From Sporomusa malonica (GTDB taxonomy: Bacteria > Bacillota > Negativicutes > Sporomusales > Sporomusaceae): a stretch of 64,000 nucleotides of DNA. Below the pieces are notes generated by a model, which saw only the letters and a program-made list of their open reading frames with translations, did no database searches and was not told the origin of the DNA. Location of the stretch: NCBI RefSeq assembly GCF_900176355.1, contig NZ_FWXI01000012.1:62001-126000 (forward strand). The letters run 5' to 3'. The position numbers were made by a program, and so were the translations under genes. Numbering within the stretch: the stretch's first letter is position 1; each line of letters opens with the position of its first letter. Below are positions 1 through 64,000 of the stretch, one piece after another.

Positions 1-660
1 CAGAAATGCTCTGCAGCATCCCGTGCTTACATCCCGGAAAGTCTATGGGGCAAGGTAAAAGGACGTCTTGAAGAAGAAATTGGGAAGATTAAGATGGGTG
101 ATGTCCGTGACTTTACAAACCTCATGAACGCTGTTATTGATCAGAAATCCTTCAAGAACATCAAAAACTATCTTGATTATGCACGGGAATCTAAAGATGC
201 TGAAATCATCATCGGTGGTGGATGCGATGACAGTGTAGGATACTTTGTAGAGCCCACAGTAATCTTAGCAAAGACACCTACATTCAAGACAATGGTCGAA
301 GAAATCTTTGGACCGGTTATGACCATTTATGTATATCCGAATGACAAATTAGAAGAAACATTAAAAGCATGCGATACAGCAACCAGCTATGCATTGACAG
401 GTGCTGTATTTGCACAAGACAGAACAGCAATTATCAAACTAGCAAAAGCATTAGATCATGCAGCAGGCAACTTCTATATCAACGACAAACCTACAGGTGC
501 AGTTGTCGGACAACAACCATTCGGTGGCAGCCGTGGATCAGGAACAAATGATAAAGCTGGCAGCGCAATCAACTTATATCGCTGGATGAATCAACGTGCT
601 ATTAAAGAGACATTGGTTCCTCGTACAGTAGTTAATTATCCTTACATGGTAGAGAAATAA
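1..660 (+). CDS. rocA: 1-pyrroline-5-carboxylate dehydrogenase, C-terminal part (5' end outside window)
   Basis: This is the last 219 codons of an aldehyde dehydrogenase of the P5C dehydrogenase type, which oxidises glutamate semialdehyde/P5C to glutamate with NAD+. The reading frame is open from base 1, and the first codons read QKCSAASRAYIPESLW. This matches the family's catalytic-cysteine block, so the Cys at codon 3 is the likely nucleophile. Further on are the conserved EEIFGPV and QPFGGSRGSGTN blocks, and the chain ends in the usual position. An internal ATG at 94 is not the start, because the family extends about 300 residues upstream. It is the last step of arginine/ornithine and proline breakdown, which fits the ornithine aminotransferase gene at 7.2 kb. 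Confidence in the family is high. The rocA versus pruA name is a choice, since no proline dehydrogenase domain is visible. Confidence 0.93.
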   Translation, partial: QKCSAASRAYIPESLWGKVKGRLEEEIGKIKMGDVRDFTNLMNAVIDQKSFKNIKNYLDYARESKDAEIIIGGGCDDSVGYFVEPTVILAKTPTFKTMVEEIFGPVMTIYVYPNDKLEETLKACDTATSYALTGAVFAQDRTAIIKLAKALDHAAGNFYINDKPTGAVVGQQPFGGSRGSGTNDKAGSAINLYRWMNQRAIKETLVPRTVVNYPYMVEK

Positions 661-731
661 CCTCCACTTTCACGCAATCAACCTGACATCTCAAGCTGTC
701 AAGTTGAAGAACTACCCACAATCATAGCAAA

Positions 732-782
732 AAGGGCGTGTTGCAAAACGTTTATTGAAAAAACGTAAAGCAACGCGCCCTT
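732..782. terminator. Hairpin terminator after rocA
   Basis: Thirteen-base arms (732-744 and 770-782) pair with one G-T wobble across an A/T-rich loop. It lies about 70 bases after the rocA stop and before the opposing transposase remnant and AraC gene, so it may serve both directions. Confidence 0.7.
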
Positions 783-844
783 ATTGAGTAAAAGAGAAGA
801 AAAAAGCAGTTGAGAGAAAGAAAAAATGAAGTCGCAGGCGGTTT

Positions 845-998
845 ATGGACAATTTTCTGTAATCCATCCTTCCATTACCGCGTTGAGTAACCGTACCGAA
901 TCCTCTGCCGGGATCATTTTGCCGATGTCCATAGGTATAACCAGTTGATATACATTCCCGTTTATTGTATAATCTGGTTGCAATTTCTTGCTTTTCAC
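845..998 (-). pseudogene. IS1182-family transposase, N-terminal remnant
   Basis: On the minus strand a GTG at 998 opens a frame containing DYTINGNVYQLVIPMD and EDSVRLLNAVMEG, which resembles the N-terminus of IS1182/IS5-like transposases. The expected continuation (MDYRKL) is in another frame, so a short indel has broken it. After that the sequence no longer resembles a transposase. Only about 50 residues of a roughly 450-500 residue protein remain, and I see no terminal inverted repeats. The remnant sits between rocA and the AraC gene and is inactive. Confidence 0.6.
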
Positions 999-1016
999 AT
1001 ACTTGATTTTCAACAG

Positions 1017-1050
1017 AAAACGGCAACTGGCAGTAGCCGGAAGCCGTTTT
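1017..1050 (-). terminator. Possible terminator of the AraC-type gene
   Basis: The arms aaaacggc (1017-1024) and gccgtttt (1043-1050) form a symmetric hairpin about 40 bases after the stop of the minus-strand regulator. A second small inverted repeat (1065-1071/1078-1084) lies nearer the gene without a T-run on that strand. Confidence 0.4.
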
Positions 1051-1090
1051 TCGTTGTATTTGGGGGCTGTCTTGCGCGACAGCCTCTTTA

Positions 1091-1951
1091 TTATTCTTTC
1101 TTCAAAATCGGAATCCAAACCTCACAGCGGTACTCGTCCGAGCCGGAATCTCCTGGTGGATATACTTCTAACTCTGCCGTTCCTGCATGTTCATAGCCAG
1201 TAGCAGGAAACCATTCCTGATAAATACGATTCCAGGTTTGCTGGATAGCCGCCGGTATAGCTCCTACGCAAGTAAAAACGGCCCAATTAGAAGCTGGTAT
1301 TTCTTTAGTTACAAACTCAGCATCAAACTGATGGCTTCCCCCTTCCACAGCAATCATATAGGTAAACTCTTCCTGTTCATGATTCATATCGAGGCATATC
1401 CCAAACAAATTTTCTTTTCCCGACTGGCAAAGCTTTGGGCAGCTTCCATCCTGGTAACATTCGTTCCAAAATTTAGGGATTCGTTTAAAATTCTCCCCAT
1501 CTTTAGTTGTTACTTTTAAGGTTTTTCCGACAACCTGAAACCCTTCTTTTGATACGATTCTGTAATCCATATCCTGATCCCCCTTTATTGATAAATGAAA
1601 AGAGAGCTTCGGGTAGGCTTTCAGCGGCACCCCTGGCTTACGAACAGCTGAGGGACTCACTCCGTGAACCCTGCGGAAGGCTTTTGAAAAAGATTCCGGA
1701 GTATCATAGGAATATTTGAGAGCAACATCAATCACCTTAGCTTTAGTACAAACCAACTCCTGAGCTGCTAATGTCAACTTTCGTTTACGGACATATTCAG
1801 CCAGCGTCACCCCTGTCAGCATATGAAACATTCGTTGAAAATGAAAAATCGAAGAGCAGGCAACTTGGGCAGTCCTCCCAACATCTAGAGGCTCCTCCAT
1901 GTGACTTTCCATATATTCAATTGCATTCAGCATACGCTTTAACCACTCCAC
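1091..1951 (-). CDS. AraC-family regulator with GyrI-like effector-binding domain
   Basis: Predicted 286-residue transcription factor. Residues 1-110 hold the two helix-turn-helix motifs of the AraC/XylS type (LDVGRTAQVACSS and IDVALKYSYDTPESFSKAFR). Residues from about 130 to the end form a GyrI/Rob-like small-molecule-binding domain, recognisable by the D-Y-R-I-V start and the later region around NWAVF. I place the start at a GTG (1951) because AGGGAGG lies six bases before it and the protein then begins with the family's usual V/M-E-W-L-K-R. Longer starts lack a ribosome site. Such proteins bind lipophilic or cationic ligands and activate transport or detoxification genes. The divergent APC permease is the obvious candidate target. 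Confidence 0.85.
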   Translation of the reverse strand: MEWLKRMLNAIEYMESHMEEPLDVGRTAQVACSSIFHFQRMFHMLTGVTLAEYVRKRKLTLAAQELVCTKAKVIDVALKYSYDTPESFSKAFRRVHGVSPSAVRKPGVPLKAYPKLSFHLSIKGDQDMDYRIVSKEGFQVVGKTLKVTTKDGENFKRIPKFWNECYQDGSCPKLCQSGKENLFGICLDMNHEQEEFTYMIAVEGGSHQFDAEFVTKEIPASNWAVFTCVGAIPAAIQQTWNRIYQEWFPATGYEHAGTAELEVYPPGDSGSDEYRCEVWIPILKKE

Positions 1952-2241
1952 AGCGCGCCTCCCTCTCTTTAGAGCAATCATACTACACGCCAGATGATAA
2001 AAGCCTGTCAAATTCTGCTTTTATAAGATAGGCTTGCGCTGGTACACTTCTTAATAATGGACAATTTATCCTGCTTTTATATTCAACAGCCTGCTCCTAA
2101 TTTCCTATCAAGCAAATCTGTAAGCTGCTGCACCGAATAATCGGCTTAATCAACATAACAGTTTTACAAGCAAACAGCATTTAAAATCTTTTGCAAACGA
2201 ATTTTTGTCCTGACCAAATGGATTTGGACAAGACCAATCCT

Positions 2242-2272
2242 TTGACCATTTCAACCTCTGCTGGATTATAAT
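2242..2272 (+). promoter_or_regulatory. Possible sigma-A promoter for the permease gene
   Basis: TTGACC (2242-2247) and TATAAT (2267-2272) are separated by 19 bases, slightly longer than ideal, and lie 29 bases before the permease ATG. The rest of the 350-base divergent gap (1952-2300) shows no gene. Confidence 0.4.
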
Positions 2273-2300
2273 TAACTAAAATACAGAGAGGAGATATTTT

Positions 2301-3689
2301 ATGAAACCTGTTCAGAGTAATGACAACAATACCATTCTAAGTCAATTCGGCTATCAGCAAGAATTGAAAAGAACACTGAGCTTAAAAGATCTTACTATTT
2401 ATGGGATTATTTTTATGGCCCCCTTAGCGCCCATGCAAGTATATGGCATGGTGGCACAAGAAAGTATCGGAATGTCTTGTTTGGTATACCTCATTGGTGT
2501 TATTGCCATGTTATTTACTGCGTATAGCTATAGCCATATGTCTAAGGAGTTCCCAATCTCAGGATCTGTTTATTCCTATATACAGAGGGCTCTGAATCCC
2601 CATCTAGGCTTTATCGCTGGATGGATTATATTAGCTGATTATATCCTGGCGCCGGCCTTGCTGTATTTGATGACCAGTGTATGGATGACTGGAATATTTC
2701 CCAATATCCCCTCAGTCGTTTGGGCATTTGTATTTATCGCAATTAATACGCTGATTAATATCCGTGGAATAACCTTAACGGCAAAAACTAATTTAGTCAT
2801 GCTTTATATGCAATTAGCCACATTACTTGTACTGTTAATTATCGGGATTAAATATGTCTTTATCGACGGCAATGGCGCAGGCGGATTTACATTAGACCCG
2901 TTCTTCCGAGCCGATAACTTTAGTCCAGATCTCCTAGCAAAAGCGGCTTCCATTGCGGTTTTAGGCTTTTTGGGTTTTGATGGAATCAGCACCTTGTCGG
3001 AAGAAGCCAAAGATCCAACCAAAACAATTGGCAAAGCAACCATCTTATCAATTATTATTATCGGCATCCTGTTTATGTTTCAGGCTTACATAGCCCATTT
3101 AATTCATCCCGACTATCAAACGTTAAATCCGGAGATGGGATTTTTCGATCTGGCAAAAGAAGCAGGGGGAAGCGCTTTTTATGTACTGCTTATTATCATT
3201 AATGTGGTTGCAATCGGGATAGCCGTTAATTTAAACCTGCAAGCTGCCACATCCCGTATTTTATATTCCATGAGCCGTGACAACCTGTTACCTTTCTCCA
3301 GCCTGTTCAAGGAGATTCATCCCCAATACCAAACGCCGGTACGAGCTACCTTTTTATCTGCCGGCATTAGCGCAATCACAGTCTTAACACTGTCCATTGA
3401 AACGGTTTTAAGGTTTGTTAATTTTGGTGCAGTCACTTCCTTTATGCTCTTAAACCTTAGTGTATTCTTATACTTCTATGTAATAAAGAAAAAGCGCAGC
3501 GGCAAAGCACTGCTCTCTTATCTAATCATGCCGCTAATCGGTTTTCTGATTGTAGGTTATGTCTGGACCGGCTTTGATGAGACTACGTTCACGGCAGGGG
3601 CAGCATGGGTGGTCATCGGCATCATCATCGGTGCAGTAAAATCAAAGAGGTATAAAGAAGTCCCACCGTCATTAAAAGCTCTTGGTTAA
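2301..3689 (+). CDS. APC-superfamily amino acid permease
   Basis: A 462-residue integral membrane protein with about twelve hydrophobic segments. The N-terminal block (LKRTLSLKDLTIYGIIFMAP) and the GFDGISTLSEEAKDPTKTIGKA region are typical of APC/YhdG-like amino acid-polyamine-organocation transporters. GAGAGGAGA precedes the ATG at a good distance. The substrate cannot be read from sequence. The following SDR gene starts 29 bases after the stop, so the two are probably co-transcribed. Nearby rocA and rocD make ornithine, arginine or a related amine plausible, but that is inference. Confidence 0.88.
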   Translation: MKPVQSNDNNTILSQFGYQQELKRTLSLKDLTIYGIIFMAPLAPMQVYGMVAQESIGMSCLVYLIGVIAMLFTAYSYSHMSKEFPISGSVYSYIQRALNPHLGFIAGWIILADYILAPALLYLMTSVWMTGIFPNIPSVVWAFVFIAINTLINIRGITLTAKTNLVMLYMQLATLLVLLIIGIKYVFIDGNGAGGFTLDPFFRADNFSPDLLAKAASIAVLGFLGFDGISTLSEEAKDPTKTIGKATILSIIIIGILFMFQAYIAHLIHPDYQTLNPEMGFFDLAKEAGGSAFYVLLIIINVVAIGIAVNLNLQAATSRILYSMSRDNLLPFSSLFKEIHPQYQTPVRATFLSAGISAITVLTLSIETVLRFVNFGAVTSFMLLNLSVFLYFYVIKKKRSGKALLSYLIMPLIGFLIVGYVWTGFDETTFTAGAAWVVIGIIIGAVKSKRYKEVPPSLKALG

Positions 3690-3718
3690 ATAATTTATTA
3701 AAGGGGTTAAGGATTACT

Positions 3719-4477
3719 ATGCGATTGGAAGGAAAAACAGCGATTGTCACCGGAGCAGCTCAAGGTATTGGCGCAAGTACTGCCAAAAGATTTGCCCGTG
3801 AAGGGGCCAAAGTTGTAGTTGCTGATATCATGGATTCCGGAATAGATACCGTTTCAGAGATTTGTAGCCTTGGCGGTGATGCCCATTTTTTCCGGCTAGA
3901 TGTTTCCCATTCTGAACAAGTCCAAGATTTAATTAATTACACGATCGAAAAGTATGGTTCCCTCCATGTATTATGCAATAATGCCGCAGTAAATCTGCCA
4001 GGCACCGTAGAAGGTCTTACGGAAGAGATGTGGGACCGGACAATGAATGTCAATTTGAAATCAATGTACTTAACCTGTAAATATGGTATCCCTGAGATGA
4101 GAAAGGCAGGCGGCGGTTCTATTGTTAACGTAGGTTCTGCCAATAGTTTTGTTGCTGAAAAATTCTTGTCAGCCTATGTGGCTTCTAAAGGCGGCATTCT
4201 CATGCTCACTAAGGCAATTGCTTTAGATTATGCCAAAGAAAACATTCGAGCCAACTGCATCTGTCCTGGTTGGCTCAGCACCGGGTTTAACGATGCGCAT
4301 GCCGCACTGTTGGGTGGTCTTGACCATGTGCTCAGTGGTTTGGCTGATTTCCAACCAATTGGCCGCGCTATTGAACCCGAAGAGATTGCCAGTATAGCTT
4401 TGTTCTTGGCCTCTGATGAGTCATCGGCGATGACCGGCAGTGCTGTGGTTGCTGACGGTGGATTTTCGGCCCAATAG
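3719..4477 (+). CDS. Short-chain dehydrogenase/reductase (classical SDR)
   Basis: 252 residues, the normal size for a classical SDR. It has the TGAAQGIG cofactor loop at residues 11-18, an Asp at 36 after beta-2 favouring NAD(H), NNAA at 87-90, catalytic Ser140, and the YxxxK pair Tyr153/Lys157, followed by CPGW and a SAVVADGG end. It is therefore likely an active NAD-dependent oxidoreductase of the FabG/glucose-dehydrogenase-like group. The substrate is unknown. It forms an apparent operon with the upstream permease, suggesting that it oxidises the imported compound or a product of it. A strong terminator follows. Confidence 0.88.
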   Translation: MRLEGKTAIVTGAAQGIGASTAKRFAREGAKVVVADIMDSGIDTVSEICSLGGDAHFFRLDVSHSEQVQDLINYTIEKYGSLHVLCNNAAVNLPGTVEGLTEEMWDRTMNVNLKSMYLTCKYGIPEMRKAGGGSIVNVGSANSFVAEKFLSAYVASKGGILMLTKAIALDYAKENIRANCICPGWLSTGFNDAHAALLGGLDHVLSGLADFQPIGRAIEPEEIASIALFLASDESSAMTGSAVVADGGFSAQ

Positions 4478-4490
4478 TAAGATGAATAGA

Positions 4491-4528
4491 CAAAGCTGAT
4501 GTTGCCCCGCTGGGGTACATCAGCTTTG
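4491..4528. terminator. Bidirectional terminator
   Basis: Perfect 12-base arms (4491-4502 and 4517-4528) separate the SDR gene from the convergent response-regulator gene, whose stop lies 2 bases beyond. It probably serves both. Confidence 0.8.
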
Positions 4529-4529
4529 C

Positions 4530-5255
4530 CTATCTCTTTATTACATCATGCCAGTAGTTCACAATTTCCTGAACTATGTCTTCGGCAATTAGTGCAGTTC
4601 GCTTCTCATTAGCAAAATGAATTACATTGCCCTCAATGGAGTGAACTTGCTTCATATTGACCAAAAAAGACCGGTGAGTCAAATAAAAATAATGGCTTTC
4701 TAAGTATTTACAGTATACCCTTAAAGGAATTTTAGTTTCCAGTACAGCCGTTCTGGTATGAACGTAAATTGTGCGGTTGAGAGATTCGATGAACAGCACT
4801 TCTGAAGGGACTAATTGTTCAATATCCTGGCTAAATACAGGTATATACAAACCGCCATGCTGGACAAAGTTCTGATAATCGATGTGTTTACTTAATCTCT
4901 CCACTGCTTGTTTAAAGCGAAAGGGAGTAAATGGTTTTTCAACAATGTCGATGACTCCTAGATCGTAGGTATAGCTGGCTTCAGGAATCACGCCTGTGAC
5001 TAAAACAGCAGGAAGTTCCTTGCCGCGCAGACGTAGAGCAGCATAGCTTTCCAGCCCCCCTCGCCCTTTTCCTAGGTTAAGATCAAGCAGTAAGGCGTTA
5101 ATATTAGGAATTGTTGTGGCTTTATGAATTAATTCATCCCCATTTTTGACCATATCAACCACATGAACAAAATCAAAGGGCTTTAAATTCATTAACAGCA
5201 ATTCTTGTTGAAAAGGTTCGTCTTCAGCAATCAATAAATTAATTTGAGGCTGCAT
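4530..5255 (-). CDS. Response regulator with LytTR DNA-binding domain
   Basis: 241 residues. Residues 5-122 form a receiver domain with the acidic pair E11-D12, the phosphoacceptor Asp58 (LLLDLNLG) and Lys107 in VEKPF. Residues about 135-235 form a LytTR domain, with FIESLNRTIYVHT and the YFYLTHRSFLVNMKQV block. It is the partner of the sensor kinase whose gene ends 4 bases upstream. GGAGGG lies seven bases before the ATG. LytTR regulators bind paired imperfect repeats upstream of targets. I did not find convincing pairs here. In this setting it could control the flanking permease or rocD genes. Confidence 0.9.
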   Translation of the reverse strand: MQPQINLLIAEDEPFQQELLLMNLKPFDFVHVVDMVKNGDELIHKATTIPNINALLLDLNLGKGRGGLESYAALRLRGKELPAVLVTGVIPEASYTYDLGVIDIVEKPFTPFRFKQAVERLSKHIDYQNFVQHGGLYIPVFSQDIEQLVPSEVLFIESLNRTIYVHTRTAVLETKIPLRVYCKYLESHYFYLTHRSFLVNMKQVHSIEGNVIHFANEKRTALIAEDIVQEIVNYWHDVIKR

Positions 5256-5259
5256 CCTA

Positions 5260-6603
5260 TTACCCTCCTGTTATTATCGGTATGATGATGGAGATTTTGT
5301 TGATCTGATTCTGGGAAGTAAAAGAAATTTCACCATGAACCTGTTTGATAATTCCTTTGACAATATATAAACCCAATCCTCTTGTTTTATCACCACTTGG
5401 CTGCTTGGTAGTATAACCCTGATTAAATAGCAGCGACCTTGCAGTTTCAGAAATAGTGGGACCAGAATTTTCTACTTCAAAATAATAACTCGTTCGAAAA
5501 TTCTTGCCGGTAATTTTGATGTATCTTTCTTCTACAGGTAATTGGATCGTTGCCTCTATGGCATTATCCAGCAAATTTGAAAAGATCTTAATTAAATCTG
5601 TAGATTTTACCTGATCGAACAGGTCCTGAGCAAGCTCAAACTGCATCTCTATCTGTTTATTTTGAGCAACTACAAACTTTGACTGAAATAGCACCAGCAG
5701 GGCCGGGTTGTTTACTTTTAAAGACAAATCGACTAACTTTACTTCAGTAAACAAGGACTTCATATATTCCAGGGCTTTATCATAGTACCGGAACTCAATT
5801 AATCCGTATAATACCTGAATATGATTGACAAAATCGTGCCGTAGTGATTTGACAGAAGTCAGGAAAGAAAGAAATTCTTCCTGGTAGGTTTGTTCTGTAT
5901 CTCCTATCGCTTTTTTCATTTCAAGCTGATACCACTTCTGAATTATGAAAAAGGTAACCAACAGAATAAATGTAAAAATAACGTTGAAAAGAAAAGTAGA
6001 GTAGCTGTTGGTAACAACTTCTCTACTTATTTGTTTTACCAGTTCAGCACTCATGTCGATCCCTAAGTAACCCATAATTTGTCCATTATGGTCCTTAATC
6101 GGAGCCCCCACCGACAAATAATCTCCCATCTCAGGGTCATGTAGAATATCGGTATAATAGGTTCCACCTTGCAAGGCAAGTTTAATTTGGTCCTCAGGCA
6201 AGGTACAAAAACCTTCTATCGGGAATTGAATTGGGGAATTGGGGGTCGTACCATAAACCATTACCTTGCTAACCTGGGGATTGTCTACCAATAGGGTATA
6301 AACATACATGGCGCTTGTCTTCTTTTTTGCCTCATATAGATATGAACTGATTTTCCAATAGTCTTCGTTTACCTTTTTTCCTGTTAGAACGCGTTTATAG
6401 GTTTCTGTATCCAGGTCTTCTGCTATTGATTTGGCCATTTCGATACCTTGATTCGCGATGGCCACTTTTACTGAATTAATTGTCGAGTTATATGTAACAA
6501 GCAGATTCATTGAGGTTAATAGCAGTAAAATCAGAGTAGCTACAAGAATAATCGTCTTTACTTTTTTATTCTTCAGATAAGGAAGAGTTAATAGGTTCTT
6601 CAT
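5260..6603 (-). CDS. Membrane sensor histidine kinase (GHKL/SpoOB-like type)
   Basis: 447 residues. There is a TM segment at 17-37, an extracytoplasmic sensor of about 160 residues (Cache-like, with GDYLSVGAPIKD and GQIMGYLGIDM), and a second TM at about 203-222. The SpoOB-type phosphoacceptor helix LRHDFVNHIQ has His256. The ATPase domain has the N-box SNLLDNAIEA, followed by GLGLYIVKGI. The layout resembles DcuS/CitA-like and AgrC-like kinases that sense small extracellular ligands. It is upstream of, and co-transcribed with, the LytTR regulator. The ligand is not determinable from sequence. Confidence 0.88.
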   Translation of the reverse strand: MKNLLTLPYLKNKKVKTIILVATLILLLLTSMNLLVTYNSTINSVKVAIANQGIEMAKSIAEDLDTETYKRVLTGKKVNEDYWKISSYLYEAKKKTSAMYVYTLLVDNPQVSKVMVYGTTPNSPIQFPIEGFCTLPEDQIKLALQGGTYYTDILHDPEMGDYLSVGAPIKDHNGQIMGYLGIDMSAELVKQISREVVTNSYSTFLFNVIFTFILLVTFFIIQKWYQLEMKKAIGDTEQTYQEEFLSFLTSVKSLRHDFVNHIQVLYGLIEFRYYDKALEYMKSLFTEVKLVDLSLKVNNPALLVLFQSKFVVAQNKQIEMQFELAQDLFDQVKSTDLIKIFSNLLDNAIEATIQLPVEERYIKITGKNFRTSYYFEVENSGPTISETARSLLFNQGYTTKQPSGDKTRGLGLYIVKGIIKQVHGEISFTSQNQINKISIIIPIITGG

Positions 6604-6680
6604 AACTTTACCCCTCCAAGGTGTTTCCTACCCCTTATTATCTATAAAGCAGATTCATTGTCTGTAAGACGCTAGTTCTA

Positions 6681-6776
6681 ATAAAGAAAACACGGCTTGC
6701 GCCGAGCCTTTGGCGACAGCAGAAGCCGATGTTGCCCTTATCCAGGAAAAAGTTATACTTTCTATCAGGACAAAAA
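6681..6776 (+). repeat. Dispersed intergenic repeat, copy 1 (degenerate)
   Basis: A ~95-bp element starting ATAAAGAAAACACGGCTTGC and ending near CAGGACAAAA. Related copies are at 22641-22735 (+), 25304-25396 (-) and 31326-31415 (-). This copy has lost part of the second half (AGGAAAAAGTT in place of AGGCGGAAAGTT). Small internal hairpins are visible. It contains no coding frame. Confidence 0.85.
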
Positions 6777-6944
6777 AGCCCTCGAAAAAGAATGAAATCT
6801 TCTTCAGAGAGCCTCATTACTCAGAGAGTTAATTTATGTAAATATAACAAATATAATGTTTTTTGTCAAACAATCATCCATACAAACAGCCAATGCCGTC
6901 CACTTGTATTTCAACCATGCCACTCACAGTAGTCAGCCTGCTGA

Positions 6945-7164
6945 CATACTAGGCGGGAGCTGCCCTGGCAGGTCGAGGTGCTAACCTATGATGAATTATA
7001 TATGGCGGTAAAAAAGGAATTTGGCGACAGACTGGATAATCTGATATCTGATAGGACCGTATGGAAAAGATGCTCATAAGCTATCAGAGCGTCTTAGCTG
7101 TAAATATTCGTTTGGCGCCATGCCATTTATTTTAGAAAAAACAATTGAAGAGTTACTCAAATAA
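6945..7164 (+). pseudogene. Frameshifted gene remnant of unknown family
   Basis: Two consecutive frames look like real protein: 6945-7073 (LPWQVEVLTYDELYMAVKKE, then GDRLDNLISDRTVWK) and about 7068-7164 (KLSERLSCKYSFG, then [15 protein letters not shown]). Together they would form the C-terminus of one protein disrupted by a single frameshift. I do not recognise the family. There is no start or ribosome site upstream in frame, so most of the gene is gone. It ends 23 bases before rocD. Confidence 0.45.
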
Positions 7165-7187
7165 TTAATGAAATGAGGAGAGGCACA

Positions 7188-8384
7188 ATGGTTTTATCTG
7201 ATGAGATTATAAAAAAGACTGAGCTGCTGGGAGCGCATAATTATCATCCGCTTCCTATCGTAATTACCAAAGCTGAGGGGGTGTGGGTAGAAGACCCTGA
7301 AGGAACCCGCTATATGGATATGCTAAGCTCTTACTCCGCCTTAAACCAGGGACACAGACACCCCAAGATTATTCAGGCGTTAAAAGATCAAGCCGATAAG
7401 GTAACATTAACGTCAAGAGCTTTTTATAATGATCAGTTATGTCGATTTTTCGAGAAACTGGCAAAACTCACAGGAAAAAATATGTTCTTACCAATGAACA
7501 CAGGCGCCGAAGCGGTGGAAACAGCCATAAAAGCTGTGCGGCGCTGGGCGTATCGCTGCAAAGGAGTTCCCGAAAATCAAGCAGAAATCATTGTCTGTAC
7601 AGGAAATTTCCATGGGCGGACAGTAACTATTACTTCATTTTCCTCAGACCCGGAGTATCAATCAGGTTTTGGCCCGTTTACTCCTGGTTTTACGCTAATA
7701 CCCTACGGTGATCTAGACGCGCTAAAAAATTCCATTACAGCCAATACAGCCGCTTTTTTGGTAGAGCCTATTCAAGGTGAGGCCGGCATCATTATTCCCC
7801 AAGATGGCTTTCTCCGCAACGCTTATGAATTATGCAAAAGAAACAATGTGCTATTTGTCGCTGATGAAATTCAGACAGGGTTTGGCCGGACAGGAAAATT
7901 ATTTGCGTGCGACTGGGAAGATGTTACTCCAGATATGTACATCTTAGGAAAAGCTCTGGGCGGTGGTATTCTCCCCATTTCAGCCGTGGCGGCGGACAGC
8001 AATATTCTGGGCTTATTTAATCCTGGTTCACACGGATCTACCTTCGGCGGTAATCCATTAGCGTGTGCTGTGGCAGTAGCCGCACTGGAGGTAATGGAAG
8101 ATGAGAATCTTATCGAGAATTCCTGGAAAATGGGCAAGTATTTTGTTGATAAACTCCGTCAGCTCAATAGCCCGGTTATTAGGGAAGCGCGAGGCAAAGG
8201 ATTGTTTATCGGTCTTGAACTAACTGTTCCGGCGCGATCGTATTGTGAAAAACTTAAAGAAAATGGGCTGCTTTGCAAAGAAACGCATAAAAATATTATC
8301 CGGTTTGCTCCGGCGCTCACCATTACCCAAGAAGAAATAGATTGGGCATATGAGCGGATACGGCACTGCTTTTCGGGAAACTAG
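7188..8384 (+). CDS. rocD: Ornithine--oxo-acid aminotransferase
   Basis: 398 residues, the usual length. This is a PLP-dependent class III aminotransferase that converts ornithine plus 2-oxoglutarate to glutamate semialdehyde and glutamate. Typical blocks are [28 protein letters not shown], the [14 protein letters not shown] region with its PLP-binding Asp, and the PLP lysine in LGKALGGG. I choose ATG 7188 because ATGAGGAGAGG sits just before it; an in-frame ATG at 7173 overlaps that ribosome site. Its product is the substrate of the P5C dehydrogenase at the window start. A strong terminator follows, so it is probably monocistronic. Confidence 0.95.
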
Positions 8385-8402
8385 CAATCTATAGATTCAC
8401 CA

Positions 8403-8432
8403 GGGGCTGTGTTGAAATTTCAACACAGCCCC
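8403..8432. terminator. rocD terminator
   Basis: A perfect hairpin with GGGGCTGTGTTGAAA and its complement, 19 bases after the rocD stop. It is followed by a weak T/A-rich stretch. Confidence 0.8.
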
Positions 8433-8534
8433 TTAAAAATAGCCTCACTACCAAAATTTAACTATTTGTTTTCACAATCTAGCGCCGATAAACATTTCTG
8501 TCCCATAAAGAAAGAATCTCTCGCAGAATGCAGA

Positions 8535-9314
8535 TCATTTTCTTCTCAGGGCATTATAAAGCTTAGCTGAAGTGTCTGCAATAAAGTTACTGGCATATTC
8601 AGCCGGCCTGTCAGTAATCGTATAAAAACTAATAAGAATTTGGTCTTTGCCATCATCTACAATTCCTGTATCGCACAGAATATTATCAAGCTGACCTACC
8701 TTGTGCATAACCTTTACTTGCATGTGGCGAGGTATCTCATCCCGAAAAATGGTATTAGCAAGCTGATCTTTCATGATTTGTGACTTTTCTTTGCCTAAAT
8801 ACTTTCCTGTGTTAATGGCCCCAAAAACTTTGGCCATTTCATAGGGAGTGGTCACACTTTGGTAATTGTACTTCTTCTTGGCTTCCTGGCTATGTATCTG
8901 GGTTTTTCTAAGCCCTAGATCCCTTGTTACTTTGCTTAGAGCTGCCGGATCATTGGCAGCAATTTCATCCAGCAATTCATAGAAAGATGGATTGTCACTC
9001 ACTGTCATCATGTACTGTATATCGGTATCATAAAGATAACGTTTTTCGGTTGGAGCCTGTGGGTACAAGTATTTGTAGGTAGCCAGCGCCACGACAAGTT
9101 TACTAGTCGATGCTGTTGGAAAAACAGCATTCTCATTGTAATCAATAGCCCGGCCAGTTACTAAATTCTTGGCATAAATTCCAACTTTACCGTCGAAACC
9201 TTTAACATCACTTTTTATTTCCCGCTCCCAGTTTCGGTTAGGCGCCGGAGCAGCCAGCGTGCTTGAGACTGTTACCACCAGTATAATTAGGCAAAACATT
9301 ATTTTCCTTAGCAC
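8535..9314 (-). CDS. Exported serine hydrolase of the class A beta-lactamase fold
   Basis: 259 residues beginning with a hydrophobic signal sequence (about residues 1-22, ending in Ala-Ala). It carries the SxxK pair Ser69/Lys72 (in ASTSK), SDN at 106-108 and KVG at 205-207 in place of KTG. This is the beta-lactamase/PBP transferase fold. I cannot find an omega-loop glutamate equivalent to Glu166, so penicillin hydrolysis is doubtful and a cell-wall or esterase role is possible. The start is a GTG (9314) with GGAGG ten bases upstream; a longer frame to 9365 has no ribosome site. It is followed, after a gap, by the calcium ATPase, but no functional link is evident. Confidence 0.75.
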   Translation of the reverse strand: MLRKIMFCLIILVVTVSSTLAAPAPNRNWEREIKSDVKGFDGKVGIYAKNLVTGRAIDYNENAVFPTASTSKLVVALATYKYLYPQAPTEKRYLYDTDIQYMMTVSDNPSFYELLDEIAANDPAALSKVTRDLGLRKTQIHSQEAKKKYNYQSVTTPYEMAKVFGAINTGKYLGKEKSQIMKDQLANTIFRDEIPRHMQVKVMHKVGQLDNILCDTGIVDDGKDQILISFYTITDRPAEYASNFIADTSAKLYNALRRK

Positions 9315-9407
9315 TATTTTATAACCTCCGTGTCTTAGATCATACTGGTTTACAATAACATACAAGCTATAAAAATTCTATGGGTAATAAGTACTATATA
9401 CCCCGTA

Positions 9408-12113
9408 TCATTTAAAACATCTTCTGACGAATTTGGTCAACTCAGCAGTGATGAAGGGGATAGGAGCCAGTGCACCAATTACAAGCCAATCATTAAGTAC
9501 AGGCTGAACTGTTCTGAAAATTTCTTGTAAGGGGCTATAAACTGAAAGTACTAATAGAAAGAAGGAAAGGCCGACTCCCATATTCAGGTACCTATTACTG
9601 AAAAAGCCTAATTGGAATGCAGAATAATGTTCCGACCTGGCGGCGTAGGCGCAAATGATCTGGGTTGCCATCAACATGATAAATGCAAAAGTACGGGCAC
9701 TATCCAGATTACCGTTGTTAGCAGTCAGGCCGTATTGGAACGCGCAGAGTACGGTAATACTCATTACCAGACTCTGGATACCAGTCAGCACCTGCATATT
9801 CCCAGCGAGCAGGGGTTCGGACGGATCACGGGGCTTAAGACGCATAACATTGGGCTCTTTCTTCTCCATACCAAGGGCCAGAGCCGGAAAGCCATCTGTC
9901 ACCAGGTTTACCCACAGCAGTTGGGTAGGCAATAAGGGTATCGGCCATCCCAGCAGCATAGCGATGAAAATGGTCAGTACCTCTGAGGCATTACAGGAGA
10001 GGAGAAAATAGACAAATTTCCGGATGTTGGCGTAGATTACCCGTCCTTCTTCCACAGCCGACACAATTGTGGCGAAATTGTCATCCGTAATGACCATATC
10101 AGCGGTGGCTTTCGCCACATCTGTCCCGGTAATGCCCATGGCCACACCAATGTCTGCCTTTTTCAGCGCGGGCGCGTCATTGACACCGTCGCCAGTCATG
10201 GCAGTGATATAACCATTGTTTTGTAACGCGCTTATGATAGCCAGCTTATGCTCTGGAGACACGCGGGCAAAGACACTGGACGTGCGTACTTGTTGCTGTA
10301 ATTGCTCCAGAGGCATGGTATCTAGCGCCTGTCCGGTAATAACCGGCTGATCTTTAGTGGCAATGCCAAGATCTTTGGCGATAGCAAGGGCGGTGGTCGG
10401 ATGATCGCCAGTAATCATTATCGTCCGTATTCCCGCTTGCAGACAAACCTGTACAGCTGCTTTGGCTTCACTGCGGGGCGGGTCAATCATACCGACAAGA
10501 CCGATCATCACCAAGTCTTTCTCCACCTCGCCGGGACTAGAAATGTCAGGCACCTGCTCAAAATCCCGGTAAGCGACAGCCAAAACCCGCAACGCTTGTG
10601 ACGCCATTTCCTGATTGGCTGCACGTACTGCCTGTTTATCTATCTCGGTCAAAGAGCGGACTGTTCCCTTCTCAATAATGTGGGTACACCGGCTCAACAA
10701 GATGTCCGGGGCCCCCTTAGAAAAAGCCCGAATTTTTTCAGCTGTATAGTGGAAGGTAGTCATCATCTTGCGACCTGAATCAAAAGGAATCTCCTGCAAA
10801 CGCGGAGCCAGAGACGTCACAGCTTCCTTGATATACCCCCCTTTGGCGGCAGCGACCACAAGCGCCCCCTCGGTCGGATCACCTACAATAGACCAAATCT
10901 GATCATCCAGAGACTTCAATTCTGCATCATTACATAAAAGAGACGCTCGCAGCAGCAGGTCCAGTTCCTGCTTAGTATCTATTTTGACCGGCTTTTCACC
11001 GGCAATAAATTCGCCTTCCGGATTATATCCATGGCCACTGACAGTAAACAGGTCAGAAGCAGTGAAGACTTTGACAACCGTCATCTGATTTTGAGTCAAG
11101 GTTCCAGTCTTATCAGTGCAGATGACAGATACGCTGCCTAAGGTTTCGACCGCGTGCAGTTTCTTCATAATAGAGTTCTTCCGGGCCATACGCTGCATGC
11201 CAAAAGCCAATACGATGGCTACAACCGCAGGAAGGCCTTCCGGAATAGCGGCAACTGCCAGACTAATAGAGATCATGAGCATATGTTGAATCTCTGACAA
11301 TGATAATATGCCGTCACTATACCCGCCGTAAATTCCCATGGCGAACACTACAGCGCAGACACCTATACAAAGCAGACCCAATGTTTTGCCAAATTCTTCA
11401 AGCTTTATTTGCAGGGGAGTGGGCTCTTGCTCAACAGACTGAAGCATACCGGCAATTTTTCCAATTTCAGTTTGCATGGCTGTAGCCACGACAATTCCCT
11501 TACCCCGGCCATAAGTGACGATGGTGCCCATGAATGCCATGTTATTCTGTTCGGCCAAGGGAGTAATCTGGCTAAGTTCCTGGGAGTTTTTATCCACTGG
11601 TACTGATTCACCTGTTAGTGAGGCTTCCTCAATTTTTAGATTGAATGATTCTAGAATACGTACATCGGCAGGAACATAATCTCCCGCCTCCAATACCACC
11701 ATATCACCTTGAACCAACTCTCTGGAGGGAACAACAACAAGATTCCCATCGCGAATCAGTTTAGAAGTAGCCGCACTCATTCTTTTGAGCGCAGCCAATG
11801 CTTTTTCTGCCTTCGATTCTTGAAAAACACCAAGCGCGGCGTTAAGGATTACAATAGCGATGATAACCAGAGCATCGGCCGATTCCCCGACAAGAAGAGA
11901 GATTACACTGGCAGCCAGGAGAATTAGTACTAGGAAGTTCTTAAATTGGTTGAGCAGCTTTTGCCAGAAACCTTCCGGTTTTTTTTCCTGTAACTCATTA
12001 TAACCATATTGGACTAGCCGCCTGGAGGCCTCTGCTGAAGATAAGCCTTTTGATGATTCGGATTCAAATTCAGAAACTGTTTCCTCTACACTCATCTGGT
12101 ACCACGATTTCAT
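9408..12113 (-). CDS. P-type calcium-transporting ATPase
   Basis: 901 residues, the normal length of bacterial SERCA/PMR1-like pumps. An N-terminal cation-ATPase domain is followed by TGES (A-domain), PEGLPA (TM4), the phosphorylation motif DKTGTLT, TGDGVNDAPALKKADIG (hinge) and ten predicted TM segments. Ion-binding residues typical of Ca2+ pumps are present: Glu in PEGLPA, Asn and Glu in SCNASEV (TM5), and Asn/Thr/Asp in NLVTDG (TM6). It should export Ca2+ (or Mn2+) from the cytoplasm. A universal-stress-protein gene lies upstream, but a hairpin separates them. A decayed paralogue is at 42.6 kb. Confidence 0.93.
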   Translation of the reverse strand: MKSWYQMSVEETVSEFESESSKGLSSAEASRRLVQYGYNELQEKKPEGFWQKLLNQFKNFLVLILLAASVISLLVGESADALVIIAIVILNAALGVFQESKAEKALAALKRMSAATSKLIRDGNLVVVPSRELVQGDMVVLEAGDYVPADVRILESFNLKIEEASLTGESVPVDKNSQELSQITPLAEQNNMAFMGTIVTYGRGKGIVVATAMQTEIGKIAGMLQSVEQEPTPLQIKLEEFGKTLGLLCIGVCAVVFAMGIYGGYSDGILSLSEIQHMLMISISLAVAAIPEGLPAVVAIVLAFGMQRMARKNSIMKKLHAVETLGSVSVICTDKTGTLTQNQMTVVKVFTASDLFTVSGHGYNPEGEFIAGEKPVKIDTKQELDLLLRASLLCNDAELKSLDDQIWSIVGDPTEGALVVAAAKGGYIKEAVTSLAPRLQEIPFDSGRKMMTTFHYTAEKIRAFSKGAPDILLSRCTHIIEKGTVRSLTEIDKQAVRAANQEMASQALRVLAVAYRDFEQVPDISSPGEVEKDLVMIGLVGMIDPPRSEAKAAVQVCLQAGIRTIMITGDHPTTALAIAKDLGIATKDQPVITGQALDTMPLEQLQQQVRTSSVFARVSPEHKLAIISALQNNGYITAMTGDGVNDAPALKKADIGVAMGITGTDVAKATADMVITDDNFATIVSAVEEGRVIYANIRKFVYFLLSCNASEVLTIFIAMLLGWPIPLLPTQLLWVNLVTDGFPALALGMEKKEPNVMRLKPRDPSEPLLAGNMQVLTGIQSLVMSITVLCAFQYGLTANNGNLDSARTFAFIMLMATQIICAYAARSEHYSAFQLGFFSNRYLNMGVGLSFFLLVLSVYSPLQEIFRTVQPVLNDWLVIGALAPIPFITAELTKFVRRCFK

Positions 12114-12179
12114 GTCTACACCTCCGTTAGAACTGCATAATTCAGCACATTTCGCCTATAAGTAATGACAGATAAGCAA

Positions 12180-12219
12180 AAGAAGCATATCCTGGTCAAC
12201 CACCAAAGAGATGCTTCTT
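12180..12219 (-). terminator. Terminator after the universal stress protein gene
   Basis: Arms AAGAAGCAT and ATGCTTCTT (12180-12188 and 12211-12219), followed on the minus strand by a T-rich tract. It lies between the stress protein and the ATPase, so the two are at least partly separate units. Confidence 0.65.
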
Positions 12220-12255
12220 CTATTGATTTGCTATTTCTAATAGGAGTATTTTCGC

Positions 12256-12726
12256 TTATTCAGCACAAGAAAAAGGAACGATGGTAACAGGGCAAGCAGC
12301 AGCGTTAACCACGCCATAACTGACACTGCCAAGTACTCCGCCAAGCACCGGATTCATGCCGCGAGATCCCATTACGATCATACGCACACCGGTTGTTGCA
12401 CATCCCGGTTGAACATTATCCCCGGCCATTGCTTCCTGGCAAATCTGTTCCTTAGCATCACCAATTCTTAATTTTAGTTCATATTCTATCCCGGCATCTT
12501 CAAGTATCTTTTTGGCTGGGACCACAGTCTCCTCGAAAAGCTGTTCCTGATATTCGCGAATCGTGTTTTCTTTGAAAAACAGTTTCGTGTGAACGGTATG
12601 AAAACTTGGCTGAATGTTAAGTATAATAAGTTTTTCTTGCAGCAATTTTGCCAAATTGATAGCTAACTGTAACGCCTCAATGGCATTCTTTGATCCATCA
12701 AACGGAACAAGGATATCTTTCTTCAT
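12256..12726 (-). CDS. Universal stress protein, UspA family
   Basis: 156 residues. It opens with ILVPFDGSKNA and has the ATP-binding signature GSRGMNPVLGGVLGS near the C-terminus (G-x2-G-x9-G-S), so it is the nucleotide-binding subgroup. It is a cytoplasmic stress-response protein with no enzymatic role that can be assigned. A short Cys-containing insertion (QPGCATTG) precedes the last strand. GGGAGG lies upstream of the ATG. The position beside a Ca2+ ATPase is shared by many anaerobes but does not define a function. Confidence 0.9.
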   Translation of the reverse strand: MKKDILVPFDGSKNAIEALQLAINLAKLLQEKLIILNIQPSFHTVHTKLFFKENTIREYQEQLFEETVVPAKKILEDAGIEYELKLRIGDAKEQICQEAMAGDNVQPGCATTGVRMIVMGSRGMNPVLGGVLGSVSYGVVNAAACPVTIVPFSCAE

Positions 12727-12837
12727 AATGATACCTCCCAGCTTTATAAGTTTTCGCTTAATAGTAATTCGCCGCGGATGATCAATTCTCCTTTATTAAT
12801 AAGATATAGAAATTCGTATTCCTCAAGCGATTTATTT

Positions 12838-13176
12838 TTAAAGCGCTGCTTTCCTATTTCGCGCCAAAGTCGAATATTTATCGTAAATCACACGCAGAGC
12901 AGACATAATTGGTTTTTTGGCACTCCCATGGTAAACTGCATCAATACTCTTTACTAATTCCTCAATACCGTTTTGCATGCTATTCCCCGCTAAGATACGC
13001 GTCACGAACCGTTCTGAGGTTGACGTAGACAAGGTGCAGTCTGCTTCCACAATTTTTCCTGTTTCCATATCAATTAACACAACCAAAGCCATTACTTTAT
13101 ACACCTCACTTGATGCAGTACCTGCAGGCAGCCTGGCATAGCCGGAAAATAAAAAAATATTTTCATTTACTTTCAT
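12838..13176 (-). CDS. DUF3870 family protein
   Basis: A 112-residue cytoplasmic protein matching my recollection of the DUF3870 family: it starts with FLFSGYARLP, continues with YKVMALVVLIDMETGKIVEADCTL, and ends with ALRVIYDKYSTL. The function is unknown. The Asp-Cys pair and the LIDxxTGxIxxADC stretch look conserved. AGGAGG lies nine bases before the ATG. It is the next gene downstream of the MIO-less lyase on the same strand, separated by a hairpin at 13222-13256. Family members often sit beside amino-acid catabolic genes, so a role in the same pathway is possible but unproven. Confidence 0.75.
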   Translation of the reverse strand: MKVNENIFLFSGYARLPAGTASSEVYKVMALVVLIDMETGKIVEADCTLSTSTSERFVTRILAGNSMQNGIEELVKSIDAVYHGSAKKPIMSALRVIYDKYSTLARNRKAAL

Positions 13177-13221
13177 TTGTTAATTCCTCCTGTAAAATTG
13201 ATTGTACTATTGAATAAGCTA

Positions 13222-13256
13222 AGGGACAGCTTGGAATAACATTCCACTCTGTCCCT
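13222..13256 (-). terminator. Hairpin between lyase and DUF3870 gene
   Basis: A two-tier stem: AGGGACAG/CTGTCCCT outside and TGGAAT/ATTCCA inside with a 3-base loop. The T-run on the minus strand is weak, so it may be a partial terminator or an mRNA processing hairpin lowering DUF3870 expression. Confidence 0.5.
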
Positions 13257-13415
13257 GTTTCACTCTAATCAAATTCTTATTCCACACCAAACCAAACTCT
13301 TAACACTCTTAGTTCAAAAGCTAATGTAAGCTTTCGTTTGCTTTCACTCTGTCTCTATTATCACCATTCTATCTGATTCTACAAAATCCGTCAAGAACCC
13401 TGCGGCTAACCGGGC

Positions 13416-14966
13416 TTATAATAATGTTCCAATCTTCTCTTCAGCCAACCCAACTACCCTTTGTGAATGAATTAGGTTTTTTATAGTATTAATATGAGGA
13501 TACAGATAGATATCCTCATTCATGATTGGCACAGTAAGGGCAATTTCCTCCAGAATAGCTTGGACGGCAGTCGCCGGCAATTTATCACCTTCCATGAATT
13601 GGTGAGCTTGATATACAGATAACAATTCAATCGCCAGAATAAACTCCAGTTTTTCGACAATTTGCCTGGCTTTTTTGGCAGCATTATAGCCCATCGCCAC
13701 ATAATCTTCCTGATTCCCACAGGTTGGTATCCCATCAATTGTTGCAGGATGTGACAAGATCTTCATGTCATTCAACAAGCCTGCCTGTGTATACTGTGGT
13801 ATCATTAACCCGGAATTGAGACCAGGCTTTTTGATAAGAAACCAGGGGTATCCGGAGAGATTTCCGTCTACCAGGCGGTTATTCCTGCGCTCCGACATTT
13901 TAGCAAGTACGGTAGCGGCAATACACGCTGAGTCCATCTCAATCCCTACATAGGATGAATCCGCGTTACAGCCGGAGATAGCTTCGCCATCATCCCCTTC
14001 TGGCCAAAGAATTGGGTTATCACAGCAGGAATTCATTTCTATTTCAATGGTTTTTAACGCATCTTTCAAAGTTTTCTTGGCAGCACCATGCAGCTGCGGT
14101 ATACAGCGAATCGACAATGCATCCTGCAAGCGGTAATCGCGATAATGCACCGCAATCTCCGAATCTTTCAATACATTTCTTACATTAGCTGCTGTGCTGC
14201 GCTGATCTTCGTGAGGACGGACGCTCATCAGCCGTTCATCAAACGCACGCGTAGTTCCTTTTAGTATTTCCAGGGTCATCGCGCCGATGATATCCGCGCA
14301 CTTTGCAGCGTTTAACATGTCATATAGAGCAAGAGAACCGAGCGCGGTAACGCTAGTAGTTCCGGAAACCAGGACTAAACCTTCCTTGGCTGACAGTTCT
14401 GTCGGCGTAAGGCCAACCCGTCGCAGTGCTTCTCCGGCCGGCAGCAGTTCGCCTGCTACATAAGCTTGCCCTTCACCAATCAGGACTAACGCCATATGAG
14501 CTTCCGGACTAAGATAGCCTACTGAACCCTCTTTGGGGGCAAACGGTGTAAGACCAAGATTAAGAAATTGCCGGTACAACTCTACCGTTTCCATACGTGC
14601 ACCGCAAAAACCCTGGCCTACATTTTGCAATATCATAAAAATCGTTGCCCGCACTTCTTCAATGGACAAAGGCTCTCCCACCGAAGTGGCATGTGACAAC
14701 ACGATATTTCTTTGTAATTGTGCCGTTTCCTTGGGTGATATTACCTCCGTACAGAGTGCCCCAAAACCGGTAGTAATACCGTACATCACCCGGCCCTCAC
14801 CAATCCATTTTTCCACCAAGCTCCTGGATTTTTTCACCCGCTCACAATACGCATCAGAGAATTCTACCTTGGCACCATAACGGGCAACCGCCACCAATTC
14901 TTCAATGGTCACCTGGCCGCCAAGAACTACTGTTGCCCTATTATCGATATTTGTTTTTTCTACCAT
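13416..14966 (-). CDS. Histidine ammonia-lyase homologue lacking the MIO triad (candidate ergothionase)
   Basis: 516 residues of the aromatic amino acid lyase superfamily: YGITTGFGALC, QRNIVLSHATSVGEPL, a GTTSVTALGSLAL region, and a long helical C-terminus with GNQEDYVAMGYNAA. In true HutH the segment after GSVG is ASGDLAPLAHM, whose Ala-Ser-Gly cyclises to the MIO electrophile. Here residues 147-158 read GSVGYLSPEAHM, three residues shorter and without Ala-Ser-Gly. MIO-based ammonia elimination is therefore unlikely. From memory, ergothionase (trimethylamine elimination from ergothioneine, giving thiourocanate) is a MIO-less member of this superfamily. A good leaving group needs no electrophile. 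The BCCT transporter 62 bases upstream imports quaternary amines, which fits. AGGAGG precedes the ATG. The fold is certain; the substrate is inference. Confidence 0.8.
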   Translation of the reverse strand: MVEKTNIDNRATVVLGGQVTIEELVAVARYGAKVEFSDAYCERVKKSRSLVEKWIGEGRVMYGITTGFGALCTEVISPKETAQLQRNIVLSHATSVGEPLSIEEVRATIFMILQNVGQGFCGARMETVELYRQFLNLGLTPFAPKEGSVGYLSPEAHMALVLIGEGQAYVAGELLPAGEALRRVGLTPTELSAKEGLVLVSGTTSVTALGSLALYDMLNAAKCADIIGAMTLEILKGTTRAFDERLMSVRPHEDQRSTAANVRNVLKDSEIAVHYRDYRLQDALSIRCIPQLHGAAKKTLKDALKTIEIEMNSCCDNPILWPEGDDGEAISGCNADSSYVGIEMDSACIAATVLAKMSERRNNRLVDGNLSGYPWFLIKKPGLNSGLMIPQYTQAGLLNDMKILSHPATIDGIPTCGNQEDYVAMGYNAAKKARQIVEKLEFILAIELLSVYQAHQFMEGDKLPATAVQAILEEIALTVPIMNEDIYLYPHINTIKNLIHSQRVVGLAEEKIGTLL

Positions 14967-15028
14967 GACTACTGCCTCCTAGTGAAGGGGAAAAGCGCTC
15001 TGGCCTTTCCCCTCCCATAATGCTAATC

Positions 15029-16570
15029 CTATTCGTCAACTTTATCAATGAAAAACACTTTAATTGCAGAGAACACCTGCAGCACAAAGATAAACAATAC
15101 CATAAACCCACCTGCAGCCGCCAGAAATTTAACACCGTCAACCCCCTGGGCACCGCCGGCATACGCCACCATGAAGAAAGAAATAGCTCCAATTGAGATG
15201 CCCCAGAGGCATTTTTGCCACAATGGCGGTTCTTCATCGTGTTTGGAGTCTTTCATGCAGATAGAGGCAATAGTGGTAGTCATTGCGTCAGCGGCAGTGG
15301 CAAAGGAGATAATAAGGGTGACCATGACCGCTGGTATAAGCAGAAAGCTTAGTGGTAAATTAGCCAGGAAGGTCCATAATCCGGCTACTGCACCGCTTGC
15401 TTTTATCGTAGCGATCAAGTCTACTGTCCCCTTCATCTGCCAGTCAAGTGCTGTCGAGCCCCAGATCCCAAACCAGACAAGGCCAAAAATGGAAGGTAGT
15501 ATCCAGTTGATGATCATAAATTCACGGATGGTTCGGCCATAAGAAATCATTGCAAGAAAGATCCCCATAAGTGGTGCATAAGCAATCCAGATGGCCCAGT
15601 CATATAATGTCCACCACATGACCAGCGCTTCGCCACCGATATCAGCCGGGTCAAGGCCCCACTGCCAAAAATTTTGCAGCCAATACGCCATGCTGGCTAC
15701 TGAGTTCCGACAAATGTACAGCGTAGGTCCAACGATCAACAGAACTGCCAAAATTACATAGAATATTTTAGAATTAAAATCAGCAAGCCACTTAATCCCT
15801 TTATCTACCCCTAATACTGACGCTATTGTGAAGGTTGCTGTCGTCACCGCTGCCAGCGCCAGCCATACCATCGGCCCCTGCTTGATCCCGTAAGATAGTT
15901 CAAAACCAGAGGCTACCAACGCAATCCCCGCACCAAGGGAAGATGCCAGGCCCAGTGCAATAGCCAGCAGGGAAAGTGTATCAATAACGTTTGGCCAGAT
16001 TCCTTTTGTTACCTTTTCACCAAACAAGGGTATCAACGTAGCCGTTACTGACAACGTTTTCTTCTTATTGAAGTACATGTAAGCAACAAGTAATCCACAT
16101 AAAGAATACATAGCATATGGTATAAAAGTCCAGTTGTAGAAACAACGGGCAATCGCATAAATCGCTGCCATTGGGGTTCCGGGGGCTACACCAGTCTGAG
16201 CCATTTCTCCGTATATGTTACCAAAATATATAACCGGCTCATTTGCCCCATAGGTGATTACCCCGGTAGCAATACCACCAGTCAGCGCCATGGCAAACCA
16301 GGTCATGAAAGGATACTTGGGCTTGGCGTCTGCTCCCCCTAAACGGATGCTGCCAAACTTGGAGAACGTAACAAGGCTCACAACAATCAATGCTACAATT
16401 GCAATTACCTGATATAACCAACCGAAGGTCCTCAGTGACCACAAGAAAGAATTCATCGCCACATCAGTCAGCAGCTTATTATTTACAATGCCTAATAATG
16501 CAGCTCCACCCACTACCAGAAAAGCTGGCCAAAAAACGCCATTACGTATTTTCTTTGTTTCTACCGACAT
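15029..16570 (-). CDS. BCCT-family quaternary amine transporter
   Basis: 513 residues with about twelve TM segments. The BCCT signature is clear: WWTLYDWAIWIAYAPLMG, then FLAMISYGRTIREF in the central helix, and a glycine-rich GGIATGVITYGANEPV stretch. The aromatic residues of the signature helix line the trimethylammonium-binding box in BetP/CaiT. The family imports or exchanges betaine, choline, carnitine or related compounds. N- and C-terminal osmosensor tails are short, favouring a catabolic role over osmoregulation. It is first in the operon after the sigma-54 promoter at 16681-16697, with the MIO-less lyase next. Ergothioneine or another histidine betaine is my proposed substrate. Confidence 0.9.
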   Translation of the reverse strand: MSVETKKIRNGVFWPAFLVVGGAALLGIVNNKLLTDVAMNSFLWSLRTFGWLYQVIAIVALIVVSLVTFSKFGSIRLGGADAKPKYPFMTWFAMALTGGIATGVITYGANEPVIYFGNIYGEMAQTGVAPGTPMAAIYAIARCFYNWTFIPYAMYSLCGLLVAYMYFNKKKTLSVTATLIPLFGEKVTKGIWPNVIDTLSLLAIALGLASSLGAGIALVASGFELSYGIKQGPMVWLALAAVTTATFTIASVLGVDKGIKWLADFNSKIFYVILAVLLIVGPTLYICRNSVASMAYWLQNFWQWGLDPADIGGEALVMWWTLYDWAIWIAYAPLMGIFLAMISYGRTIREFMIINWILPSIFGLVWFGIWGSTALDWQMKGTVDLIATIKASGAVAGLWTFLANLPLSFLLIPAVMVTLIISFATAADAMTTTIASICMKDSKHDEEPPLWQKCLWGISIGAISFFMVAYAGGAQGVDGVKFLAAAGGFMVLFIFVLQVFSAIKVFFIDKVDE

Positions 16571-16680
16571 TTAATATCCTCCCTTGCTGTTTTTTACGCA
16601 TATTAGTCTGTCCTCAAAAAGGTTACTGAATTTCACCTCCATTTTGATTTTCTCAAGGACCTATTCTACAAAAATACTAA

Positions 16681-16697
16681 TGCAAAACTTATGCCAA
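16681..16697 (-). promoter_or_regulatory. Sigma-54 promoter (-24/-12) of the BCCT-lyase operon
   Basis: On the minus strand the sequence reads TTGGCATAAGTTTTGCA. GG and GC are exactly ten bases apart, matching the TGGCAY-N5-TTGCW consensus. Transcription would start near 16670, about 100 bases before the BCCT ATG. The gene of a sigma-54 activator begins the adjoining upstream unit. Confidence 0.85.
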
Positions 16698-16929
16698 CCT
16701 CAACCAACATCCTCTAAAAAATAGACAAACCAAGGAAATGTACGAAATTTAAATACTTTTGTTGCTATTCAAATAATTTAATCGAGAAATCCTTGTAAAT
16801 TCAACGTGATTAGTGAGCGCTCCTCCACAGCAACCGCCGACTTATGGTTAATAAAAGCAGTGCTGTGCCAAGTTTTTTTGCACCTCTTATCTGGCTTTCT
16901 AAAAATTCCTAAGAAATCCAAACAAAAAA

Positions 16930-16950
16930 GACGCCAAATTATTTGGCGTC
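16930..16950 (-). terminator. Terminator of the sigma-54 activator gene
   Basis: A nine-base perfect stem (GACGCCAAA with its complement, 4-base loop) 20 bases after the activator stop, with a T-run following on the minus strand. The remainder of the 16571-16970 gap holds the sigma-54 promoter and presumably the activator binding sites. I could not identify the latter. Confidence 0.8.
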
Positions 16951-16970
16951 ATATCCAGAATTTTTTTGCA

Positions 16971-18623
16971 CTACTCTTCACAAAATCCACATTTCTTCAT
17001 TCGATACTGCAGACTTTGCCTGCTCATCCCCAATACCTTGGCCGTCTGGGTAATATTCCCGGAGTTCTCATCCAGGGTCTGACGTATTAATGAGTATTCA
17101 AACCGTTCCACACGTTCATCAAACGACCCGGTGTCTCCTACTGCCATTAGTTTTGTGCGTTCTCCTTGATGCTTGCTACAAGTTACACGCTCTAAGGGCC
17201 TTAAATAATCTGGCAGGCAATCAAGCGTGATCGTACTCACGTCATCTGCAGCACGGTTAAAGGCATATTCGATTACATGGTGAAGTTCTCTTACGTTGCC
17301 TGGCCACTCGTATTGTTGAAAGGCATTAAGTACCTCTGCTGCAATAGTAAGTTGTTCCCGATTATATTGCGCACACAATTCCTGGAGAAAATTTCGCGCC
17401 AGGAGAATTATATCTTGATCTCGATCCTTTAACGCGGGAAGATCAATCTTGATGGTAGAGATCCGGTAATAAAAATCCATACGGATTTTTTGCTGTTGCA
17501 TAAGAGCAGCAAGGTTCTCATTCGCTGCAGAAATGATCCGCACATCACATTGTATATATCTACTGCCGCCGATACGTTGAAAACGTTTTTCCTGCAATAC
17601 CCTTAAAAGCTTAGCCTGTATCTCCGGACTAATGGAATTGACTTCGTCCAGAAAAATCGTCCCACCATTCGCCATCTCAAAAAGTCCAGCCTTGCTAACA
17701 CTGCCGGTAAAAGCACCCTTTTCAGTGCCAAAAAACATGCTCTCAAACAGATTGCCAGGCACAGCACTGCAATTCACATCAATAAACGGCTTATATCTTC
17801 TGGCGCTAAACGAGTGTATACTCTGTGCCACAAGCTCTTTTCCGGTTCCGGTAGCTCCCACAATCAGTATTGCTGAATCTGTAAGAGAAACCTTTTTGGC
17901 AAAATGAATAATATCTTGCATACTCTCGGCTTCATGTACGATATCATCAAAGGTGTACATGGCCGATTGACCCACTGGTTCTGTATTGCCAATATATGCT
18001 TCCAGGTTGAAAGTACGGTTTTTGAGCCGCTTTAATACAGATAGATCACTTTCAAAAACAACAGCTCCATACAAATTGTTGTCAATTATCAAAGGATAGC
18101 CAGAGTTAATTGTAGTTAACGTCGTGCCGTTTTTCATCTTGAAGCGGTCACAGCGGTTTGCAACCGGCTTTTTTGTTCTTAAAATTGTCAAAACTGTGCT
18201 GTACTCTTCGTTTACATCGTAAATATCAAGCAGATGCTTTCCCATGTAATCAAGGCTGTTATACCCCTCCAGGGCCTCGCTTGCGGAATTGGCAAACAAA
18301 AAATTCCCATTACGGTCATATATTTGAACGCCTTCTGCCATATGTCCAAAGATCTGCTTATAAAAATCAAGCAATACTCCGTCACTGCTTAAATATAACA
18401 CTCTTCCATCAGGCTCGGTTACACACTGATATCGAAAGAACTTATTGCTAAGCTCAACAATGCCATGATCTTTTAGGGAAGCCCCCAATACATGGTCGAT
18501 TTGCTGATCTATCAAGCTGGTACAAATATTATCTTCAAACAACGCAGGATTTTCCCCAACCCGCTGCACTGCCTTTATACGAAGTTCAGCGTCGAGTTTA
18601 ATGATCAAATCAAGCACAGCCAT
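16971..18623 (-). CDS. Sigma-54-dependent activator (PAS-AAA+-Fis)
   Basis: 550 residues. Residues 1-85 are an unassigned N-terminal domain. A PAS domain lies at about 86-195 (MAEGVQIYDRNGNFLFANSA). The AAA+ domain spans about 225-465, with Walker A GATGTGKE at 256-263, the sigma-54-contact loop GAFTGS at 303-308 (consensus GAFTGA), and Walker B GTIFLDEV. A Fis-type HTH ends the chain (QTAKVLGMSRQSLQYRMKK). The RocR-like layout suggests ligand-responsive activation. It lies directly upstream of the sigma-54 promoter of the BCCT-lyase operon, which is its likely target. The start is ATG with GGAGG four bases upstream. The XRE-cupin gene ends 14 bases before it. Confidence 0.92.
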   Translation of the reverse strand: MAVLDLIIKLDAELRIKAVQRVGENPALFEDNICTSLIDQQIDHVLGASLKDHGIVELSNKFFRYQCVTEPDGRVLYLSSDGVLLDFYKQIFGHMAEGVQIYDRNGNFLFANSASEALEGYNSLDYMGKHLLDIYDVNEEYSTVLTILRTKKPVANRCDRFKMKNGTTLTTINSGYPLIIDNNLYGAVVFESDLSVLKRLKNRTFNLEAYIGNTEPVGQSAMYTFDDIVHEAESMQDIIHFAKKVSLTDSAILIVGATGTGKELVAQSIHSFSARRYKPFIDVNCSAVPGNLFESMFFGTEKGAFTGSVSKAGLFEMANGGTIFLDEVNSISPEIQAKLLRVLQEKRFQRIGGSRYIQCDVRIISAANENLAALMQQQKIRMDFYYRISTIKIDLPALKDRDQDIILLARNFLQELCAQYNREQLTIAAEVLNAFQQYEWPGNVRELHHVIEYAFNRAADDVSTITLDCLPDYLRPLERVTCSKHQGERTKLMAVGDTGSFDERVERFEYSLIRQTLDENSGNITQTAKVLGMSRQSLQYRMKKCGFCEE

Positions 18624-18637
18624 TAAACCTCCATTTT

Positions 18638-19192
18638 TTACAGTGAGTAATAAATAACCATACTTAATCGTGTCAGTTCAACACCGGGGTTATGATATGT
18701 ATGGCACTTGTCTGCCCGGAACGTTATTGAGTCACCTTTATGGACTGTATACTCCTTTTCGTTTGTCAGCACAGTTAATTCGCCATCAACAACGGTAATA
18801 AACTCCTGTGTTTTCTCACCATGAGTATCTGTGCGCAAATGTCCGTCTGGCTCTATCTCTACTATGTACATTTCAAAACGGCGACCATCTTCATAAGGAA
18901 ATACTGGATACACTCTATATTTACCATTATCCTCAATGAGAGGTTCAACTTCGGACTTGTGCACAATCATTGCGTCGTCTTGAGGTGAATTAATCAGCGA
19001 TGTAAAAGAGACTTTTAACCCAATGGCAATTTTCCAGATGGTGTTGATTGTTGGACTGGATTCCCCTCGCTCAATCTGCCCCAGCATAGATTTACTAACA
19101 CCTGTAATATCGGCAACTTTTTCAAGGCTTAATTTCTTTTCCTCGCGAATTCGTTTCAAATTACTGGCGATTATCAAGTTTAAATCTTTCAA
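18638..19192 (-). CDS. XRE-family regulator with C-terminal cupin domain
   Basis: 184 residues. The helix-turn-helix domain is at 8-65 (LEKVADITGVSKSMLGQIERGESSPTI, split here as LEKVADITGVSKS and MLGQIERGESSP). The single cupin domain is at about 110-180 (HGEKTQEFITVVDGEL, then HKGDSITFRADKCHTYHN). Such proteins sense small molecules, often amino acids or amines. The start is TTG 19192 with GAGGGGG seven bases upstream. It is co-transcribed with the sigma-54 activator (14-base gap) and divergent from azlCD. It could repress either or both; no operator is clear in the 164-base divergent gap. Confidence 0.88.
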   Translation of the reverse strand: MKDLNLIIASNLKRIREEKKLSLEKVADITGVSKSMLGQIERGESSPTINTIWKIAIGLKVSFTSLINSPQDDAMIVHKSEVEPLIEDNGKYRVYPVFPYEDGRRFEMYIVEIEPDGHLRTDTHGEKTQEFITVVDGELTVLTNEKEYTVHKGDSITFRADKCHTYHNPGVELTRLSMVIYYSL

Positions 19193-19356
19193 AAAATTAC
19201 CCCCTCTACTTGTAATCTATAATGTGTGTGTTATAATAACCAAAAGACGTTATATTATACTTTTCATGCGTCATAACATACGAATTTTGTAATGCACTTA
19301 TTGTCTATTATAGCATACTAATTTTTTTACTATTTTGGTGGTGGAGGGGTTAATAA

Positions 19357-20061
19357 ATGAAGCAAGAATCCTATAGCCTTAAAGAGGGGCTCGTCGCAGG
19401 AATACCTATCGTGATTGGTTATTTCCCGGTAGCCATGGCCTTTGGCCTGCTTGCGAAAACAGTCAATATTTCACTATTAGACAGTTGTTTGTTTTCCTTA
19501 ATTGTCTTTGCCGGTGCAAGTCAGTTTATGGCTTTAGACTTGATTAAGGCCGGAATCGCCACAGGGGATATAGTGCTTGCGACATTTCTGCTTAATCTGC
19601 GGCATCTAATGATGAGTGCTTCTCTCGCGGTACGTATTAAAGATGCTAAAAGAGGTTGGCTGCCGTTTATTGCTTTTGGTATTACTGACGAAAGTTTTTC
19701 TGTTGCCTCTTTAAAAAACGGAAAACTTAGTGTCCCCTTTTTACTTGCGTTGCAAGGCATCGCTTATACTTCCTGGGCAAGCGGCACGTTCGCCGGCTAT
19801 CTTCTTGGAACAGCGCTACCTATATCGGTTCAGAGCAGCCTGGGAATAGGTCTTTACGCCATGTTTACTGCAATACTGGTGCCTGAGATAAGGAAGTCTG
19901 CTAACGTTCTATGCTTAGCGGCTATTTCGGGAATTATCTATGCATTCAATGACTACTTTAATGTGCTTCCGTCTGGCTGGAGCCTTATTGTTTCGATTAT
20001 ATTTGCCTCATTGATCGGTCTCTTCGTGTTAAAGGACGAAACTAAGGAGTGTCCGCTATGA
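19357..20061 (+). CDS. azlC: AzlC family branched-chain amino acid exporter subunit
   Basis: 234 residues, polytopic, with the AzlC landmarks GIPIVIGYFPVAMAFGLLA and FAGASQFMALDL, then FLLNLRHLMMSASL and FGITDESF. Together with AzlD it forms an inner-membrane exporter of amino acids, classically branched-chain amino acid analogues in Bacillus. The stop overlaps the azlD start (ATGA), the usual coupled arrangement. It is divergent from the XRE-cupin regulator, which may control it, as XRE-cupin proteins are often adjacent to azlCD. The substrate is not certain. Confidence 0.9.
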   Translation: MKQESYSLKEGLVAGIPIVIGYFPVAMAFGLLAKTVNISLLDSCLFSLIVFAGASQFMALDLIKAGIATGDIVLATFLLNLRHLMMSASLAVRIKDAKRGWLPFIAFGITDESFSVASLKNGKLSVPFLLALQGIAYTSWASGTFAGYLLGTALPISVQSSLGIGLYAMFTAILVPEIRKSANVLCLAAISGIIYAFNDYFNVLPSGWSLIVSIIFASLIGLFVLKDETKECPL

Positions 20062-20363
20062 CAAGTTATTTACCGTTGATTATTGCCATGATGATTGTTA
20101 CCTATTTGCCAAGGTTACTGCCTTGGGTCGTGTTATCAGAACGTCCGCTGCATCCGTTATTACGGCGGTTTCTCCTCTATATACCCTACACTGCTCTTGG
20201 CGCATTAATCGTCCGGGGAGTACTGGAAGCACCCTCAGAAATGACGCTCGCAACACTTGCCGGAATAGCAGTATCGGCAGCTTGTTCCTGGTATAAAGGC
20301 GGAATGGTGTCGTCCGTCTCCGCCTCCATCATTGCCGTATTCTTGATTCTGTCTTACCAGTAA
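20058..20363 (+). CDS. azlD: AzlD family exporter subunit
   Basis: 101 residues with three to four TM segments. The TYLPRLLPWVVL motif near the N-terminus and the FLLYIPYTALGALI stretch are typical of AzlD, the small partner of AzlC. The start ATG 20058 overlaps the azlC stop as ATGA and has AAGGAG seven bases upstream, so translation is coupled. A perfect 17-base-stem terminator follows. Confidence 0.9.
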   Translation: MTSYLPLIIAMMIVTYLPRLLPWVVLSERPLHPLLRRFLLYIPYTALGALIVRGVLEAPSEMTLATLAGIAVSAACSWYKGGMVSSVSASIIAVFLILSYQ

Positions 20364-20389
20364 TTATCAATCTTATGCATAAGATAGTC

Positions 20390-20427
20390 AAATTAAAAAC
20401 ACCATTTGCCAATGGTGTTTTTAATTT
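20390..20427. terminator. Bidirectional terminator after azlCD
   Basis: Perfect 17-base arms (20390-20406 and 20411-20427) with a 4-base loop and T-runs on both sides, between convergent azlD and the PhzF-family gene. Confidence 0.9.
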
Positions 20428-20440
20428 GTGCACTGGACGC

Positions 20441-21328
20441 CTACAGATAGAACTGACCTTTCATCATAACCTTCCCGGTACCTCCAATTGATACAGCCAC
20501 GCCTTGCTCACCTTTCACCACATAAATATCGATAATACACGGCATATCAACAATAGTCCCCTGTTCCGCCCGCACGCTTATATCACCTTTACTATAATGT
20601 TCAGCAAGGTAGGCTCCTAAAGCTCCATTGCCCACACCGCATCCAGGATCTTCAAGCCCCTCGCGGGGGCAAATATTTCGTGTATGAAGGTTATAGCCTG
20701 GCTCATACGTCTCGAAAGTAAATGCTTGGACCTCTCTTACTCCCAATCGCCTGCACGCAGTTTTTAGTAAGCTTACTCTTCTCTCAATTTTCATTAGTGC
20801 TGCTAACGATTTTACTGGAACAATTAAGTGCCCTAGCCCCGTGTTTATTGGCTGAATTGGCAGATCCGGGTACAAGTCATCATTATTTATTCCTAATATA
20901 GCTGTAATATCCTGACGGTCATGGACAATTGGCAAGTATTCAGGCTTCGGTTGCTGCATCAACACCGTTGGCTGACTTTCATTTTTAATGAGAATTTCTT
21001 GTTTCCCGGCACCTGTTCTGATGGTAATACTACTTTTAGTATGCAAATCAATTGTGCGACACTCAACAAGAGCAAGAATAGCCGCAATTGTAGGATGCCC
21101 GGCTACGGGAAGTTCCTCGGCGGGTGTAAAGTAAAGGAGATGAAAATCGGCTTCGCCGCTTTTCTCCTGCACAACAAAGACTGTTTCTACCAAGTTAAAT
21201 TGCCTGGCAATTTTTTGCATTGTAGACTTATCCAAACCATTTGCATCAGTAACGACTGCAGCCGGATTTCCTCCAAATGGTTTGCTCGCAAAGCTGTTAA
21301 CAACAAAAAACTCTCTTACATCACCCAC
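20441..21328 (-). CDS. PhzF-family isomerase-like protein
   Basis: 295 residues. It begins with VREFFVVNSFASKPFGGNPAAVV and contains NLVETVFV, FTPAEELPVAGHPTIAA and, near the C-terminus, RNICPREGLEDPGCGVGNG. These are hallmark blocks of PhzF/trans-2,3-dihydro-3-hydroxyanthranilate isomerase-like proteins, which share the diaminopimelate-epimerase fold. The Glu of the VET motif matches the catalytic Glu45 of PhzF. The start is GTG 21328 with GAGGGGG upstream; a longer frame lacks a ribosome site. It follows the DapF-like gene by 54 bases on the same strand, so two related-fold enzymes probably form an operon. The substrate is unknown. Confidence 0.85.
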   Translation of the reverse strand: MGDVREFFVVNSFASKPFGGNPAAVVTDANGLDKSTMQKIARQFNLVETVFVVQEKSGEADFHLLYFTPAEELPVAGHPTIAAILALVECRTIDLHTKSSITIRTGAGKQEILIKNESQPTVLMQQPKPEYLPIVHDRQDITAILGINNDDLYPDLPIQPINTGLGHLIVPVKSLAALMKIERRVSLLKTACRRLGVREVQAFTFETYEPGYNLHTRNICPREGLEDPGCGVGNGALGAYLAEHYSKGDISVRAEQGTIVDMPCIIDIYVVKGEQGVAVSIGGTGKVMMKGQFYL

Positions 21329-21382
21329 TAAAAATCCCCCTCTATCGCCAGTGACCGTATAAGCGTCCACAATATAATTTTG

Positions 21383-22240
21383 TTATTTTGCCTGAATCCG
21401 AGCCCATAATTCCTCAGAGAAGAACCCCTTGCCGACCTGGGTTACAGAACCTGTCATAAAAACATGTCCGCCGTTCTGGATATCTACTTTTATAAGACCG
21501 CCTGGCATATGGACATTAATCTCATTGTCAACCATTCCGAGTCTATAGGCAGCACTGGCAGCAGCACAGCTACTGCTGCCAGAAGCGAGTGTGTATCCCG
21601 CCCCGCGCTCCCAGATTTCAATCTGAATGTTATTTCGATCTAACACCTTTAAGAACTGAACATTAATGCGGTTAGGAAAACGGCTATGATTTTCAATTGT
21701 GGGTCCCAGATCCAATGCTGTTTCACGCGAGGGCTTATCATACAGCACTATGCAATGGGGGTTGCCAATTGACACGCAGGTTGTGACTAAGCGTTGACCG
21801 TGAACTACCAGTTCTTCGTTCAGTACCTCCCTTTCTGGTCCGGTCACAGGAATATTCGTACTCTGGAACGTTACTGTCCCCATATCTATCCGGATCTGAC
21901 TGCCTTTGTCATCCAGCAACTCTACATAAACTTCACCGCCAACAGTTCCCAAACTAAACTCTTTTGTTGTAACATAACCTTCGTCTACAAGATACCGGGA
22001 AAATATTCTAACCCCATTACCGCTTTTCTCGGCCTCGCTTCCATCAGGATTAAGTATCCTCAAGCTAATGGATTTTCCCTGAAACAAAGGACCCACAAGA
22101 ATACCATCTGAGCCAATACCAAAATTCCGGTGGCAAATCAGCCGTATGTTCTCCTCAGATAAGTCAACGCCGGCCTTATTGGGATCAATAACTATATAAT
22201 CGTTACCTAACGCATGGTACTTATAAAAATGAAAATTCAT
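21383..22240 (-). CDS. Diaminopimelate epimerase-like protein with Ser in place of both catalytic Cys
   Basis: 285 residues with the whole DapF fold signature: YHALGNDYIVID, CHRNFGIGSDGIL, NPDGSEAEKSGNGVRIF and IWERGAGYTLASGSSSC. In DapF the two acid/base cysteines lie in xxCGNGxR and TxACGTGAC. Here they are Ser73 and Ser220, and the second motif is otherwise altered. Canonical two-base epimerisation of DAP is therefore doubtful. The protein may be an isomerase or racemase with another substrate. AGGAGG lies seven bases before ATG 22240; an upstream in-frame extension of 26 residues is dropped. It is upstream of, and probably co-transcribed with, the PhzF-family gene. Confidence 0.82.
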   Translation of the reverse strand: MNFHFYKYHALGNDYIVIDPNKAGVDLSEENIRLICHRNFGIGSDGILVGPLFQGKSISLRILNPDGSEAEKSGNGVRIFSRYLVDEGYVTTKEFSLGTVGGEVYVELLDDKGSQIRIDMGTVTFQSTNIPVTGPEREVLNEELVVHGQRLVTTCVSIGNPHCIVLYDKPSRETALDLGPTIENHSRFPNRINVQFLKVLDRNNIQIEIWERGAGYTLASGSSSCAAASAAYRLGMVDNEINVHMPGGLIKVDIQNGGHVFMTGSVTQVGKGFFSEELWARIQAK

Positions 22241-22387
22241 TAGAGTGCCTCCTATGTATCTAATTGATCTGCCTTTAACCCATAAATCGGCAGCCTTCTT
22301 TGTAAGTTTTTTCTCCATAATACATAAGGTATCCTGCTAAAAATTCATTACATTATTGTTACAGTATTGAAACTGTTCTCTATCCCT

Positions 22388-22612
22388 TTACCCCGCATTT
22401 TTCCGAACTAGATAATATACATTTACACCGACAACAAACAGGTTAACTAAGACCACTGGGACTGCTTGAATTGCAACTCCATAAATGACAAAGAAAATAG
22501 CACCTACCATATTGATAAAACGTAATTTGGTAATCGATTTCATTAAAAAAGAAATCGCTACCAAACCAGAAGCCAAATAGCCCAGCCATTCTACTAAATT
22601 AATGGTTCCCAT
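22388..22612 (-). CDS. Small membrane protein, YgjV/CBU_0592-like
   Basis: 74 residues with three hydrophobic helices: WLGYLASGLVAISFLM, a second at about 31-48 (INMVGAIFFVIYGVAI), and a third at about 50-68. A short basic link (KSITKLRF) sits between the first two. The WxGYxxxxxxxxSFLMKxxxKLRxxN pattern resembles small inner-membrane proteins of the YgjV/PQ-loop-like type. The function is unknown. It is encoded alone, with a repeat copy upstream. Confidence 0.65.
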   Translation of the reverse strand: MGTINLVEWLGYLASGLVAISFLMKSITKLRFINMVGAIFFVIYGVAIQAVPVVLVNLFVVGVNVYYLVRKNAG

Positions 22613-22640
22613 AGTTTATCCTATCCGATCTTATTATTTG

Positions 22641-22735
22641 ATAAAGAAAACACGGCTTGCGCCGAGCCTTTGGCGAAAGCGGAAGCCGATGTTGCCTTAT
22701 CCAGGCGGAAAGTTATACTTTCTTACAGGACAAAA
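22641..22735 (+). repeat. Dispersed intergenic repeat, copy 2
   Basis: A near-consensus copy of the ~95-bp repeat, with ATAAAGAAAACACGGCTTGC at its start and a GAAAGT-tat-ACTTTC hairpin near its end. It fills most of the gap between the small membrane protein and the chemoreceptor. Two other copies are inverted relative to it. Confidence 0.9.
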
Positions 22736-22835
22736 GGACTAGGGGCACATAAACGTCCCTTGATTAGTATAGCACGAACCTGCTTCTTAATGACAATCGT
22801 CCTGCCCCATTGTCCCTTGTAGCAGAGAAAAAATT

Positions 22836-22878
22836 AAAACCTCCTGCGAATAACCAAGCGGTATTCACAGGAGGTTTT
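22836..22878 (-). terminator. Chemoreceptor gene terminator
   Basis: Arms AAAACCTCCTG (22836-22846) and its complement (22868-22878), about 40 bases after the MCP stop, ending in a T-run on the minus strand. Confidence 0.75.
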
Positions 22879-22920
22879 TAGCTTTTATCAAATTGACCCT
22901 AATGATTCAATACTATTAGA

Positions 22921-24954
22921 CTAAACGCGAAATTTACTAACAGCTTCCTGGAGATCCTGAGCCAACATGGCAAGGCTCTGGCTGGATGAGGCGATTTCTT
23001 CCATAGATGCCGATTGTTCCTCGGTGGCCGCTGATACCGTTTGGGCTTCCGCTGCCGCATTCTTACTTAGCCCACCGATTACTTGCACTGATGATACGAT
23101 TTGTTGACTACCACTTGCCATCTGTTGAATTGCAGCGGAAATCTCCTTCACTTGGTTGGATACTTCCGTTACTAGAACTGCTATTTCTCTGAATGCATTC
23201 CCGGCTGCGGTCACAACGCCTGTTCCGACTTTTACCTCACGAGTACCTTCACTCATCGCAACAACAGCTTGGTCTGTGTCTCCTTGAATTTCGGAGATTA
23301 ACTTAGCTATCTGTTTTGCAGCATCTTGTGATTGTTCCGCAAGCTTACGGACTTCTTCGGCTACTACGGCAAAACCGCGTCCTTGTTCTCCGGCTCTGGC
23401 GGCCTCAATGGCGGCATTGAGCGCCAGCAGGTTTGTCTGTCCAGCAATTCCTGAGATAGTGTCTACAATCTGTCCAATTTCTTTGGATCGCTCACCTAGC
23501 TTGACAACGACCTGCGCAGAGTTGTTAACTGTCTGCTCAATCTGAGTCATTTGACTGACAGCCTTCTCTACAGACTTGCCGCCTTCTTTTGCCGTTTCAG
23601 CAGCTTGGGCCGATTTGCCTGCTACAAGATTGGTATTGACAGCTACTTGCTGGATACTTGTCGACATTTGCTCTACTATTACCGCTGTTTCATTGATAGC
23701 ATTAACTTGATTTTCCGCACCGTTTGCCACTTCACTGATAGATCCCGCTACTTGATTTGCTGCCTGGGCTGATTGATCAGCGCTAGCCGTCAGCTCTTCC
23801 GAAGACGCCGCGAGCTGCTCTGATTGAAGGTGCACCTGGGCAACAAGTTTGTGTAAATTTGCCCTCATCTCCCGAAAGCCTTCTGCTAGTTGGCCAATTT
23901 CGTCTTCTGAAGAAACCTGTACCGCGCGCTCCCGCAGGTCGCCCTGAGCCAAGAGCAGGCATTCGTCCCTGAGTAGCGAAATAGGTTTGGCAAACCGTTT
24001 AGCAATTATTACAATAGATATTGCGGCGAGCACTATACATATAATAGCTATAATCAGCATCGTTCGCGCCAACGCATCAGTTGCGCGGGTGGCTTCCGCT
24101 TCAGGCGCTGCCACCGACATTACCCAGCGTTGGCCGCCTGGTAGGTCGACAGGCGTGAATACCGCAAGTTTCGCAATGCCGTCAACAAAAGTGTATACTC
24201 CCCGTGTCTGTTTACCCGATTCGGCTGCCGTCTTAAACAGGTTGACCAGATGGTCGTCGAGTTCGGTCTGCTGCAGCTTTAGTTCAGGATTAATCTTCTT
24301 TTCGAGAAAGTTCAGTTTGCCAATGAGCTCAGGGCTCTTAGAGTGGGCAATTAGCATGCCAGTATCGTCAGCGAGTTGACCATAGCCTGTCTCTAAGAAT
24401 TTAAGGTCTTTTATGAGAGCAGTCAATCTTTCCAGGGAAAACGTTCCAACCAGCACCCCAGTCAACTGACCGTTATTTGTGACCGGTACCGCTAAAGCGA
24501 TTGCCGTTTTCCCAGTTGACTTCGAAACCAACGGATCTGAGACAACGGCTTTCTTTGTGGCGAGGACTTTCTTGAAATATTCACGGTCACTGTATTGACC
24601 CGCTATCCCAATGCTGTTGACGGATGAACCATCAGGTGAAATGAAAACAACAGCATCAAAAGTACCAAGCCTTTTTTGGGCCTCCGCCATGGCTTGGACA
24701 ATCTGAGCCTTATCAGCCCCAGTACGGATACGCTGGATACTACCCAAGTCTTCCAAATGAGATATCATCAGTTCCATGTCGCCCTGCACTCGGTTACCAA
24801 AGTCGGTTCCCACTGCCATAGCCGTTTGGTCGACGCTTGTTGCCAAGGCTTGCTGGGAGAGATAATAGCTTGCCCCAGACAGCACGCCTAAAATCAACAA
24901 AATAAGGGGTAACAAGATGATTAGCAACCGAGTTTGAATGTTTTTGACTTTCAT
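22921..24954 (-). CDS. Methyl-accepting chemotaxis protein with periplasmic Cache domain
   Basis: 677 residues. TM1 is at about 8-30, a periplasmic double-Cache (dCache_1-like) sensor at about 35-285 (VVSDPLVSKSTGK and AIALAVPVTNNGQLTGVLVG), and TM2 at about 300-322. A HAMP domain follows (LLAQGDLRERAVQVSSEDEIG). The signalling domain has the conserved hairpin tip: IVDTISGIAGQTNLLALNAA, then EAARAGEQGRGFAVVAEEVR. dCache receptors often bind amino acids or quaternary amines directly. The start is ATG 24954 with AAGGAG nine bases upstream, so an upstream in-frame ATG (25020) is rejected. It is encoded alone. Confidence 0.93.
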   Translation of the reverse strand: MKVKNIQTRLLIILLPLILLILGVLSGASYYLSQQALATSVDQTAMAVGTDFGNRVQGDMELMISHLEDLGSIQRIRTGADKAQIVQAMAEAQKRLGTFDAVVFISPDGSSVNSIGIAGQYSDREYFKKVLATKKAVVSDPLVSKSTGKTAIALAVPVTNNGQLTGVLVGTFSLERLTALIKDLKFLETGYGQLADDTGMLIAHSKSPELIGKLNFLEKKINPELKLQQTELDDHLVNLFKTAAESGKQTRGVYTFVDGIAKLAVFTPVDLPGGQRWVMSVAAPEAEATRATDALARTMLIIAIICIVLAAISIVIIAKRFAKPISLLRDECLLLAQGDLRERAVQVSSEDEIGQLAEGFREMRANLHKLVAQVHLQSEQLAASSEELTASADQSAQAANQVAGSISEVANGAENQVNAINETAVIVEQMSTSIQQVAVNTNLVAGKSAQAAETAKEGGKSVEKAVSQMTQIEQTVNNSAQVVVKLGERSKEIGQIVDTISGIAGQTNLLALNAAIEAARAGEQGRGFAVVAEEVRKLAEQSQDAAKQIAKLISEIQGDTDQAVVAMSEGTREVKVGTGVVTAAGNAFREIAVLVTEVSNQVKEISAAIQQMASGSQQIVSSVQVIGGLSKNAAAEAQTVSAATEEQSASMEEIASSSQSLAMLAQDLQEAVSKFRV

Positions 24955-25303
24955 TTTAGTAGACTCCTTTTTAATCAATATAGAAATACTTTTGACAATC
25001 GAGATTGTCGGCACAGCCATTATAACTTTACATAAATAGAGAGGCTAGCAAAGATAGGAGCCTGATTGGCTGTACTCAAAACTTTAGTTACATAATACTT
25101 CTACTGAAGCAGGTAAATTCCTTTATACATTTAGATACATTTCTTCAAATTTCGACTTTTTTTATTGATGGCCGTCAGCACGAACATTGACATTCTTTCG
25201 CCAAAAATCGCTGCCCTGTTTCGACGAAAAAAACTATTTGCTGCAGGATAATTAAGCTTTTAGCAGAAGTTAGAAATAACTACCCAAAAATCCTAAGAAG
25301 TTT

Positions 25304-25396
25304 TTTATCCCGTAAGAAAGAATAACTTTCCGTCTGGATAAGGCAACATCGGCCTCCGCTTTCGCTAAGGCTCGGCGTAAGCCGTGTTTTCTTTAT
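25304..25396 (-). repeat. Dispersed intergenic repeat, copy 3 (inverted)
   Basis: The reverse complement of the copy at 22641-22735, with scattered substitutions. The two copies flank the chemoreceptor gene in opposite orientation. The remaining bases of the 25021-25518 gap show only a hairpin at 25422-25453. Confidence 0.88.
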
Positions 25397-25421
25397 GTCA
25401 CTAGGGTGATGTTGTTACTTC

Positions 25422-25453
25422 TCCCCTACGATGCGAGTTGCGTCGATAGGGGA
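25422..25453 (+). other. Hairpin in the leader of the exported-protein gene
   Basis: TCCCCTACGA pairs with TCGATAGGGGA (one bulge), followed by a T-rich stretch on the plus strand 66 bases before the next ATG. It could be an attenuator, a terminator of an upstream transcript or an RNA stabiliser. It does not match a riboswitch class I know. Confidence 0.35.
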
Positions 25454-25518
25454 TTTGTCTTTTTAACCGGGTTAGTGTCAATATATTCTTAATATTCATT
25501 GCAGTATGGAGGTCTAAC

Positions 25519-26574
25519 ATGAAAAAATTTATGAGTCTCGTTCTGGTTATAATGCTGTCAATCATCAGTGTTTCAGCTGCCGCCGCTGTGGCGACACCGA
25601 GGTTAGATTTAGAGTTCCTTCCCGAATGGGAGGTGAATGCAAGCTCTTTGGGTGGTACGCTATTACTGTCCGATAGTCCGGAGATGGTAGTGAATGACGG
25701 TATCCTATACCAGGACAAGGTCGCCGGAACCGTGCGCCTTTTCTTTTACCATGTGAACGCATCCAAGGATGTAAAAAAGATGGCGGTCCTTTTAGAGAAC
25801 AACGGCAAGCAAACCGCCCATGTCACAGTCAGTCAGGCCACTTTGGGCGGACCGGGAAACTCCTGGATAAAGGTCGGCAAAGAAACTCAAACATCCTACT
25901 TTAGCGGAAAACAATCCTATCAGTTAAGTATTCCCCCAGCGGGAGTGGTGCCGCTGTCAGCCACCTTAATTGAAACAGCAATTGTACCGAATATGCTGGT
26001 CAATGGTATTTATGACTTTGAGGTTGATCACCCGCTCACAGTTACCGTCATGATGCTGCCCGTAACAGAGGATAGTATTCAGTTTTCCCGGACAGCGGCA
26101 GTACTGCCGCCTGATGAGTGGCATTTGCGTGGTACGTTTGCAGGAGCAAACAGGCAAATTACCCCCGTCAGGGACTACGATCCGTCAGTTGACGGAGCAG
26201 CAGGCATTTCTTTAGCCGACAACCAAATCGATCCTTACCTGAAGGGAATAGATGCTACCGATGGCTCGGAAGTTCTTAATTATGGCAATTATGGCGTCGT
26301 TTACCGGGTATCACTGCCGTCGAAACAAGGTGGCAAAATTGCCTATTACCTTGCGCCAATGGGGGGCAGTTATGCCGGAGCTATCGGAATAAACCATCCT
26401 GAAGTAAACTGGAGCCCGGTTGCAACACCACGTGACCGCCTTTATTTCGGCGATTTTAGAAAGAAAGACCTAGCCTTCTTGGGTACCTATGAAAGCGGTG
26501 ATCCGCTGTCGTTTATGTTCAGTCCGCCGGGAGCATCAAATTTGCCAGTAAAGATCGTTATTCTTCCCCAGTAA
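25519..26574 (+). CDS. Exported protein of unknown function
   Basis: 351 residues. A Sec signal peptide (MKKFMSLVLVIMLSIISVSA, cleavage near Ala-Ala-Ala-Val) is followed by a beta-rich, Gly/Pro-rich mature region with no Cys and no TM segment. Segments such as GTVRLFFYHVNAS, LLENNGKQTAHVTVSQ and NYGNYGVVYRVSL suggest immunoglobulin-like or sandwich domains. I do not recognise the family. GGAGG precedes the ATG. It lies 101 bases upstream of the exported carbonic anhydrase on the same strand, so the two could share a transcript. It probably acts in the periplasm or at the cell surface. Confidence 0.75.
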   Translation: MKKFMSLVLVIMLSIISVSAAAAVATPRLDLEFLPEWEVNASSLGGTLLLSDSPEMVVNDGILYQDKVAGTVRLFFYHVNASKDVKKMAVLLENNGKQTAHVTVSQATLGGPGNSWIKVGKETQTSYFSGKQSYQLSIPPAGVVPLSATLIETAIVPNMLVNGIYDFEVDHPLTVTVMMLPVTEDSIQFSRTAAVLPPDEWHLRGTFAGANRQITPVRDYDPSVDGAAGISLADNQIDPYLKGIDATDGSEVLNYGNYGVVYRVSLPSKQGGKIAYYLAPMGGSYAGAIGINHPEVNWSPVATPRDRLYFGDFRKKDLAFLGTYESGDPLSFMFSPPGASNLPVKIVILPQ

Positions 26575-26675
26575 TATGGGATCAAACATTTCTTGTAGAA
26601 AAATTACAGTGGCAGGAATTTCCCGGGGAAATCAGAACTTTATTAGATAATTCTAAATAAAGGAGTTGCGAAACC

Positions 26676-27365
26676 ATGCGGAAACCATACCTGTCCATCC
26701 TACTAACCCTTCTCATCACTGTATCACTCATTTCCCCCATCCTAGCTTCCCCGGTAGTGCCTTCCGTCTCAGCTGATTTGGCTCAACAGATGCTGATTGA
26801 TGGCAACAAGCGCTTCATCTCAGAAAAGTATGCTGACCTTCAACTTGGCCAAGTCAGGCGGACCGAATTAGCCAAAGGGCAGCATCCCTTTGCCGTGATT
26901 GTAAGTTGCTCCGACTCCCGTGTTCCACCAGAGCTCCTCTTTGATCAAGGTTTGGGCGACCTCTTTGTCGTACGCGTAGCTGGTAATGTCCTTGACGCTA
27001 TTGAATTGGGAAGTGTCGAATATGCGGTGGAACATCTTGGTGCCAAGCTAATTGTTGTACTAGGCCATGAAAAATGCGGCGCTGTAAAGGCGACAGTTGA
27101 TGGCGGGGAAGTTCCTCCCAACATAAAAGCAATTGCAGCTAAGATTCAACCGGCTGTTACAGCCGCCAAAGCTGCAAATTCAATAAATGTATATGAAGCC
27201 GCTACTGACGCCAATGTACTCAATATGGTAGCCGCTTTACATGCTGATCCGGTAATCGCTCATGTTAGCGACGTGAAAATCTTGGGAGCCAAGTATCATC
27301 TTGAATCGGGAGCAGTTGAATTCATAAAGTACAACATACCAAATCCGGCAATAAATCATCATTAG
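26676..27365 (+). CDS. Exported beta-class carbonic anhydrase
   Basis: 229 residues. The mature part is a complete beta-carbonic anhydrase with the zinc ligands and dyad in place: Cys78, Asp80 and Arg82 in CSDSR, and His131/Cys134 in GHEKCGA. The N-terminus (LSILLTLLITVSLISPILA) is a signal peptide, so the enzyme should act outside the cytoplasm, interconverting CO2 and bicarbonate. Most bacterial beta-CAs are cytoplasmic. AAGGAG precedes the ATG. A periplasmic location fits a diderm host. The upstream exported protein may be co-expressed. Confidence 0.92.
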   Translation: MRKPYLSILLTLLITVSLISPILASPVVPSVSADLAQQMLIDGNKRFISEKYADLQLGQVRRTELAKGQHPFAVIVSCSDSRVPPELLFDQGLGDLFVVRVAGNVLDAIELGSVEYAVEHLGAKLIVVLGHEKCGAVKATVDGGEVPPNIKAIAAKIQPAVTAAKAANSINVYEAATDANVLNMVAALHADPVIAHVSDVKILGAKYHLESGAVEFIKYNIPNPAINHH

Positions 27366-27367
27366 CA

Positions 27368-27411
27368 ATTAGAGCCTCAACCCTGCATTTTTGCAAGGTT
27401 GAGGCTCTAAT
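27368..27411. terminator. Bidirectional terminator
   Basis: Perfect 15-base arms (27368-27382 and 27397-27411) immediately after the carbonic anhydrase stop and before the end of the convergent gene. Confidence 0.88.
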
Positions 27412-27422
27412 CTTATAACGGC

Positions 27423-28118
27423 CTACCGGGCTAACTCTTTGATACTTTCTACCAAAGCCCCTAGCAGACGGTGAAAACCTTGGGGGTTTTGTGCCGGCAC
27501 CCGATATTGCTTGTTAATCTCTATCTGGACAGTTGGAATTTTCAGTTCACGCGCCACATAATTAGCGATAGTATTGGATCCTGTTGCGGCAAAATGGTCA
27601 TGGGAGATTCTGTTTAACCCGAAGTCCTGAAAATTATGCTCTAGCGTTTCCAACACCCTAGCCTTAACTAAGAGAGTTTTTCCGTTATTCGTGCCAAAGT
27701 CCACATCAAACTCCCGCTCACGCGCTGCACCGTGGATGTCTAGTACAAACTTCACCTTTTCCCTGCCACAGATCTCGGCAATTCTTTCTTTGTATATACA
27801 AGGGTTGTCAGTGTTAGGATCACCACCATAAAGCTTAGTTGTTGCGATCGCATGACAACCTGTCAGTTTGTTCAAAAGGTATGCGATAGACCCGGTGAAT
27901 TGATCAGACATCTTAATCTTTTTTTGCCGATAGTGCCTAACAGCATGAGGAGCCGAAACCAAAATAGGTAGTTCCCCAAGAGACATCCAGAAAGGTTCCT
28001 CCTGCTTGGGGTTAACTCTTTTGTCAGTCTTGTAAAAATGTACTCTTTCCACACTCACTGCTTCTTCATTAATACGTGCTCGTTGAAACTCTTGGAGAAT
28101 ATCTTCTTGTTTGCCCAA
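27423..28118 (-). CDS. N-formylglutamate amidohydrolase-family protein
   Basis: 231 residues with the landmarks of the FGase family (PF05013): SAPHAVRH near residue 55, LDIHGAA near residue 125 and the later VQIEINKQYR block, supplying metal-binding His/Glu residues and the substrate arginine. It should be a zinc-dependent amidohydrolase acting on N-acyl amino acids. True HutG2 enzymes are about 260-290 residues, so this is a shorter member and its substrate is uncertain. The start is TTG 28118 with a G-rich ribosome site (GGGGG) seven bases upstream. It lies downstream of methionine gamma-lyase with a hairpin between. Confidence 0.75.
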   Translation of the reverse strand: MGKQEDILQEFQRARINEEAVSVERVHFYKTDKRVNPKQEEPFWMSLGELPILVSAPHAVRHYRQKKIKMSDQFTGSIAYLLNKLTGCHAIATTKLYGGDPNTDNPCIYKERIAEICGREKVKFVLDIHGAAREREFDVDFGTNNGKTLLVKARVLETLEHNFQDFGLNRISHDHFAATGSNTIANYVARELKIPTVQIEINKQYRVPAQNPQGFHRLLGALVESIKELAR

Positions 28119-28142
28119 ATAATTAACCCCCGGTTCCTTGTA

Positions 28143-28173
28143 GGGCTGATATCTAATGTTGCGATATCAGCCC
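28143..28173. other. Perfect inverted repeat upstream of the amidohydrolase-like gene
   Basis: GGGCTGATAT and its complement (28143-28152, 28164-28173) with an 11-base loop and no T-run on the minus strand. It could be an operator for the downstream gene or the end of the methionine gamma-lyase transcript. Confidence 0.45.
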
Positions 28174-28257
28174 ACTATATGTATACATGCTTTGTAGTAA
28201 TTATGGGTAGTTTCTTCATTTGGACAATATCTCCTTCTTTGTATTACCAGCCGAATG

Positions 28258-29448
28258 CTATACCAGCGCCAGTGCTTGTTCAAGATCGCTAATAATATCT
28301 TCCGGGTCTTCCAGGCCAACTGACAACCGAATAAGACCATCACTAATACCAGCTTTTAGACGTTCTTCCCGAGGTATCGGCGAGTGGGTCATCGATGCGG
28401 GATGCTGAATCAGTGTTTCAGTGTCACCAAGACTCACTGCTAATGCACAAAGTCTAACATTATTCATGATTAAGCGCCCTGCATCTACGCCGCCGGTTAC
28501 CTCAAAGCTAATAATAGCCCCAAAACTAGACATTTGCGTTAAGGCAAGTTGGTGTTGGGGATGATTTTTTAAACCCGGGTAATACACCTTTTGCACTTTC
28601 TGATGATTTTCTAGATATTGAGCAACTTGCATGGCATTTTTACAATGACGTTCCATACGAACGCCGAGAGTTTTTAGTCCGCGCAAAGTCAACCACGCAT
28701 TAAATGGGCTGATACAGCCACCGGTAATATCTTTTACTCCCACAAAGCGAACTTGATTAATAAAATCTTTTTTTCCTAAAACAACGCCCGCGACAACATC
28801 ACCATGTCCATTAATATATTTAGTAGCACTATGCACAACGACATCAGCCCCTAGTTCTAACGGACGTTGGCAATATGGAGACATAAAGGTATTATCTACG
28901 ATAAGTTGCGCATTGTAATCATGCACCAGCTTAGCAGTTTCAGCAATATCAATAATTGTGAGTGTTGGGTTGGCGGGAGTCTCAATATATACAACTTTTG
29001 TATTTGGTTGCATCGCCTTGCGGATATTCTCCGGATCAGCTGCATTCACAAAGGTAACCTCAATTCCAAATTTAGGCATGCTATGGGACAAAAGAGCATG
29101 CGTACACCCATACAAAGTATCAGCTGCGATAATATGATCCCCACTGCCACAAAGCGTCCAAAGGGAGGCTGCAATCGCCGTCATGCCAGAAGCAACCGCT
29201 ATAGCAGCTTCTGCTTTTTCAAGTGCTGCCATTTTTAGTTCGAGTGCCTGTTGAGTTGGATTTCCTAACCGAGTATAGATAAAGCCGTTTTCTTCTAAAG
29301 CAAATCTAGCAGCGCCTTGTTCAGCAGTGTCAAAGACAAACGTTGATGTTTGATAGATTGGGGTCGATAGTGCACCTGTTAGTGGATCTGGTGATTGGCC
29401 AGCATGAATAATTGTAGTATTATAGCCTCTATTTTGACGATTGTTCAT
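28258..29448 (-). CDS. mdeA: Methionine gamma-lyase
   Basis: 396 residues of the Cys/Met-metabolism PLP family. It contains [21 protein letters not shown] and the PLP lysine in [12 protein letters not shown]. Tyr113 and Cys115 in LYGCT correspond to the active-site Tyr/Cys that distinguish methionine gamma-lyase from cystathionine enzymes. It cleaves methionine to methanethiol, 2-oxobutyrate and ammonia. The 2-oxobutyrate could feed an oxoacid:ferredoxin oxidoreductase. The start ATG 29448 has GAGGGGG nine bases upstream, so the frame to 29511 is rejected. A sigma-54 promoter lies 40-55 bases upstream, and a TyrR-like sigma-54 activator is the adjacent upstream gene. Confidence 0.88.
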
Positions 29449-29487
29449 AAAACTATACCCCCTCGTTCGATATATATAACATGTCAT

Positions 29488-29503
29488 AGCAACTTTCATG
29501 CCA
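29488..29503 (-). promoter_or_regulatory. Sigma-54 promoter (-24/-12) of mdeA
   Basis: The minus strand reads TGGCATGAAAGTTGCT, an exact TGGCAY-N5-TTGCW match with correct spacing. The predicted start is about 30 bases before the mdeA ATG. It lies between the activator's terminator and mdeA. Confidence 0.88.
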
Positions 29504-29543
29504 TATTCCACATACAGAAGCGTGAATATACTAAAAAAGAAAA

Positions 29544-29566
29544 ACCATGCCGTTAAAAAGCATGGT
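29544..29566 (-). terminator. Terminator of the TyrR-like activator gene
   Basis: ACCATGC/GCATGGT with a 9-base loop, followed on the minus strand by TTTTCTTTTTT. It isolates the activator transcript from mdeA, which has its own sigma-54 promoter. Confidence 0.85.
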
Positions 29567-29595
29567 ACCGTAATGAGACTAGCTCCCCTATTGTG

Positions 29596-31206
29596 TTATT
29601 TAGGATTACTGCCTTTTTTCAACGAACCTTCTTTGCGAGAAGCAGGAGACAGTAAGTATTCTAATTTGTAGCGGCGAATCTTATTTAAAACAGCAGTATG
29701 AGACAGGCCAACCTCACGGGCTGCTCCCCGGGCGCTTCCATACTTTTGCAAAGCCTTTTCTAGGATTGCTTTTTCCGTATGATCTATCGTCTTTTTCAGG
29801 TTGTTTTCATTCCGCACCAACTTATTGCCCTGCTCCAGATTCTTTTCACCTGTTATTAATAGATTAGAGATATCGATATCCCCATCAAATGTAAGATGAA
29901 TTGCCCGCAGGACCACATTTTGTAGCTCTCTCACATTTCCCGGCCACTCATAACATGTCAAAAGACTATATGCAGCCTGAGAAAACTCTAGGTTTTTATT
30001 TAATTCAATACAATATTTTGTATGAAAGTACTTTAACAGTAACGGAACATCCTCTGGCCGTTCTCGAAGCGGTGGAATAGTAATAGGAATGACATTAATT
30101 CGATAATATAAATCTTGCCGAAACTGCTTTGCCTCTACCATTTCCTCCAAATTACGGTTTGTTGCTGCGATAATCCGGACATCAATCGGAATTTGGCTGT
30201 TACTTCCCACACGTCTGATAACCCCCTCCTGGATGGCTCTCAACAGTTTTCCTTGTAAAACAAGTGATAACTCACCAATTTCGTCAAGAAATAAGGTGCC
30301 CCGATGAGCTGCTTCAAATAACCCAATTTTCCCTCCTTTCTTCGCGCCGCTAAAAGCGCCTTCTTCATACCCAAACAGTTCACTTTCTAATAAATTTTCT
30401 GGCAGAGCAGCGCAGTTAATGGGTATAAAAGGCTGGCTATTGCGCGTACTGGCCTCATGGATAGCTCTGGCAAATAACTCTTTACCTGTTCCGCTTTCTC
30501 CTCTGACTAGAACTGTGCAGTCACTTATTGCCACTCTTTGGGCAATGCCGATAACGTGTTCCATTGCTGTGCTGGCACGAATAATATCGCTAAATCCAAA
30601 AGTCTGACTTTTAATCATAGAATGAACTAATCTTTGAGCTGCCTTCATGCTTTTCAGGGTCGCTACAGCTCCTATAATTTGATTGTTCTCATTTCTTATT
30701 GGGCGTCCGGAACATAAGTAATGAAGGATACCGCGGGGCGTATCTGTCAACATTTGCTGATTGTCAAAACTGTGGCCTGTTAAAAGCTCCAGCAGTTGAG
30801 TATCAGCCCCTGTTAGTTGTTTGATTTGTTGCCCTACTGCTTTCCCTTGCTCAACATAAAGCAAGCTTGCTGCTGCTGAATTGATATAGCGGATGGTTCC
30901 TTCATTATCCAAACCGATAATCCCCTCATTAGCTGACTCCAAAACAGCTTGCAATTCTTTTTCCCTTTGTTCATAAGGCTGTAAAGCAATATCCATAATA
31001 TCAATAATGTCAGTATGAGCTAGTAATTCTCTTTTTAGAATTTCTTCCAATCGACTTGCAGCATTTACATAAAATTTGATAAAGATCTGTCCAGGAGAGA
31101 CCTCCATCGAACTTATACTTACTCCTTCGCAGGAAAATACCTGAACCACATCTTGAATCATCCCAATACGGTCTGTTGTCTTAACCAGCCAGCGAATTAC
31201 AGACAT
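29596..31206 (-). CDS. TyrR-like sigma-54-dependent activator (ACT-PAS-AAA+-HTH)
   Basis: 536 residues. There is an ACT-like amino-acid-binding domain at 3-75 and a PAS domain at about 82-195 ([18 protein letters not shown]). The AAA+ domain has Walker A GESGTGKE at 236-243, the sigma-54 contact loop GAFSGA at 283-288 and [13 protein letters not shown] TyrR-type HTH lies near 490-515 ([19 protein letters not shown]), followed by a basic tail. The ACT domain suggests response to an amino acid such as methionine. It ends just upstream of the mdeA sigma-54 promoter, the clearest candidate target. The start ATG 31206 has only a weak ribosome site (AGGAG further upstream). Confidence 0.92.
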
Positions 31207-31325
31207 ATTTATGCGCTCCTAACACAAAGGATATATCCAATTTTACTTCGTACTCTCTTTCAATATCAAGCGTTAATTTTCCGACTATTGCTTCAATAGC
31301 ATCTGCCGCAAGGTAGATTTGTTCA

Positions 31326-31415
31326 TCCTGTTAGAAAGTATAACTTTCCGTCTGGATAAGGGCAACATCGGCTTCCGCTTTCGCCAAAGGCTCGGCATAA
31401 GCCGTGTTTTCTTTA
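31326..31415 (-). repeat. Dispersed intergenic repeat, copy 4 (inverted)
   Basis: The reverse complement of the ~95-bp repeat, close to the copy at 22641-22735. It sits in the 31207-31554 gap, directly against the long hairpin at 31420-31479. Confidence 0.88.
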
Positions 31416-31419
31416 CGCG

Positions 31420-31479
31420 ATTGCCATTAATGGAAACATTGTTGCCACTTCCGGCAATAATGTTTCCATTAATGGCAAT
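31420..31479. repeat. 27-bp-arm hairpin overlapping a decayed exported-protein frame
   Basis: Arms 31420-31446 and 31453-31479 pair with one mismatch over a 6-base loop. On the minus strand a frame without start codon runs through it from about 31535. It reads LFLFLASPSSAYPGAGAV and then NNIAINGN and NNVSINGN repeats, like the end of a signal peptide plus a repeat domain, before entering the dispersed repeat. It could be a gene fragment, or the translation may be accidental. Confidence 0.6.
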
Positions 31480-31554
31480 ATTATTGCCGGACAAAACAAC
31501 AGCCCCAGCACCGGGATAAGCGGAGCTAGGGCTAGCTAGGAATAGGAATAGGCT

Positions 31555-32622
31555 TCACCAGCCAGACTTTGCCAGATCTTTTAAAAATAAGCTGTCTGCT
31601 AGAGGCAGCAGCACTCTATTCCCTGTAAATGCAGATTTATAAATAGCCAGTATCACTTCTAGGGCTTTTCGCCCTTCAATACCGTTAACCGAAGGTTCCA
31701 GATCACTCTTAATGGCGGTGATTATTTCCTGAAATTGACGCTGATGGCATTCAAATGAAATGTCGGGGCTGCTTACGCCAGCATTGTCAGTACTACTTCC
31801 ACCTTTATACTCATACCCTGATTTTAATTGCACAGAGGTAAGTACATCATTTTCAATAACCGCGCTTCCTTCGGTCCCATAGATGTCGATACGTGAGACC
31901 AGCCCCGGATATGCACAGGTAGTCCCTTCAATGACCCCCAACGCGCCGGATTGAAATTTGATGGCAGCTGAGGCAGTATCCTCCACCTCAAGCCCGGTAT
32001 GCCCAAAAGTTCCGCAATGGCCTGTAACCTCCGCGACCGGGCCTGCCAGGAATTGTAACATGTCAATATAATGGATGCCCTGGTTCATTAACACACCACC
32101 ACCATCAATAGCCCACGTCCCACGCCATGCACCGCTATCGTAGTATTCCGGGCTCCGGTATAACTTAATATAACACCCTCCGAAAATCAGTTTCCCCAAT
32201 TTCCCCTGATCAAGTAAACTCTTCAGAACGCTAACACCATCACTGTAGCGCCTTTGGAAGATGACTCCCAGCTTAACGCCTTGCTTTTGGCACGTATTAA
32301 TCAAAGCATCTGCCTTTTCTAAGGTGATATCGATTGGCTTTTCGATAACAACATGCTTACCCGCTAGCGCAGCTTCAATCCCTAACTCAGCGTGCAGTCC
32401 ACTAGGAGTGCATATCGATACTGCATCAATATCAGTTCTTTTCAGCATTTCTTGATAGTCATTATACCCATCACAATTAAATTTGACTGCAAGTTCCTGC
32501 GCCTTTGCAATATCCTTACCAAATATAGCGACCAAAGAAGCATCATGTATGCTGGAAATTGCCTGGGCATGGATAGGAACTATTGAGCCGGTTCCAGCTA
32601 TCGCGAATTTTATTCTACTCAT
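31555..32622 (-). CDS. Gfo/Idh/MocA-family oxidoreductase
   Basis: 355 residues. The N-terminal Rossmann domain opens with IKFAIAGTGSIVPIHAQAI. The EKP motif (VVIEKPIDI) and the GGVLMNQGIHYIDMLQFL block carrying the catalytic His/Asp are typical of NAD(P)-dependent sugar/inositol dehydrogenases. The C-terminal beta-sheet domain is complete. The start ATG 32622 has AGGGAGG five bases upstream, so the longer frame to 32673 is rejected. It is encoded alone, with no sugar transport genes nearby, so the substrate cannot be inferred. Confidence 0.88.
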   Translation of the reverse strand: MSRIKFAIAGTGSIVPIHAQAISSIHDASLVAIFGKDIAKAQELAVKFNCDGYNDYQEMLKRTDIDAVSICTPSGLHAELGIEAALAGKHVVIEKPIDITLEKADALINTCQKQGVKLGVIFQRRYSDGVSVLKSLLDQGKLGKLIFGGCYIKLYRSPEYYDSGAWRGTWAIDGGGVLMNQGIHYIDMLQFLAGPVAEVTGHCGTFGHTGLEVEDTASAAIKFQSGALGVIEGTTCAYPGLVSRIDIYGTEGSAVIENDVLTSVQLKSGYEYKGGSSTDNAGVSSPDISFECHQRQFQEIITAIKSDLEPSVNGIEGRKALEVILAIYKSAFTGNRVLLPLADSLFLKDLAKSGW

Positions 32623-32848
32623 ATTACCCTCCCTAAACACAGATAAGATACATATACAAGTTACTACAAACAATATATTAAATCAAATAACAACCATTGC
32701 AAGGTTGTTATAAACGGTAATCCTCAAAAGAGTTGAGCTCAAAATTCGCTGCTACCAGTGATCAGTTTTCCGTTTCAGAGCGGTGCATGATTTGAGCAGG
32801 ACAACGTTGCTCCCGTCCCACAGATAACCTAGATCAAATCCCTTACAA

Positions 32849-32881
32849 TGCCTGAAAAAGCTAAATTAGCGCTTTCAGGCA
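32849..32881 (+). terminator. Terminator-like hairpin in an otherwise empty gap
   Basis: TGCCTGAAA pairs with TTTCAGGCA around an inner AGCT/AGC stem, followed by a T-rich run on the plus strand. No plus-strand gene ends here, so it may belong to a lost gene or an untracked small RNA. I see no coding sequence in 32623-32934. Confidence 0.45.
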
Positions 32882-32934
32882 ATTTTCTTTTGTAGGATAA
32901 GTAGAAAAATATCATTAGGAAACTATTTACAAAG

Positions 32935-32990
32935 CAATATAACAGTGTTACATTCTTGTTAGAGTTATAATATAACATTGTTATATTATA
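32935..32990 (+). promoter_or_regulatory. TetR-type operator palindromes upstream of the flavodoxin-tetR operon
   Basis: A 25-bp palindrome (32966-32990) with 11-base arms around a 3-base centre contains the core ATAACATTGTTAT. A shorter related palindrome core ATAACAGTGTTAC lies at about 32938-32950. TATAAT (32966-32971) falls inside the first palindrome, so binding would block RNA polymerase. The ligand of the TetR protein encoded second in the operon would relieve this. Confidence 0.7.
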
Positions 32991-33010
32991 GGTAACGGGG
33001 AGTGAACATC

Positions 33011-34393
33011 ATGAAGATTGTCGTACTTAATGGAAGTCCTAAGGGTGAAATCAGCGTTACTATGCAGTATGTTGGCTTTATCCAAAAGAAATTTCCGCAG
33101 CATGAACTCAAAATAATCAACATAGCTCAGCGTGCGAAACAAATTGAAAATAAAGAAGAAACATTCCAAGAAATTATCGAAGAAATAAAAGAGGCTGACG
33201 GAATACTATGGGCTTTCCCATTATATGTATTTTTGGTTCATTCTCAGTATAAGCGATTCATTGAGCTGATAACCGAACGGTCTGCAGCGGCAGCTTTTAA
33301 AGGTAAACCTGCCGCTATCCTCACAACGTCGATTCACTTTTATGATCATACAGCTCATAATTATATGCAGGGTATTTGCGATGACCTTGATATGAAGTTT
33401 TATGCGTCTTACTCGGCTGAAATGAGGGATTTATTTAAAGAAAACGAAAGAGAAAGACTATTACACTTCTTCCAAGGCTATTTCGAAGCAATTGTTAGAA
33501 AGGCTCCTGCTATTAATGTCTATTCGCCATTGTATCTACAGCCTTCTGAATATACCCCCAAAACTTCCCCCAACCCGATAGATACATGTGGCCGAAAAAT
33601 AGTGATTATAACAGACGCAGAACAAGATCATAGTAATCTTAAACAGATGGTAGACAGGGTTGCTGAACATTTTACGGGCCAGGCAGAAGTAATCAATCTG
33701 CACGACATTGACATTAAAGGGGGGTGCCTCGGCTGCATTCGCTGTGGATATGATAATACTTGTGCATATAGTGGGAAGGACGGATTTATTGAATTTTATA
33801 CCAACAAATTGAAAACTGCCGACATCCTAGTTTTTGCAGGAAAGATTCGTGACAGATATCTTTCTTCGTTGTGGAAGACCTTTTTTGATAGAGGATTTTT
33901 TAATACCCATATACCATCATTAGCGGGAAAGCAAGTCGCCTTTTTAATCAGCGGACCTCTGGGGCAATTATCGAGTCTTAGACAAATCCTGGAAGCTTAT
34001 ACTGAATGGCAGCAAGCTAATCTTGTGGGGATTGTGACAGATGAAGAGCCTGACTCCCAAAAAATTGATAATTGCCTGCGGGAACTTGCGATCCGAAGCG
34101 TAGAATACGCTAACTCCCACTATATCAGGCCAACTACTTTCCTGGGAGTGGGAGGACGTAAGATTTTCCGTGACGAAATCTGGGGACATCTGCGATTCCC
34201 ATTTGCAGCAGACCATCATTTTTATAAAACTAAAGGCTTATATGACTTTCCCCATAAGGACTACTCTACTAGAGTGCTTAATTTAATTCTCGGATGGTTG
34301 ATCAAAATTCCGGCTGTACGCAAAAAAATTTATGGTACGATGATGATAAGCAAAATGGTTGAGCCGTTTCAGAAATTACTCAGCAAGCTATGA
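33011..34393 (+). CDS. Tandem flavodoxin-fold NAD(P)H-dependent oxidoreductase
   Basis: 460 residues comprising two flavodoxin-like (FMN reductase) domains. The first, about 1-180, opens with KIVVLNGSPKGEISVT and has the AFPLYVFLVHSQYKRFIE helix. The second, about 195-400, opens with KIVIITDAEQDHSN and has a CLGCIRCGYDNTC cysteine cluster like iron-sulfur flavoproteins. The last 60 residues are basic/hydrophobic. It probably reduces quinones or other electrophiles with FMN. ATG 33011 has GGGGAG eight bases upstream. The tetR gene follows in the same operon and palindromic operators precede it, so expression is likely induced by a toxic compound. Confidence 0.82.
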   Translation: MKIVVLNGSPKGEISVTMQYVGFIQKKFPQHELKIINIAQRAKQIENKEETFQEIIEEIKEADGILWAFPLYVFLVHSQYKRFIELITERSAAAAFKGKPAAILTTSIHFYDHTAHNYMQGICDDLDMKFYASYSAEMRDLFKENERERLLHFFQGYFEAIVRKAPAINVYSPLYLQPSEYTPKTSPNPIDTCGRKIVIITDAEQDHSNLKQMVDRVAEHFTGQAEVINLHDIDIKGGCLGCIRCGYDNTCAYSGKDGFIEFYTNKLKTADILVFAGKIRDRYLSSLWKTFFDRGFFNTHIPSLAGKQVAFLISGPLGQLSSLRQILEAYTEWQQANLVGIVTDEEPDSQKIDNCLRELAIRSVEYANSHYIRPTTFLGVGGRKIFRDEIWGHLRFPFAADHHFYKTKGLYDFPHKDYSTRVLNLILGWLIKIPAVRKKIYGTMMISKMVEPFQKLLSKL

Positions 34394-34418
34394 TGAATTC
34401 AGCTCTAATGGAGGTATT

Positions 34419-35090
34419 GTGACGGATAACACGAATCAAATTAACACACGTACTATGATTTTAGAAAAGGCACGTCATCTTTTCTTGTCTCTAGGTTATC
34501 ATAAAACTACAATGCGAAATATTGCCGATGTAGCAGGAATTTCTACCGGTCCTTTATATTTTTACTTTCAAAACAAAGCTGAAGTGTTTTTCCACATTTG
34601 CAACGAGGCGTTTGATTATCTTATTGTGGATTTTCGTCGAGTCGCATCAGATGATAGCCATGCGGGTCTACGCTTACGAAATATTTACTATTCATATAAA
34701 ACGTTTTATTATCAAGAACCTCAGCTCTTTGAAATTATGCATTTGCCAACCAATCCTATGCTAGGAATTGATCTTCCGCAAACCTTGGAAGAAACGTTGA
34801 AACAAAAATCGCAGGAATTGGTTAAGATAATGGAGGGTGTTATTCAAGAAGGAATTATTCGTCAAGAGTTACGCCCAGTTGACCCATGCAAACTAGCTCT
34901 ATACCTATATTCTGTGGCGGAAGGTATCTTTCTTTCCAGCCGGTTGAGTATTTTGCAGCAGTGTAACGTAAGCCTTGACGAAATGATTGATACTGCTATT
35001 GAATTAATCGGGGTAGGTATGATTGAGTTTCGCGCGGAGAGTCCCCACGTTTCTAAAGCAGGCTGTCTCAATAGTAGTAAACCTACTTGA
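34419..35090 (+). CDS. TetR-family transcriptional regulator
   Basis: 223 residues. The N-terminal HTH is typical (ILEKARHLFLSLGYHKTTMR, then NIADVAGISTGPLYFYFQNK), followed by a helical ligand-binding domain. It is the second gene of the operon with the double flavodoxin protein, starting 25 bases after its stop. I choose GTG 34419, preceded by GGAGG at a short distance; an alternative ATG upstream would overlap the preceding gene by 35 bases. It very likely represses its own operon through the palindromes at 32935-32990. The inducer is unknown. Confidence 0.88.
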   Translation: MTDNTNQINTRTMILEKARHLFLSLGYHKTTMRNIADVAGISTGPLYFYFQNKAEVFFHICNEAFDYLIVDFRRVASDDSHAGLRLRNIYYSYKTFYYQEPQLFEIMHLPTNPMLGIDLPQTLEETLKQKSQELVKIMEGVIQEGIIRQELRPVDPCKLALYLYSVAEGIFLSSRLSILQQCNVSLDEMIDTAIELIGVGMIEFRAESPHVSKAGCLNSSKPT

Positions 35091-35107
35091 GGAGACAGTC
35101 GCTTTTT
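35063..35107 (+). terminator. tetR terminator overlapping the gene end
   Basis: CTGTCTC (35063-35069) pairs with GAGACAG (35092-35098), followed by CGCTTTTTT. The upstream arm lies within the last codons of tetR. Confidence 0.65.
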
Positions 35108-35113
35108 TAACGA

Positions 35114-35137
35114 AAAGAGGACCCGCAGGTCCCCTTT
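35114..35137 (-). terminator. Terminator of the PFOR gene
   Basis: Ten-base arms (35114-35123 and 35128-35137, one G-T pair) 5 bases after the nifJ stop, followed by a short T-run on the minus strand. Confidence 0.65.
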
Positions 35138-35141
35138 CCCA

Positions 35142-38100
35142 TTATTCTTTTGTTGCCGCCGCTTCTAGGTTATCCGCTTCGCATTGTCCAGCCAGTCTCC
35201 GGTAGTTTGCCAATCTTTCTTTTGCATCTTGTTCTGTTTTCTCAAACAGGGCCTCTGCCATATCGGGGAATTGCTTCTTCAAGGACGAGTAGCGTACTTC
35301 ACCCATAAGGAATTCCTGGAAGTTCATGGTTGGCTCTTTTGAATCCAGCATGAATGGGTTTTTACCAGTGCCTTTCAATTGTGGATTATACCGGTACATG
35401 GCCCAATAACCACTGTCAACAGCTCGCTTGGCCTCCAACTGACTGCAGCCCATACCAACTTTTAGGCCGTGGTTGATACAAGGAGCATAGGCGATAATTA
35501 AGGAGGGCCCCGGATAAGCTTCAGCCTCGGCAATCGCTTTGAGGGTTTGATTTTTGTCGGCACCCATAGCGATTTGCGCTACATAGACATACCCATAGCT
35601 CATGGCGATCATACCCAGATCTTTTTTCTTAGTGCGCTTGCCGCTAGCCGCAAACTTTGCAATGGCTGCTGTCGGCGTTGCTTTGGAGGACTGACCTCCC
35701 GTATTTGAGTATACTTCGGTATCAAATACCAGAACATTGACATCTTCACCAGAGGCCAGCACATGATCCAGACCCCCAAAGCCGATATCATAGGCCCAGC
35801 CGTCGCCGCCAAAGAGCCATTGCGATCTCTTCACCAAAAAGTCTCTATTCCTGTAGATTTCATTCAAGAGCGGCTCATCACCCTTTACCGTTTCCAGGGC
35901 CGCAATCAACCTATCAGCCCTGGCCCGCGTACCTTCGCCTTGTTCTTGATTCACTAACCAATCTTCACAGGCTACACTGAATTCTTCTCCTAAATTCAGC
36001 TTGGCCGCCACCGTGATATCCATAGCCAATTTTTCTCTGATTTGCTTTACGCCAAGCAGCATACCCAGCCCAAATTCGGCATTGTCTTCAAACAGCGAGT
36101 TACCCCAGGCAGGTCCATGACCCCGGTAATTCTTCGTGTAAGGCACAGACGGTGCACTGCCTGCCCAGACCGAAGAACAACCGGTAGCGTTGGCCACCAT
36201 CATCCTGTCGCCGAACAATTGCGTGACCAGTTTAGCGTATGGGGTTTCGGTGCAGCCTGCGCAAGCACCCGAGAATTCGAGCAGCGGCTGTTCAAATTGG
36301 CTGCCCTTTACCGTAAATGGATTCATCGGATTGGCTTTCGGGGATACGGTCATGGCATAATCCCACAAGAATTGTTGATCAAGTTGAGTCTCAAGCGGTT
36401 TCATTTCCAAGGCTTTTTGTTTAGACGGACAAACCTGCGCACAGTTACCACAGCCTGTGCAATCATAAGGAGAAACCACAATGGAAAAATTCAGGTCGGT
36501 TACACCGGTCACTGATTTTCCAATAAAACCCATCGGGGCTTTTTTCAGCTCTTCCCCATTGAGCAATACCGGTCTAATGGCAGCATGCGGACATACATAG
36601 GAACACTGATTACATTGTATGCAGTGTTCAGCCAGCCAATAGGGAACATCAATGGCAATACCGCGTTTTTCATAGGCTGAAGTACCCAAGGGAAAAGTGC
36701 CGTCTTCCATACCAAGAAAAGCGCTTACCGGTAGTTTATCCCCTTCCTGCCGGTTCATGGGGATCAGAATGTTATTAATAAAGGCTGGCGTTTGTTTGGT
36801 CTCACTGCTTACAGCTTGGGTATTGCCCCAGGATGCAGGGACATTGATTTTCAGACAGGCGTCTACCCCCTTGTCAATGGCGAGGTTATTCATGCTGACA
36901 ATTTTTTCGCCTTTATTGCCGTAAGATTTTACAACTGCCTCTTTTAGATATTTAAGGGCTTCTTCCACAGGGATAATATCAGCAATTTTGAAGAACGCCG
37001 ATTGCATGATCATGTTGATCCTGCCGCCGAGACCAAGCTCCTGGGCAATGCCAACAGCATCTAACGTGTAAAAGTTAATATTATGTTCGAAAATATAACG
37101 CTTCATCGCGGCAGGCAGTCTATCCTCCAGTTCCTGACCGGTCCAAGTACAGTTTAATAGAAAACTGCCGCCTTGCTTTAACCCTTCCAACACATTGTAT
37201 TTTTCTACATATGACTGGTTGTGACAGGCAATAAAATCAGCCTTATTGATTAGGTACGGAGACTTTATTGGTTGTTTCCCAAATCGTAAATGCGAGATAG
37301 TAACGCCACCGGATTTCTTGGCGTCATAGGTAAAGTAAGCCTGGGCATACATACTGGTGTGATCGCCAATGATTTGGATGGCGTTCTTGTTAGCTCCAAC
37401 CGTGCCATCTGAGCCAAGCCCCCAAAACTTGCAAGCTTTAGCCCCGAGCGGGGTAGTATCAATATCTTGGCCAAACGGCAATGAGGTATGATTTACATCG
37501 TCAACAATACCGACGGTAAAGTTATCTTTTGGCTGCTTTTCTTTGAGATTTTCAAAAATGGCTTGAACATGGCCGGGAATTACATCTTTACCACCAATAC
37601 CGCATCTACCGCCCACAATGGCCGGCTGCCACTCTTTGCCATAAAATGCTGATTTTACATCAAGATATAGCGGCTCGGCAACAGCTCCCATCTCTTTCGT
37701 CCTATCCAAAACAGCAATCTTCTTCACTGTCCTGGGAATATATTTAAAGAAATGTTCGATTGAAAACGGTCGAAACAAATGAACTGTCAGCAACCCAACT
37801 TTCTCGCCATTGGCATTCAGATAGTCTACTGCCTCTTCAATTGCTTCACACATCGAACCCATAGCAATAATCATTCGATCAGCATCTTCGGCACCGTAAT
37901 AGTTGAACAGATGGTATTCCCGGCCGGTAAGCTTGCTAATTTCACTCATATAGCCCTCTACAATATCTGGAAGGGCTTGATGATACCGATTGGATACTTC
38001 TCGTTGCTGGAAGTAAATATCGGAATTCTGAACCGTTCCCTTTAAGACCGGATGGTCAGGATTTAACGCCCTTCTGCGAAACTCATCAAGTGCATCGCGA

Positions 38101-38696
38101 TCTAACAGATTGGCCAATTCGTCATACTCGAGGACTTCAATTTTTTGTACTTCGTGAGAAGTCCGGAAGCCGTCAAAAAAGTTAAGGAATGGAACTCTGC
38201 CTTTGATTGCGGCCAAATGGGCCACAGCTGATAAGTCCATGACTTGCTGGACGCTGCTTTCCGCCAGCAGCGCAAAACCCGTCTGCCTCGTCGCCATAAC
38301 GTCTGAATGATCGCCGAAGATACTGATGGTATTGGCACCAACGACTCTGGCACTGACATGGAATACGCCAGGTAAAAGCTCTCCGGCAATTTTATACATA
38401 TTCGGGATCATCAGCAGCAAGCCTTGCGATGCCGTATAAGTAGTAGTCAAAGCGCCGGCCTGCAACGAACCATGTACTGCACCGGCGGCACCACCTTCTG
38501 ACTGCATTTCCACAATCTTCACGGTCTGGCCGAAGATATTTTTTCTCCCTTGAGCGACCCACTCATCAGCATGTTCGGCCATATTTGATGACGGAGTGAT
38601 CGGATAGATAGCTGCTACATCGGTAAAAGCATAGGATACATGAGCAGCGGCTGTATTACCATCCATTGTCTTCATTGTTCTCTTGCGATTTTTCAT
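35142..38696 (-). CDS. nifJ: Pyruvate:ferredoxin (flavodoxin) oxidoreductase, single-chain
   Basis: 1184 residues, the normal length of homodimeric PFOR. The domains appear in order: pyrimidine-binding domain with YPITPSSNMAE, the gamma/CoA region, and two [4Fe-4S] ferredoxin motifs (CIQCNQCSYVCP and CTGCGNCAQVCP). The proximal cluster Cys are in CAGCTET and GCSSVWAG, and the TPP domain has GDGWAYDIGFGG and YSNTGGQSSKATP. It converts pyruvate and CoA to acetyl-CoA, CO2 and reduced ferredoxin, or runs in reverse. A 2-oxobutyrate role is possible given the T-box leader upstream. ATG 38696 has GGGAGAGAG just upstream. Confidence 0.93.
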   Translation of the reverse strand: MKNRKRTMKTMDGNTAAAHVSYAFTDVAAIYPITPSSNMAEHADEWVAQGRKNIFGQTVKIVEMQSEGGAAGAVHGSLQAGALTTTYTASQGLLLMIPNMYKIAGELLPGVFHVSARVVGANTISIFGDHSDVMATRQTGFALLAESSVQQVMDLSAVAHLAAIKGRVPFLNFFDGFRTSHEVQKIEVLEYDELANLLDRDALDEFRRRALNPDHPVLKGTVQNSDIYFQQREVSNRYHQALPDIVEGYMSEISKLTGREYHLFNYYGAEDADRMIIAMGSMCEAIEEAVDYLNANGEKVGLLTVHLFRPFSIEHFFKYIPRTVKKIAVLDRTKEMGAVAEPLYLDVKSAFYGKEWQPAIVGGRCGIGGKDVIPGHVQAIFENLKEKQPKDNFTVGIVDDVNHTSLPFGQDIDTTPLGAKACKFWGLGSDGTVGANKNAIQIIGDHTSMYAQAYFTYDAKKSGGVTISHLRFGKQPIKSPYLINKADFIACHNQSYVEKYNVLEGLKQGGSFLLNCTWTGQELEDRLPAAMKRYIFEHNINFYTLDAVGIAQELGLGGRINMIMQSAFFKIADIIPVEEALKYLKEAVVKSYGNKGEKIVSMNNLAIDKGVDACLKINVPASWGNTQAVSSETKQTPAFINNILIPMNRQEGDKLPVSAFLGMEDGTFPLGTSAYEKRGIAIDVPYWLAEHCIQCNQCSYVCPHAAIRPVLLNGEELKKAPMGFIGKSVTGVTDLNFSIVVSPYDCTGCGNCAQVCPSKQKALEMKPLETQLDQQFLWDYAMTVSPKANPMNPFTVKGSQFEQPLLEFSGACAGCTETPYAKLVTQLFGDRMMVANATGCSSVWAGSAPSVPYTKNYRGHGPAWGNSLFEDNAEFGLGMLLGVKQIREKLAMDITVAAKLNLGEEFSVACEDWLVNQEQGEGTRARADRLIAALETVKGDEPLLNEIYRNRDFLVKRSQWLFGGDGWAYDIGFGGLDHVLASGEDVNVLVFDTEVYSNTGGQSSKATPTAAIAKFAASGKRTKKKDLGMIAMSYGYVYVAQIAMGADKNQTLKAIAEAEAYPGPSLIIAYAPCINHGLKVGMGCSQLEAKRAVDSGYWAMYRYNPQLKGTGKNPFMLDSKEPTMNFQEFLMGEVRYSSLKKQFPDMAEALFEKTEQDAKERLANYRRLAGQCEADNLEAAATKE

Positions 38697-38717
38697 TCAT
38701 CTCTCTCCCTTTTTTAA

Positions 38718-38960
38718 TTAAAAAGCGCCCCTACTCAACGTATAGTTGAATAGGGGCGCAAAATGCGCGATACCACCCTTATTTGTAACTTTATATCGGT
38801 CAATCAACCGACTCCTGGTTAACGCCCAGGTGGCGCCTCTGCCTAATCCAAACAGAACTAATCCTGTAATTTTCGGAGAAGAGTTCATGGGTGATTTAAT
38901 CAGCAACAACTCCGCACCGGTTCTCAGCAACTCCGGTTCTCTGTAGCATTCGTTATATTG
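38718..38960 (-). promoter_or_regulatory. T-box riboswitch upstream of nifJ (specifier reads ATC, Ile)
   Basis: Read on the minus strand, the leader contains ACAGAGAACCGG with a CCGG-loop-CCGG hairpin (Stem I), the specifier region TTAAATCACCC, the antiterminator signature AAGGGTGGTATCGCG (consensus AANNGGTGGNACCGCG), and then a strong terminator. Aligning NAA-xxx-ACC places ATC, an isoleucine codon, as specifier. Uncharged tRNA should favour read-through into nifJ. T-boxes normally precede aminoacyl-tRNA synthetase or amino-acid biosynthesis and transport genes, so this target is unusual. Confidence 0.88.
38725..38759 (-). terminator. Regulated terminator of the T-box leader
   Basis: Fifteen-base perfect arms (38725-38739, 38745-38759) with a T-run on the minus strand, 29 bases before the nifJ start. 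The upstream arm overlaps the bases expected to join the antiterminator. Confidence 0.9.
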
Positions 38961-39078
38961 CCTTTATTCCCAATCATCACTTTTGTATGTGGTTTATGAA
39001 GTTGTTAGCTGCTTAGGCAAGATTATGGCATTTTTATCTAATTCTGTCAATGAGTCTTTCAGTGTTTTTCAAAAAACA

Positions 39079-40107
39079 TTACAATTTATTCTTCGCGCAT
39101 GCCCACTTAGCGATTTCTCGTACCTGAGCATTTTCATCACTCAATGCTCCAATAATATATTTCTCATACCTCGATTCATAAGAGTTGGCCATTGCCCGCA
39201 GGGCGTTTACTTTCCACTGATAAACAGTCTCCTGCCTAATAAACCAAAATTTAGACAACATCTGATTCTTTAATTCTTCATTGTCCATCGCCACAATGCT
39301 CTCCAGCGATAACTTTTCAGCCAATTCTCCCAGCCCTGGATAGTTGTCAGTTGCCTCCCATTTACCGTAGTTCATGGGACAAGCATTCTGGCATTCATCG
39401 CAGCCATAAACCCATTTTCCCATCTTATCCCAGAGGTCTTCAGGCGGCAAATCTTTTATTCCCCAAGTAAGGCGGGTGATACAGGTTAACATACTCGTAC
39501 AATATGATTGGGTTAAGGCTTGTGTTGGACAGGATTGTACGCATTCACTACAGCCTTCTGGACAATCCGGAATCTTCGGCTCCTCAATTAGTTCCAGTTC
39601 CTCATCTATGAGCCATGTATCAATAATCACCCAAGAACCATGCTCCGTATATAGGAAATTATTTTTTCGGATGATCCCCAGACCGGCCTTTGCAGCTACC
39701 CACCTTGCCGCGGTAACACCGTGAAGCTCTCTTGCAGTTTTGAGGTTTAAAGATTTAAGATATTCTTCAAATCTTGCGTGATTTTGGAATTCTCTGGTAT
39801 GGCCCTGCAGCTTGTAATCATACAAATAATACTTCCCGATCAATCCCTCTAGGTTTTCCGGCACCTTGTATTTCCCATACCTCGTGATGCACACCACCAC
39901 CGACTTAGCCCATCCATAAGACTGCTCAGGAGTAGCATATTTCAAGAATACTTCATACATCGATCGTGTTTCAGGCAGACAATCCATCCGTTCTTCAAGT
40001 TTCTCAGCGTAGCCTTTGATCGCATCCAGCTTAATAATTCCACATGCCGCGAATCCCAGTTCTACAGCTTTTTCCCTTATCCTTAACGCCAAGCTACTTT
40101 TACACAT
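39079..40107 (-). CDS. QueG-like (epoxyqueuosine reductase family) iron-sulfur protein
   Basis: 342 residues. An N-terminal DUF1730-like domain is followed by two cysteine clusters, CSECVQSCPTQAL preceded by CPEG, and CDECQNACPMN, that would bind two [4Fe-4S] centres. A C-terminal HEAT-like helical repeat ends the chain. The order matches the cobalamin-dependent epoxyqueuosine reductases. However, the central region (GKYYLYDYKLQGH) differs from QueG sequences I know, so it may be a paralogue with another substrate. GGGAGGGAG lies four bases before the ATG. It is encoded alone downstream of nothing obvious. Confidence 0.75.
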   Translation of the reverse strand: MCKSSLALRIREKAVELGFAACGIIKLDAIKGYAEKLEERMDCLPETRSMYEVFLKYATPEQSYGWAKSVVVCITRYGKYKVPENLEGLIGKYYLYDYKLQGHTREFQNHARFEEYLKSLNLKTARELHGVTAARWVAAKAGLGIIRKNNFLYTEHGSWVIIDTWLIDEELELIEEPKIPDCPEGCSECVQSCPTQALTQSYCTSMLTCITRLTWGIKDLPPEDLWDKMGKWVYGCDECQNACPMNYGKWEATDNYPGLGELAEKLSLESIVAMDNEELKNQMLSKFWFIRQETVYQWKVNALRAMANSYESRYEKYIIGALSDENAQVREIAKWACAKNKL

Positions 40108-40229
40108 AAAACTCCCTCCCAGCTTATATATCCGTTAGACTTTAACCAGTAAAAATGGGAATATGCAGAATCTCTTCTTGGATTTTAACATCTATTTCTT
40201 GATTGAATCCCAGAATAGCCTCTATAAAA

Positions 40230-40271
40230 AAAATAACAAGAAATAACTTTGCAGTTATTTTTTGTTATTTT
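40230..40271 (-). terminator. Terminator of the gluzincin gene
   Basis: Eighteen-base A/T-rich arms (40230-40247, 40254-40271) with one mismatch and T-rich 3' side, downstream of the minus-strand gene ending at 40385. Confidence 0.65.
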
Positions 40272-40384
40272 CTCTGCCTATAAAATTATTTCCTGCTTTA
40301 GCTTACATATCTTAACAAAATTTCGCTGTTAGCGACACCCACGGACCGCCAGCCATCCGGGCGCTTCCTGTTGACTTCACCTTG

Positions 40385-41251
40385 CTACTTCCCTGTCATC
40401 AACTTCTCAGTAAATTGGTGCTCAAAATTATCCAAAGTTACACCAAAGTTACGCTCAAAAACCAGCCCTTTGTCAGCAGCCTGATTGACGAGCTGGTAAT
40501 ATAAAACAAACGCATCCCAGCCGGTTGAAGATTGTAGTTCAAGTACGGCAACTTCCGCTATCCGGTAGGTTACGGAGGCGCCGTATTTATCCAGAGATGC
40601 CCTCCATTGCTTACTTGTCCTAAGCTCTGCGAGACCGGGCAGTGCTGCCGCCGCGCCTATTTCTTGCAAACAATATTTTTTATAGGACGCCAGGGACTTG
40701 CCTCCCCAATCTTCCGTCAACTGCACTGCAATGATCCCTGCCATTCCTTCCGTAAGCCATTCCAAGCCACTCATCTTTCCGTTAGTCAGTTGATCTTGAA
40801 ATTGGTGAACCACCTCGTGTGCGATAGTAGCAATCAAGCTCGGACTTGATGCAAGTCGGGGATGACCGGCATTTAGTATAATTACGGAGCCCTGCGACGA
40901 TGCACTGCTGGTTCTGCCTCTACGAATGGCTTCTTCTCCAGATATCCTGTGTTCTTTCATCTGCGCCTGAATATAGCCATCTGTATCTGAAGTCAGTATA
41001 ATACGTATGTTTCGTCTCAACTGAACATTGTATTTATCCATAAAGAACGCCTTCACATTCTCTACAGCAATCGCTGCACTATGCTCAACCTCCTTAGAAA
41101 CGCCACTATTTCTGATAATCTCGACTCCGCTGCTTGGTGCAAATACAAGAGATATCTGGCTAAGAACAAGAAAAGTGAAGACCGCCAAAAGCTGCAGAAA
41201 ACCGCCGATTGTAACGCCTTTTACCGTCTCTTTAGCATCCGGACTTTGCAT
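40385..41251 (-). CDS. Membrane-anchored gluzincin-type metallopeptidase
   Basis: 288 residues. There is one TM/signal-anchor at about 15-38. The catalytic domain has His145-Glu146-x-x-His149 (AHEVVHQFQ) and Glu168 (WLTEGMAG), the zinc ligands and base of peptidase-MA-like gluzincins. The active site should face outside the membrane. Similar proteins are annotated DUF4157/peptidase MA, but the natural substrate is unknown. The gene starts 32 bases after the zinc-ribbon membrane-protein gene, so the two are probably one operon, and the peptidase may process a surface partner. The ribosome site (AAGGGA) is rather distant from the ATG. Confidence 0.72.
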   Translation of the reverse strand: MQSPDAKETVKGVTIGGFLQLLAVFTFLVLSQISLVFAPSSGVEIIRNSGVSKEVEHSAAIAVENVKAFFMDKYNVQLRRNIRIILTSDTDGYIQAQMKEHRISGEEAIRRGRTSSASSQGSVIILNAGHPRLASSPSLIATIAHEVVHQFQDQLTNGKMSGLEWLTEGMAGIIAVQLTEDWGGKSLASYKKYCLQEIGAAAALPGLAELRTSKQWRASLDKYGASVTYRIAEVAVLELQSSTGWDAFVLYYQLVNQAADKGLVFERNFGVTLDNFEHQFTEKLMTGK

Positions 41252-41283
41252 ATCAGTTTCTGTTCCCTTTTCTCACTGTCTCT

Positions 41284-42519
41284 TTATTTAATATAAACGT
41301 GGTTCGGACCGTTTAGTGTTGCTGCGGTCCAGCCGTCATAATCGTTATCAGGAATTGGCTGTAGACTGGAATTATTGAATTTATTCCGGTGAATATCATA
41401 CTCCTTATACCATCCGTTCTGAAATTCATATACCTCACCGGTTTGAGGATCACGGAGCCGTTCCTTGCCCAGCATGGCATCACTGCGTTTTGCAGACAGA
41501 ATGTCATAGGTTTTCTGCCGTGCTGTCCACCCTTTGGTAATAATATCAGAAGTCTCTCGTAAGGTTTGGCCAGCACGCATGACACCTGCAAAGGCCTCTC
41601 TGCTGGAAGCAATGTATGATTGAACATACTGCTCGCTCAGGCTAAAGCTAGAAAGCGACCGTATCAGCGGGTCCTGTGCATGAATAAACTCGCGCTGAGG
41701 CGCTGTTACTCCCATAAACATGAGGGCATAAGCCTGGTGCCCACCTGGCCCGTTTACAAAAGGAACTGTCTCAAACACGGTTGTAGTAAACAAACCTTCA
41801 ACAACCTTACCATTGAGCGTGAACAGCGCTCGAACCAATTCGGTGGTTCCCCCGCCGTACTGACTGGGTACCGGCTGAGTAGAGATAATCGTCAACCCAT
41901 TAAACTGTGGAAGCTCGGCCATATAATTTCTGGCAATACGACTGTTTGTTACTGCATTCCACTTAGATAAAAAATTGCTGGCTGTAGGCGGTGAAACAAC
42001 TGGCATGTCCGACCATGGAACAGAGTACCCCCCCATGGCCATATACTGCTGATCAATCGACTTCTGCTGTTGGCTAAGGTAAACAGGTCCTACTGCACCA
42101 AAAAAGAACACTTGGCGAGCCGGTTCCTGTGGATCACGCATCCAGACCCCCAAGGTAGGGCCTTGTCCAGCAGTAACAAGCTGCCAACCTGCCGGTTTTT
42201 CAATTGTAAAGAAACCGCCGTTATAAGTCTCCAACTTTATAGATGAACCTGCCGCAGCTGCTTTTTTCGGGGTTAATTGTGACGGTACTGATTTCCCGGA
42301 AACATCGTCTGAGCCAAAAGCTAAAAAACCGCCAGTCAAAAGAGCTGCAACAGTGCCTATGAGTACCATTTTTTTATTTTTGAGAAAAGAGCTTACTGCT
42401 CCGTCTGCAGCCTTGTTCCTGGCCGGAGCTGCTACAGCCACATTCACTGCACGACCGCAGCCTTCACAAAAATGGTTTTCTTTTTTTATTTCAGATCCAC
42501 ATTCTCCACAGAAGGGCAT
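41284..42519 (-). CDS. Zinc-ribbon membrane protein of unknown function
   Basis: 411 residues. A double-cysteine zinc ribbon lies at 4-22 (CGECG and CEGCG), followed by a single TM at about 50-68 (MVLIGTVAALLTGGFLAFG). The large extracytoplasmic domain begins near residue 90 with a PsbP/DcrB-like stretch (FFTIEKPAGWQLV). Its C-terminus (RLRDPQTGEVYEFQNGWYKEYDIHRNKF, in two parts) resembles a repeat seen in uncharacterised surface proteins. The function is unknown. It lies in an apparent operon with the gluzincin. GGAGAGG lies upstream of the ATG. Confidence 0.7.
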   Translation of the reverse strand: MPFCGECGSEIKKENHFCEGCGRAVNVAVAAPARNKAADGAVSSFLKNKKMVLIGTVAALLTGGFLAFGSDDVSGKSVPSQLTPKKAAAAGSSIKLETYNGGFFTIEKPAGWQLVTAGQGPTLGVWMRDPQEPARQVFFFGAVGPVYLSQQQKSIDQQYMAMGGYSVPWSDMPVVSPPTASNFLSKWNAVTNSRIARNYMAELPQFNGLTIISTQPVPSQYGGGTTELVRALFTLNGKVVEGLFTTTVFETVPFVNGPGGHQAYALMFMGVTAPQREFIHAQDPLIRSLSSFSLSEQYVQSYIASSREAFAGVMRAGQTLRETSDIITKGWTARQKTYDILSAKRSDAMLGKERLRDPQTGEVYEFQNGWYKEYDIHRNKFNNSSLQPIPDNDYDGWTAATLNGPNHVYIK

Positions 42520-42605
42520 AGCCTTTATCCTCTCCTCAGCTTAATATCCTTATTGTTTATTATAATCGATTTCTGTCGAATATGGTAATCATTTTAATCT
42601 CCATA

Positions 42606-43747
42606 GTCAAGGCTGATGAAATTGAAAAAGATTTAGTATTCATTGGGCTTCTAGGGATGATCGCCCCGCCGCGCAACGAAGCCAGGGAAGCAGTTAAAGT
42701 GTGTACAACAGCTGGGATTCGTCCTATCATGATAACAGGTGACCATCCAGATACGGCATTTGCTATCGCGAAAGACCTTGGTATTGCAAAAAGTATTACG
42801 CAAGTTGTTACGGGATGCGAGCTGGACAACATATCCACAGATGCATTACAACAAGTCATCCAGCGAACCAATGTTTTTGCCCGCGTATCCCCGGAGCATA
42901 AGATGACTGTTATTGAAACATTGCGCAATAACAAACATATCGTCGCAATGACCGGTGACGGAGTAAATGATGCTCCTGCACTTAAGAAGGCCGATATTGG
43001 AATAGCAATGGGGATTACAGGGACAGATGTAGCAAAAGAAACGGCAGACATGATAATAACTGATGATAATTTTGCCAGTATCGTCAAATCTGTCGAAGAA
43101 GGCCGAGTCATTTATACCAATATCAGGAAATTTATTTATTTCCTTCTTTCTTGCAACGCCTCAGAGGTATTAGTAATCCTCTTCGCTATGCTATTGGGCT
43201 GGCCTATCCCCTTGCTTCCAATTCAAATATTATGGGTAAATCTGGTTACTGATACTTTCCCTGCTCTTGCCCTTGGCGTAGAAAAGGAAGAACCTAATGT
43301 AATGAAACTTAAGCCCCGTGATCCTGCTGAACACTTACTTAGTCGAAATATGAAGATCATGATCGTAATACAGAGCTTGGCTATGGCCATTACTGTACTC
43401 GCTGCTTTCCAGTACGGTTTGAGAGCTAACTACAACGACCTCGAAGCAGCACGCACCTTTGCCTTCATTACACTTATCGCCACACAAATTATTTGCGCCT
43501 AAATCTGCAAGATCTGAACATTACTCAGTATTCCAACTCGGGTTTTTTAGTAATAAATACATGAACTTCGGCGTTGCTTTCTCTTTTGTTCTGCTCGTTC
43601 TCTCCTTATACGGCCAAGGAGTGGATCGTCCTTGCCGCTTTGGCACCCATCCCATTCTGCGCTGCCGAGTTGAGTAAACTTGCTTTGGGATTTTTTAATA
43701 CCAAAACAAGTTTGACTGCTAAAAATTGTGAATCAGTCAACAAATAA
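42606..43747 (+). pseudogene. Truncated, frameshifted calcium P-type ATPase
   Basis: This frame matches the C-terminal 40 percent of the intact ATPase at 9408-12113, from EKDLVFIGLLGMIAPPRNEA onward, including TGDGVNDAPALKKADIG and the TM5-TM6 region with NLVTDTFPALALG. The N-terminal ~520 residues (actuator and phosphorylation site DKTGT) are missing. A one-base insertion near 43500 creates a stop after TQIICA, and a second frameshift with a small deletion occurs near 43615, after which EWIVLAALAPIPF follows in another frame to 43747. It cannot be functional as a pump. It is a decayed paralogue or imported fragment. Confidence 0.88.
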
Positions 43748-43843
43748 ATAGGTAAGCTCCACCACCCGAGGGCATTAAGGCCAAACTCGTTCCCTCAATG
43801 CCCTCAAAAAAAACTCAACGGTCAAGATTCTGCTTTTGAATCC

Positions 43844-44380
43844 TCAGTCGACACCCAATGAATAATTATTATCCAAACGAATCACGACTTCTTCCTTTAT
43901 TTTTAAATCCACTTCTGTTCCAGCCCTGATTATCGCTTCTTTTCCTTTAATTAATACCCCGAGTAACGAATATCTTATTAAAAATTGTGGTTTATCACCA
44001 CGTATTTGCAGCATACCGGTTACAGGAATGGAATGACCATCCTTTGTTTTCACTTCGGAAAAAGCAACTTCAAGCTGGCCATCTTTATCCCAAGAACCAG
44101 CCTTTTTTATCTTCGTGATGCTGGCCTCAACATCAGTATTAGCAGGCACTATTACGACGTCTCCGATCATTATGTCCTCTATTACTTTAAAATGCATCTT
44201 CTCATTTTGCCTGATTTTCTGCGAACTTATTGTTTCCACTGCTCGAACTTTAATGATCATACCTTTTGCCATGGTTAAATTACGTGGCATAACTGTCGCT
44301 ATTTCATTTGTAGACGCAAATGCCACACTCACCGACATAATCACAACAAGTAGACTAGCTAATATAGCTTTAAAATTCAT
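43844..44380 (-). CDS. Small exported protein of unknown function
   Basis: 178 residues with a clear signal peptide (AILASLLVVIMSVSVAFAS) and a beta-rich mature domain. It includes KVRAVETISSQKIRQNEKMHF and VIVPANTDVEASITKI, a pattern like periplasmic SH3- or flagellar-collar-like domains. The family is not recognised. AGGAGG precedes the ATG. The sequence just upstream (44408-44429) shares a 12-mer with the operator-like palindrome in front of the nitroreductase-marR operon, so the MarR regulator may control this gene too. Confidence 0.65.
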   Translation of the reverse strand: MNFKAILASLLVVIMSVSVAFASTNEIATVMPRNLTMAKGMIIKVRAVETISSQKIRQNEKMHFKVIEDIMIGDVVIVPANTDVEASITKIKKAGSWDKDGQLEVAFSEVKTKDGHSIPVTGMLQIRGDKPQFLIRYSLLGVLIKGKEAIIRAGTEVDLKIKEEVVIRLDNNYSLGVD

Positions 44381-44407
44381 ATTAAAAACCTCCTACCAGT
44401 ATTAAAA

Positions 44408-44429
44408 TTAGTTTTGTCTAACTAACTAT
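44408..44429 (-). promoter_or_regulatory. Possible second MarR operator
   Basis: TTAGTTTTGTCTAACTAACTAT resembles the palindrome at 46064-46085 and shares CTAACTAACTAT exactly. It lies 28 bases upstream of the exported-protein ATG. Confidence 0.5.
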
Positions 44430-44439
44430 TGTCAAAATT

Positions 44440-44880
44440 TTATCCTTCAATTTCGTTTACGATTTTTCTTAAGAGCTCTGTAAACTGTTTTTTCTCATCG
44501 TCTTCAAGACACTTAGTCATCTTTAGGGCGAAATGATAATACCCCATGCTCTCAATCGCTAAAAGTTCTTTCCCTTTTTCTGTTAAGTATATGTGGAATA
44601 CCCGCAAGTCTTCTTCCGACTGCTTTTTATAAACGATATTACGCTTGATCAGCCGGTTAACAATATCTGTGATAGTGGATTTCTGGACATTAAACCGTTC
44701 TACCAACTGTCTAAATGTAGGGCCATCCATGTCCTTAATCGCATGAAGATAATGCAGCTGAGTTATTGTTAGATTAAATAAATCTCCACTGTCTGTTTCC
44801 TCTTTATATTTCCTCATGGACTGTCGCATCGTTTCCGATAGAATATCTATATATTTTACAATAAGAGCTTCGGTTTCCAT
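44440..44880 (-). CDS. MarR-family transcriptional regulator
   Basis: 146 residues with a winged-helix core (LTITQLHYLHAIKDMDGPTF, then RQLVERFNVQKSTITDIVNR and a beta wing with SEEDLRVFHIYLTEKG). MarR dimers bind short palindromes and usually repress adjacent detoxification genes. The start ATG 44880 has GGAGG five bases upstream; the longer frame would overlap the nitroreductase gene. It follows the nitroreductase gene by 22 bases on the same strand, so the pair forms an autoregulated operon, with the palindrome at 46064-46081 as probable operator. Confidence 0.88.
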   Translation of the reverse strand: METEALIVKYIDILSETMRQSMRKYKEETDSGDLFNLTITQLHYLHAIKDMDGPTFRQLVERFNVQKSTITDIVNRLIKRNIVYKKQSEEDLRVFHIYLTEKGKELLAIESMGYYHFALKMTKCLEDDEKKQFTELLRKIVNEIEG

Positions 44881-44902
44881 CAAATCCTCCGTACCTCGAA
44901 TA

Positions 44903-46036
44903 TTATATGTATCTGGATTCAATAACAATTATTTTAGACATAGGCATACGTAAACTAACAGGTTGCAGATACTCTTTAACATATCCTATCCGCACTACGA
45001 ACTGGATACTTCCAGTATGACCAAGTTCCTTAGCCAATTCCGTCAGCCAGGGAGCTTCTTCTAATACCTGGGTCATCGGATGAAAAGCAATCAACTTTTC
45101 GCGAGCACGCAACCAAACCGACTGAAATACTCTTCCTGCGTTTATCAATTCAGTTACAATGGCATTATCGCTTTTCACAACTAGCCATCCAGCACAGTTT
45201 TGCACTTGTTCCTCAACTAACTTTATTGTCTCATTTCTAAACGGCTTACTTAGTACATCTCCTTTACTTAAGAAGTGTTCTGCATACCAACGAACAATAC
45301 CTTTGAGTTCCATGCTTTCAGGAGTAAGACCATTATGATGTTCTCTTGCCTCCTGCTCAGTCCATCTGATCCATTCGGCTAACTCTTTCTGAGCATCTTC
45401 CCTATATACTTGAGTTTTATTTGCCAGCAAGGTAGCTTCGCTCAGATATGAGCCCGCTTTAGAATTCAGCGGATAATAAAAAACTGTGTTTTTATTGTTT
45501 CCTACCAGATATTTTATATCTTCCTCCCTCATCGGACTTTTAAGCAAGTGTTTTCTTACCGTCCTCCGTTCTTTTATCGCTCGGTCAGAGATACTTGTCT
45601 CTTTCCCTTTAATTAATCTTAGCTCTGCTATTTCAGAGCTAAAGTTATCTTTCCCAATAACATCAGTTTCTGCTTCATATCCTTGTATTCCCGCTGCTAC
45701 CGACAGATTTTCAATAAAAGCCCCTATTGACAACATCATTTCTCGATTATCAGGATCAACAGCCGGTAACCATCGTGTCATATCTGATCCTATGACCCAT
45801 CGCTTCGGTCCTTTTATTGTTATCGTCCAAGGCTGCGTATTGTGGCCACTTGGAGCAAGGGATGCCAAATATAATATTTCGATTTCATCTTTGCTTAAAC
45901 CCTGTATATATGACAAAGTATAACCTCGTCTCAGGGTACCTTCCCCTTTCCTCTTCAGCCATGAGTAAAAAATTGATCCAGCACCCAGTGCAGTTCCCCC
46001 GCCCCAACAATACTTTATAAATTCCCTCCTGTTCAG
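44903..46036 (-). CDS. Tat-exported Acg-type nitroreductase, probable CTG start
   Basis: Nitroreductase-fold protein of the Acg-like group: LASLAPSGHNTQPW FMN-binding block, RRTVRKHLL, and the C-terminal AGRVFQSVWLRA helix region. The frame is open well upstream of the first NTG candidate at 45916 and reads NRREFIKYCWGGGTALGAGS, then IFYSWLKRK. That is a twin-arginine signal (RREFIK plus a hydrophobic stretch). The only plausible initiator before it is CTG 46036, with GAGAGGGG nine bases upstream. The protein would then have 377 residues and start M-N-R-R-E-F-I-K. It is likely an FMN enzyme exported folded; the substrate is unknown. It is in an operon with marR. Confidence 0.72.
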   Translation of the reverse strand: MNRREFIKYCWGGGTALGAGSIFYSWLKRKGEGTLRRGYTLSYIQGLSKDEIEILYLASLAPSGHNTQPWTITIKGPKRWVIGSDMTRWLPAVDPDNREMMLSIGAFIENLSVAAGIQGYEAETDVIGKDNFSSEIAELRLIKGKETSISDRAIKERRTVRKHLLKSPMREEDIKYLVGNNKNTVFYYPLNSKAGSYLSEATLLANKTQVYREDAQKELAEWIRWTEQEAREHHNGLTPESMELKGIVRWYAEHFLSKGDVLSKPFRNETIKLVEEQVQNCAGWLVVKSDNAIVTELINAGRVFQSVWLRAREKLIAFHPMTQVLEEAPWLTELAKELGHTGSIQFVVRIGYVKEYLQPVSLRMPMSKIIVIESRYI

Positions 46037-46063
46037 AAAGTAATTCCCCTCTCGTTAATTTTA

Positions 46064-46085
46064 TTAGTTAGCACTAACTAACTAT
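46064..46085 (-). promoter_or_regulatory. MarR operator candidate
   Basis: A perfect palindrome TTAGTTAG-CA-CTAACTAA (46064-46081) continues as CTAAC repeats, 28 bases upstream of the proposed CTG start. It would overlap the promoter of the nitroreductase-marR operon. Confidence 0.7.
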
Positions 46086-46280
46086 ATTAAAGCATAATTG
46101 GTCTTTTTTGTAAATGATATTTTATCCGTATCACCCGCAACCGCCGGCGATGTTTTAATATATTAACAAATACTTTACTAAAATATAACCTTAGTTTTTT
46201 TCATATTCCGTATAATGAAAGAGAAAGCCTTGCCTTTCGTTAGCAAAACCCTGACAACCATTAAATTTAGGAGGATACCA

Positions 46281-47456
46281 ATGACTTCTACCGTCAAAAA
46301 TATCCTTTTCGCCATCTCCGATACTGGAGGCGGACACCGCAGTGCCGCGGCAGCGATAGTAGCCGCCTTGAACGGCTACGACCAGATCAACTGCACCCTT
46401 TCCGATCTGCTCAAAGCCACCGGATTTCCCGGCCTGAGAAAAGCTCCGGAAATTTATGACTATTGCTCTCGTAAGCAGCTCTGGCTGAATAACTTGTTTT
46501 TTGAGAAAACCAACAGCGTAAAAAGAATAAACCTGCTGACCAAATTCGTATACCATCAGGCCGCACCGCAGTTCGAAGGCGAGATTAGCCAAATCAACCC
46601 CAACCTGTTGTTGGCCGTTCATCCCCTCGTCATTGGGCTGCTAGTCGCCAGCCGCAAGGCTACCCGTGCCTCCTGGCCGATTTTTGCAGTTGTAACCGAT
46701 CTGGCCACCATTCACGCTTCTTGGGCAACTCCAGGGGCCGACTTGTACCTGGTACCGACTGAAGAAGCCTATAACGCTCTTGTCCGGCACGGAATCGCCG
46801 CCAGTCAAATCATCCTTACCGGTTTTCCCGTGCATCCTAAATTCAGCCCCGCACCCGCCACCCGCATAGAAGCCCGTCATGATCTGGGTATTGATCCAGA
46901 GCGGTTTTCAGTTCTTTTGACAGGCGGTGGAGTAGGCGCCGGAAACATGACCAAATGGATTAAGGCGCTTGTGAAGAACTGCCACAACAAGCAGATCCTC
47001 GTGGTAACCGGGCGAAATCAAGCCCTCTACAACCAACTGCAGATCTTAAAGAGCCAGTTTGAACACCTTCACGTTTATGGTTTTGTTGACAATATGGAAA
47101 CCCTAATGACCGCCAGCGACATCATCATCAGCAAAGCCGGCCCTGGCACTATTATGGAAGCGGTAGCCATGCAGCGACCACTCATCATCACTGAGGCCGT
47201 CGGCATCCAGGAAACCGGAAACATTGATTTTGTCGTTAACAATCGGCTTGGTCACTTCTGCCCTGACTCGACCCAAGGCTGCCAAATCATCAATAATCAC
47301 GCAGCCGGCGGCGATTTCGCTTTCTCATATGGCAAGAGACCCCCGAGTAACGGTTCAATCCGCATTGCTGACATGATCAGCCGACAACTCGCTACTAGTG
47401 CTGCCAAATGGGCAAATATTGAATCTCACAGTACCAGCCTTTTCCGAGGTGCCTAG
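46281..47456 (+). CDS. UgtP/MGDG synthase-like glycosyltransferase (GT28)
   Basis: 391 residues. It has a GT-B fold with the N-terminal SDTGGGHRSAAAAIVAAL loop of processive diacylglycerol glycosyltransferases, the VVTDLATIHASW segment, and the nucleotide-sugar-binding SKAGPGTIMEAVAMQRPLI motif near residue 285. The expected product is a glycosyl-diacylglycerol membrane lipid. The C-terminus after residue ~340 (NHAAGGDFAFSYGKRPPS) looks shorter or less conserved than usual. I choose ATG 46281 with AGGAGG six bases before it; the longer frame to 46215 lacks a site. It is encoded alone. Confidence 0.85.
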   Translation: MTSTVKNILFAISDTGGGHRSAAAAIVAALNGYDQINCTLSDLLKATGFPGLRKAPEIYDYCSRKQLWLNNLFFEKTNSVKRINLLTKFVYHQAAPQFEGEISQINPNLLLAVHPLVIGLLVASRKATRASWPIFAVVTDLATIHASWATPGADLYLVPTEEAYNALVRHGIAASQIILTGFPVHPKFSPAPATRIEARHDLGIDPERFSVLLTGGGVGAGNMTKWIKALVKNCHNKQILVVTGRNQALYNQLQILKSQFEHLHVYGFVDNMETLMTASDIIISKAGPGTIMEAVAMQRPLIITEAVGIQETGNIDFVVNNRLGHFCPDSTQGCQIINNHAAGGDFAFSYGKRPPSNGSIRIADMISRQLATSAAKWANIESHSTSLFRGA

Positions 47457-47695
47457 TCAAATTTCCCGCCCGGGTCGAATGCCAGTGCCAAGGTAATATA
47501 AAACCTTGCATTTTTAAACCTCTCCAACAGAATTTTATGATTTAGTAGTCACACATTTGATTACCACGCTCACAGAAACAAGTTATAATGGCTGCAAGCG
47601 GGGTCCTGTTATTAGTTCTCATTGTTTATCAGATTCTGGCATGTCTGGAGGGCAACGATCCCCAATTTTTCAAGACAAATAATGATTCCTACCGA

Positions 47696-47748
47696 AAGAT
47701 CCCTATGAGCCTTCATATCCCGTATATATGAAAGTTCATAGGGATCTT
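47696..47748. repeat. Long imperfect hairpin in an empty gap
   Basis: 23-base arms (47696-47718, 47726-47748) with two mismatches and a 7-base loop, no T-run. It lies in the 47457-47874 gap, where I see no gene. It may be a relic of a small mobile element or a stable RNA hairpin. Confidence 0.6.
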
Positions 47749-47874
47749 CATGGACTTGAATAACTTAAACAATTTCTAGGCAACTAACGCAACGTGTCTG
47801 TTGATAGAAAGACGCTACTGATACACTAAATAGCCAGACTAAATCTCCTATTAACCTAAAGCAGCTTTTCCATT

Positions 47875-48084
47875 TCAATGACCACAGTTATTACAATTAT
47901 TTTTGTCATGACTATGGTGCTGTCCACCGCAGGGATGTTTTTTTCCAACTGCGTCAATCTTCATTTTGCTCATACTCCCGCACTTTGAACAAGCAATTTC
48001 GTAGCCGTGTCTTCCTCCTTTGGTACAAGGCTCTACCTCCCAGACATGCCCACAGTCACTACACTCAAAGATTCGGTTTTTCAC
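47875..48084 (-). CDS. Small zinc-ribbon protein with His/Cys-rich tail
   Basis: 69 residues. Residues 8-40 form a rubredoxin/zinc-ribbon-like pair, CSDCGHVWEVEPC and CSKCGSMSKM, and the tail is rich in metal-binding residues (HPCGGQHHSHDKNNCNNCGH). It probably binds zinc or another transition metal. The function is unknown. The start is GTG 48084 with AAGGAGG ten bases upstream. The 48085-48433 gap beyond holds nothing I can recognise. Confidence 0.72.
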   Translation of the reverse strand: MKNRIFECSDCGHVWEVEPCTKGGRHGYEIACSKCGSMSKMKIDAVGKKHPCGGQHHSHDKNNCNNCGH

Positions 48085-48433
48085 TGAATAACTACCTCCT
48101 TGATTAAATTTGTGTAACCCTGTATCAAAGCCATGGCAATTTTAGCTTTGGCCGCATGTAAAATACACTGGAAGAGATCTTGCCAAATAAGCTACTCCAT
48201 TCAGTTCCAAAAAAATTCTTAGTATATGTTCACTATTACTATATTCCTAACTTATAAAAGAAAACACCAAACAGCTCTGTCATTGGAATTGCTATGCATT
48301 CGGGATAAGAGGCTAAATAATCGCAGTCCCGTGAAAGCTCTTTCGTGGTATTTTATTCCACAAATATTTTCCATATCCTTTCAAAAAAATATGTACTTTC
48401 AGAAATATTAGTCTATTAGAGATTGTGAAGAAT

Positions 48434-49195
48434 TTAGGCATTCTTTATTTTTTCCCACAACTTACTAAACTTTACTTTAGTAAGGACTTCGTGAGTCAAA
48501 AACTCACCATTATAAAAAGCACTAAAGGATGTAAAAGCAGCAGGAGATCTCTGGGCTTGTTCCTTGTTTTCCAGCTTGATGCGGTGTACGGGAATACTAA
48601 ACTCTGCACCGATTATATCTAGCTCTTTTTGTACATAGTAATCGACAAAAGGGCATTGATCGGTATATAGCACGGTTAATCCCCGGACATAATTAAAAGT
48701 CGCTGATTTTACAGTATCTCTAAATTTAGGCATTGCTGCGTCACCTTGCAACCGCTTAACCAGCAACTCAAAGTAAGGTGGAGCCGTATCTGCGACTTCA
48801 AAACCATTTTTCAGTAAATAGACTTTATCGGAAAGGTATGGCCTCTTTTTGGCGCTAGAAACGATGACAATCCCCTTCTTTTCAGTCGAATCACGCAAGC
48901 ACGAATTCAACAATTCAGTGCCATACCCCTGTTTCTGGTAACGTCCAGCCACCCAGAAACAATTAATGAACATATACCCCTCCGCATCAATGGGGCACCA
49001 AGCGTTTTCTGCAGGTAAATATTCAATGAACACCTTCCCCCGAACGTCCGCTTTCCTGAAAACCAAGCCTTCCTGAAACCGATTTTTCAGCCACTCTTTT
49101 TTCAGTGTTACACCTGCAGTGGTTTTCGTATCAGCAATGGCACAACAAATATGTTCTTGTTCTAAATTTTCCTCAGTTAAAATTAAGAGCTTCAT
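48434..49195 (-). CDS. GNAT acetyltransferase, YoaP-like
   Basis: 253 residues. The N-terminal half is a GNAT domain with the acetyl-CoA-binding loop V-A-G-R-Y-Q-K-Q-G-Y-G near residue 83. The C-terminal half (from about residue 150, with FNYVRGLTVLYTDQCPFVDY) resembles the YoaP-like domain fused to GNAT in Bacillus YoaP (about 250 residues). The acceptor substrate is not known. AGGAGG precedes the ATG. It is encoded downstream of the DUF2000 gene, with a terminator between them. Confidence 0.82.
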   Translation of the reverse strand: MKLLILTEENLEQEHICCAIADTKTTAGVTLKKEWLKNRFQEGLVFRKADVRGKVFIEYLPAENAWCPIDAEGYMFINCFWVAGRYQKQGYGTELLNSCLRDSTEKKGIVIVSSAKKRPYLSDKVYLLKNGFEVADTAPPYFELLVKRLQGDAAMPKFRDTVKSATFNYVRGLTVLYTDQCPFVDYYVQKELDIIGAEFSIPVHRIKLENKEQAQRSPAAFTSFSAFYNGEFLTHEVLTKVKFSKLWEKIKNA

Positions 49196-49251
49196 TAAGT
49201 AACCTCCTCTACATGGCGTGTTATGTGTTGTTAATATTTGTTACTACAATA

Positions 49252-49288
49252 AAAAACTCCTGCCAAACCAAAGTTGACAGGAGTTTTT
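49252..49288 (-). terminator. Terminator of the DUF2000 gene
   Basis: Perfect arms AAAAACTCCTG and complement (49252-49262, 49278-49288) with T-run on the minus strand. It separates the DUF2000 and GNAT genes. Confidence 0.8.
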
Positions 49289-49338
49289 CATTTTGGTGCA
49301 AGACTTGATGTGCTGCGTAGCGTCCGTGGTTATGCTTG

Positions 49339-49749
49339 CTATCGCAATAATCCCAAATTCCCCGTTAGTTTGTTTACTATTTTTTTTGGGCCGTACAAGC
49401 AAATACCTAAATAGTAGATGTCCGAACTTGGCAAACTGGAAAGAGTTCTGCTATAGTCTTCATACTCCAAGCATTTTTGAGCAACCTCGCTGAAATCTAT
49501 AACAGTTATCTCAGAATAAGCGCTGCCAAACATCAAATCCCGAATATCTTTAATCTGCTGTCTACTACCATTTAAAACAGGAATTGTTTGCGCAGTAATT
49601 CCTCTATGTACGTTGCCATTAACATCTTGTATATCGCATCCTACAATATCCTGCTGAAACATTTTACTCAGACTGATTCCCAGCACTGCAGCGGTATTGG
49701 CTACTAGTCCGAGCGGAAGTTCTTTGTTGATAACCATGACGATCTTCAC
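49339..49749 (-). CDS. DUF2000 family protein
   Basis: 136 residues resembling the DUF2000 family: it begins KIVMVINKELPLGLVANTAA and contains GCDIQDVNGNVHRGI and a GICLYGPKKIVNKLTGNLGLLR end, and lacks signal or TM segments. The fold resembles peptidyl-tRNA hydrolase II-like proteins, but the function is unknown. The start is GTG 49749 with GGGGGG upstream. It is encoded alone with its own terminator. Confidence 0.8.
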   Translation of the reverse strand: MKIVMVINKELPLGLVANTAAVLGISLSKMFQQDIVGCDIQDVNGNVHRGITAQTIPVLNGSRQQIKDIRDLMFGSAYSEITVIDFSEVAQKCLEYEDYSRTLSSLPSSDIYYLGICLYGPKKIVNKLTGNLGLLR

Positions 49750-50131
49750 TATATCCCCCCTTTCTTTACATTTATTTTAGCAACCCAAAGCGACTGTGTA
49801 TTGTAAAAAATTGACGACACTACGATAATGTCGTCAATAATATTACACCTTAAGAAACCATTCGCCACCTAGGTGGATGCTTATTACATAAACTTTTGAT
49901 CCTTATCATGATTAGTGAGCTTGCGCCGACGGTCAATTTTGCTCACCGTAATTAGGATATGCAATTCTGGATTCAGGACTTGCTGAATATGCGCTAGTCG
50001 TCTACGGCTAAGTCTATGTCTACTAAATGCCATTGGAAAAAATTCACATTTTTCTATTTTATGGAAGGATTTATTTATGCTAACCAAGAACGTTGATTAA
50101 ATGAAAGCACATATTAAGGGGGGCTTTAAAA

Positions 50132-51787
50132 TTGTTCAGGAAAAATAGCAACAAATGGCTAGTTGGCTTTCTCGTGGCTTGTTCGACCTTCGTGTTTGCA
50201 CCAACGGTCATAGGTGCTTCACCAGGACCAGCTAAAAATGTCATTGTGCTAATGACGGATGGAACTGGGACTACTCATACAACGATAACTCGCTGGTATA
50301 AGGGGGGGCTTTTGCCTCAAGATCCATTTATCGTAGGTGGCGTTCGTACCTATGGTGCCGACTCGATCATAACTGATTCTGCTCCGGCAGCCAGCGCCTT
50401 TGCTACCGGTCACAAAACAGATGATAAATTTATAAGCGTACTGCCGCCTAAAACAACGATTCCCGGCTTGGCACAGGTAGCTGAAGACTTAAAGTACAAA
50501 CCGGTGGCCAGCGTGCTGGAAGGGGCTAAATTTGTAGGTAAGTCTACCGGCTTAATAGCCACCTCTAATATTCAGCATGCCAGTCCGGCTGCTTATTCTG
50601 CCCATTGGCCGGATCGCAGCAACTATGATGAAATCGCTGAGCAACAGGTCTATCAGAATATGGATGTGGTACTTTCTGGCGGGAAGCAATATCTACTGAC
50701 TAAAGACCTGGGTGGGACTCGAACCGACGGGGAAAATCTCATTAACGTACTAAAAGCAAAGGGCTATGGATTCGTAGAAAATAAACAGGACATGTTGGAT
50801 TACAAAGGAAAAAAACTCTGGGGCCTATTTGCTAATGATGCTTTAGATTATGATATGGATCGCCAATTGCTTCGTCCGGATCAGCCCTCCTTGGCCGACA
50901 TGACGAAAAAGGCCATTGACATATTATCCAAAAATCCTAAAGGATTCTTCCTATTTGTAGAAGCCAGCAAGGTTGACTGGGCTTCCCATGCCAACGAGCC
51001 CATCGGTGTAATCAGTGACTCTCTGGCCTATGCCGATGCCATCCAAGTAGCCTTGGATTTTGCTAAAAAAGATGGCAATACCCTAGTGCTTTGCTTTACC
51101 GATCATAGTAATGGCGGTATGTCTATTGGTAGCAATAAAACTGATAAAACCTATTCCAGCACCCCCTTTGCCCAGTTGATTGACCCGCTGAAAAAAGCAA
51201 CCTTAACAGCCGAGGGTATAGAAGTTGTACTCGGTAGTAATCGAGAGTCCAGCAACATTCGTCAGATCGTAAGTCAATACTACGGAGTTGAAGATTTAAC
51301 TGAAGAAGAAGTCCGGGCAATCGAAAAAGCGAAAAAAGGTGCTTTACCCAATGTGCTGGGGCCGATTATCAGCAAACGCTCCATCGTGAGCTGGACAACA
51401 ACGGGGCATACCGGCGAAGATGTCTTCTTATATGCCTATGGACCAGGGAAACCTGCCGGCCTTATCGAAAACACGCAGTTAGCTTATATTTGCAGCACCG
51501 GTATGGGGTTTGATCTGGATCAAATAGACTATAAGCTATTTATAGAAGCCTCTGCCGCTTTTAAGCCACTAGGAGCCATTGTCACTATCGACAAAACGGA
51601 CCCAGTCAATCCCGTACTGGTTATTGAAAACGGGACAAAACAAGCCAAACTCCCCTTCAGCAAAAACCTAGTCATTGTAAATGGTAAAACCCACGAAATG
51701 ACCGGTATTACTGTTTATGCTCCCAAAACGGATAAAGTATATGTTCCTCGACAAGCAGTAGAATTGGTGCGTAACGCCTGGAAATAA
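50132..51787 (+). CDS. Exported alkaline phosphatase with C-terminal stalk-like domain
   Basis: 551 residues. A signal peptide spans about 1-29. The alkaline phosphatase core has metal ligand Asp43 in LMTDGTG, the nucleophile Ser83 in TDSAPAASAFATG, the KDGNTLVLCFTDHSNGG metal block and the late TTGHTGEDV His. The last ~80 residues (VTIDKTDPVNPVLVIENGTK to VYVPRQAVELV) resemble copper-amine-oxidase-N 'stalk' domains common in Firmicute surface proteins. It should hydrolyse phosphomonoesters outside the membrane. The start is TTG 50132 with AAGGGGGG eight bases upstream. The 49750-50131 gap holds a hairpin (49810-49838) but no convincing gene and no obvious PhoB box. Confidence 0.9.
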   Translation: MFRKNSNKWLVGFLVACSTFVFAPTVIGASPGPAKNVIVLMTDGTGTTHTTITRWYKGGLLPQDPFIVGGVRTYGADSIITDSAPAASAFATGHKTDDKFISVLPPKTTIPGLAQVAEDLKYKPVASVLEGAKFVGKSTGLIATSNIQHASPAAYSAHWPDRSNYDEIAEQQVYQNMDVVLSGGKQYLLTKDLGGTRTDGENLINVLKAKGYGFVENKQDMLDYKGKKLWGLFANDALDYDMDRQLLRPDQPSLADMTKKAIDILSKNPKGFFLFVEASKVDWASHANEPIGVISDSLAYADAIQVALDFAKKDGNTLVLCFTDHSNGGMSIGSNKTDKTYSSTPFAQLIDPLKKATLTAEGIEVVLGSNRESSNIRQIVSQYYGVEDLTEEEVRAIEKAKKGALPNVLGPIISKRSIVSWTTTGHTGEDVFLYAYGPGKPAGLIENTQLAYICSTGMGFDLDQIDYKLFIEASAAFKPLGAIVTIDKTDPVNPVLVIENGTKQAKLPFSKNLVIVNGKTHEMTGITVYAPKTDKVYVPRQAVELVRNAWK

Positions 51788-51803
51788 TTTGAAAAATCAA
51801 CAA

Positions 51804-51836
51804 ATAAAACGCCCGGCATTAGCCTGGGCGTTTTAT
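51804..51836. terminator. Alkaline phosphatase terminator
   Basis: Arms ATAAAACGCCC and complement (51804-51814, 51826-51836), 17 bases after the stop, with T-run. Confidence 0.85.
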
Positions 51837-51936
51837 TATAAATATGGAAATTCCCTCCTTCAATCTTAAGATTTGGTATAGCAAGCCTGTATTTTTGGGC
51901 ACGCTATTAACAACTTATCAAAAAAGGGAGGGCACT

Positions 51937-52407
51937 ATGAACCTAATTACAGTCGGCGATGATGCGCCGAACTTTACTTTGACTGATAACAACGAACAGT
52001 ATGTCACGCTGACAAACTATCGCGGTAAAAAAGTGCTCCTTTCCTGGCATCCTCTAGCTTGGACACCTGTCTGCACCGACCAAATGCGTGCCTTGGAAAC
52101 TAACTACCAGACCTTTCAAAACCTTAATACAGTACCTCTAGGATTCAGTGTCGATCCTACGCCCTGCAAAAAGATATGGGCTGAAGCGCTACAGTTAAAG
52201 ATGGTGCGAATTTTAGCCGATTTTTGGCCACATGGCAAGGTAGCCAGGGACTACGGAATATTCCGTGAGCAAGACGGCTACTCCGAACGGGCTAACATCA
52301 TTGTCGATGAAAATGGAAAAGTAATGTGGGTGAAAGTTTACCCTTCCGCACAGCTGCCTGACATTAATGAAGTTCTCAACATATTGTCATGCAATATTGG
52401 CACATAA
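51937..52407 (+). CDS. Peroxiredoxin (AhpC/TSA type)
   Basis: 156 residues, thioredoxin fold. The peroxidatic Cys46 lies in PLAWTPVCTDQM, matching the PxxxT/SxxC active site with Thr43. DNNEQYVTLTNYRGKKVLL precedes it. The next Cys (in TPCKK) may be resolving. AhpE/Bcp-like proteins of this length reduce hydroperoxides with thiol donors. The start ATG 51937 follows AGGGAGGG at a good distance; the frame back to 51844 crosses the phosphatase terminator and is rejected. It is useful against oxygen stress in an anaerobe. Confidence 0.88.
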   Translation: MNLITVGDDAPNFTLTDNNEQYVTLTNYRGKKVLLSWHPLAWTPVCTDQMRALETNYQTFQNLNTVPLGFSVDPTPCKKIWAEALQLKMVRILADFWPHGKVARDYGIFREQDGYSERANIIVDENGKVMWVKVYPSAQLPDINEVLNILSCNIGT

Positions 52408-52448
52408 ATTAAACAGTCGATGACTAGAAACCCCAACTAGCTCATGGA

Positions 52449-52589
52449 TTACCAAGTAATTATTCCGCTGATCCCACGTAATGCATTAGGAACTAATTCA
52501 CACGCCATTACGTATTCTTCAGGAATATTGTGTAGTTGCTTGACACCAAAATCTACAGATGATTTGAATCCAAATTCTCCTTTTAGCAT
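52449..52589 (-). CDS. Small hypothetical protein (46 aa)
   Basis: An ATG at 52589 with AGGGGTG seven bases upstream opens a 46-codon frame beginning MLKGEFGFKSSVDFGVKQLH and ending in GIIT-W. It has no TM or Cys pair. The composition looks protein-like, but I do not recognise it. It may be a complete small protein or the N-terminus of a truncated gene. The long palindrome 52592-52649 covers its leader. Confidence 0.4.
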   Translation of the reverse strand: MLKGEFGFKSSVDFGVKQLHNIPEEYVMACELVPNALRGISGIITW

Positions 52590-52591
52590 AA

Positions 52592-52649
52592 AATTACACC
52601 CCTGTTGTTAATTCAGTATATCATACTGTCTAACAATAGGGGTGTAATT
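52592..52649. repeat. Long palindrome at the leader of the small ORF
   Basis: Outer arms of 19 bases (AATTACACCCCTGTTGTTA and complement, one mismatch) continue inward, with a one-base shift, through CAGTAT. It includes the ribosome site of the 46-codon frame, so it could be an operator, a sequestering hairpin or a small mobile-element relic. Confidence 0.65.
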
Positions 52650-52779
52650 CATCTATCTGCATAAATAGCGATTTCTTATTTTAATAAAAGAGCTAGATTG
52701 AATTGGTAAAAGCCTAGCCTAATGAAAGCAGCTAATTCTGACGAGTCTCTAATATCTTTAGAAAAATTGATTGTAAGGA

Positions 52780-53274
52780 TTAAAACTTAAAGGTTGCTCC
52801 AACTGCAATTTCATCTTTATCCTTGCCTTGATCAGGCATAAAATTAGTATATGTAACATTAAGATCAACATTTGCAGCTAATTGATAACCAGCCCCCACT
52901 TGTAATTCATTAAATTCATCGCCGGCAACGAAAGAAGCAAAACCATCAAGTTTCGGCGCTAATGATCCCTGCAGGCCTAGCCCCAGATACATGGATGAAT
53001 CACTATAGTCAAAATCCCGATTGCCAATTATACCTCTGAGATTGTTAGAAAACTGATACTGTCCGTAAATGTCTTTCATATCACCGTAGTTATCACGATC
53101 AATAGATTGATACCCAAGCGTAAAGCGGTCACCAAATTTATGTTCAATATAAACCGTGTCACCACTTAAGCCTATCGCCGTTTGTTCGTTGTTTAGGCTG
53201 TTGAGCGGAGCAGCAAAACTTGTGCTCGTGCTCAAAGTAATGAAAGCCCCTAAAATAAGTAAACTCTTTTTCAT
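52780..53274 (-). CDS. Small outer-membrane beta-barrel protein
   Basis: 164 residues. A signal peptide (SLLILGAFITLSTSTSFAA) is followed by alternating amphipathic strands (TVYIEHKFGDRFTLGYQS, MYLGLGLQGSLAPKLDGFAS and so on), and the chain ends in TFKF. The C-terminal Phe and strand pattern are the usual BAM recognition signal of outer membrane proteins. The size fits an eight-stranded barrel. It resembles YfaZ/OmpA-barrel-like proteins. It implies that the host has an outer membrane, hence a Negativicute-type Firmicute. ATG 53274 has GGGGGAGGA upstream; the frame to 53292 is rejected. Confidence 0.75.
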   Translation of the reverse strand: MKKSLLILGAFITLSTSTSFAAPLNSLNNEQTAIGLSGDTVYIEHKFGDRFTLGYQSIDRDNYGDMKDIYGQYQFSNNLRGIIGNRDFDYSDSSMYLGLGLQGSLAPKLDGFASFVAGDEFNELQVGAGYQLAANVDLNVTYTNFMPDQGKDKDEIAVGATFKF

Positions 53275-53647
53275 TGTAAAATCCTCCCCCACATTGTAAC
53301 GGTTCCACCAAAGCTTTTTTCATCTTTGATGAAACTTTTAGGTAAAGTAATTTACCCGTGTAATTTTTTACCTAAGATTAGTTTACCTGGCAATCTTTAG
53401 ATTTTTCTTAGAATCTGCTTTGCCATCATAATAATTTATAGAACCTGCAAAACTATTTAACGGCTTCACAGCAAAAAAAAGATTAGCGAAATTTCAATTC
53501 CACGTGTACTTAACCCAATTAATCGCGGATAGGTTTTTCAGGCATCACAGGCAAATACTCGTAACCATACTTCAAATTTATATCGCATAAATTGCTTTTA
53601 TTTAGAAATGAACTTGATTGCCAGTACATTTCAACTGTCTTACATGA

Positions 53648-53812
53648 TTATGACTTGTAATTATATTGCTTTTTGATATCGTCAATCCCTGCGTTGGTTA
53701 TTTTTTCAAAAGTGACTTCATCCACTACAAGGTATGAGTCCCATACTTTATTTCTATAACAACAGTAGCCACAGGCCCGGCACCTGAAGGCTCTAACATG
53801 CGAACCAATCAT
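53648..53812 (-). CDS. Small cysteine-rich protein (54 aa)
   Basis: A 54-codon frame starts at ATG 53812 with GGAGG directly upstream at the right distance. It contains CRACGYCCYRNK, four closely spaced cysteines that could bind zinc or an iron-sulfur cluster, followed by YLVVDEVTFEKITNAGIDDI. The family is not recognised. It is encoded alone. Between it and the barrel-protein gene (53275-53647) I see no other feature. Confidence 0.6.
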   Translation of the reverse strand: MIGSHVRAFRCRACGYCCYRNKVWDSYLVVDEVTFEKITNAGIDDIKKQYNYKS

Positions 53813-53905
53813 AGTTCCTCCTTCTATTATATTCCTCTTCTCAAGTCATTCCAACGGTTTAAAGCTACTTTACGCATTGTATTCTTGACCTATCGCTTGG
53901 GAGTG

Positions 53906-54868
53906 CTAAGCAGGAAATATAAATTGCGCTGCATAAATGACTAATGTCAGTGTAATGGCACTAAAAAGTGTTGAAAGCATGACAGCCTGCGAGGCAAAAT
54001 CCGGGCAACTGTCACATTCAACTGCTATCAGTGCGGTATTGACAGCAGTAGGAACTGCGTGGGCAATAAATACTGCCTGGGCTACAACGCCGGTTAATCC
54101 CAACAACTGGATATAGATGAGTGCCAGTAAGGGGCTAATTATAAGCTTAGTAAAAACAGAAAGATGAATATCTACATTTTTTAGATCGAAGTTAGTCTTT
54201 GAAAGTTGAACCCCTAATGTTATCAAAGCCATAGGAACGAGTCCATTCTTCAGATATTCTAAGGTCGGCCAAACTGGAATTGCCGTAATATCAATCTGCA
54301 TACTTTTAAAAATAAGCACCAGTGGTATTACGTATATTGCAGGCATCGTCAAAATTGTCTTAATGGAATCTTTCATACTGCCGTTAGCCCTTCCGGCATT
54401 ATAAAAGCCCAAAGTATTAACGGATATATTTTGTAGAATAAGAATCATAATCTGGGCAGTGATCGCCTCATTGAGATACGGCGTTTTTCCATCAATTACA
54501 AAAGGAGCACTGCCGAAAATAAGGGTTATCAGGGAAACTCCAATGTTACCGGAATTATTAAACATGATGGAATTCTTAAAAGCATTGGTAAGGCCTACAT
54601 CGTATTTGCGAGCTTTTGCAATGATTCGTGCAATCATGTCGTTGGTTATAAGCAGCAAAACTCCACAAAGAAGGACTTTGAGCATATCCAGTTTAAGCTC
54701 TGTTGTATATAAATTCACAAAAATAAATGATGGTACAAATAAGTAAAACAGTAATTTACTTAAGCTAAATATATGTAAATCAAACTTTTTACTGAGTAAA
54801 AAACCTAAACTGATCAATAAAAATATAGGTATAATATTATGGCTCAATATGTGAAAAAAAATGGTCAT
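53906..54868 (-). CDS. AEC-family (auxin efflux carrier-like) transporter
   Basis: 320 residues, about ten TM helices in two inverted five-helix halves. Family blocks are LLISLGFLLSKKF, NSIMFNNSGNIGVSL and the second-half KNGLVPMALITLGVQLSK, with PTAVNTALIAVEC near the end. Bacterial AEC proteins carry malate, malonate or other organic anions. The substrate is unknown here. I choose ATG 54868 with AGGAG nine bases upstream; the TTG at 54877 abuts that site. No terminator is evident immediately after it. Confidence 0.87.
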   Translation of the reverse strand: MTIFFHILSHNIIPIFLLISLGFLLSKKFDLHIFSLSKLLFYLFVPSFIFVNLYTTELKLDMLKVLLCGVLLLITNDMIARIIAKARKYDVGLTNAFKNSIMFNNSGNIGVSLITLIFGSAPFVIDGKTPYLNEAITAQIMILILQNISVNTLGFYNAGRANGSMKDSIKTILTMPAIYVIPLVLIFKSMQIDITAIPVWPTLEYLKNGLVPMALITLGVQLSKTNFDLKNVDIHLSVFTKLIISPLLALIYIQLLGLTGVVAQAVFIAHAVPTAVNTALIAVECDSCPDFASQAVMLSTLFSAITLTLVIYAAQFIFPA

Positions 54869-55243
54869 GCTGAACAACTCCTATTCTAAGAATAGTAAAT
54901 ATGTAATGTATTTTCCCACTGTTTACATATTTAGTCAAGACTACTAGACTAGAAAAACAAGTTTGTACTATTCCCGCAGATTATTGACAAAGTATCATTA
55001 ATTGAAATTTTTTTCAAATTTTTAAGTAATTCTTTGCATAATCCATTTCTCTTGATATTTTCGTATGGATAATCCCTCTTTCTCTTAGTTCTTGTATTCT
55101 TTTTCAGGAGTTGTTAACTATTACAAATGATATATTTCGCTATAACTATCCTACCCACTAGCTAAAACCATCATTTATCTCATATTAGCAAAGAGTGATT
55201 TTCTAAGTATTGAAGCAAAATTCGGTTTTAGCTGGAAAACCAC

Positions 55244-55281
55244 AAAGCAAAGAACCCGCGAATTCGCGGGTTCTTTGCTTT
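55244..55281. terminator. Perfect palindromic terminator
   Basis: A 38-base perfect palindrome with T-runs at both ends. It probably ends the DUF4931 transcript (minus strand), about 120 bases after its stop. The rest of the 54869-55399 gap shows no gene, although the bases between 55282 and 55399 can be translated on the minus strand without recognisable similarity. Confidence 0.8.
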
Positions 55282-55399
55282 TCCAGATTCATTTAGTGGC
55301 GACGATCCGCCACCTTGCAAATCCACCCATTTTAATTCCTTCAACGAGGACCGCCTACACGAAGCTGCGATTATGCTCCTGAAATCACCTCGACTGAAA

Positions 55400-56167
55400 T
55401 TATAATCCGTATATTCGCTTGAGGTCAGCGGCGACGTCGGGAATGCGGGTGGACAGCTGGGGGATGGCGTAGCCGACGTAGATGGGTGAGGTAACAAACC
55501 GGGGCATGACTTTGGCGGTTATCTGGCCGCCTATATGGTAGAAGAAGATGTTGTAGCTGTTGCAGTGGCGGTTGAAATGGTGGAGGAAGTAGTGGGCGCA
55601 GATCTGCAGGTAGTCGGCCAGGAGGTCGAGTTGCCCGAGGTCGGCGAGCTTGATGTTGAGTTCAACGAAGCCGACCAGCGGCTTGTCGGCGATGGCGAGT
55701 TCAACGCCGCCGTCGCGGCTGATGACGATGCCTTCGAGGCTGACCGGAGGGATGTTGGCGGTGTAGTTGAGGTGGCGGAGGCCGATGATCTGCATGTGGG
55801 GGTGGCGAATGGAGCCGCCCGAGCTGGGGCCGTGATTTTTGAAGAACAGGACCGAGGCGAATTCGCCGCCGGCGATCATGCCCAGCCACTTTTCGATGCC
55901 GAAGCGGATGACCCGGTGGAGGTGGTCCTTTGGATAGAGCGACAGTTCAGATGCGCAGTCATTGGTTTCGATGAGGACGGTCTGGAAAGTGTCCCGGAGC
56001 ACCGGGTATTTGTTGGCGATGAGGAGTATCGGCCCGTCTTCGGCGATGATGCCCTCAATTTCGTCGCGGCAACAGAAGGGGCATTTATGGCCGTTATCGA
56101 CAACGGTCACCGGTTTTGTGCCGCCAATCTGGGTGTCAAAAACGAGGTGAGTCTGCCTCGAGGTCAT
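55400..56167 (-). CDS. DUF4931 / GalT-like nucleotidyltransferase-fold protein, G+C-rich
   Basis: 255 residues. There is an N-terminal CPFC zinc-type knuckle at about 30-33, the LIANKYPVLRDTFQTVLIET region, and an HIT-like active-site triad segment (SIRHPHMQIIGL) near residue 120, as in galactose-1-phosphate uridylyltransferase relatives annotated DUF4931. It probably transfers or hydrolyses a nucleotide group. The G+C content and third-position use are far higher than in neighbouring genes, suggesting recent transfer. The strong codon bias also creates a long meaningless frame on the opposite strand. The upstream 56168-56489 gap carries a partial repeat. Confidence 0.82.
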   Translation of the reverse strand: MTSRQTHLVFDTQIGGTKPVTVVDNGHKCPFCCRDEIEGIIAEDGPILLIANKYPVLRDTFQTVLIETNDCASELSLYPKDHLHRVIRFGIEKWLGMIAGGEFASVLFFKNHGPSSGGSIRHPHMQIIGLRHLNYTANIPPVSLEGIVISRDGGVELAIADKPLVGFVELNIKLADLGQLDLLADYLQICAHYFLHHFNRHCNSYNIFFYHIGGQITAKVMPRFVTSPIYVGYAIPQLSTRIPDVAADLKRIYGL

Positions 56168-56229
56168 GGCTAAGTCTCCTTGTGCGCCAGAGTGTCTTGC
56201 TCTTCTTATGACTATTTCCCGTATTTCCC

Positions 56230-56273
56230 GGGACGGTTCTTGTTTGCTACTTTTCTTCCGATCTTATTATCCG
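56230..56273 (+). repeat. Partial copy of the inverted-repeat element end
   Basis: GGGACGGTTCTTGTTTGCTA followed by CTTTTCTTCCGATCTTATTATCC matches the left end of the element at 57903-58078 with few changes. The right end is missing. Confidence 0.65.
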
Positions 56274-56489
56274 TGTCAAAGGACGAAGTTACTTACATCT
56301 TTTGTTTTTTTACATGAATCCAGCCTTCACTCAATCTTACTACCGGGGTACAGGGACGGGGTTCCGTCTTGAATATCTTCCAGGACACTCCCACCGTCTC
56401 CTGCCGTTTTCCACATTTTTTCAAGGTTATGATTGGTGCTTGCGTCATTATTTTTAGGGCAATATCTACCTGACAAGTTACAGTTCCGT

Positions 56490-56900
56490 TTACTGCTTTT
56501 GTTCGATTTCCGTAACACATTCGTTTTTGATCTTGCCAACCAGGAATTGTAAGGCATCGATAACATGCGGCCTGATATCGCCGCCAATCAGTACATACAT
56601 TATATCATCACCTAGGCTAAGCTGGCCTTCATTCAGCCAAACCTTAATATAGAAGATGCCTTCCATTTTATAGGTTTCAGCAATCGCTGCATCAACTTTT
56701 GCGGCATTATATGCGAATTCCATTCCCTTTACCAGCGAGCCGTCATCAAGCCCCTGGCGAACCTGGGCTTTAGGCGTCTGGCGAACAACGCCATTATGAA
56801 CCAAAAACATGCCTTCTTGTAAAGCTAATGGATGAGCTTTTGCTTCTTTGAGCCAATCATCAATGGATGGTGATACTTTTTTCATTTCCCCTTTTGTCAT
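56490..56900 (-). CDS. MoaE-like molybdopterin synthase catalytic-subunit homologue
   Basis: 136 residues resembling MoaE: HNGVVRQTPKAQVRQG near residue 40, then MEGIFYIKVWLNEGQLSLGD and DALQFLVGKIKNECV. MoaE with MoaD converts precursor Z to molybdopterin. The conserved terminal Lys-Lys-Glu of classic MoaE is not evident (the end reads NECVTEIEQ), and no moaD is nearby. Its activity is therefore uncertain. The start ATG 56900 has AGGAG at a somewhat long spacing (11 bases); the upstream frame extension contains no better site. Confidence 0.65.
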   Translation of the reverse strand: MTKGEMKKVSPSIDDWLKEAKAHPLALQEGMFLVHNGVVRQTPKAQVRQGLDDGSLVKGMEFAYNAAKVDAAIAETYKMEGIFYIKVWLNEGQLSLGDDIMYVLIGGDIRPHVIDALQFLVGKIKNECVTEIEQKQ

Positions 56901-57088
56901 AAGATAACACGCTCCTAATCTATTTAGTATATATATTGGGATGACATAATGAAATAGTGGTACGGTCACGGGGAGATTCTCCGGTTGCGCTGCACAGGAG
57001 TACGATACGTCGAGGAAACATTCCAAATCCCGCTTTTGTTAATTAAAGAACATTTTCTGATCCCGTTTTCTCCTATGCATTATACTGA

Positions 57089-57796
57089 TTAGCTGTAGAT
57101 ATGCTTTTTCAGCCACTGTCTAAAAAATTGCAGTTGTTGTTTAGTGTGGAAGTAGTGTTCTCCATGCGCCATTACTTGCAAATCACAGCCGAAGCGTTTT
57201 GCAAATGCTGATATTATATCAAACTCACATAGGTTATCTTCCGAACCATAGAGAATTGATGTTGGATTGTTCCAAGCAACAATAGGATGTTCTTTCACAT
57301 AGCAGTAATAATCCCAATAGAGTGTTTGTCCAATAGGCAGCGAAACTTCTTTTTCTGTTTTTAGTTTATTCTCACTTATACTAAACCATGTCATCATATT
57401 ATTTATGATACGTTCCATGTTTACTACAGGAGAGAGAAACAAACACTGTTTCAACGGCTCATGGTTATATGCTAATAGGCTAAAATATGCTCCCATGCTA
57501 CAAGCAAATACACTTCTATTATCTGATAAAGATTGTGCATAACTCATAATGGTATCAAGGTCTCGGATACAGTTTTGAACTTTGCAAGCATAAGGTTCAT
57601 CCTTCCGGTCACCATGTTCAGGCAAATCGAAACTAAGCACTTGATAACCTATTACTGTTGCTTCTTCTGCAAACACAACAATCGCATCGTCAGCCTTATT
57701 TGACATATTCCCATGCACTACTACGAATAACTTATCTGATTTGTCGCCCCACAAAATCGCAGGGATATTTTCTAGTTTCAAATTTCGTTTTTTCAT
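57089..57796 (-). CDS. Alpha/beta hydrolase
   Basis: 235 residues. An oxyanion region VVVHGNMSNKADD lies near residue 28, the nucleophile elbow is FACSMGAY (A-C-S-M-G, a variant of GxSxG) near residue 98, an Asp lies in YGSEDNLC and the catalytic His is probably in GEHYFH. There is no signal peptide. It is a small cytoplasmic esterase or acyl hydrolase with unknown substrate. It is encoded alone. A hairpin resembling a terminator lies just upstream of its start region (57841-57884). Confidence 0.8.
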   Translation of the reverse strand: MKKRNLKLENIPAILWGDKSDKLFVVVHGNMSNKADDAIVVFAEEATVIGYQVLSFDLPEHGDRKDEPYACKVQNCIRDLDTIMSYAQSLSDNRSVFACSMGAYFSLLAYNHEPLKQCLFLSPVVNMERIINNMMTWFSISENKLKTEKEVSLPIGQTLYWDYYCYVKEHPIVAWNNPTSILYGSEDNLCEFDIISAFAKRFGCDLQVMAHGEHYFHTKQQLQFFRQWLKKHIYS

Positions 57797-57840
57797 TGTA
57801 AATTCTCCTCTATAATCTTATAGTTTAGCATATAATACAA

Positions 57841-57884
57841 GAACTCCTGCCAAATCATCCAATAATTTGGCAGGAGTTTTTTCG
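57841..57884 (+). terminator. Terminator-like hairpin next to the inverted-repeat element
   Basis: AACTCCTGCCAAAT pairs with ATTTGGCAGGAGTT, followed by TTTTTT on the plus strand. No plus-strand gene ends here. It may have been carried with the adjacent element or insulate the hydrolase promoter. Confidence 0.5.
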
Positions 57885-57902
57885 CCGTTATCAATATTGC
57901 AC

Positions 57903-58078
57903 GGGACGATTCTTGCTTGCTACTTTTCTGCCGATTTTATTATCCGGCTAACTCTGGATTCACTCAACTCTACTAACTTCCCGATTTCTTTCAAAGACAT
58001 CTTTTTTCGAGCACATCTAGGCATACACACCACTCAGCACATTCTACACTACACAAACTAGCAAGCAAGAACCGTCCC
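57903..58078. mobile_element. 176-bp inverted-repeat element (MITE-like, possible RAYT relic)
   Basis: The ends GGGACGATTCTTGCTTGCTA (57903-57922) and TAGCAAGCAAGAACCGTCCC (58059-58078) are 20-base inverted repeats with one mismatch. Inside, a minus-strand frame encodes MSLKEIGKLVELSESRVSRI, an HTH resembling the C-terminus of REP-associated or sigma-like proteins. It has no transposase domain, so it is non-autonomous or decayed. Confidence 0.65.
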
Positions 58079-58188
58079 TCCGTCTCAGAAGCCGCATAAG
58101 ACTCTCTTCTGCACTGCCAAAACTCAATAGATTAATACTGCCATACCAAACTGTTTTCTGATCCATAATTGCAAATTGCTGGTGTATT

Positions 58189-59057
58189 TTAGTTTAAAAG
58201 ATCAGATAAAGCATTTCTGTTTTTGTCTTCAAAATCTTCGGCCTGTCGCGTCACTATAGTCACTGTTACCTTAGCACGTCGTTTGGTAATAAAAGGGCTT
58301 ACTATCACAATTTCCTTAACTGCATTCACAATATCATTCATATATACCGGCAAAAAGTTACTCTTGTCAAAAATAATGTTAATAGAATCTGTGGGAGCAG
58401 TTTCTCCTTTTGCCCTATAACCAATTTCGGCATATCCGTTCAGCCGCTTATTATACATTTTTCCCAGCATCCGCACATGAATATCTCCATAATCATAAAT
58501 TTGCACTTCGTTTTTATTGGCAAATAACCGGTGAAGTCGCCTGCATATTGCTGGAGTGTACCTTTCCATGAAATCGGCATAGCTAAAAATAAAGTGTCGA
58601 GTCGGGGCTCATCAAACCCATCCCCTATATATTTGCCTGTAGATACTAAAGTCAGCGGTTTATCCCCAGGCACACTGGCTATTGCCTGCATGATGACATT
58701 CATCAACAATAACCATGCCATAATCTTTCACACACTCTTTAACTTCCCCCATTCGGTTGAGTGACTGAATTACGGCTATGTCTATGATACCGCTTAAGTT
58801 ATTTTTGCCGGCGCCTATTTGTCCAATAACGCCGTGTGTTTTTTTCCTGCCGCGCTTATTCGGCATATTCACATCGGTACCTGGCCAAACCTCATGGATT
58901 GCCAGAAATTCCGCCAGTCTTTTCTTTACAGTGCGACCAAACTGACTTTATCGACCAAAATAAGCGTATTTACTTTTCTTTCAGCAATCAGCTTAATAGC
59001 TACAACCAGCTGCCTTGATGATGAAACAGGTGAAATGGCTATAACTTTTGGTTCCAT
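58189..59057 (-). pseudogene. Decayed DEAD/DEAH helicase with phospholipase D-like C-terminus
   Basis: Pieces in three frames read, in order on the minus strand: VVAIKLIAERKVNTLILV (helicase motif Ia region); VNMPNKRGRKKTHGVIGQ and DIAVIQSLNRMG, ending at DECHHA (motif II); then after a deletion [20 protein letters not shown] (motif V region) and KGTLQQYAG; and finally [20 protein letters not shown] with a PLD-like end. Walker A and the middle of the helicase are missing. The intact family is a large helicase-nuclease of the defence/conflict type (from memory, TOTE-like or type III-like restriction subunits). It is inactive here. Confidence 0.75.
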
Positions 59058-59074
59058 AGCTATTTTATCCTCCA

Positions 59075-61972
59075 TTAGGTCATCTGCCTTTGTGCCAACT
59101 CACTAAATACTCCGCCCTTTTCCATGAGTTCCTCATAGGTACCGCTCTCGACAATGGCCCCTTTATCCATGACAAAGATCTGGTCGGCATTGATAATGGT
59201 ACTTAGCCGATGAGCAATCACTACCCGGGTAGCCTTCAACCGTTCCAGACTCTCACTAACAATGGCTTGGGTACGGTTATCCAGGGCACTAGTGGCTTCA
59301 TCAAAATAGATAATCCTTGGACGATTGACAATGGCTCTGGCGATAAGAATACGCTGGCGCTGCCCGCCAGAAATAGTGGATGCTCCTTCACTGATCAGAG
59401 TATGCATCCCCATAGGCATTTTTCGTATATCCTCATCTAATCCCGCCATTCGGGCAGCTTGCCAAGCATCCTCAAGCGTCAGGTCTAATGAACCAATAAT
59501 GTTATGGAAAATATCCCCAGACATTAACTGACCATTTTGCAGGACAACCCCTAATTGAGATCGCACCGACCGAATATTAAGTCCAGCTAAATCCTGATGG
59601 TCATAAAGGATAGCCCCTGCTTCCGGTTTTTCAAACCCTAACAGCAGGCGCAGCAAGGTAGACTTTCCGCTGCCGGATGTGCCAACAATAGCAACAAACT
59701 CTCCCCGCTTAATTTTCAATGACAGGTTCTTTAAAACCAGTTCCCCACCAGGCCGATAACGGAAATTGATATGACTGATCTCAATATCACCTGTTAAATC
59801 ACCAGGATTCAGTTTAGCCTCATCTACTTCCGGCAAAGCCGACAATATGGGTTTCATCCGATTATACAAGGGAGCTATACCCATGATTGACATCGACGAC
59901 GACGCCAGTGCAACGGCACCACTAATCACGGCTGTCAGCGCAGCATTGAAGGCGAGAAAATCCGCCATCGCCATGGGAGTATTGCTTTTGGCCATAGACA
60001 TTATCATATAATACACTACAATGGATACAATCGCCGGATAGACAGCGTTAAACACCGTCTGCCAGGCGGTAATTTTCCTGGCTTTGAAGGCAACGGCTCG
60101 TTGCTCGCCAAAATCCTGTGCCCACAAATAGTAGGCGCGGTTTTCCGCACCAGCCACTTTAAATTTGGCAATTCCGTTAATAATTTGTAAGACAACCCCT
60201 GATATTTTACCTTCATAATGGGTCAGCTGGGTTTTGTATTTGATTTCAGTCCGGCTAAACAGCAAGAATATTACCACAAAAACCAGCACTAAAGCACAGG
60301 CAATCCACGCCAGTTCGGTATTGTAATAAAATAGCAGCGCAACATTACACAGTGAAAAAATGCTGGTAAAAATCGTAGTGAGCACCACTGAGTTCAAAAT
60401 CTGTCGAATGGCATTAATGCCGTTGGCCCTTACCGCCAAATCGCCTACTGTAAACTCACGAAAAAAGGTAACCGGCAGACTCAGCAGGCGATCCCATATG
60501 GCTGCTTGCAACGTAGAATCAATTCTGGCTTCGGTTCTCACCATTGCCGTACTGCGAGCAATTTGGAAGGCTAAACCAGCAATAGCTCCAGTTATCAGTA
60601 ACGCGGCCATCATACCATGCTGCTCGCGGTCAGCGCCGGGAATGATATCCTGGAACATAATACCAGTCGCCATTGGTGTAATCATGGTCAATAATCCGCC
60701 AGCCAGCCCCATGAGTACAATCATGCTAATATCCTGTACAGTGCAGCTAACAGTCACAAACCGGAGAATATCACCTAAGGTCAAGGCTCCTGCCGGCAAC
60801 GGACGGTAAAACATAATGGCTTGGGGATTCAGCGTCCGGGCCAGCTCCTCTGTCACTACCGTCCGGCGGCCAGTTGCCGGATCAACCATTTCATAGCCGG
60901 TGACATCAATTGGTATAAGGGCTACAGGTCTCTCCTCCTGAGCGGTAAAGGCCAGCAACGGGGCATTGTCCCGGTAGTACCAATCCCCCCGCAATAACAC
61001 CTGCCGCATACGAAAATGAGACGCCTGAGCAATCATACCCACAGCATCATACATACTCTTCCCAGCAGCCTTCGGTCCAAGCTTGACCTGAGTGTTTTCC
61101 ATCCCCATGTGGTGGCAGACCATTTGGCATGCTGCCAGTAAGGGAGAAGACTGATCTATTTCAGCCACCGGCTGACCGGTAAAGGATGTTAATCGTTTAA
61201 ATGATTTATGCACCAGACTGGCATCATGCTTTAATCGGTTAGTCAATCGGACCCGGCCCTCGCGATCGTCCTGCTGAATATTGGCTTCAATAGCAGTCAG
61301 CGCCAAGCGATGGAAACCATTTACGGTTTGCCATAACAGGTTTGCCTCAGGGTCATTGCTGAAGTCGAGCAAATCCTCAGTCAGTACAGCCTGTATTTCC
61401 GTATCCTCTTCAGCCTGCAGCCATGTATTCCCGGTTAGCGGCAACCAGCCGGCTGCCGGAGTAAGCTCTATTTCTTCCTGTCCGCAAAATAGAAGCCTCC
61501 CGTGTTTTATTCTCACCCATATGATTTCATCATCCGGGCGTACTACGCTGCCGGTTGCAAATTTCATTTCCTGTCCATGAGTGATTGTCTCAAACCTGGT
61601 AGGCGCTGCGCCCTTGATCACACCAGCCAACAAACCAAGCACCCAGCTCTCGACCATAAACAATACTGGCTCGGCGAATAATTTGTCATTACGAGCCCGG
61701 GCAGTATTCAGCAGACCTGGCTTTTCCCGTTTCATCAATTCTGTTCCCGGACTGCCTGACACTAACAGGCCTAAATGATCCTTACTGCTTGCAGCCAGAC
61801 CAAACAGGTTCTGCCCGCATTCTGCCGAAAATAAATGCCTGCGGCGTCCCCAGGGTTGGCCGTTTTTCAGGTAAACAGCATAAACTTCCACGGTACCAGA
61901 CTGGACAAACCACACGGCATTATTATCATTTAGCAAAAAAGGCGTATTGGCCCCGATTTCAATCATTTCCAT
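59075..61972 (-). CDS. NHLP bacteriocin export ABC transporter, permease/ATPase subunit without peptidase
   Basis: 965 residues. The N-terminal ~270 residues form a soluble regulatory-like domain, typical of the NHLM/NHLP 'ABC2' type. An ABC exporter TM domain occupies about 400-690, and the ATPase domain the last 230 residues, with Walker A GTSGSGKST, signature ISGGQRQR and Walker B IIYFDEATSALD. It has no C39 peptidase. It starts 2 bases after the peptidase-containing partner ends, so the pair is co-translated and likely works as a heterodimeric exporter of Nif11- or nitrile hydratase-leader peptides. No precursor peptide gene is in the window; it is probably beyond 64000. Confidence 0.9.
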   Translation of the reverse strand: MEMIEIGANTPFLLNDNNAVWFVQSGTVEVYAVYLKNGQPWGRRRHLFSAECGQNLFGLAASSKDHLGLLVSGSPGTELMKREKPGLLNTARARNDKLFAEPVLFMVESWVLGLLAGVIKGAAPTRFETITHGQEMKFATGSVVRPDDEIIWVRIKHGRLLFCGQEEIELTPAAGWLPLTGNTWLQAEEDTEIQAVLTEDLLDFSNDPEANLLWQTVNGFHRLALTAIEANIQQDDREGRVRLTNRLKHDASLVHKSFKRLTSFTGQPVAEIDQSSPLLAACQMVCHHMGMENTQVKLGPKAAGKSMYDAVGMIAQASHFRMRQVLLRGDWYYRDNAPLLAFTAQEERPVALIPIDVTGYEMVDPATGRRTVVTEELARTLNPQAIMFYRPLPAGALTLGDILRFVTVSCTVQDISMIVLMGLAGGLLTMITPMATGIMFQDIIPGADREQHGMMAALLITGAIAGLAFQIARSTAMVRTEARIDSTLQAAIWDRLLSLPVTFFREFTVGDLAVRANGINAIRQILNSVVLTTIFTSIFSLCNVALLFYYNTELAWIACALVLVFVVIFLLFSRTEIKYKTQLTHYEGKISGVVLQIINGIAKFKVAGAENRAYYLWAQDFGEQRAVAFKARKITAWQTVFNAVYPAIVSIVVYYMIMSMAKSNTPMAMADFLAFNAALTAVISGAVALASSSMSIMGIAPLYNRMKPILSALPEVDEAKLNPGDLTGDIEISHINFRYRPGGELVLKNLSLKIKRGEFVAIVGTSGSGKSTLLRLLLGFEKPEAGAILYDHQDLAGLNIRSVRSQLGVVLQNGQLMSGDIFHNIIGSLDLTLEDAWQAARMAGLDEDIRKMPMGMHTLISEGASTISGGQRQRILIARAIVNRPRIIYFDEATSALDNRTQAIVSESLERLKATRVVIAHRLSTIINADQIFVMDKGAIVESGTYEELMEKGGVFSELAQRQMT

Positions 61973-61974
61973 AA

Positions 61975-64000
61975 CTAACCATCCGCCTTTGCACTGGATT
62001 TTCCGCTTGGTTCATTGGTACCGATCAACTGCCGGTATAAACCATCGCTGCTATATAACTGCTCATGGGTACCACGCTCTACCACCTTACCTGCACTCAT
62101 CACAATGATTTCGTCACAATCCCGGATGGTGCTTAACCGGTGGGCTACAATCAGGCAGGTACAGCCCCGCCGCCTGATACCTTCATCCACTTGTTTCTCT
62201 GTTAGCGGGTCAAGGGCACTGGTCGCCTCATCCAATACCAGCACAGTTGGATTAACCGCCAGGGCACGGGCAATCTCCAGGCGTTGACGCTGGCCGCCGC
62301 TAAAGTTGCGTCCGCCTTCATCAATCTTGGCATCATAGCCGCCAGACAAAGCAGCAATATCTGCGCCAATGGCTGCGTCTTTGGCAGCCTGGACAATGTC
62401 CATATCAGGAATATCGGTATTCCATAGAGTCAAATTATCACGCACCGTGCCCTCATACAAGCAGATATCCTGGTCAACTACGGCCACTGAATTACTAACA
62501 ACGGCCCGGTTGATTTGTGAACGCAGCTGCCCATCAAATAAGATTTCTCCCGCCCAAGGCTGGTACAACCCAGAAACTAATTTGGCAACAGTAGACTTAC
62601 CGCTGCCTGAGCCGCCAACCAAAGCCACCCGCGCCCCAGGCTTGATGGTAAGATTAAAATTCTCAATTAGCGGCGGCTCCAAACGACTATAGCCAAAACT
62701 AACATTTTTCAGTTCAAGATAACCCTCCAGCTTTGCAGAGCAGGCATCCTCGTCCGCAAGAGGCAGAGCCGCCGCCCCCGTCTCGGCTGGATAGCGCAGT
62801 ACATCATCAAGGCGATTTAAGTCTCCTTCGGTTTCCTGCAATGCACCGCCCAGATTGACTAGGCGGTTAAAGGGTTCAATAAAATTAGCCATCAACGCCT
62901 GGAACGCCATCAGCATCCCTACCGTCATCTGCCCATCCATCACTTGGAAACCGCCTACTGCCAAAATAATTGCCGTATTAAGAGTAGTCAGAAATACCGG
63001 TACAGCCGCCATGAATTGGCCTGATAAAGCAAATCTCATTTCGGAATTCATTAGTTTAGCCTGATGACCAGACCATTTTGCAAAAAAATCATTTTCATTA
63101 CCACCTGCTTTGATGGTTTCGATGATTTGTAAGCCTCCCATAGAAAAAGCACCCAGCTTACCCCGATCTTGCAGGAGTTTTTTGTTCTGCTCTGTTCGCC
63201 AGTTGGCTACATACCGCAAATAGGCCATATTGATCATCGCAACTAAAAGACCCACCGCTGTCAATACTGCATTATATTGTACTAAAAGCAGGAGAAAAAA
63301 AGCCACCACCAGTACATCAATAACGGCAGTTGCCAGTGATCCGGATATTAGTGTGGCCACCTTGTCGTTGATCTGCACTCTTGAGCCGATTTCACCAGCA
63401 TAACGCTGCGCAAAAAACTCCATCGGCAGCTTGATGATATGTCCAAAAAACTTCGCTGAAGAAGCAATGGCCAGCTTGGCTTCCCAGCGGGTCAGGCACC
63501 ATTCCCTCAGCCAGGTCAGCAGCCCTTGGGACAGCACGGTAATGCCCATCCCCACCAGGACAGGCATCAACCAGCCTTGCCGTCCGTTTGTCAGAATATC
63601 GTCGATAAAGATCCGTGTAAACGTTGGCAGCACCAGACCGGGAATAACCAGGAACAGGGCGATCAGTGCAATAAAAACCATCGCCTGTTTCGATGCCGCC
63701 AGCCGCGGTTTCAGTGAATTAATCAGGCTCGGCTTGGACCCGCTTTTTACAAAATCCGGACCTAGCTCAATGTGTAGAACAATACCCGTAAAGGATTGGT
63801 TAAACTCCTCATCTGTTACTATACACGACCCGCTGGCTGGATCGTTTAAATACACTTTCCCTTTTCCAAAGCCTTCTAATACGACAAAATGGCAAAAGTT
63901 CCAGTGGATAATTGCGGGAAATCGAATCGTACGCAATGCTTCTGGTTCTTTTCTGGAGCCCCAGGCCTTCATGCCGTATTTACGAGCCACTTTTAATATA
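61975..64000 (-). CDS. NHLP bacteriocin export ABC transporter, peptidase-permease-ATPase (5' end outside window)
   Basis: The frame is open to the window edge (I-L-K before an internal GTG at 63990), so this is the C-terminal ~675 residues. It begins inside a C39 double-glycine peptidase: the catalytic His and Asp are visible in CHFVVLEGF and LNDPASG, while the Cys lies upstream of the window. TM segments follow from about residue 105 of the visible part, then an ATPase with Walker A GGSGSGKST, signature FSGGQRQRLEIARAL and Walker B VLVLDEATSALD. It would cut leader peptides after Gly-Gly and export the core. It is coupled to the downstream ABC2-type partner. Confidence 0.93.
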   Translation of the reverse strand, partial: ILKVARKYGMKAWGSRKEPEALRTIRFPAIIHWNFCHFVVLEGFGKGKVYLNDPASGSCIVTDEEFNQSFTGIVLHIELGPDFVKSGSKPSLINSLKPRLAASKQAMVFIALIALFLVIPGLVLPTFTRIFIDDILTNGRQGWLMPVLVGMGITVLSQGLLTWLREWCLTRWEAKLAIASSAKFFGHIIKLPMEFFAQRYAGEIGSRVQINDKVATLISGSLATAVIDVLVVAFFLLLLVQYNAVLTAVGLLVAMINMAYLRYVANWRTEQNKKLLQDRGKLGAFSMGGLQIIETIKAGGNENDFFAKWSGHQAKLMNSEMRFALSGQFMAAVPVFLTTLNTAIILAVGGFQVMDGQMTVGMLMAFQALMANFIEPFNRLVNLGGALQETEGDLNRLDDVLRYPAETGAAALPLADEDACSAKLEGYLELKNVSFGYSRLEPPLIENFNLTIKPGARVALVGGSGSGKSTVAKLVSGLYQPWAGEILFDGQLRSQINRAVVSNSVAVVDQDICLYEGTVRDNLTLWNTDIPDMDIVQAAKDAAIGADIAALSGGYDAKIDEGGRNFSGGQRQRLEIARALAVNPTVLVLDEATSALDPLTEKQVDEGIRRRGCTCLIVAHRLSTIRDCDEIIVMSAGKVVERGTHEQLYSSDGLYRQLIGTNEPSGKSSAKADG

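Follow-up and report, generated by a model that had tools for sequence, protein, structure and literature searches.

The window, a 64,000-nucleotide stretch of Sporomusa malonica DNA, encodes a homologue of histidine ammonia-lyase (HutH) in which the site that makes MIO is missing, next to a transporter of the BCCT family (Table 1). The question raised by this locus is which substrate such a lyase could act on, and how it would do so without MIO.

Table 1 Features of the lyase locus and its surroundings in the window
Feature	Position	Strand	Basis or remark
DUF3870 ORF	12838-13176	-	Pfam E 7e-27
MIO-less HutH-family lyase, 516 aa, proposed hercynine trimethylamine-lyase	13416-14966	-	ORF, Pfam, alignment, structure prediction
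Loop GSVGYLSPEAH, codons 147-157, at the MIO-forming Ala-Ser-Gly site of HutH; here Tyr151, three residues deleted	14496-14528	-	
BCCT transporter, 513 aa, proposed betaine uptake system	15029-16570	-	Pfam BCCT; 62 bp upstream of lyase
Sigma-54 (-24/-12) promoter-like site TGGCATAAGTTTTGCA	16681-16696	-	Upstream of BCCT gene
Terminator-like hairpin with T run	16930-16950	-	Behind activator gene
PAS/sigma-54 activator, 550 aa, probable dedicated regulator	16971-18623	-	
HTH-cupin regulator	18638-19192	-	One congener (L032) has a homologue at the corresponding position; role uncertain

A three-residue deletion at the MIO site

The loop region of the lyase reads PKEGSVGYLSPEAHMALVL and aligns to HutH as GSVG-Y---LSPEAHM, in which the MIO-making Ala-Ser-Gly triad is absent. 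Residue positions are given here in the numbering of Pseudomonas putida HutH, apart from Tyr151, Ala335, Asp336, Met388, and Tyr392, which follow the window lyase; in the HutH numbering, the alignment puts Tyr in place of Ala142 and leaves residues 143-145 missing, and the change is a three-residue deletion together with an Ala to Tyr replacement. It is not a sequencing error, because it is common to 100 of the 149 distinct lyases aligned and to 84/84 primary loci, both counts including the window's own lyase. The preliminary description of the locus had proposed that the triad is lost from an otherwise intact fold, and this is borne out by the alignment, by the Pfam Lyase_aromatic match (E 6e-162), and by an AlphaFold2 model (mean pLDDT 91.8) that gives a TM of 0.92 against P. 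putida HutH. The aromatic amino-acid lyase fold is accompanied by Tyr53, His83, Gln277, Arg283, and Glu414, all of which are present in the window lyase. The range first marked, 13416-16697, comprises the lyase gene, the BCCT gene, and the sigma-54-like site at its upper end.

The triad-deleted lyases form one clade

Triad-deleted lyases are widespread, and they constitute one clade that is separate from the solved ergothionase and its kin. All 100 distinct sequences fall on a single branch with a FastTree support of 1.0, and this branch has a support of 98/96 in a subsample tree with outgroups; the ergothionase branch, which includes the Treponema denticola structure 6s7j, has a support of 100/100 and leaves the window lyase outside. 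Among the Firmicutes, carriers include Sporomusa, Clostridium, Bacillaceae, gut Lachnospiraceae and Oscillospiraceae, and Acidaminococcus. The first tree suggested two independent losses of MIO, which we do not put forward as a firm claim, because AU tests with the loop columns left out do not reject a single clade: holding both MIO-less kinds together gave p 0.49, or p 0.39 with outgroups, and holding the Y-type lyases together with HutH gave p 0.27, in trees that contained long branches and in which the four outgroup rows failed to group with one another. No relatives of the window lyase were found among viral contigs. Among plasmids, 141 records matched at E up to 1e-100, none of them reaching 60% identity, and 14 of 15 among the matches listed were annotated as histidine ammonia-lyase.

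Such annotations bear on whether the protein remains a deaminase of free histidine that works without MIO, or is instead a dead or regulatory HutH paralogue. The one plasmid record examined, from Smac51, encodes a relative of 48.1% identity with a loop of the same type (GSVGYLAVEGH) that adjoins a sodium:solute symporter and is annotated as histidine ammonia-lyase, and the window lyase itself scores 522.8 on the NCBI PRK09367 model, for which the cut-off is 524. Against deamination of histidine stands the role of the MIO formed from Ala-Ser-Gly, which a passage of PMC11432326 gives as the electrophilic group in the ammonia-lyase reaction, and the same genomes hold a separate HutH-level lyase, while the catalytic residues are invariant over the 100 sequences, which is hard to reconcile with a dead paralogue. 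We regard this explanation as most improbable.

The BCCT transporter and sigma-54 control

The gene order noted at the outset, with the lyase following a BCCT transporter gene, was confirmed (Table 1). The transporter is above the cut-off of Pfam PF02028 (372.7 bits, E 3e-111), but it scores 302 against a cut-off of 650 for the NCBIfam glycine betaine carrier and 210 against 541 for the carnitine/butyrobetaine carrier, and being so far under both values it plausibly has a different substrate. Proximity to a BCCT gene is a property of the clade: such a gene lies within 300 bp of the lyase on the same strand in 60/84 loci and within 8 kb in 66/84, with none within 8 kb in the other 18/84, compared with 0/24 canonical hutH loci of Negativicutes (Fisher p 5e-11 against the triad-deleted loci, which are not independent) and 0/7 canonical hutH loci of Bacillaceae, in stretches of 8-17 kb. 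Five of the seven ergothionase-adjacent BCCTs group together with a support of 0.997, two of these five being one gene fetched twice, and those of L038 and L087 fall outside this group. The window BCCT is also outside it, and is 69% identical to the BCCT of the Bacillaceae locus L098 and 54.5% identical to the ergothionase-linked BCCT of its own genome.

A -24/-12 site was found upstream of the unit in 30/37 loci that have an adjacent sigma-54 activator versus 8/47 that do not, against a background of 0.11 sites per stretch. The sigma-54 activator and the -24/-12 site probably control the BCCT-lyase unit, and the hairpin with its T run after the activator gene suggests that BCCT and lyase possibly form a separate transcript.

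The DUF3870 protein encoded downstream had been named as a candidate pathway member, and we have dropped it, since DUF3870 is not conserved with the lyase: it is near the gene in 2/84 loci, one of which is the window and the other a weak match (26.8 bits). An MttB gene at C27:253374 was likewise rejected as a pyrrolysine enzyme, its reading frame being open for 480 residues; the stronger pyrrolysine candidate is the MttB copy in L164, where an in-frame TAG follows 335 residues.

Hut genes as partners of the MIO-less lyase

The fetched stretch contains both hutU and hutI in 20/84 triad-deleted lyase loci, many of which also have hutG or ftcD/fchA. In the Bacillaceae loci L098, L104, L105, and L108 the genes stand in the row AraC-type regulator, BCCT, lyase, hutU, hutI, hutG, and a further hutU follows a canonical HutH with an ASG triad in the genomes of L098, L104, and L108. 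Some Bacillaceae thus carry a complete parallel operon, BCCT-lyase-hutU-hutI-hutG, besides an ordinary hutH operon. Identity between the two hutU copies ranges from 68-76% across the five genomes compared, and in the genomes of L105 and L093 the sole hutU is the copy beside the MIO-less lyase. The window locus is without hut genes, and the single hutU of its genome is on another contig beside an ergothionase-type gene, so that in Sporomusa hut genes neighbor both kinds of lyase.

All 20 genomes with the hutU and hutI pair have a HutH-level match by score. A complete canonical HutH is within the stretch in 4/20 of these loci (L082, L083, L115, and L133), an edge-cut lyase in L092 is accounted for by HutH, and a HutH tail is at the stretch edge in L066; in these cases the hut genes may serve HutH, and the other 14/20 have no canonical HutH in the stretch. 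The hutU and hutI pair was not seen in 64/84 loci, where it should be considered that 32/84 have less than 8 kb of flank on one side. Evidence for urocanate as the product therefore comes from loci of Bacillaceae, Sporomusa, Acinetobacter, Acidaminococcus, and a small number of gut Firmicutes, and the argument from partner genes is based on the parallel operons of the Bacillaceae.

A less methylated histidine (N-alpha-dimethyl- or monomethylhistidine), cleaved to urocanate with release of dimethylamine or methylamine, would give the same product and fit the Hut partners equally, and no feature of the sequence counts methyl groups. However, BCCT carriers are known mostly for quaternary ammonium compounds, and secondary or tertiary amines are by general chemistry poorer leaving groups without MIO, so that we judge these substrates quite unlikely.

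Active-site residues and the choice of substrate

Tyr53, Gln277, Arg283, Met382, Tyr386, and Glu414 are kept in 100/100 triad-deleted lyases, and His83 is Asp in 2/100. His330 is replaced by Asp in 100/100, Tyr280 by Leu or Met in 97/100, Phe329 by Ala, Pro, Cys, or Ser in 97/100, and Asn195 by Ser in 80/100; the changes at Asn195 and Phe329 are not universal in the clade. The window lyase has Met388 and Tyr392 at HutH positions 382 and 386. Judged by the alignment, positions 382 and 386 stay HutH-like in the clade of the window lyase, and the residues predicted to face the amino group and the MIO are changed. We suggest that the retained Tyr53, His83, Gln277, Arg283, Met382, and Glu414 would handle the imidazole, the carboxylate, and proton transfer, and that Tyr151 in place of the MIO, Ala335 in place of Phe329, and Asp336 in place of His330 could form an acidic, aromatic pocket for a trimethylammonium group.

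The same positions bear on the possibility that these proteins are a second kind of ergothionase, with ergothioneine as substrate and thiourocanate and trimethylamine as products. Both kinds lack MIO and stand beside BCCT genes, the trees leave room for them as one clade, and an ergothionase-type gene is within 8 kb in 8/84 loci (with Mo-hydroxylase genes near in 6 of those 8). Yet each kind is a branch of its own, and where the triad-deleted lyases have the Met and Tyr of HutH at 382 and 386 in 100/100, the ergothionase-type proteins have Gly, Ala, Ser, or Cys at 382 in 14/14 and Lys at 386 in 11/14. In the Bacillaceae, moreover, the partner enzymes are close to ordinary urocanate enzymes, and none of the ten genomes has an ergothionase-level match by score. 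A second ergothionase is, in our estimation, unlikely.

Another imidazole or aromatic betaine (ergothioneine sulfonate, tyrosine betaine, or tryptophan betaine) might be considered since a bacterial ergothioneine sulfonate pathway has been published, to go by the title of the report, and since paralogues with other residues exist inside the triad-deleted clade, but the HutH-like His83, Met382, and Glu414 are retained, and downstream hutG or ftcD/fchA suit formiminoglutamate derived from plain urocanate. This makes such a substrate very unlikely.

Proposed function

From the computed loop deletion, clade, gene partners, sigma-54-like site, and residue pattern we infer substrate, product, pocket geometry, mechanism, and inducer as follows. 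The unit in the window is probably a sigma-54-controlled system of histidine-betaine catabolism, in which the lyase would be a hercynine trimethylamine-lyase and open a second way into the Hut pathway. The BCCT protein would import hercynine (N-alpha,N,N,N-trimethylhistidine), the lyase would remove trimethylamine by beta-elimination to leave urocanate, and the ordinary Hut enzymes (hutU, hutI, and ftcD/fchA or hutG) would take urocanate to glutamate. The electrophilic MIO would not be needed, because trimethylammonium is already a good leaving group. The Hut partners, together with the HutH-like 382 and 386 and the changes at residues that face the MIO and the amino group, point to urocanate as the most likely product and to hercynine, not ergothioneine, as the most likely substrate.

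The preliminary description had left the choice between ergothioneine and hercynine open. Its core stands, in that a MIO-less lyase beside a betaine-type transporter likely releases trimethylamine from a histidine betaine, with hercynine favored; ergothioneine is disfavored because the lyase is outside the ergothionase clade, lacks the 382/386 pattern of that clade, and shares its genome with a separate ergothionase-type gene that has its own BCCT. A broader reading, in which hercynine trimethylamine-lyases of Firmicutes and Acinetobacter provide a second Hut entry, have lost MIO independently of ergothionase, and have converged with it at 280 and 330, is more tentative, and we would place it somewhat below an even chance.

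Hercynine is made by ergothioneine producers, among them fungi, actinobacteria, and cyanobacteria. A passage of a biocrust study reports that soil water was depleted of histidine betaine even though no isolate of that study consumed it, which was taken there as a sign of other microbes able to do so (PMC4595634). Members of the triad-deleted clade are candidates for these users, and they supply a gene pair that can be tested. The clade could also represent an additional route by which microbes, gut bacteria included, release trimethylamine, and a search by similarity to ergothionase would not single out its members. Among the matches listed from open-licence papers, no hercynine lyase was found by title or start of abstract, some papers on ergothionase and ergothioneine catabolism lying outside the reach of the search, and as far as it reached the clade is uncharacterized. 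If our assignment is true, hercynine trimethylamine-lyase is an activity that so far as found had no known enzyme, and a second kind of enzyme with the MIO-lyase fold works without MIO, its leaving group being a quaternary amine.

Comparison with known enzymes

The nearest solved proteins by sequence are HutH enzymes (298 bits, versus 152 bits for ergothionase), and the window lyase is 41-43% identical to HutH-level matches in its own family. With HutH (P. putida 1b8f/1eb4 and Trypanosoma cruzi 6v6h) it shares the fold and the imidazole, carboxylate, and acid-base residues, but it differs in being without the MIO triad, in having Tyr280, Phe329, and His330 replaced, and in its BCCT partner, and it scores 502.1 on NCBIfam TIGR01225 (hutH) against a cut-off of 539.15. 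Closest characterized relatives with activity on free amino acids had been named beforehand as evidence that would speak against a betaine substrate; the nearest solved enzymes do act on free histidine, which bears out the point in part, but since they use MIO it does not settle the choice of substrate.

The T. denticola ergothionase is like the window lyase in being a MIO-less member of the same superfamily with BCCT neighbors, and most proteins of both MIO-less kinds have Tyr280 changed to Leu and an acidic residue at 330. Its loop, SSIGEGDI, is different, and its Gly382/Lys386 pattern is missing from the clade of the window lyase. Finally, compared with the Hut operon, the triad-deleted loci have hutU and hutI near the lyase in a minority of cases, and the window genome has them on another contig, whereas in L098, L104, L105, and L108 the MIO-less lyase occupies the place of HutH, with a different transporter and a different regulator.

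Window genes and lyases of the host genome

The window lyase and a BCCT transporter gene, which ends 62 bp upstream of it, lie on the same strand (Table), and the lyase is one of three in the genome (5.19 Mb in 66 contigs, with a contamination estimate of 6.11), the others being a canonical HutH with the ASG triad on contig C27 and a protein with the loop GSIGEADIACLSH on contig C34. Against the solved T. denticola ergothionase 6s7j, the C34 protein has a score of 466 bits and the window lyase one of 152 bits; against HutH the window lyase scores 298 bits. An AlphaFold2 model of the window lyase has a mean pLDDT of 91.8, and in a Foldseek search P. putida HutH ranked first (TM 0.92) and 6s7j nineteenth (TM 0.88). 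An inverted repeat noticed by eye ahead of the DUF3870 gene may terminate the lyase transcript, though it was not among the candidates listed by a terminator scan of the window.

Coordinates of features in the window, elsewhere in the host genome and in related loci
Feature	Source	Position	Strand	Details
Lyase ORF	window	13416-14966	-	516 residues; loop GSVGYLSPEAHM; Pfam Lyase_aromatic, E 6e-162
BCCT ORF	window	15029-16570	-	Pfam BCCT, E 3e-111
DUF3870 gene	window			behind the lyase; Pfam
Inverted repeat	window	13220-13260	-	GGGACAG...CTGTCCC, between lyase and DUF3870 genes
Triad-less lyase	L125	7713-9287		loop GSVGYLGVEG
Triad-less lyase	L155	10076-11719		loop GSVGYLGVEG
Triad-less lyase	L156	7475-9073		loop GSVGYLGVEG
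Second triad-less paralogue	L034 (S. acidovorans)	12262-13839		GSVGYLQPGAHM
Deep-branching lyase	L193 (G010)	9809-11371		loop GSVGDSDIGPLA
Plasmid-borne lyase	L236 (CP026659.1, Deltaproteobacterium Smac51 plasmid)	2483-4057		loop GSVGYLAVEGH
Ergothionase-type unit	L186 (host genome, C34)	2043-6807	-	lyase, own BCCT, Mo-hydroxylase FAD and Fe-S subunit genes
MttB-family gene	L164 (host genome, C27)	410963-412372		in-frame TAG after 335 residues

A clade of triad-deleted lyases

A contig scan of the genome collection gave 149 relatives, and the best 80 loci of these, which were kept, come from Sporomusa, Pectinatus, Acidaminococcus, Clostridium, Geosporobacter, Natroniella, many Bacillaceae, gut Lachnospiraceae and Oscillospiraceae, two Acinetobacter strains (four loci), one Deltaproteobacterium and others. 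After four partial lyases were dropped, 161 lyases from fetched loci were aligned with two PDB chains, and the 149 distinct sequences among these 163 comprised 100 triad-deleted (Y--), 35 ASG and 14 ergothionase-type proteins, including 6s7j. In the tree of the distinct sequences the Y-- lyases form a single branch and the ergothionase-type proteins another, each with support of 1.0. Two subsamples were also analysed, one of 57 rows without the loop columns and one of 61 rows with outgroups: support was 100/100 for the ergothionase branch in both, and 93/97 and 98/96, respectively, for the Y branch. AU tests in which both MIO-less kinds were held together gave p values of 0.49 (57 rows) and 0.39 (61 rows), so that these alignments would be compatible with loss of MIO either once or twice.

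The GSVGYLGVEG subfamily (L125, L155, and L156) has lost the triad yet retains Tyr280, Phe329, and Asn195, and probably has a different substrate. The S. acidovorans paralogue shares one cluster with hutH, a window-type lyase, and hut genes. Relatives with GSLGVGDLQPMAH in L233 (G103) and L234 (G105) are a further lineage without Ala-Ser-Gly, outside both MIO-less branches, and the L193 lyase, which branches deeply beside the ergothionases, retains Asn195 and His330. The L236 lyase, a plasmid-borne member, is annotated as a histidine ammonia-lyase and adjoins a sodium:solute symporter gene.

Active site residues

According to work on a Geobacillus HAL, Y52, H82, N194, and E411 (53, 83, 195, and 414 in P. 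putida HutH, whose numbering is used here) are essential, Asn, Gln, and Arg are related to the ammonium and carboxylate groups, Phe325 (329) is related to the cationic intermediate, and a Met is conserved among the bacterial HALs described (PMC11432326). In all 100 Y-- lyases Tyr53, Gln277, Arg283, Met382, Tyr386, and Glu414 are invariant, and His83 is retained in 98. The same proteins have Tyr for Ala142, a deletion of 143-145 and Asp for His330 (each 100/100), Glu for Leu149 (99/100), Leu or Met for Tyr280 (97/100), Ala, Pro, Cys, or Ser for Phe329 (97/100), and Ser for Asn195 (80/100). Set against the Geobacillus roles, the changed parts of the site are those concerned with the amino group or with the MIO intermediate, and most of those concerned with the imidazole and carboxylate have been kept, a pattern that would fit a substrate with a plain imidazole ring and a bulky quaternary amine, namely hercynine. 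The ergothionase-type proteins have Leu at 280 and Glu or Asp at 330 (13/14 each), Gly, Ala, Ser, or Cys at 382 (14/14), and Lys at 386 (11/14); Lys386 and Gly382 presumably serve the thione of ergothioneine.

Transporter and sigma-54 association

Gene neighborhoods were compared between 84 primary loci (the best 80 of 149 relatives plus the window, L032, L037, and L038) and 24 canonical HutH controls, all from the Negativicutes, the window's class, with neighbor-gene profiles derived from the loci themselves. Twenty controls represent one genome each from 20 genera, out of 27 that had a match (those omitted being g1, g3, g4, g15, g25, g41, and g53), and the other four come from the window's family (L188, L190, L191, and L194); a flank was shorter than 8 kb on a side in 32/84 primary loci and 6/24 controls. 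Same-strand BCCT genes no more than 300 bp away are present in 60/84 primary loci versus 0/24 controls, and a BCCT gene occurs within 8 kb in 66/84 versus 0/24 (Fisher p 5e-11, which is indicative only, as the rows share ancestry). Otherwise an SSS symporter is present instead in 5 loci and neither transporter in 13. Seven Bacillaceae canonical HutH loci (L225-L231, all ASG) contain no BCCT across 8-17 kb.

The window BCCT is 69.2% identical to that of Bacillaceae locus L098 and 54.5% identical to the ergothionase-linked BCCT of its own genome, and it falls outside an eight-member group (support 0.997) that holds five of the seven BCCTs adjoining ergothionase-type lyases, two of which (L127 and L150) are the same gene. 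That group also includes the BCCTs of L037, L141, and L192; the ergothionase-adjacent BCCTs of L038 and L087 are placed outside it.

Upstream of the window BCCT, TGGCATAAGTTTTGCA is one mismatch from the -24/-12 consensus, though this single site means little alone, because 43 matches with no more than two mismatches occur across the window versus 37 expected. Across loci, such a site precedes the unit in 30/37 with an adjacent sigma-54 activator gene and 8/47 without one, against a background of 0.11 per stretch. A hairpin with a T run stands at the end of the window's activator gene.

Link to the Hut pathway

Both hutU and hutI occur within the fetched stretch in 20/84 primary loci. Full flanks are available for 52 loci, of which 18 have both genes and 44 have a nearby BCCT. 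A complete canonical HutH is present in four of the 20 stretches (L082, L083, L115, and L133), is cut by the stretch edge in L092 and L066, and does not show in 14, and by score all 20 genomes have a HutH-level match. In the Bacillaceae loci L098, L104, L105, and L108 the genes run AraC-type regulator, BCCT, lyase, hutU, hutI, hutG. The genomes of L098, L104, and L108 have two hutU genes, one after an ASG HutH (L225-L227) and one after the MIO-less lyase, and paired copies are 68-76% identical in the five genomes compared; those of L105 and L093 each have just one hutU, adjoining the MIO-less lyase. Ten Bacillaceae genomes (G383-G392) gave no match at the ergothionase score level, by score only. 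The product of the Y-- lyases is most likely urocanate, because formiminoglutamate enzymes would be logical steps after plain urocanate.

The Hut link is weaker in Sporomusa than in Bacillaceae. In Sporomusa L065 and L067 the lyase is followed by a regulator and then hutU-hutI-ftcD-fchA, and in L066 hutU follows the lyase directly; a small ORF of about 180 aa (cluster c24) is kept between the SSS gene and the MIO-less lyase in these three loci. The sole hut cluster of the host genome, hutU-hutI-ftcD-fchA, lies on C34 adjoining the ergothionase-type unit.

Of the eight loci that have an ergothionase-type gene within 8 kb of the window-type lyase, six (L087, L127, L131, L135, L138, and L037) also have a Mo-hydroxylase large-subunit gene in that range, as do three loci without an ergothionase-type gene (L072, L093, and L134) and 0/24 hutH controls; this hydroxylase is a candidate for the enzyme acting on the sulfur-bearing imidazole of thiourocanate. 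As for trimethylamine, ten MttB-family matches in the host genome, including L164, and two PylS-like genes above the cut-off suggest that it could be used in the same cell. The in-frame TAG of L164 is likely a pyrrolysine codon, in surroundings that we take to resemble a pyrrolysine MttB context.

Relation to known enzymes

Judging by titles cited in PMC13405746, catabolic pathways for ergothioneine and for ergothioneine sulfonate have been published. Hercynine and urocan- compounds are mentioned in the same text by three papers of the open-licence literature, and in one of them the latter mention concerns ergothionase in a synthesis assay (PMC9103826). The open-licence literature yielded neither BCCT together with histidine ammonia-lyase nor, among the matches listed, a hercynine lyase, though the catabolic pathways known by title may contain one. 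We consider it likely that the window lyase is a hercynine trimethylamine-lyase. By the defining triad it does not qualify as a HutH, and it falls outside the ergothionase branch, but it probably acts as ergothionase does, by MIO-less elimination of trimethylamine.
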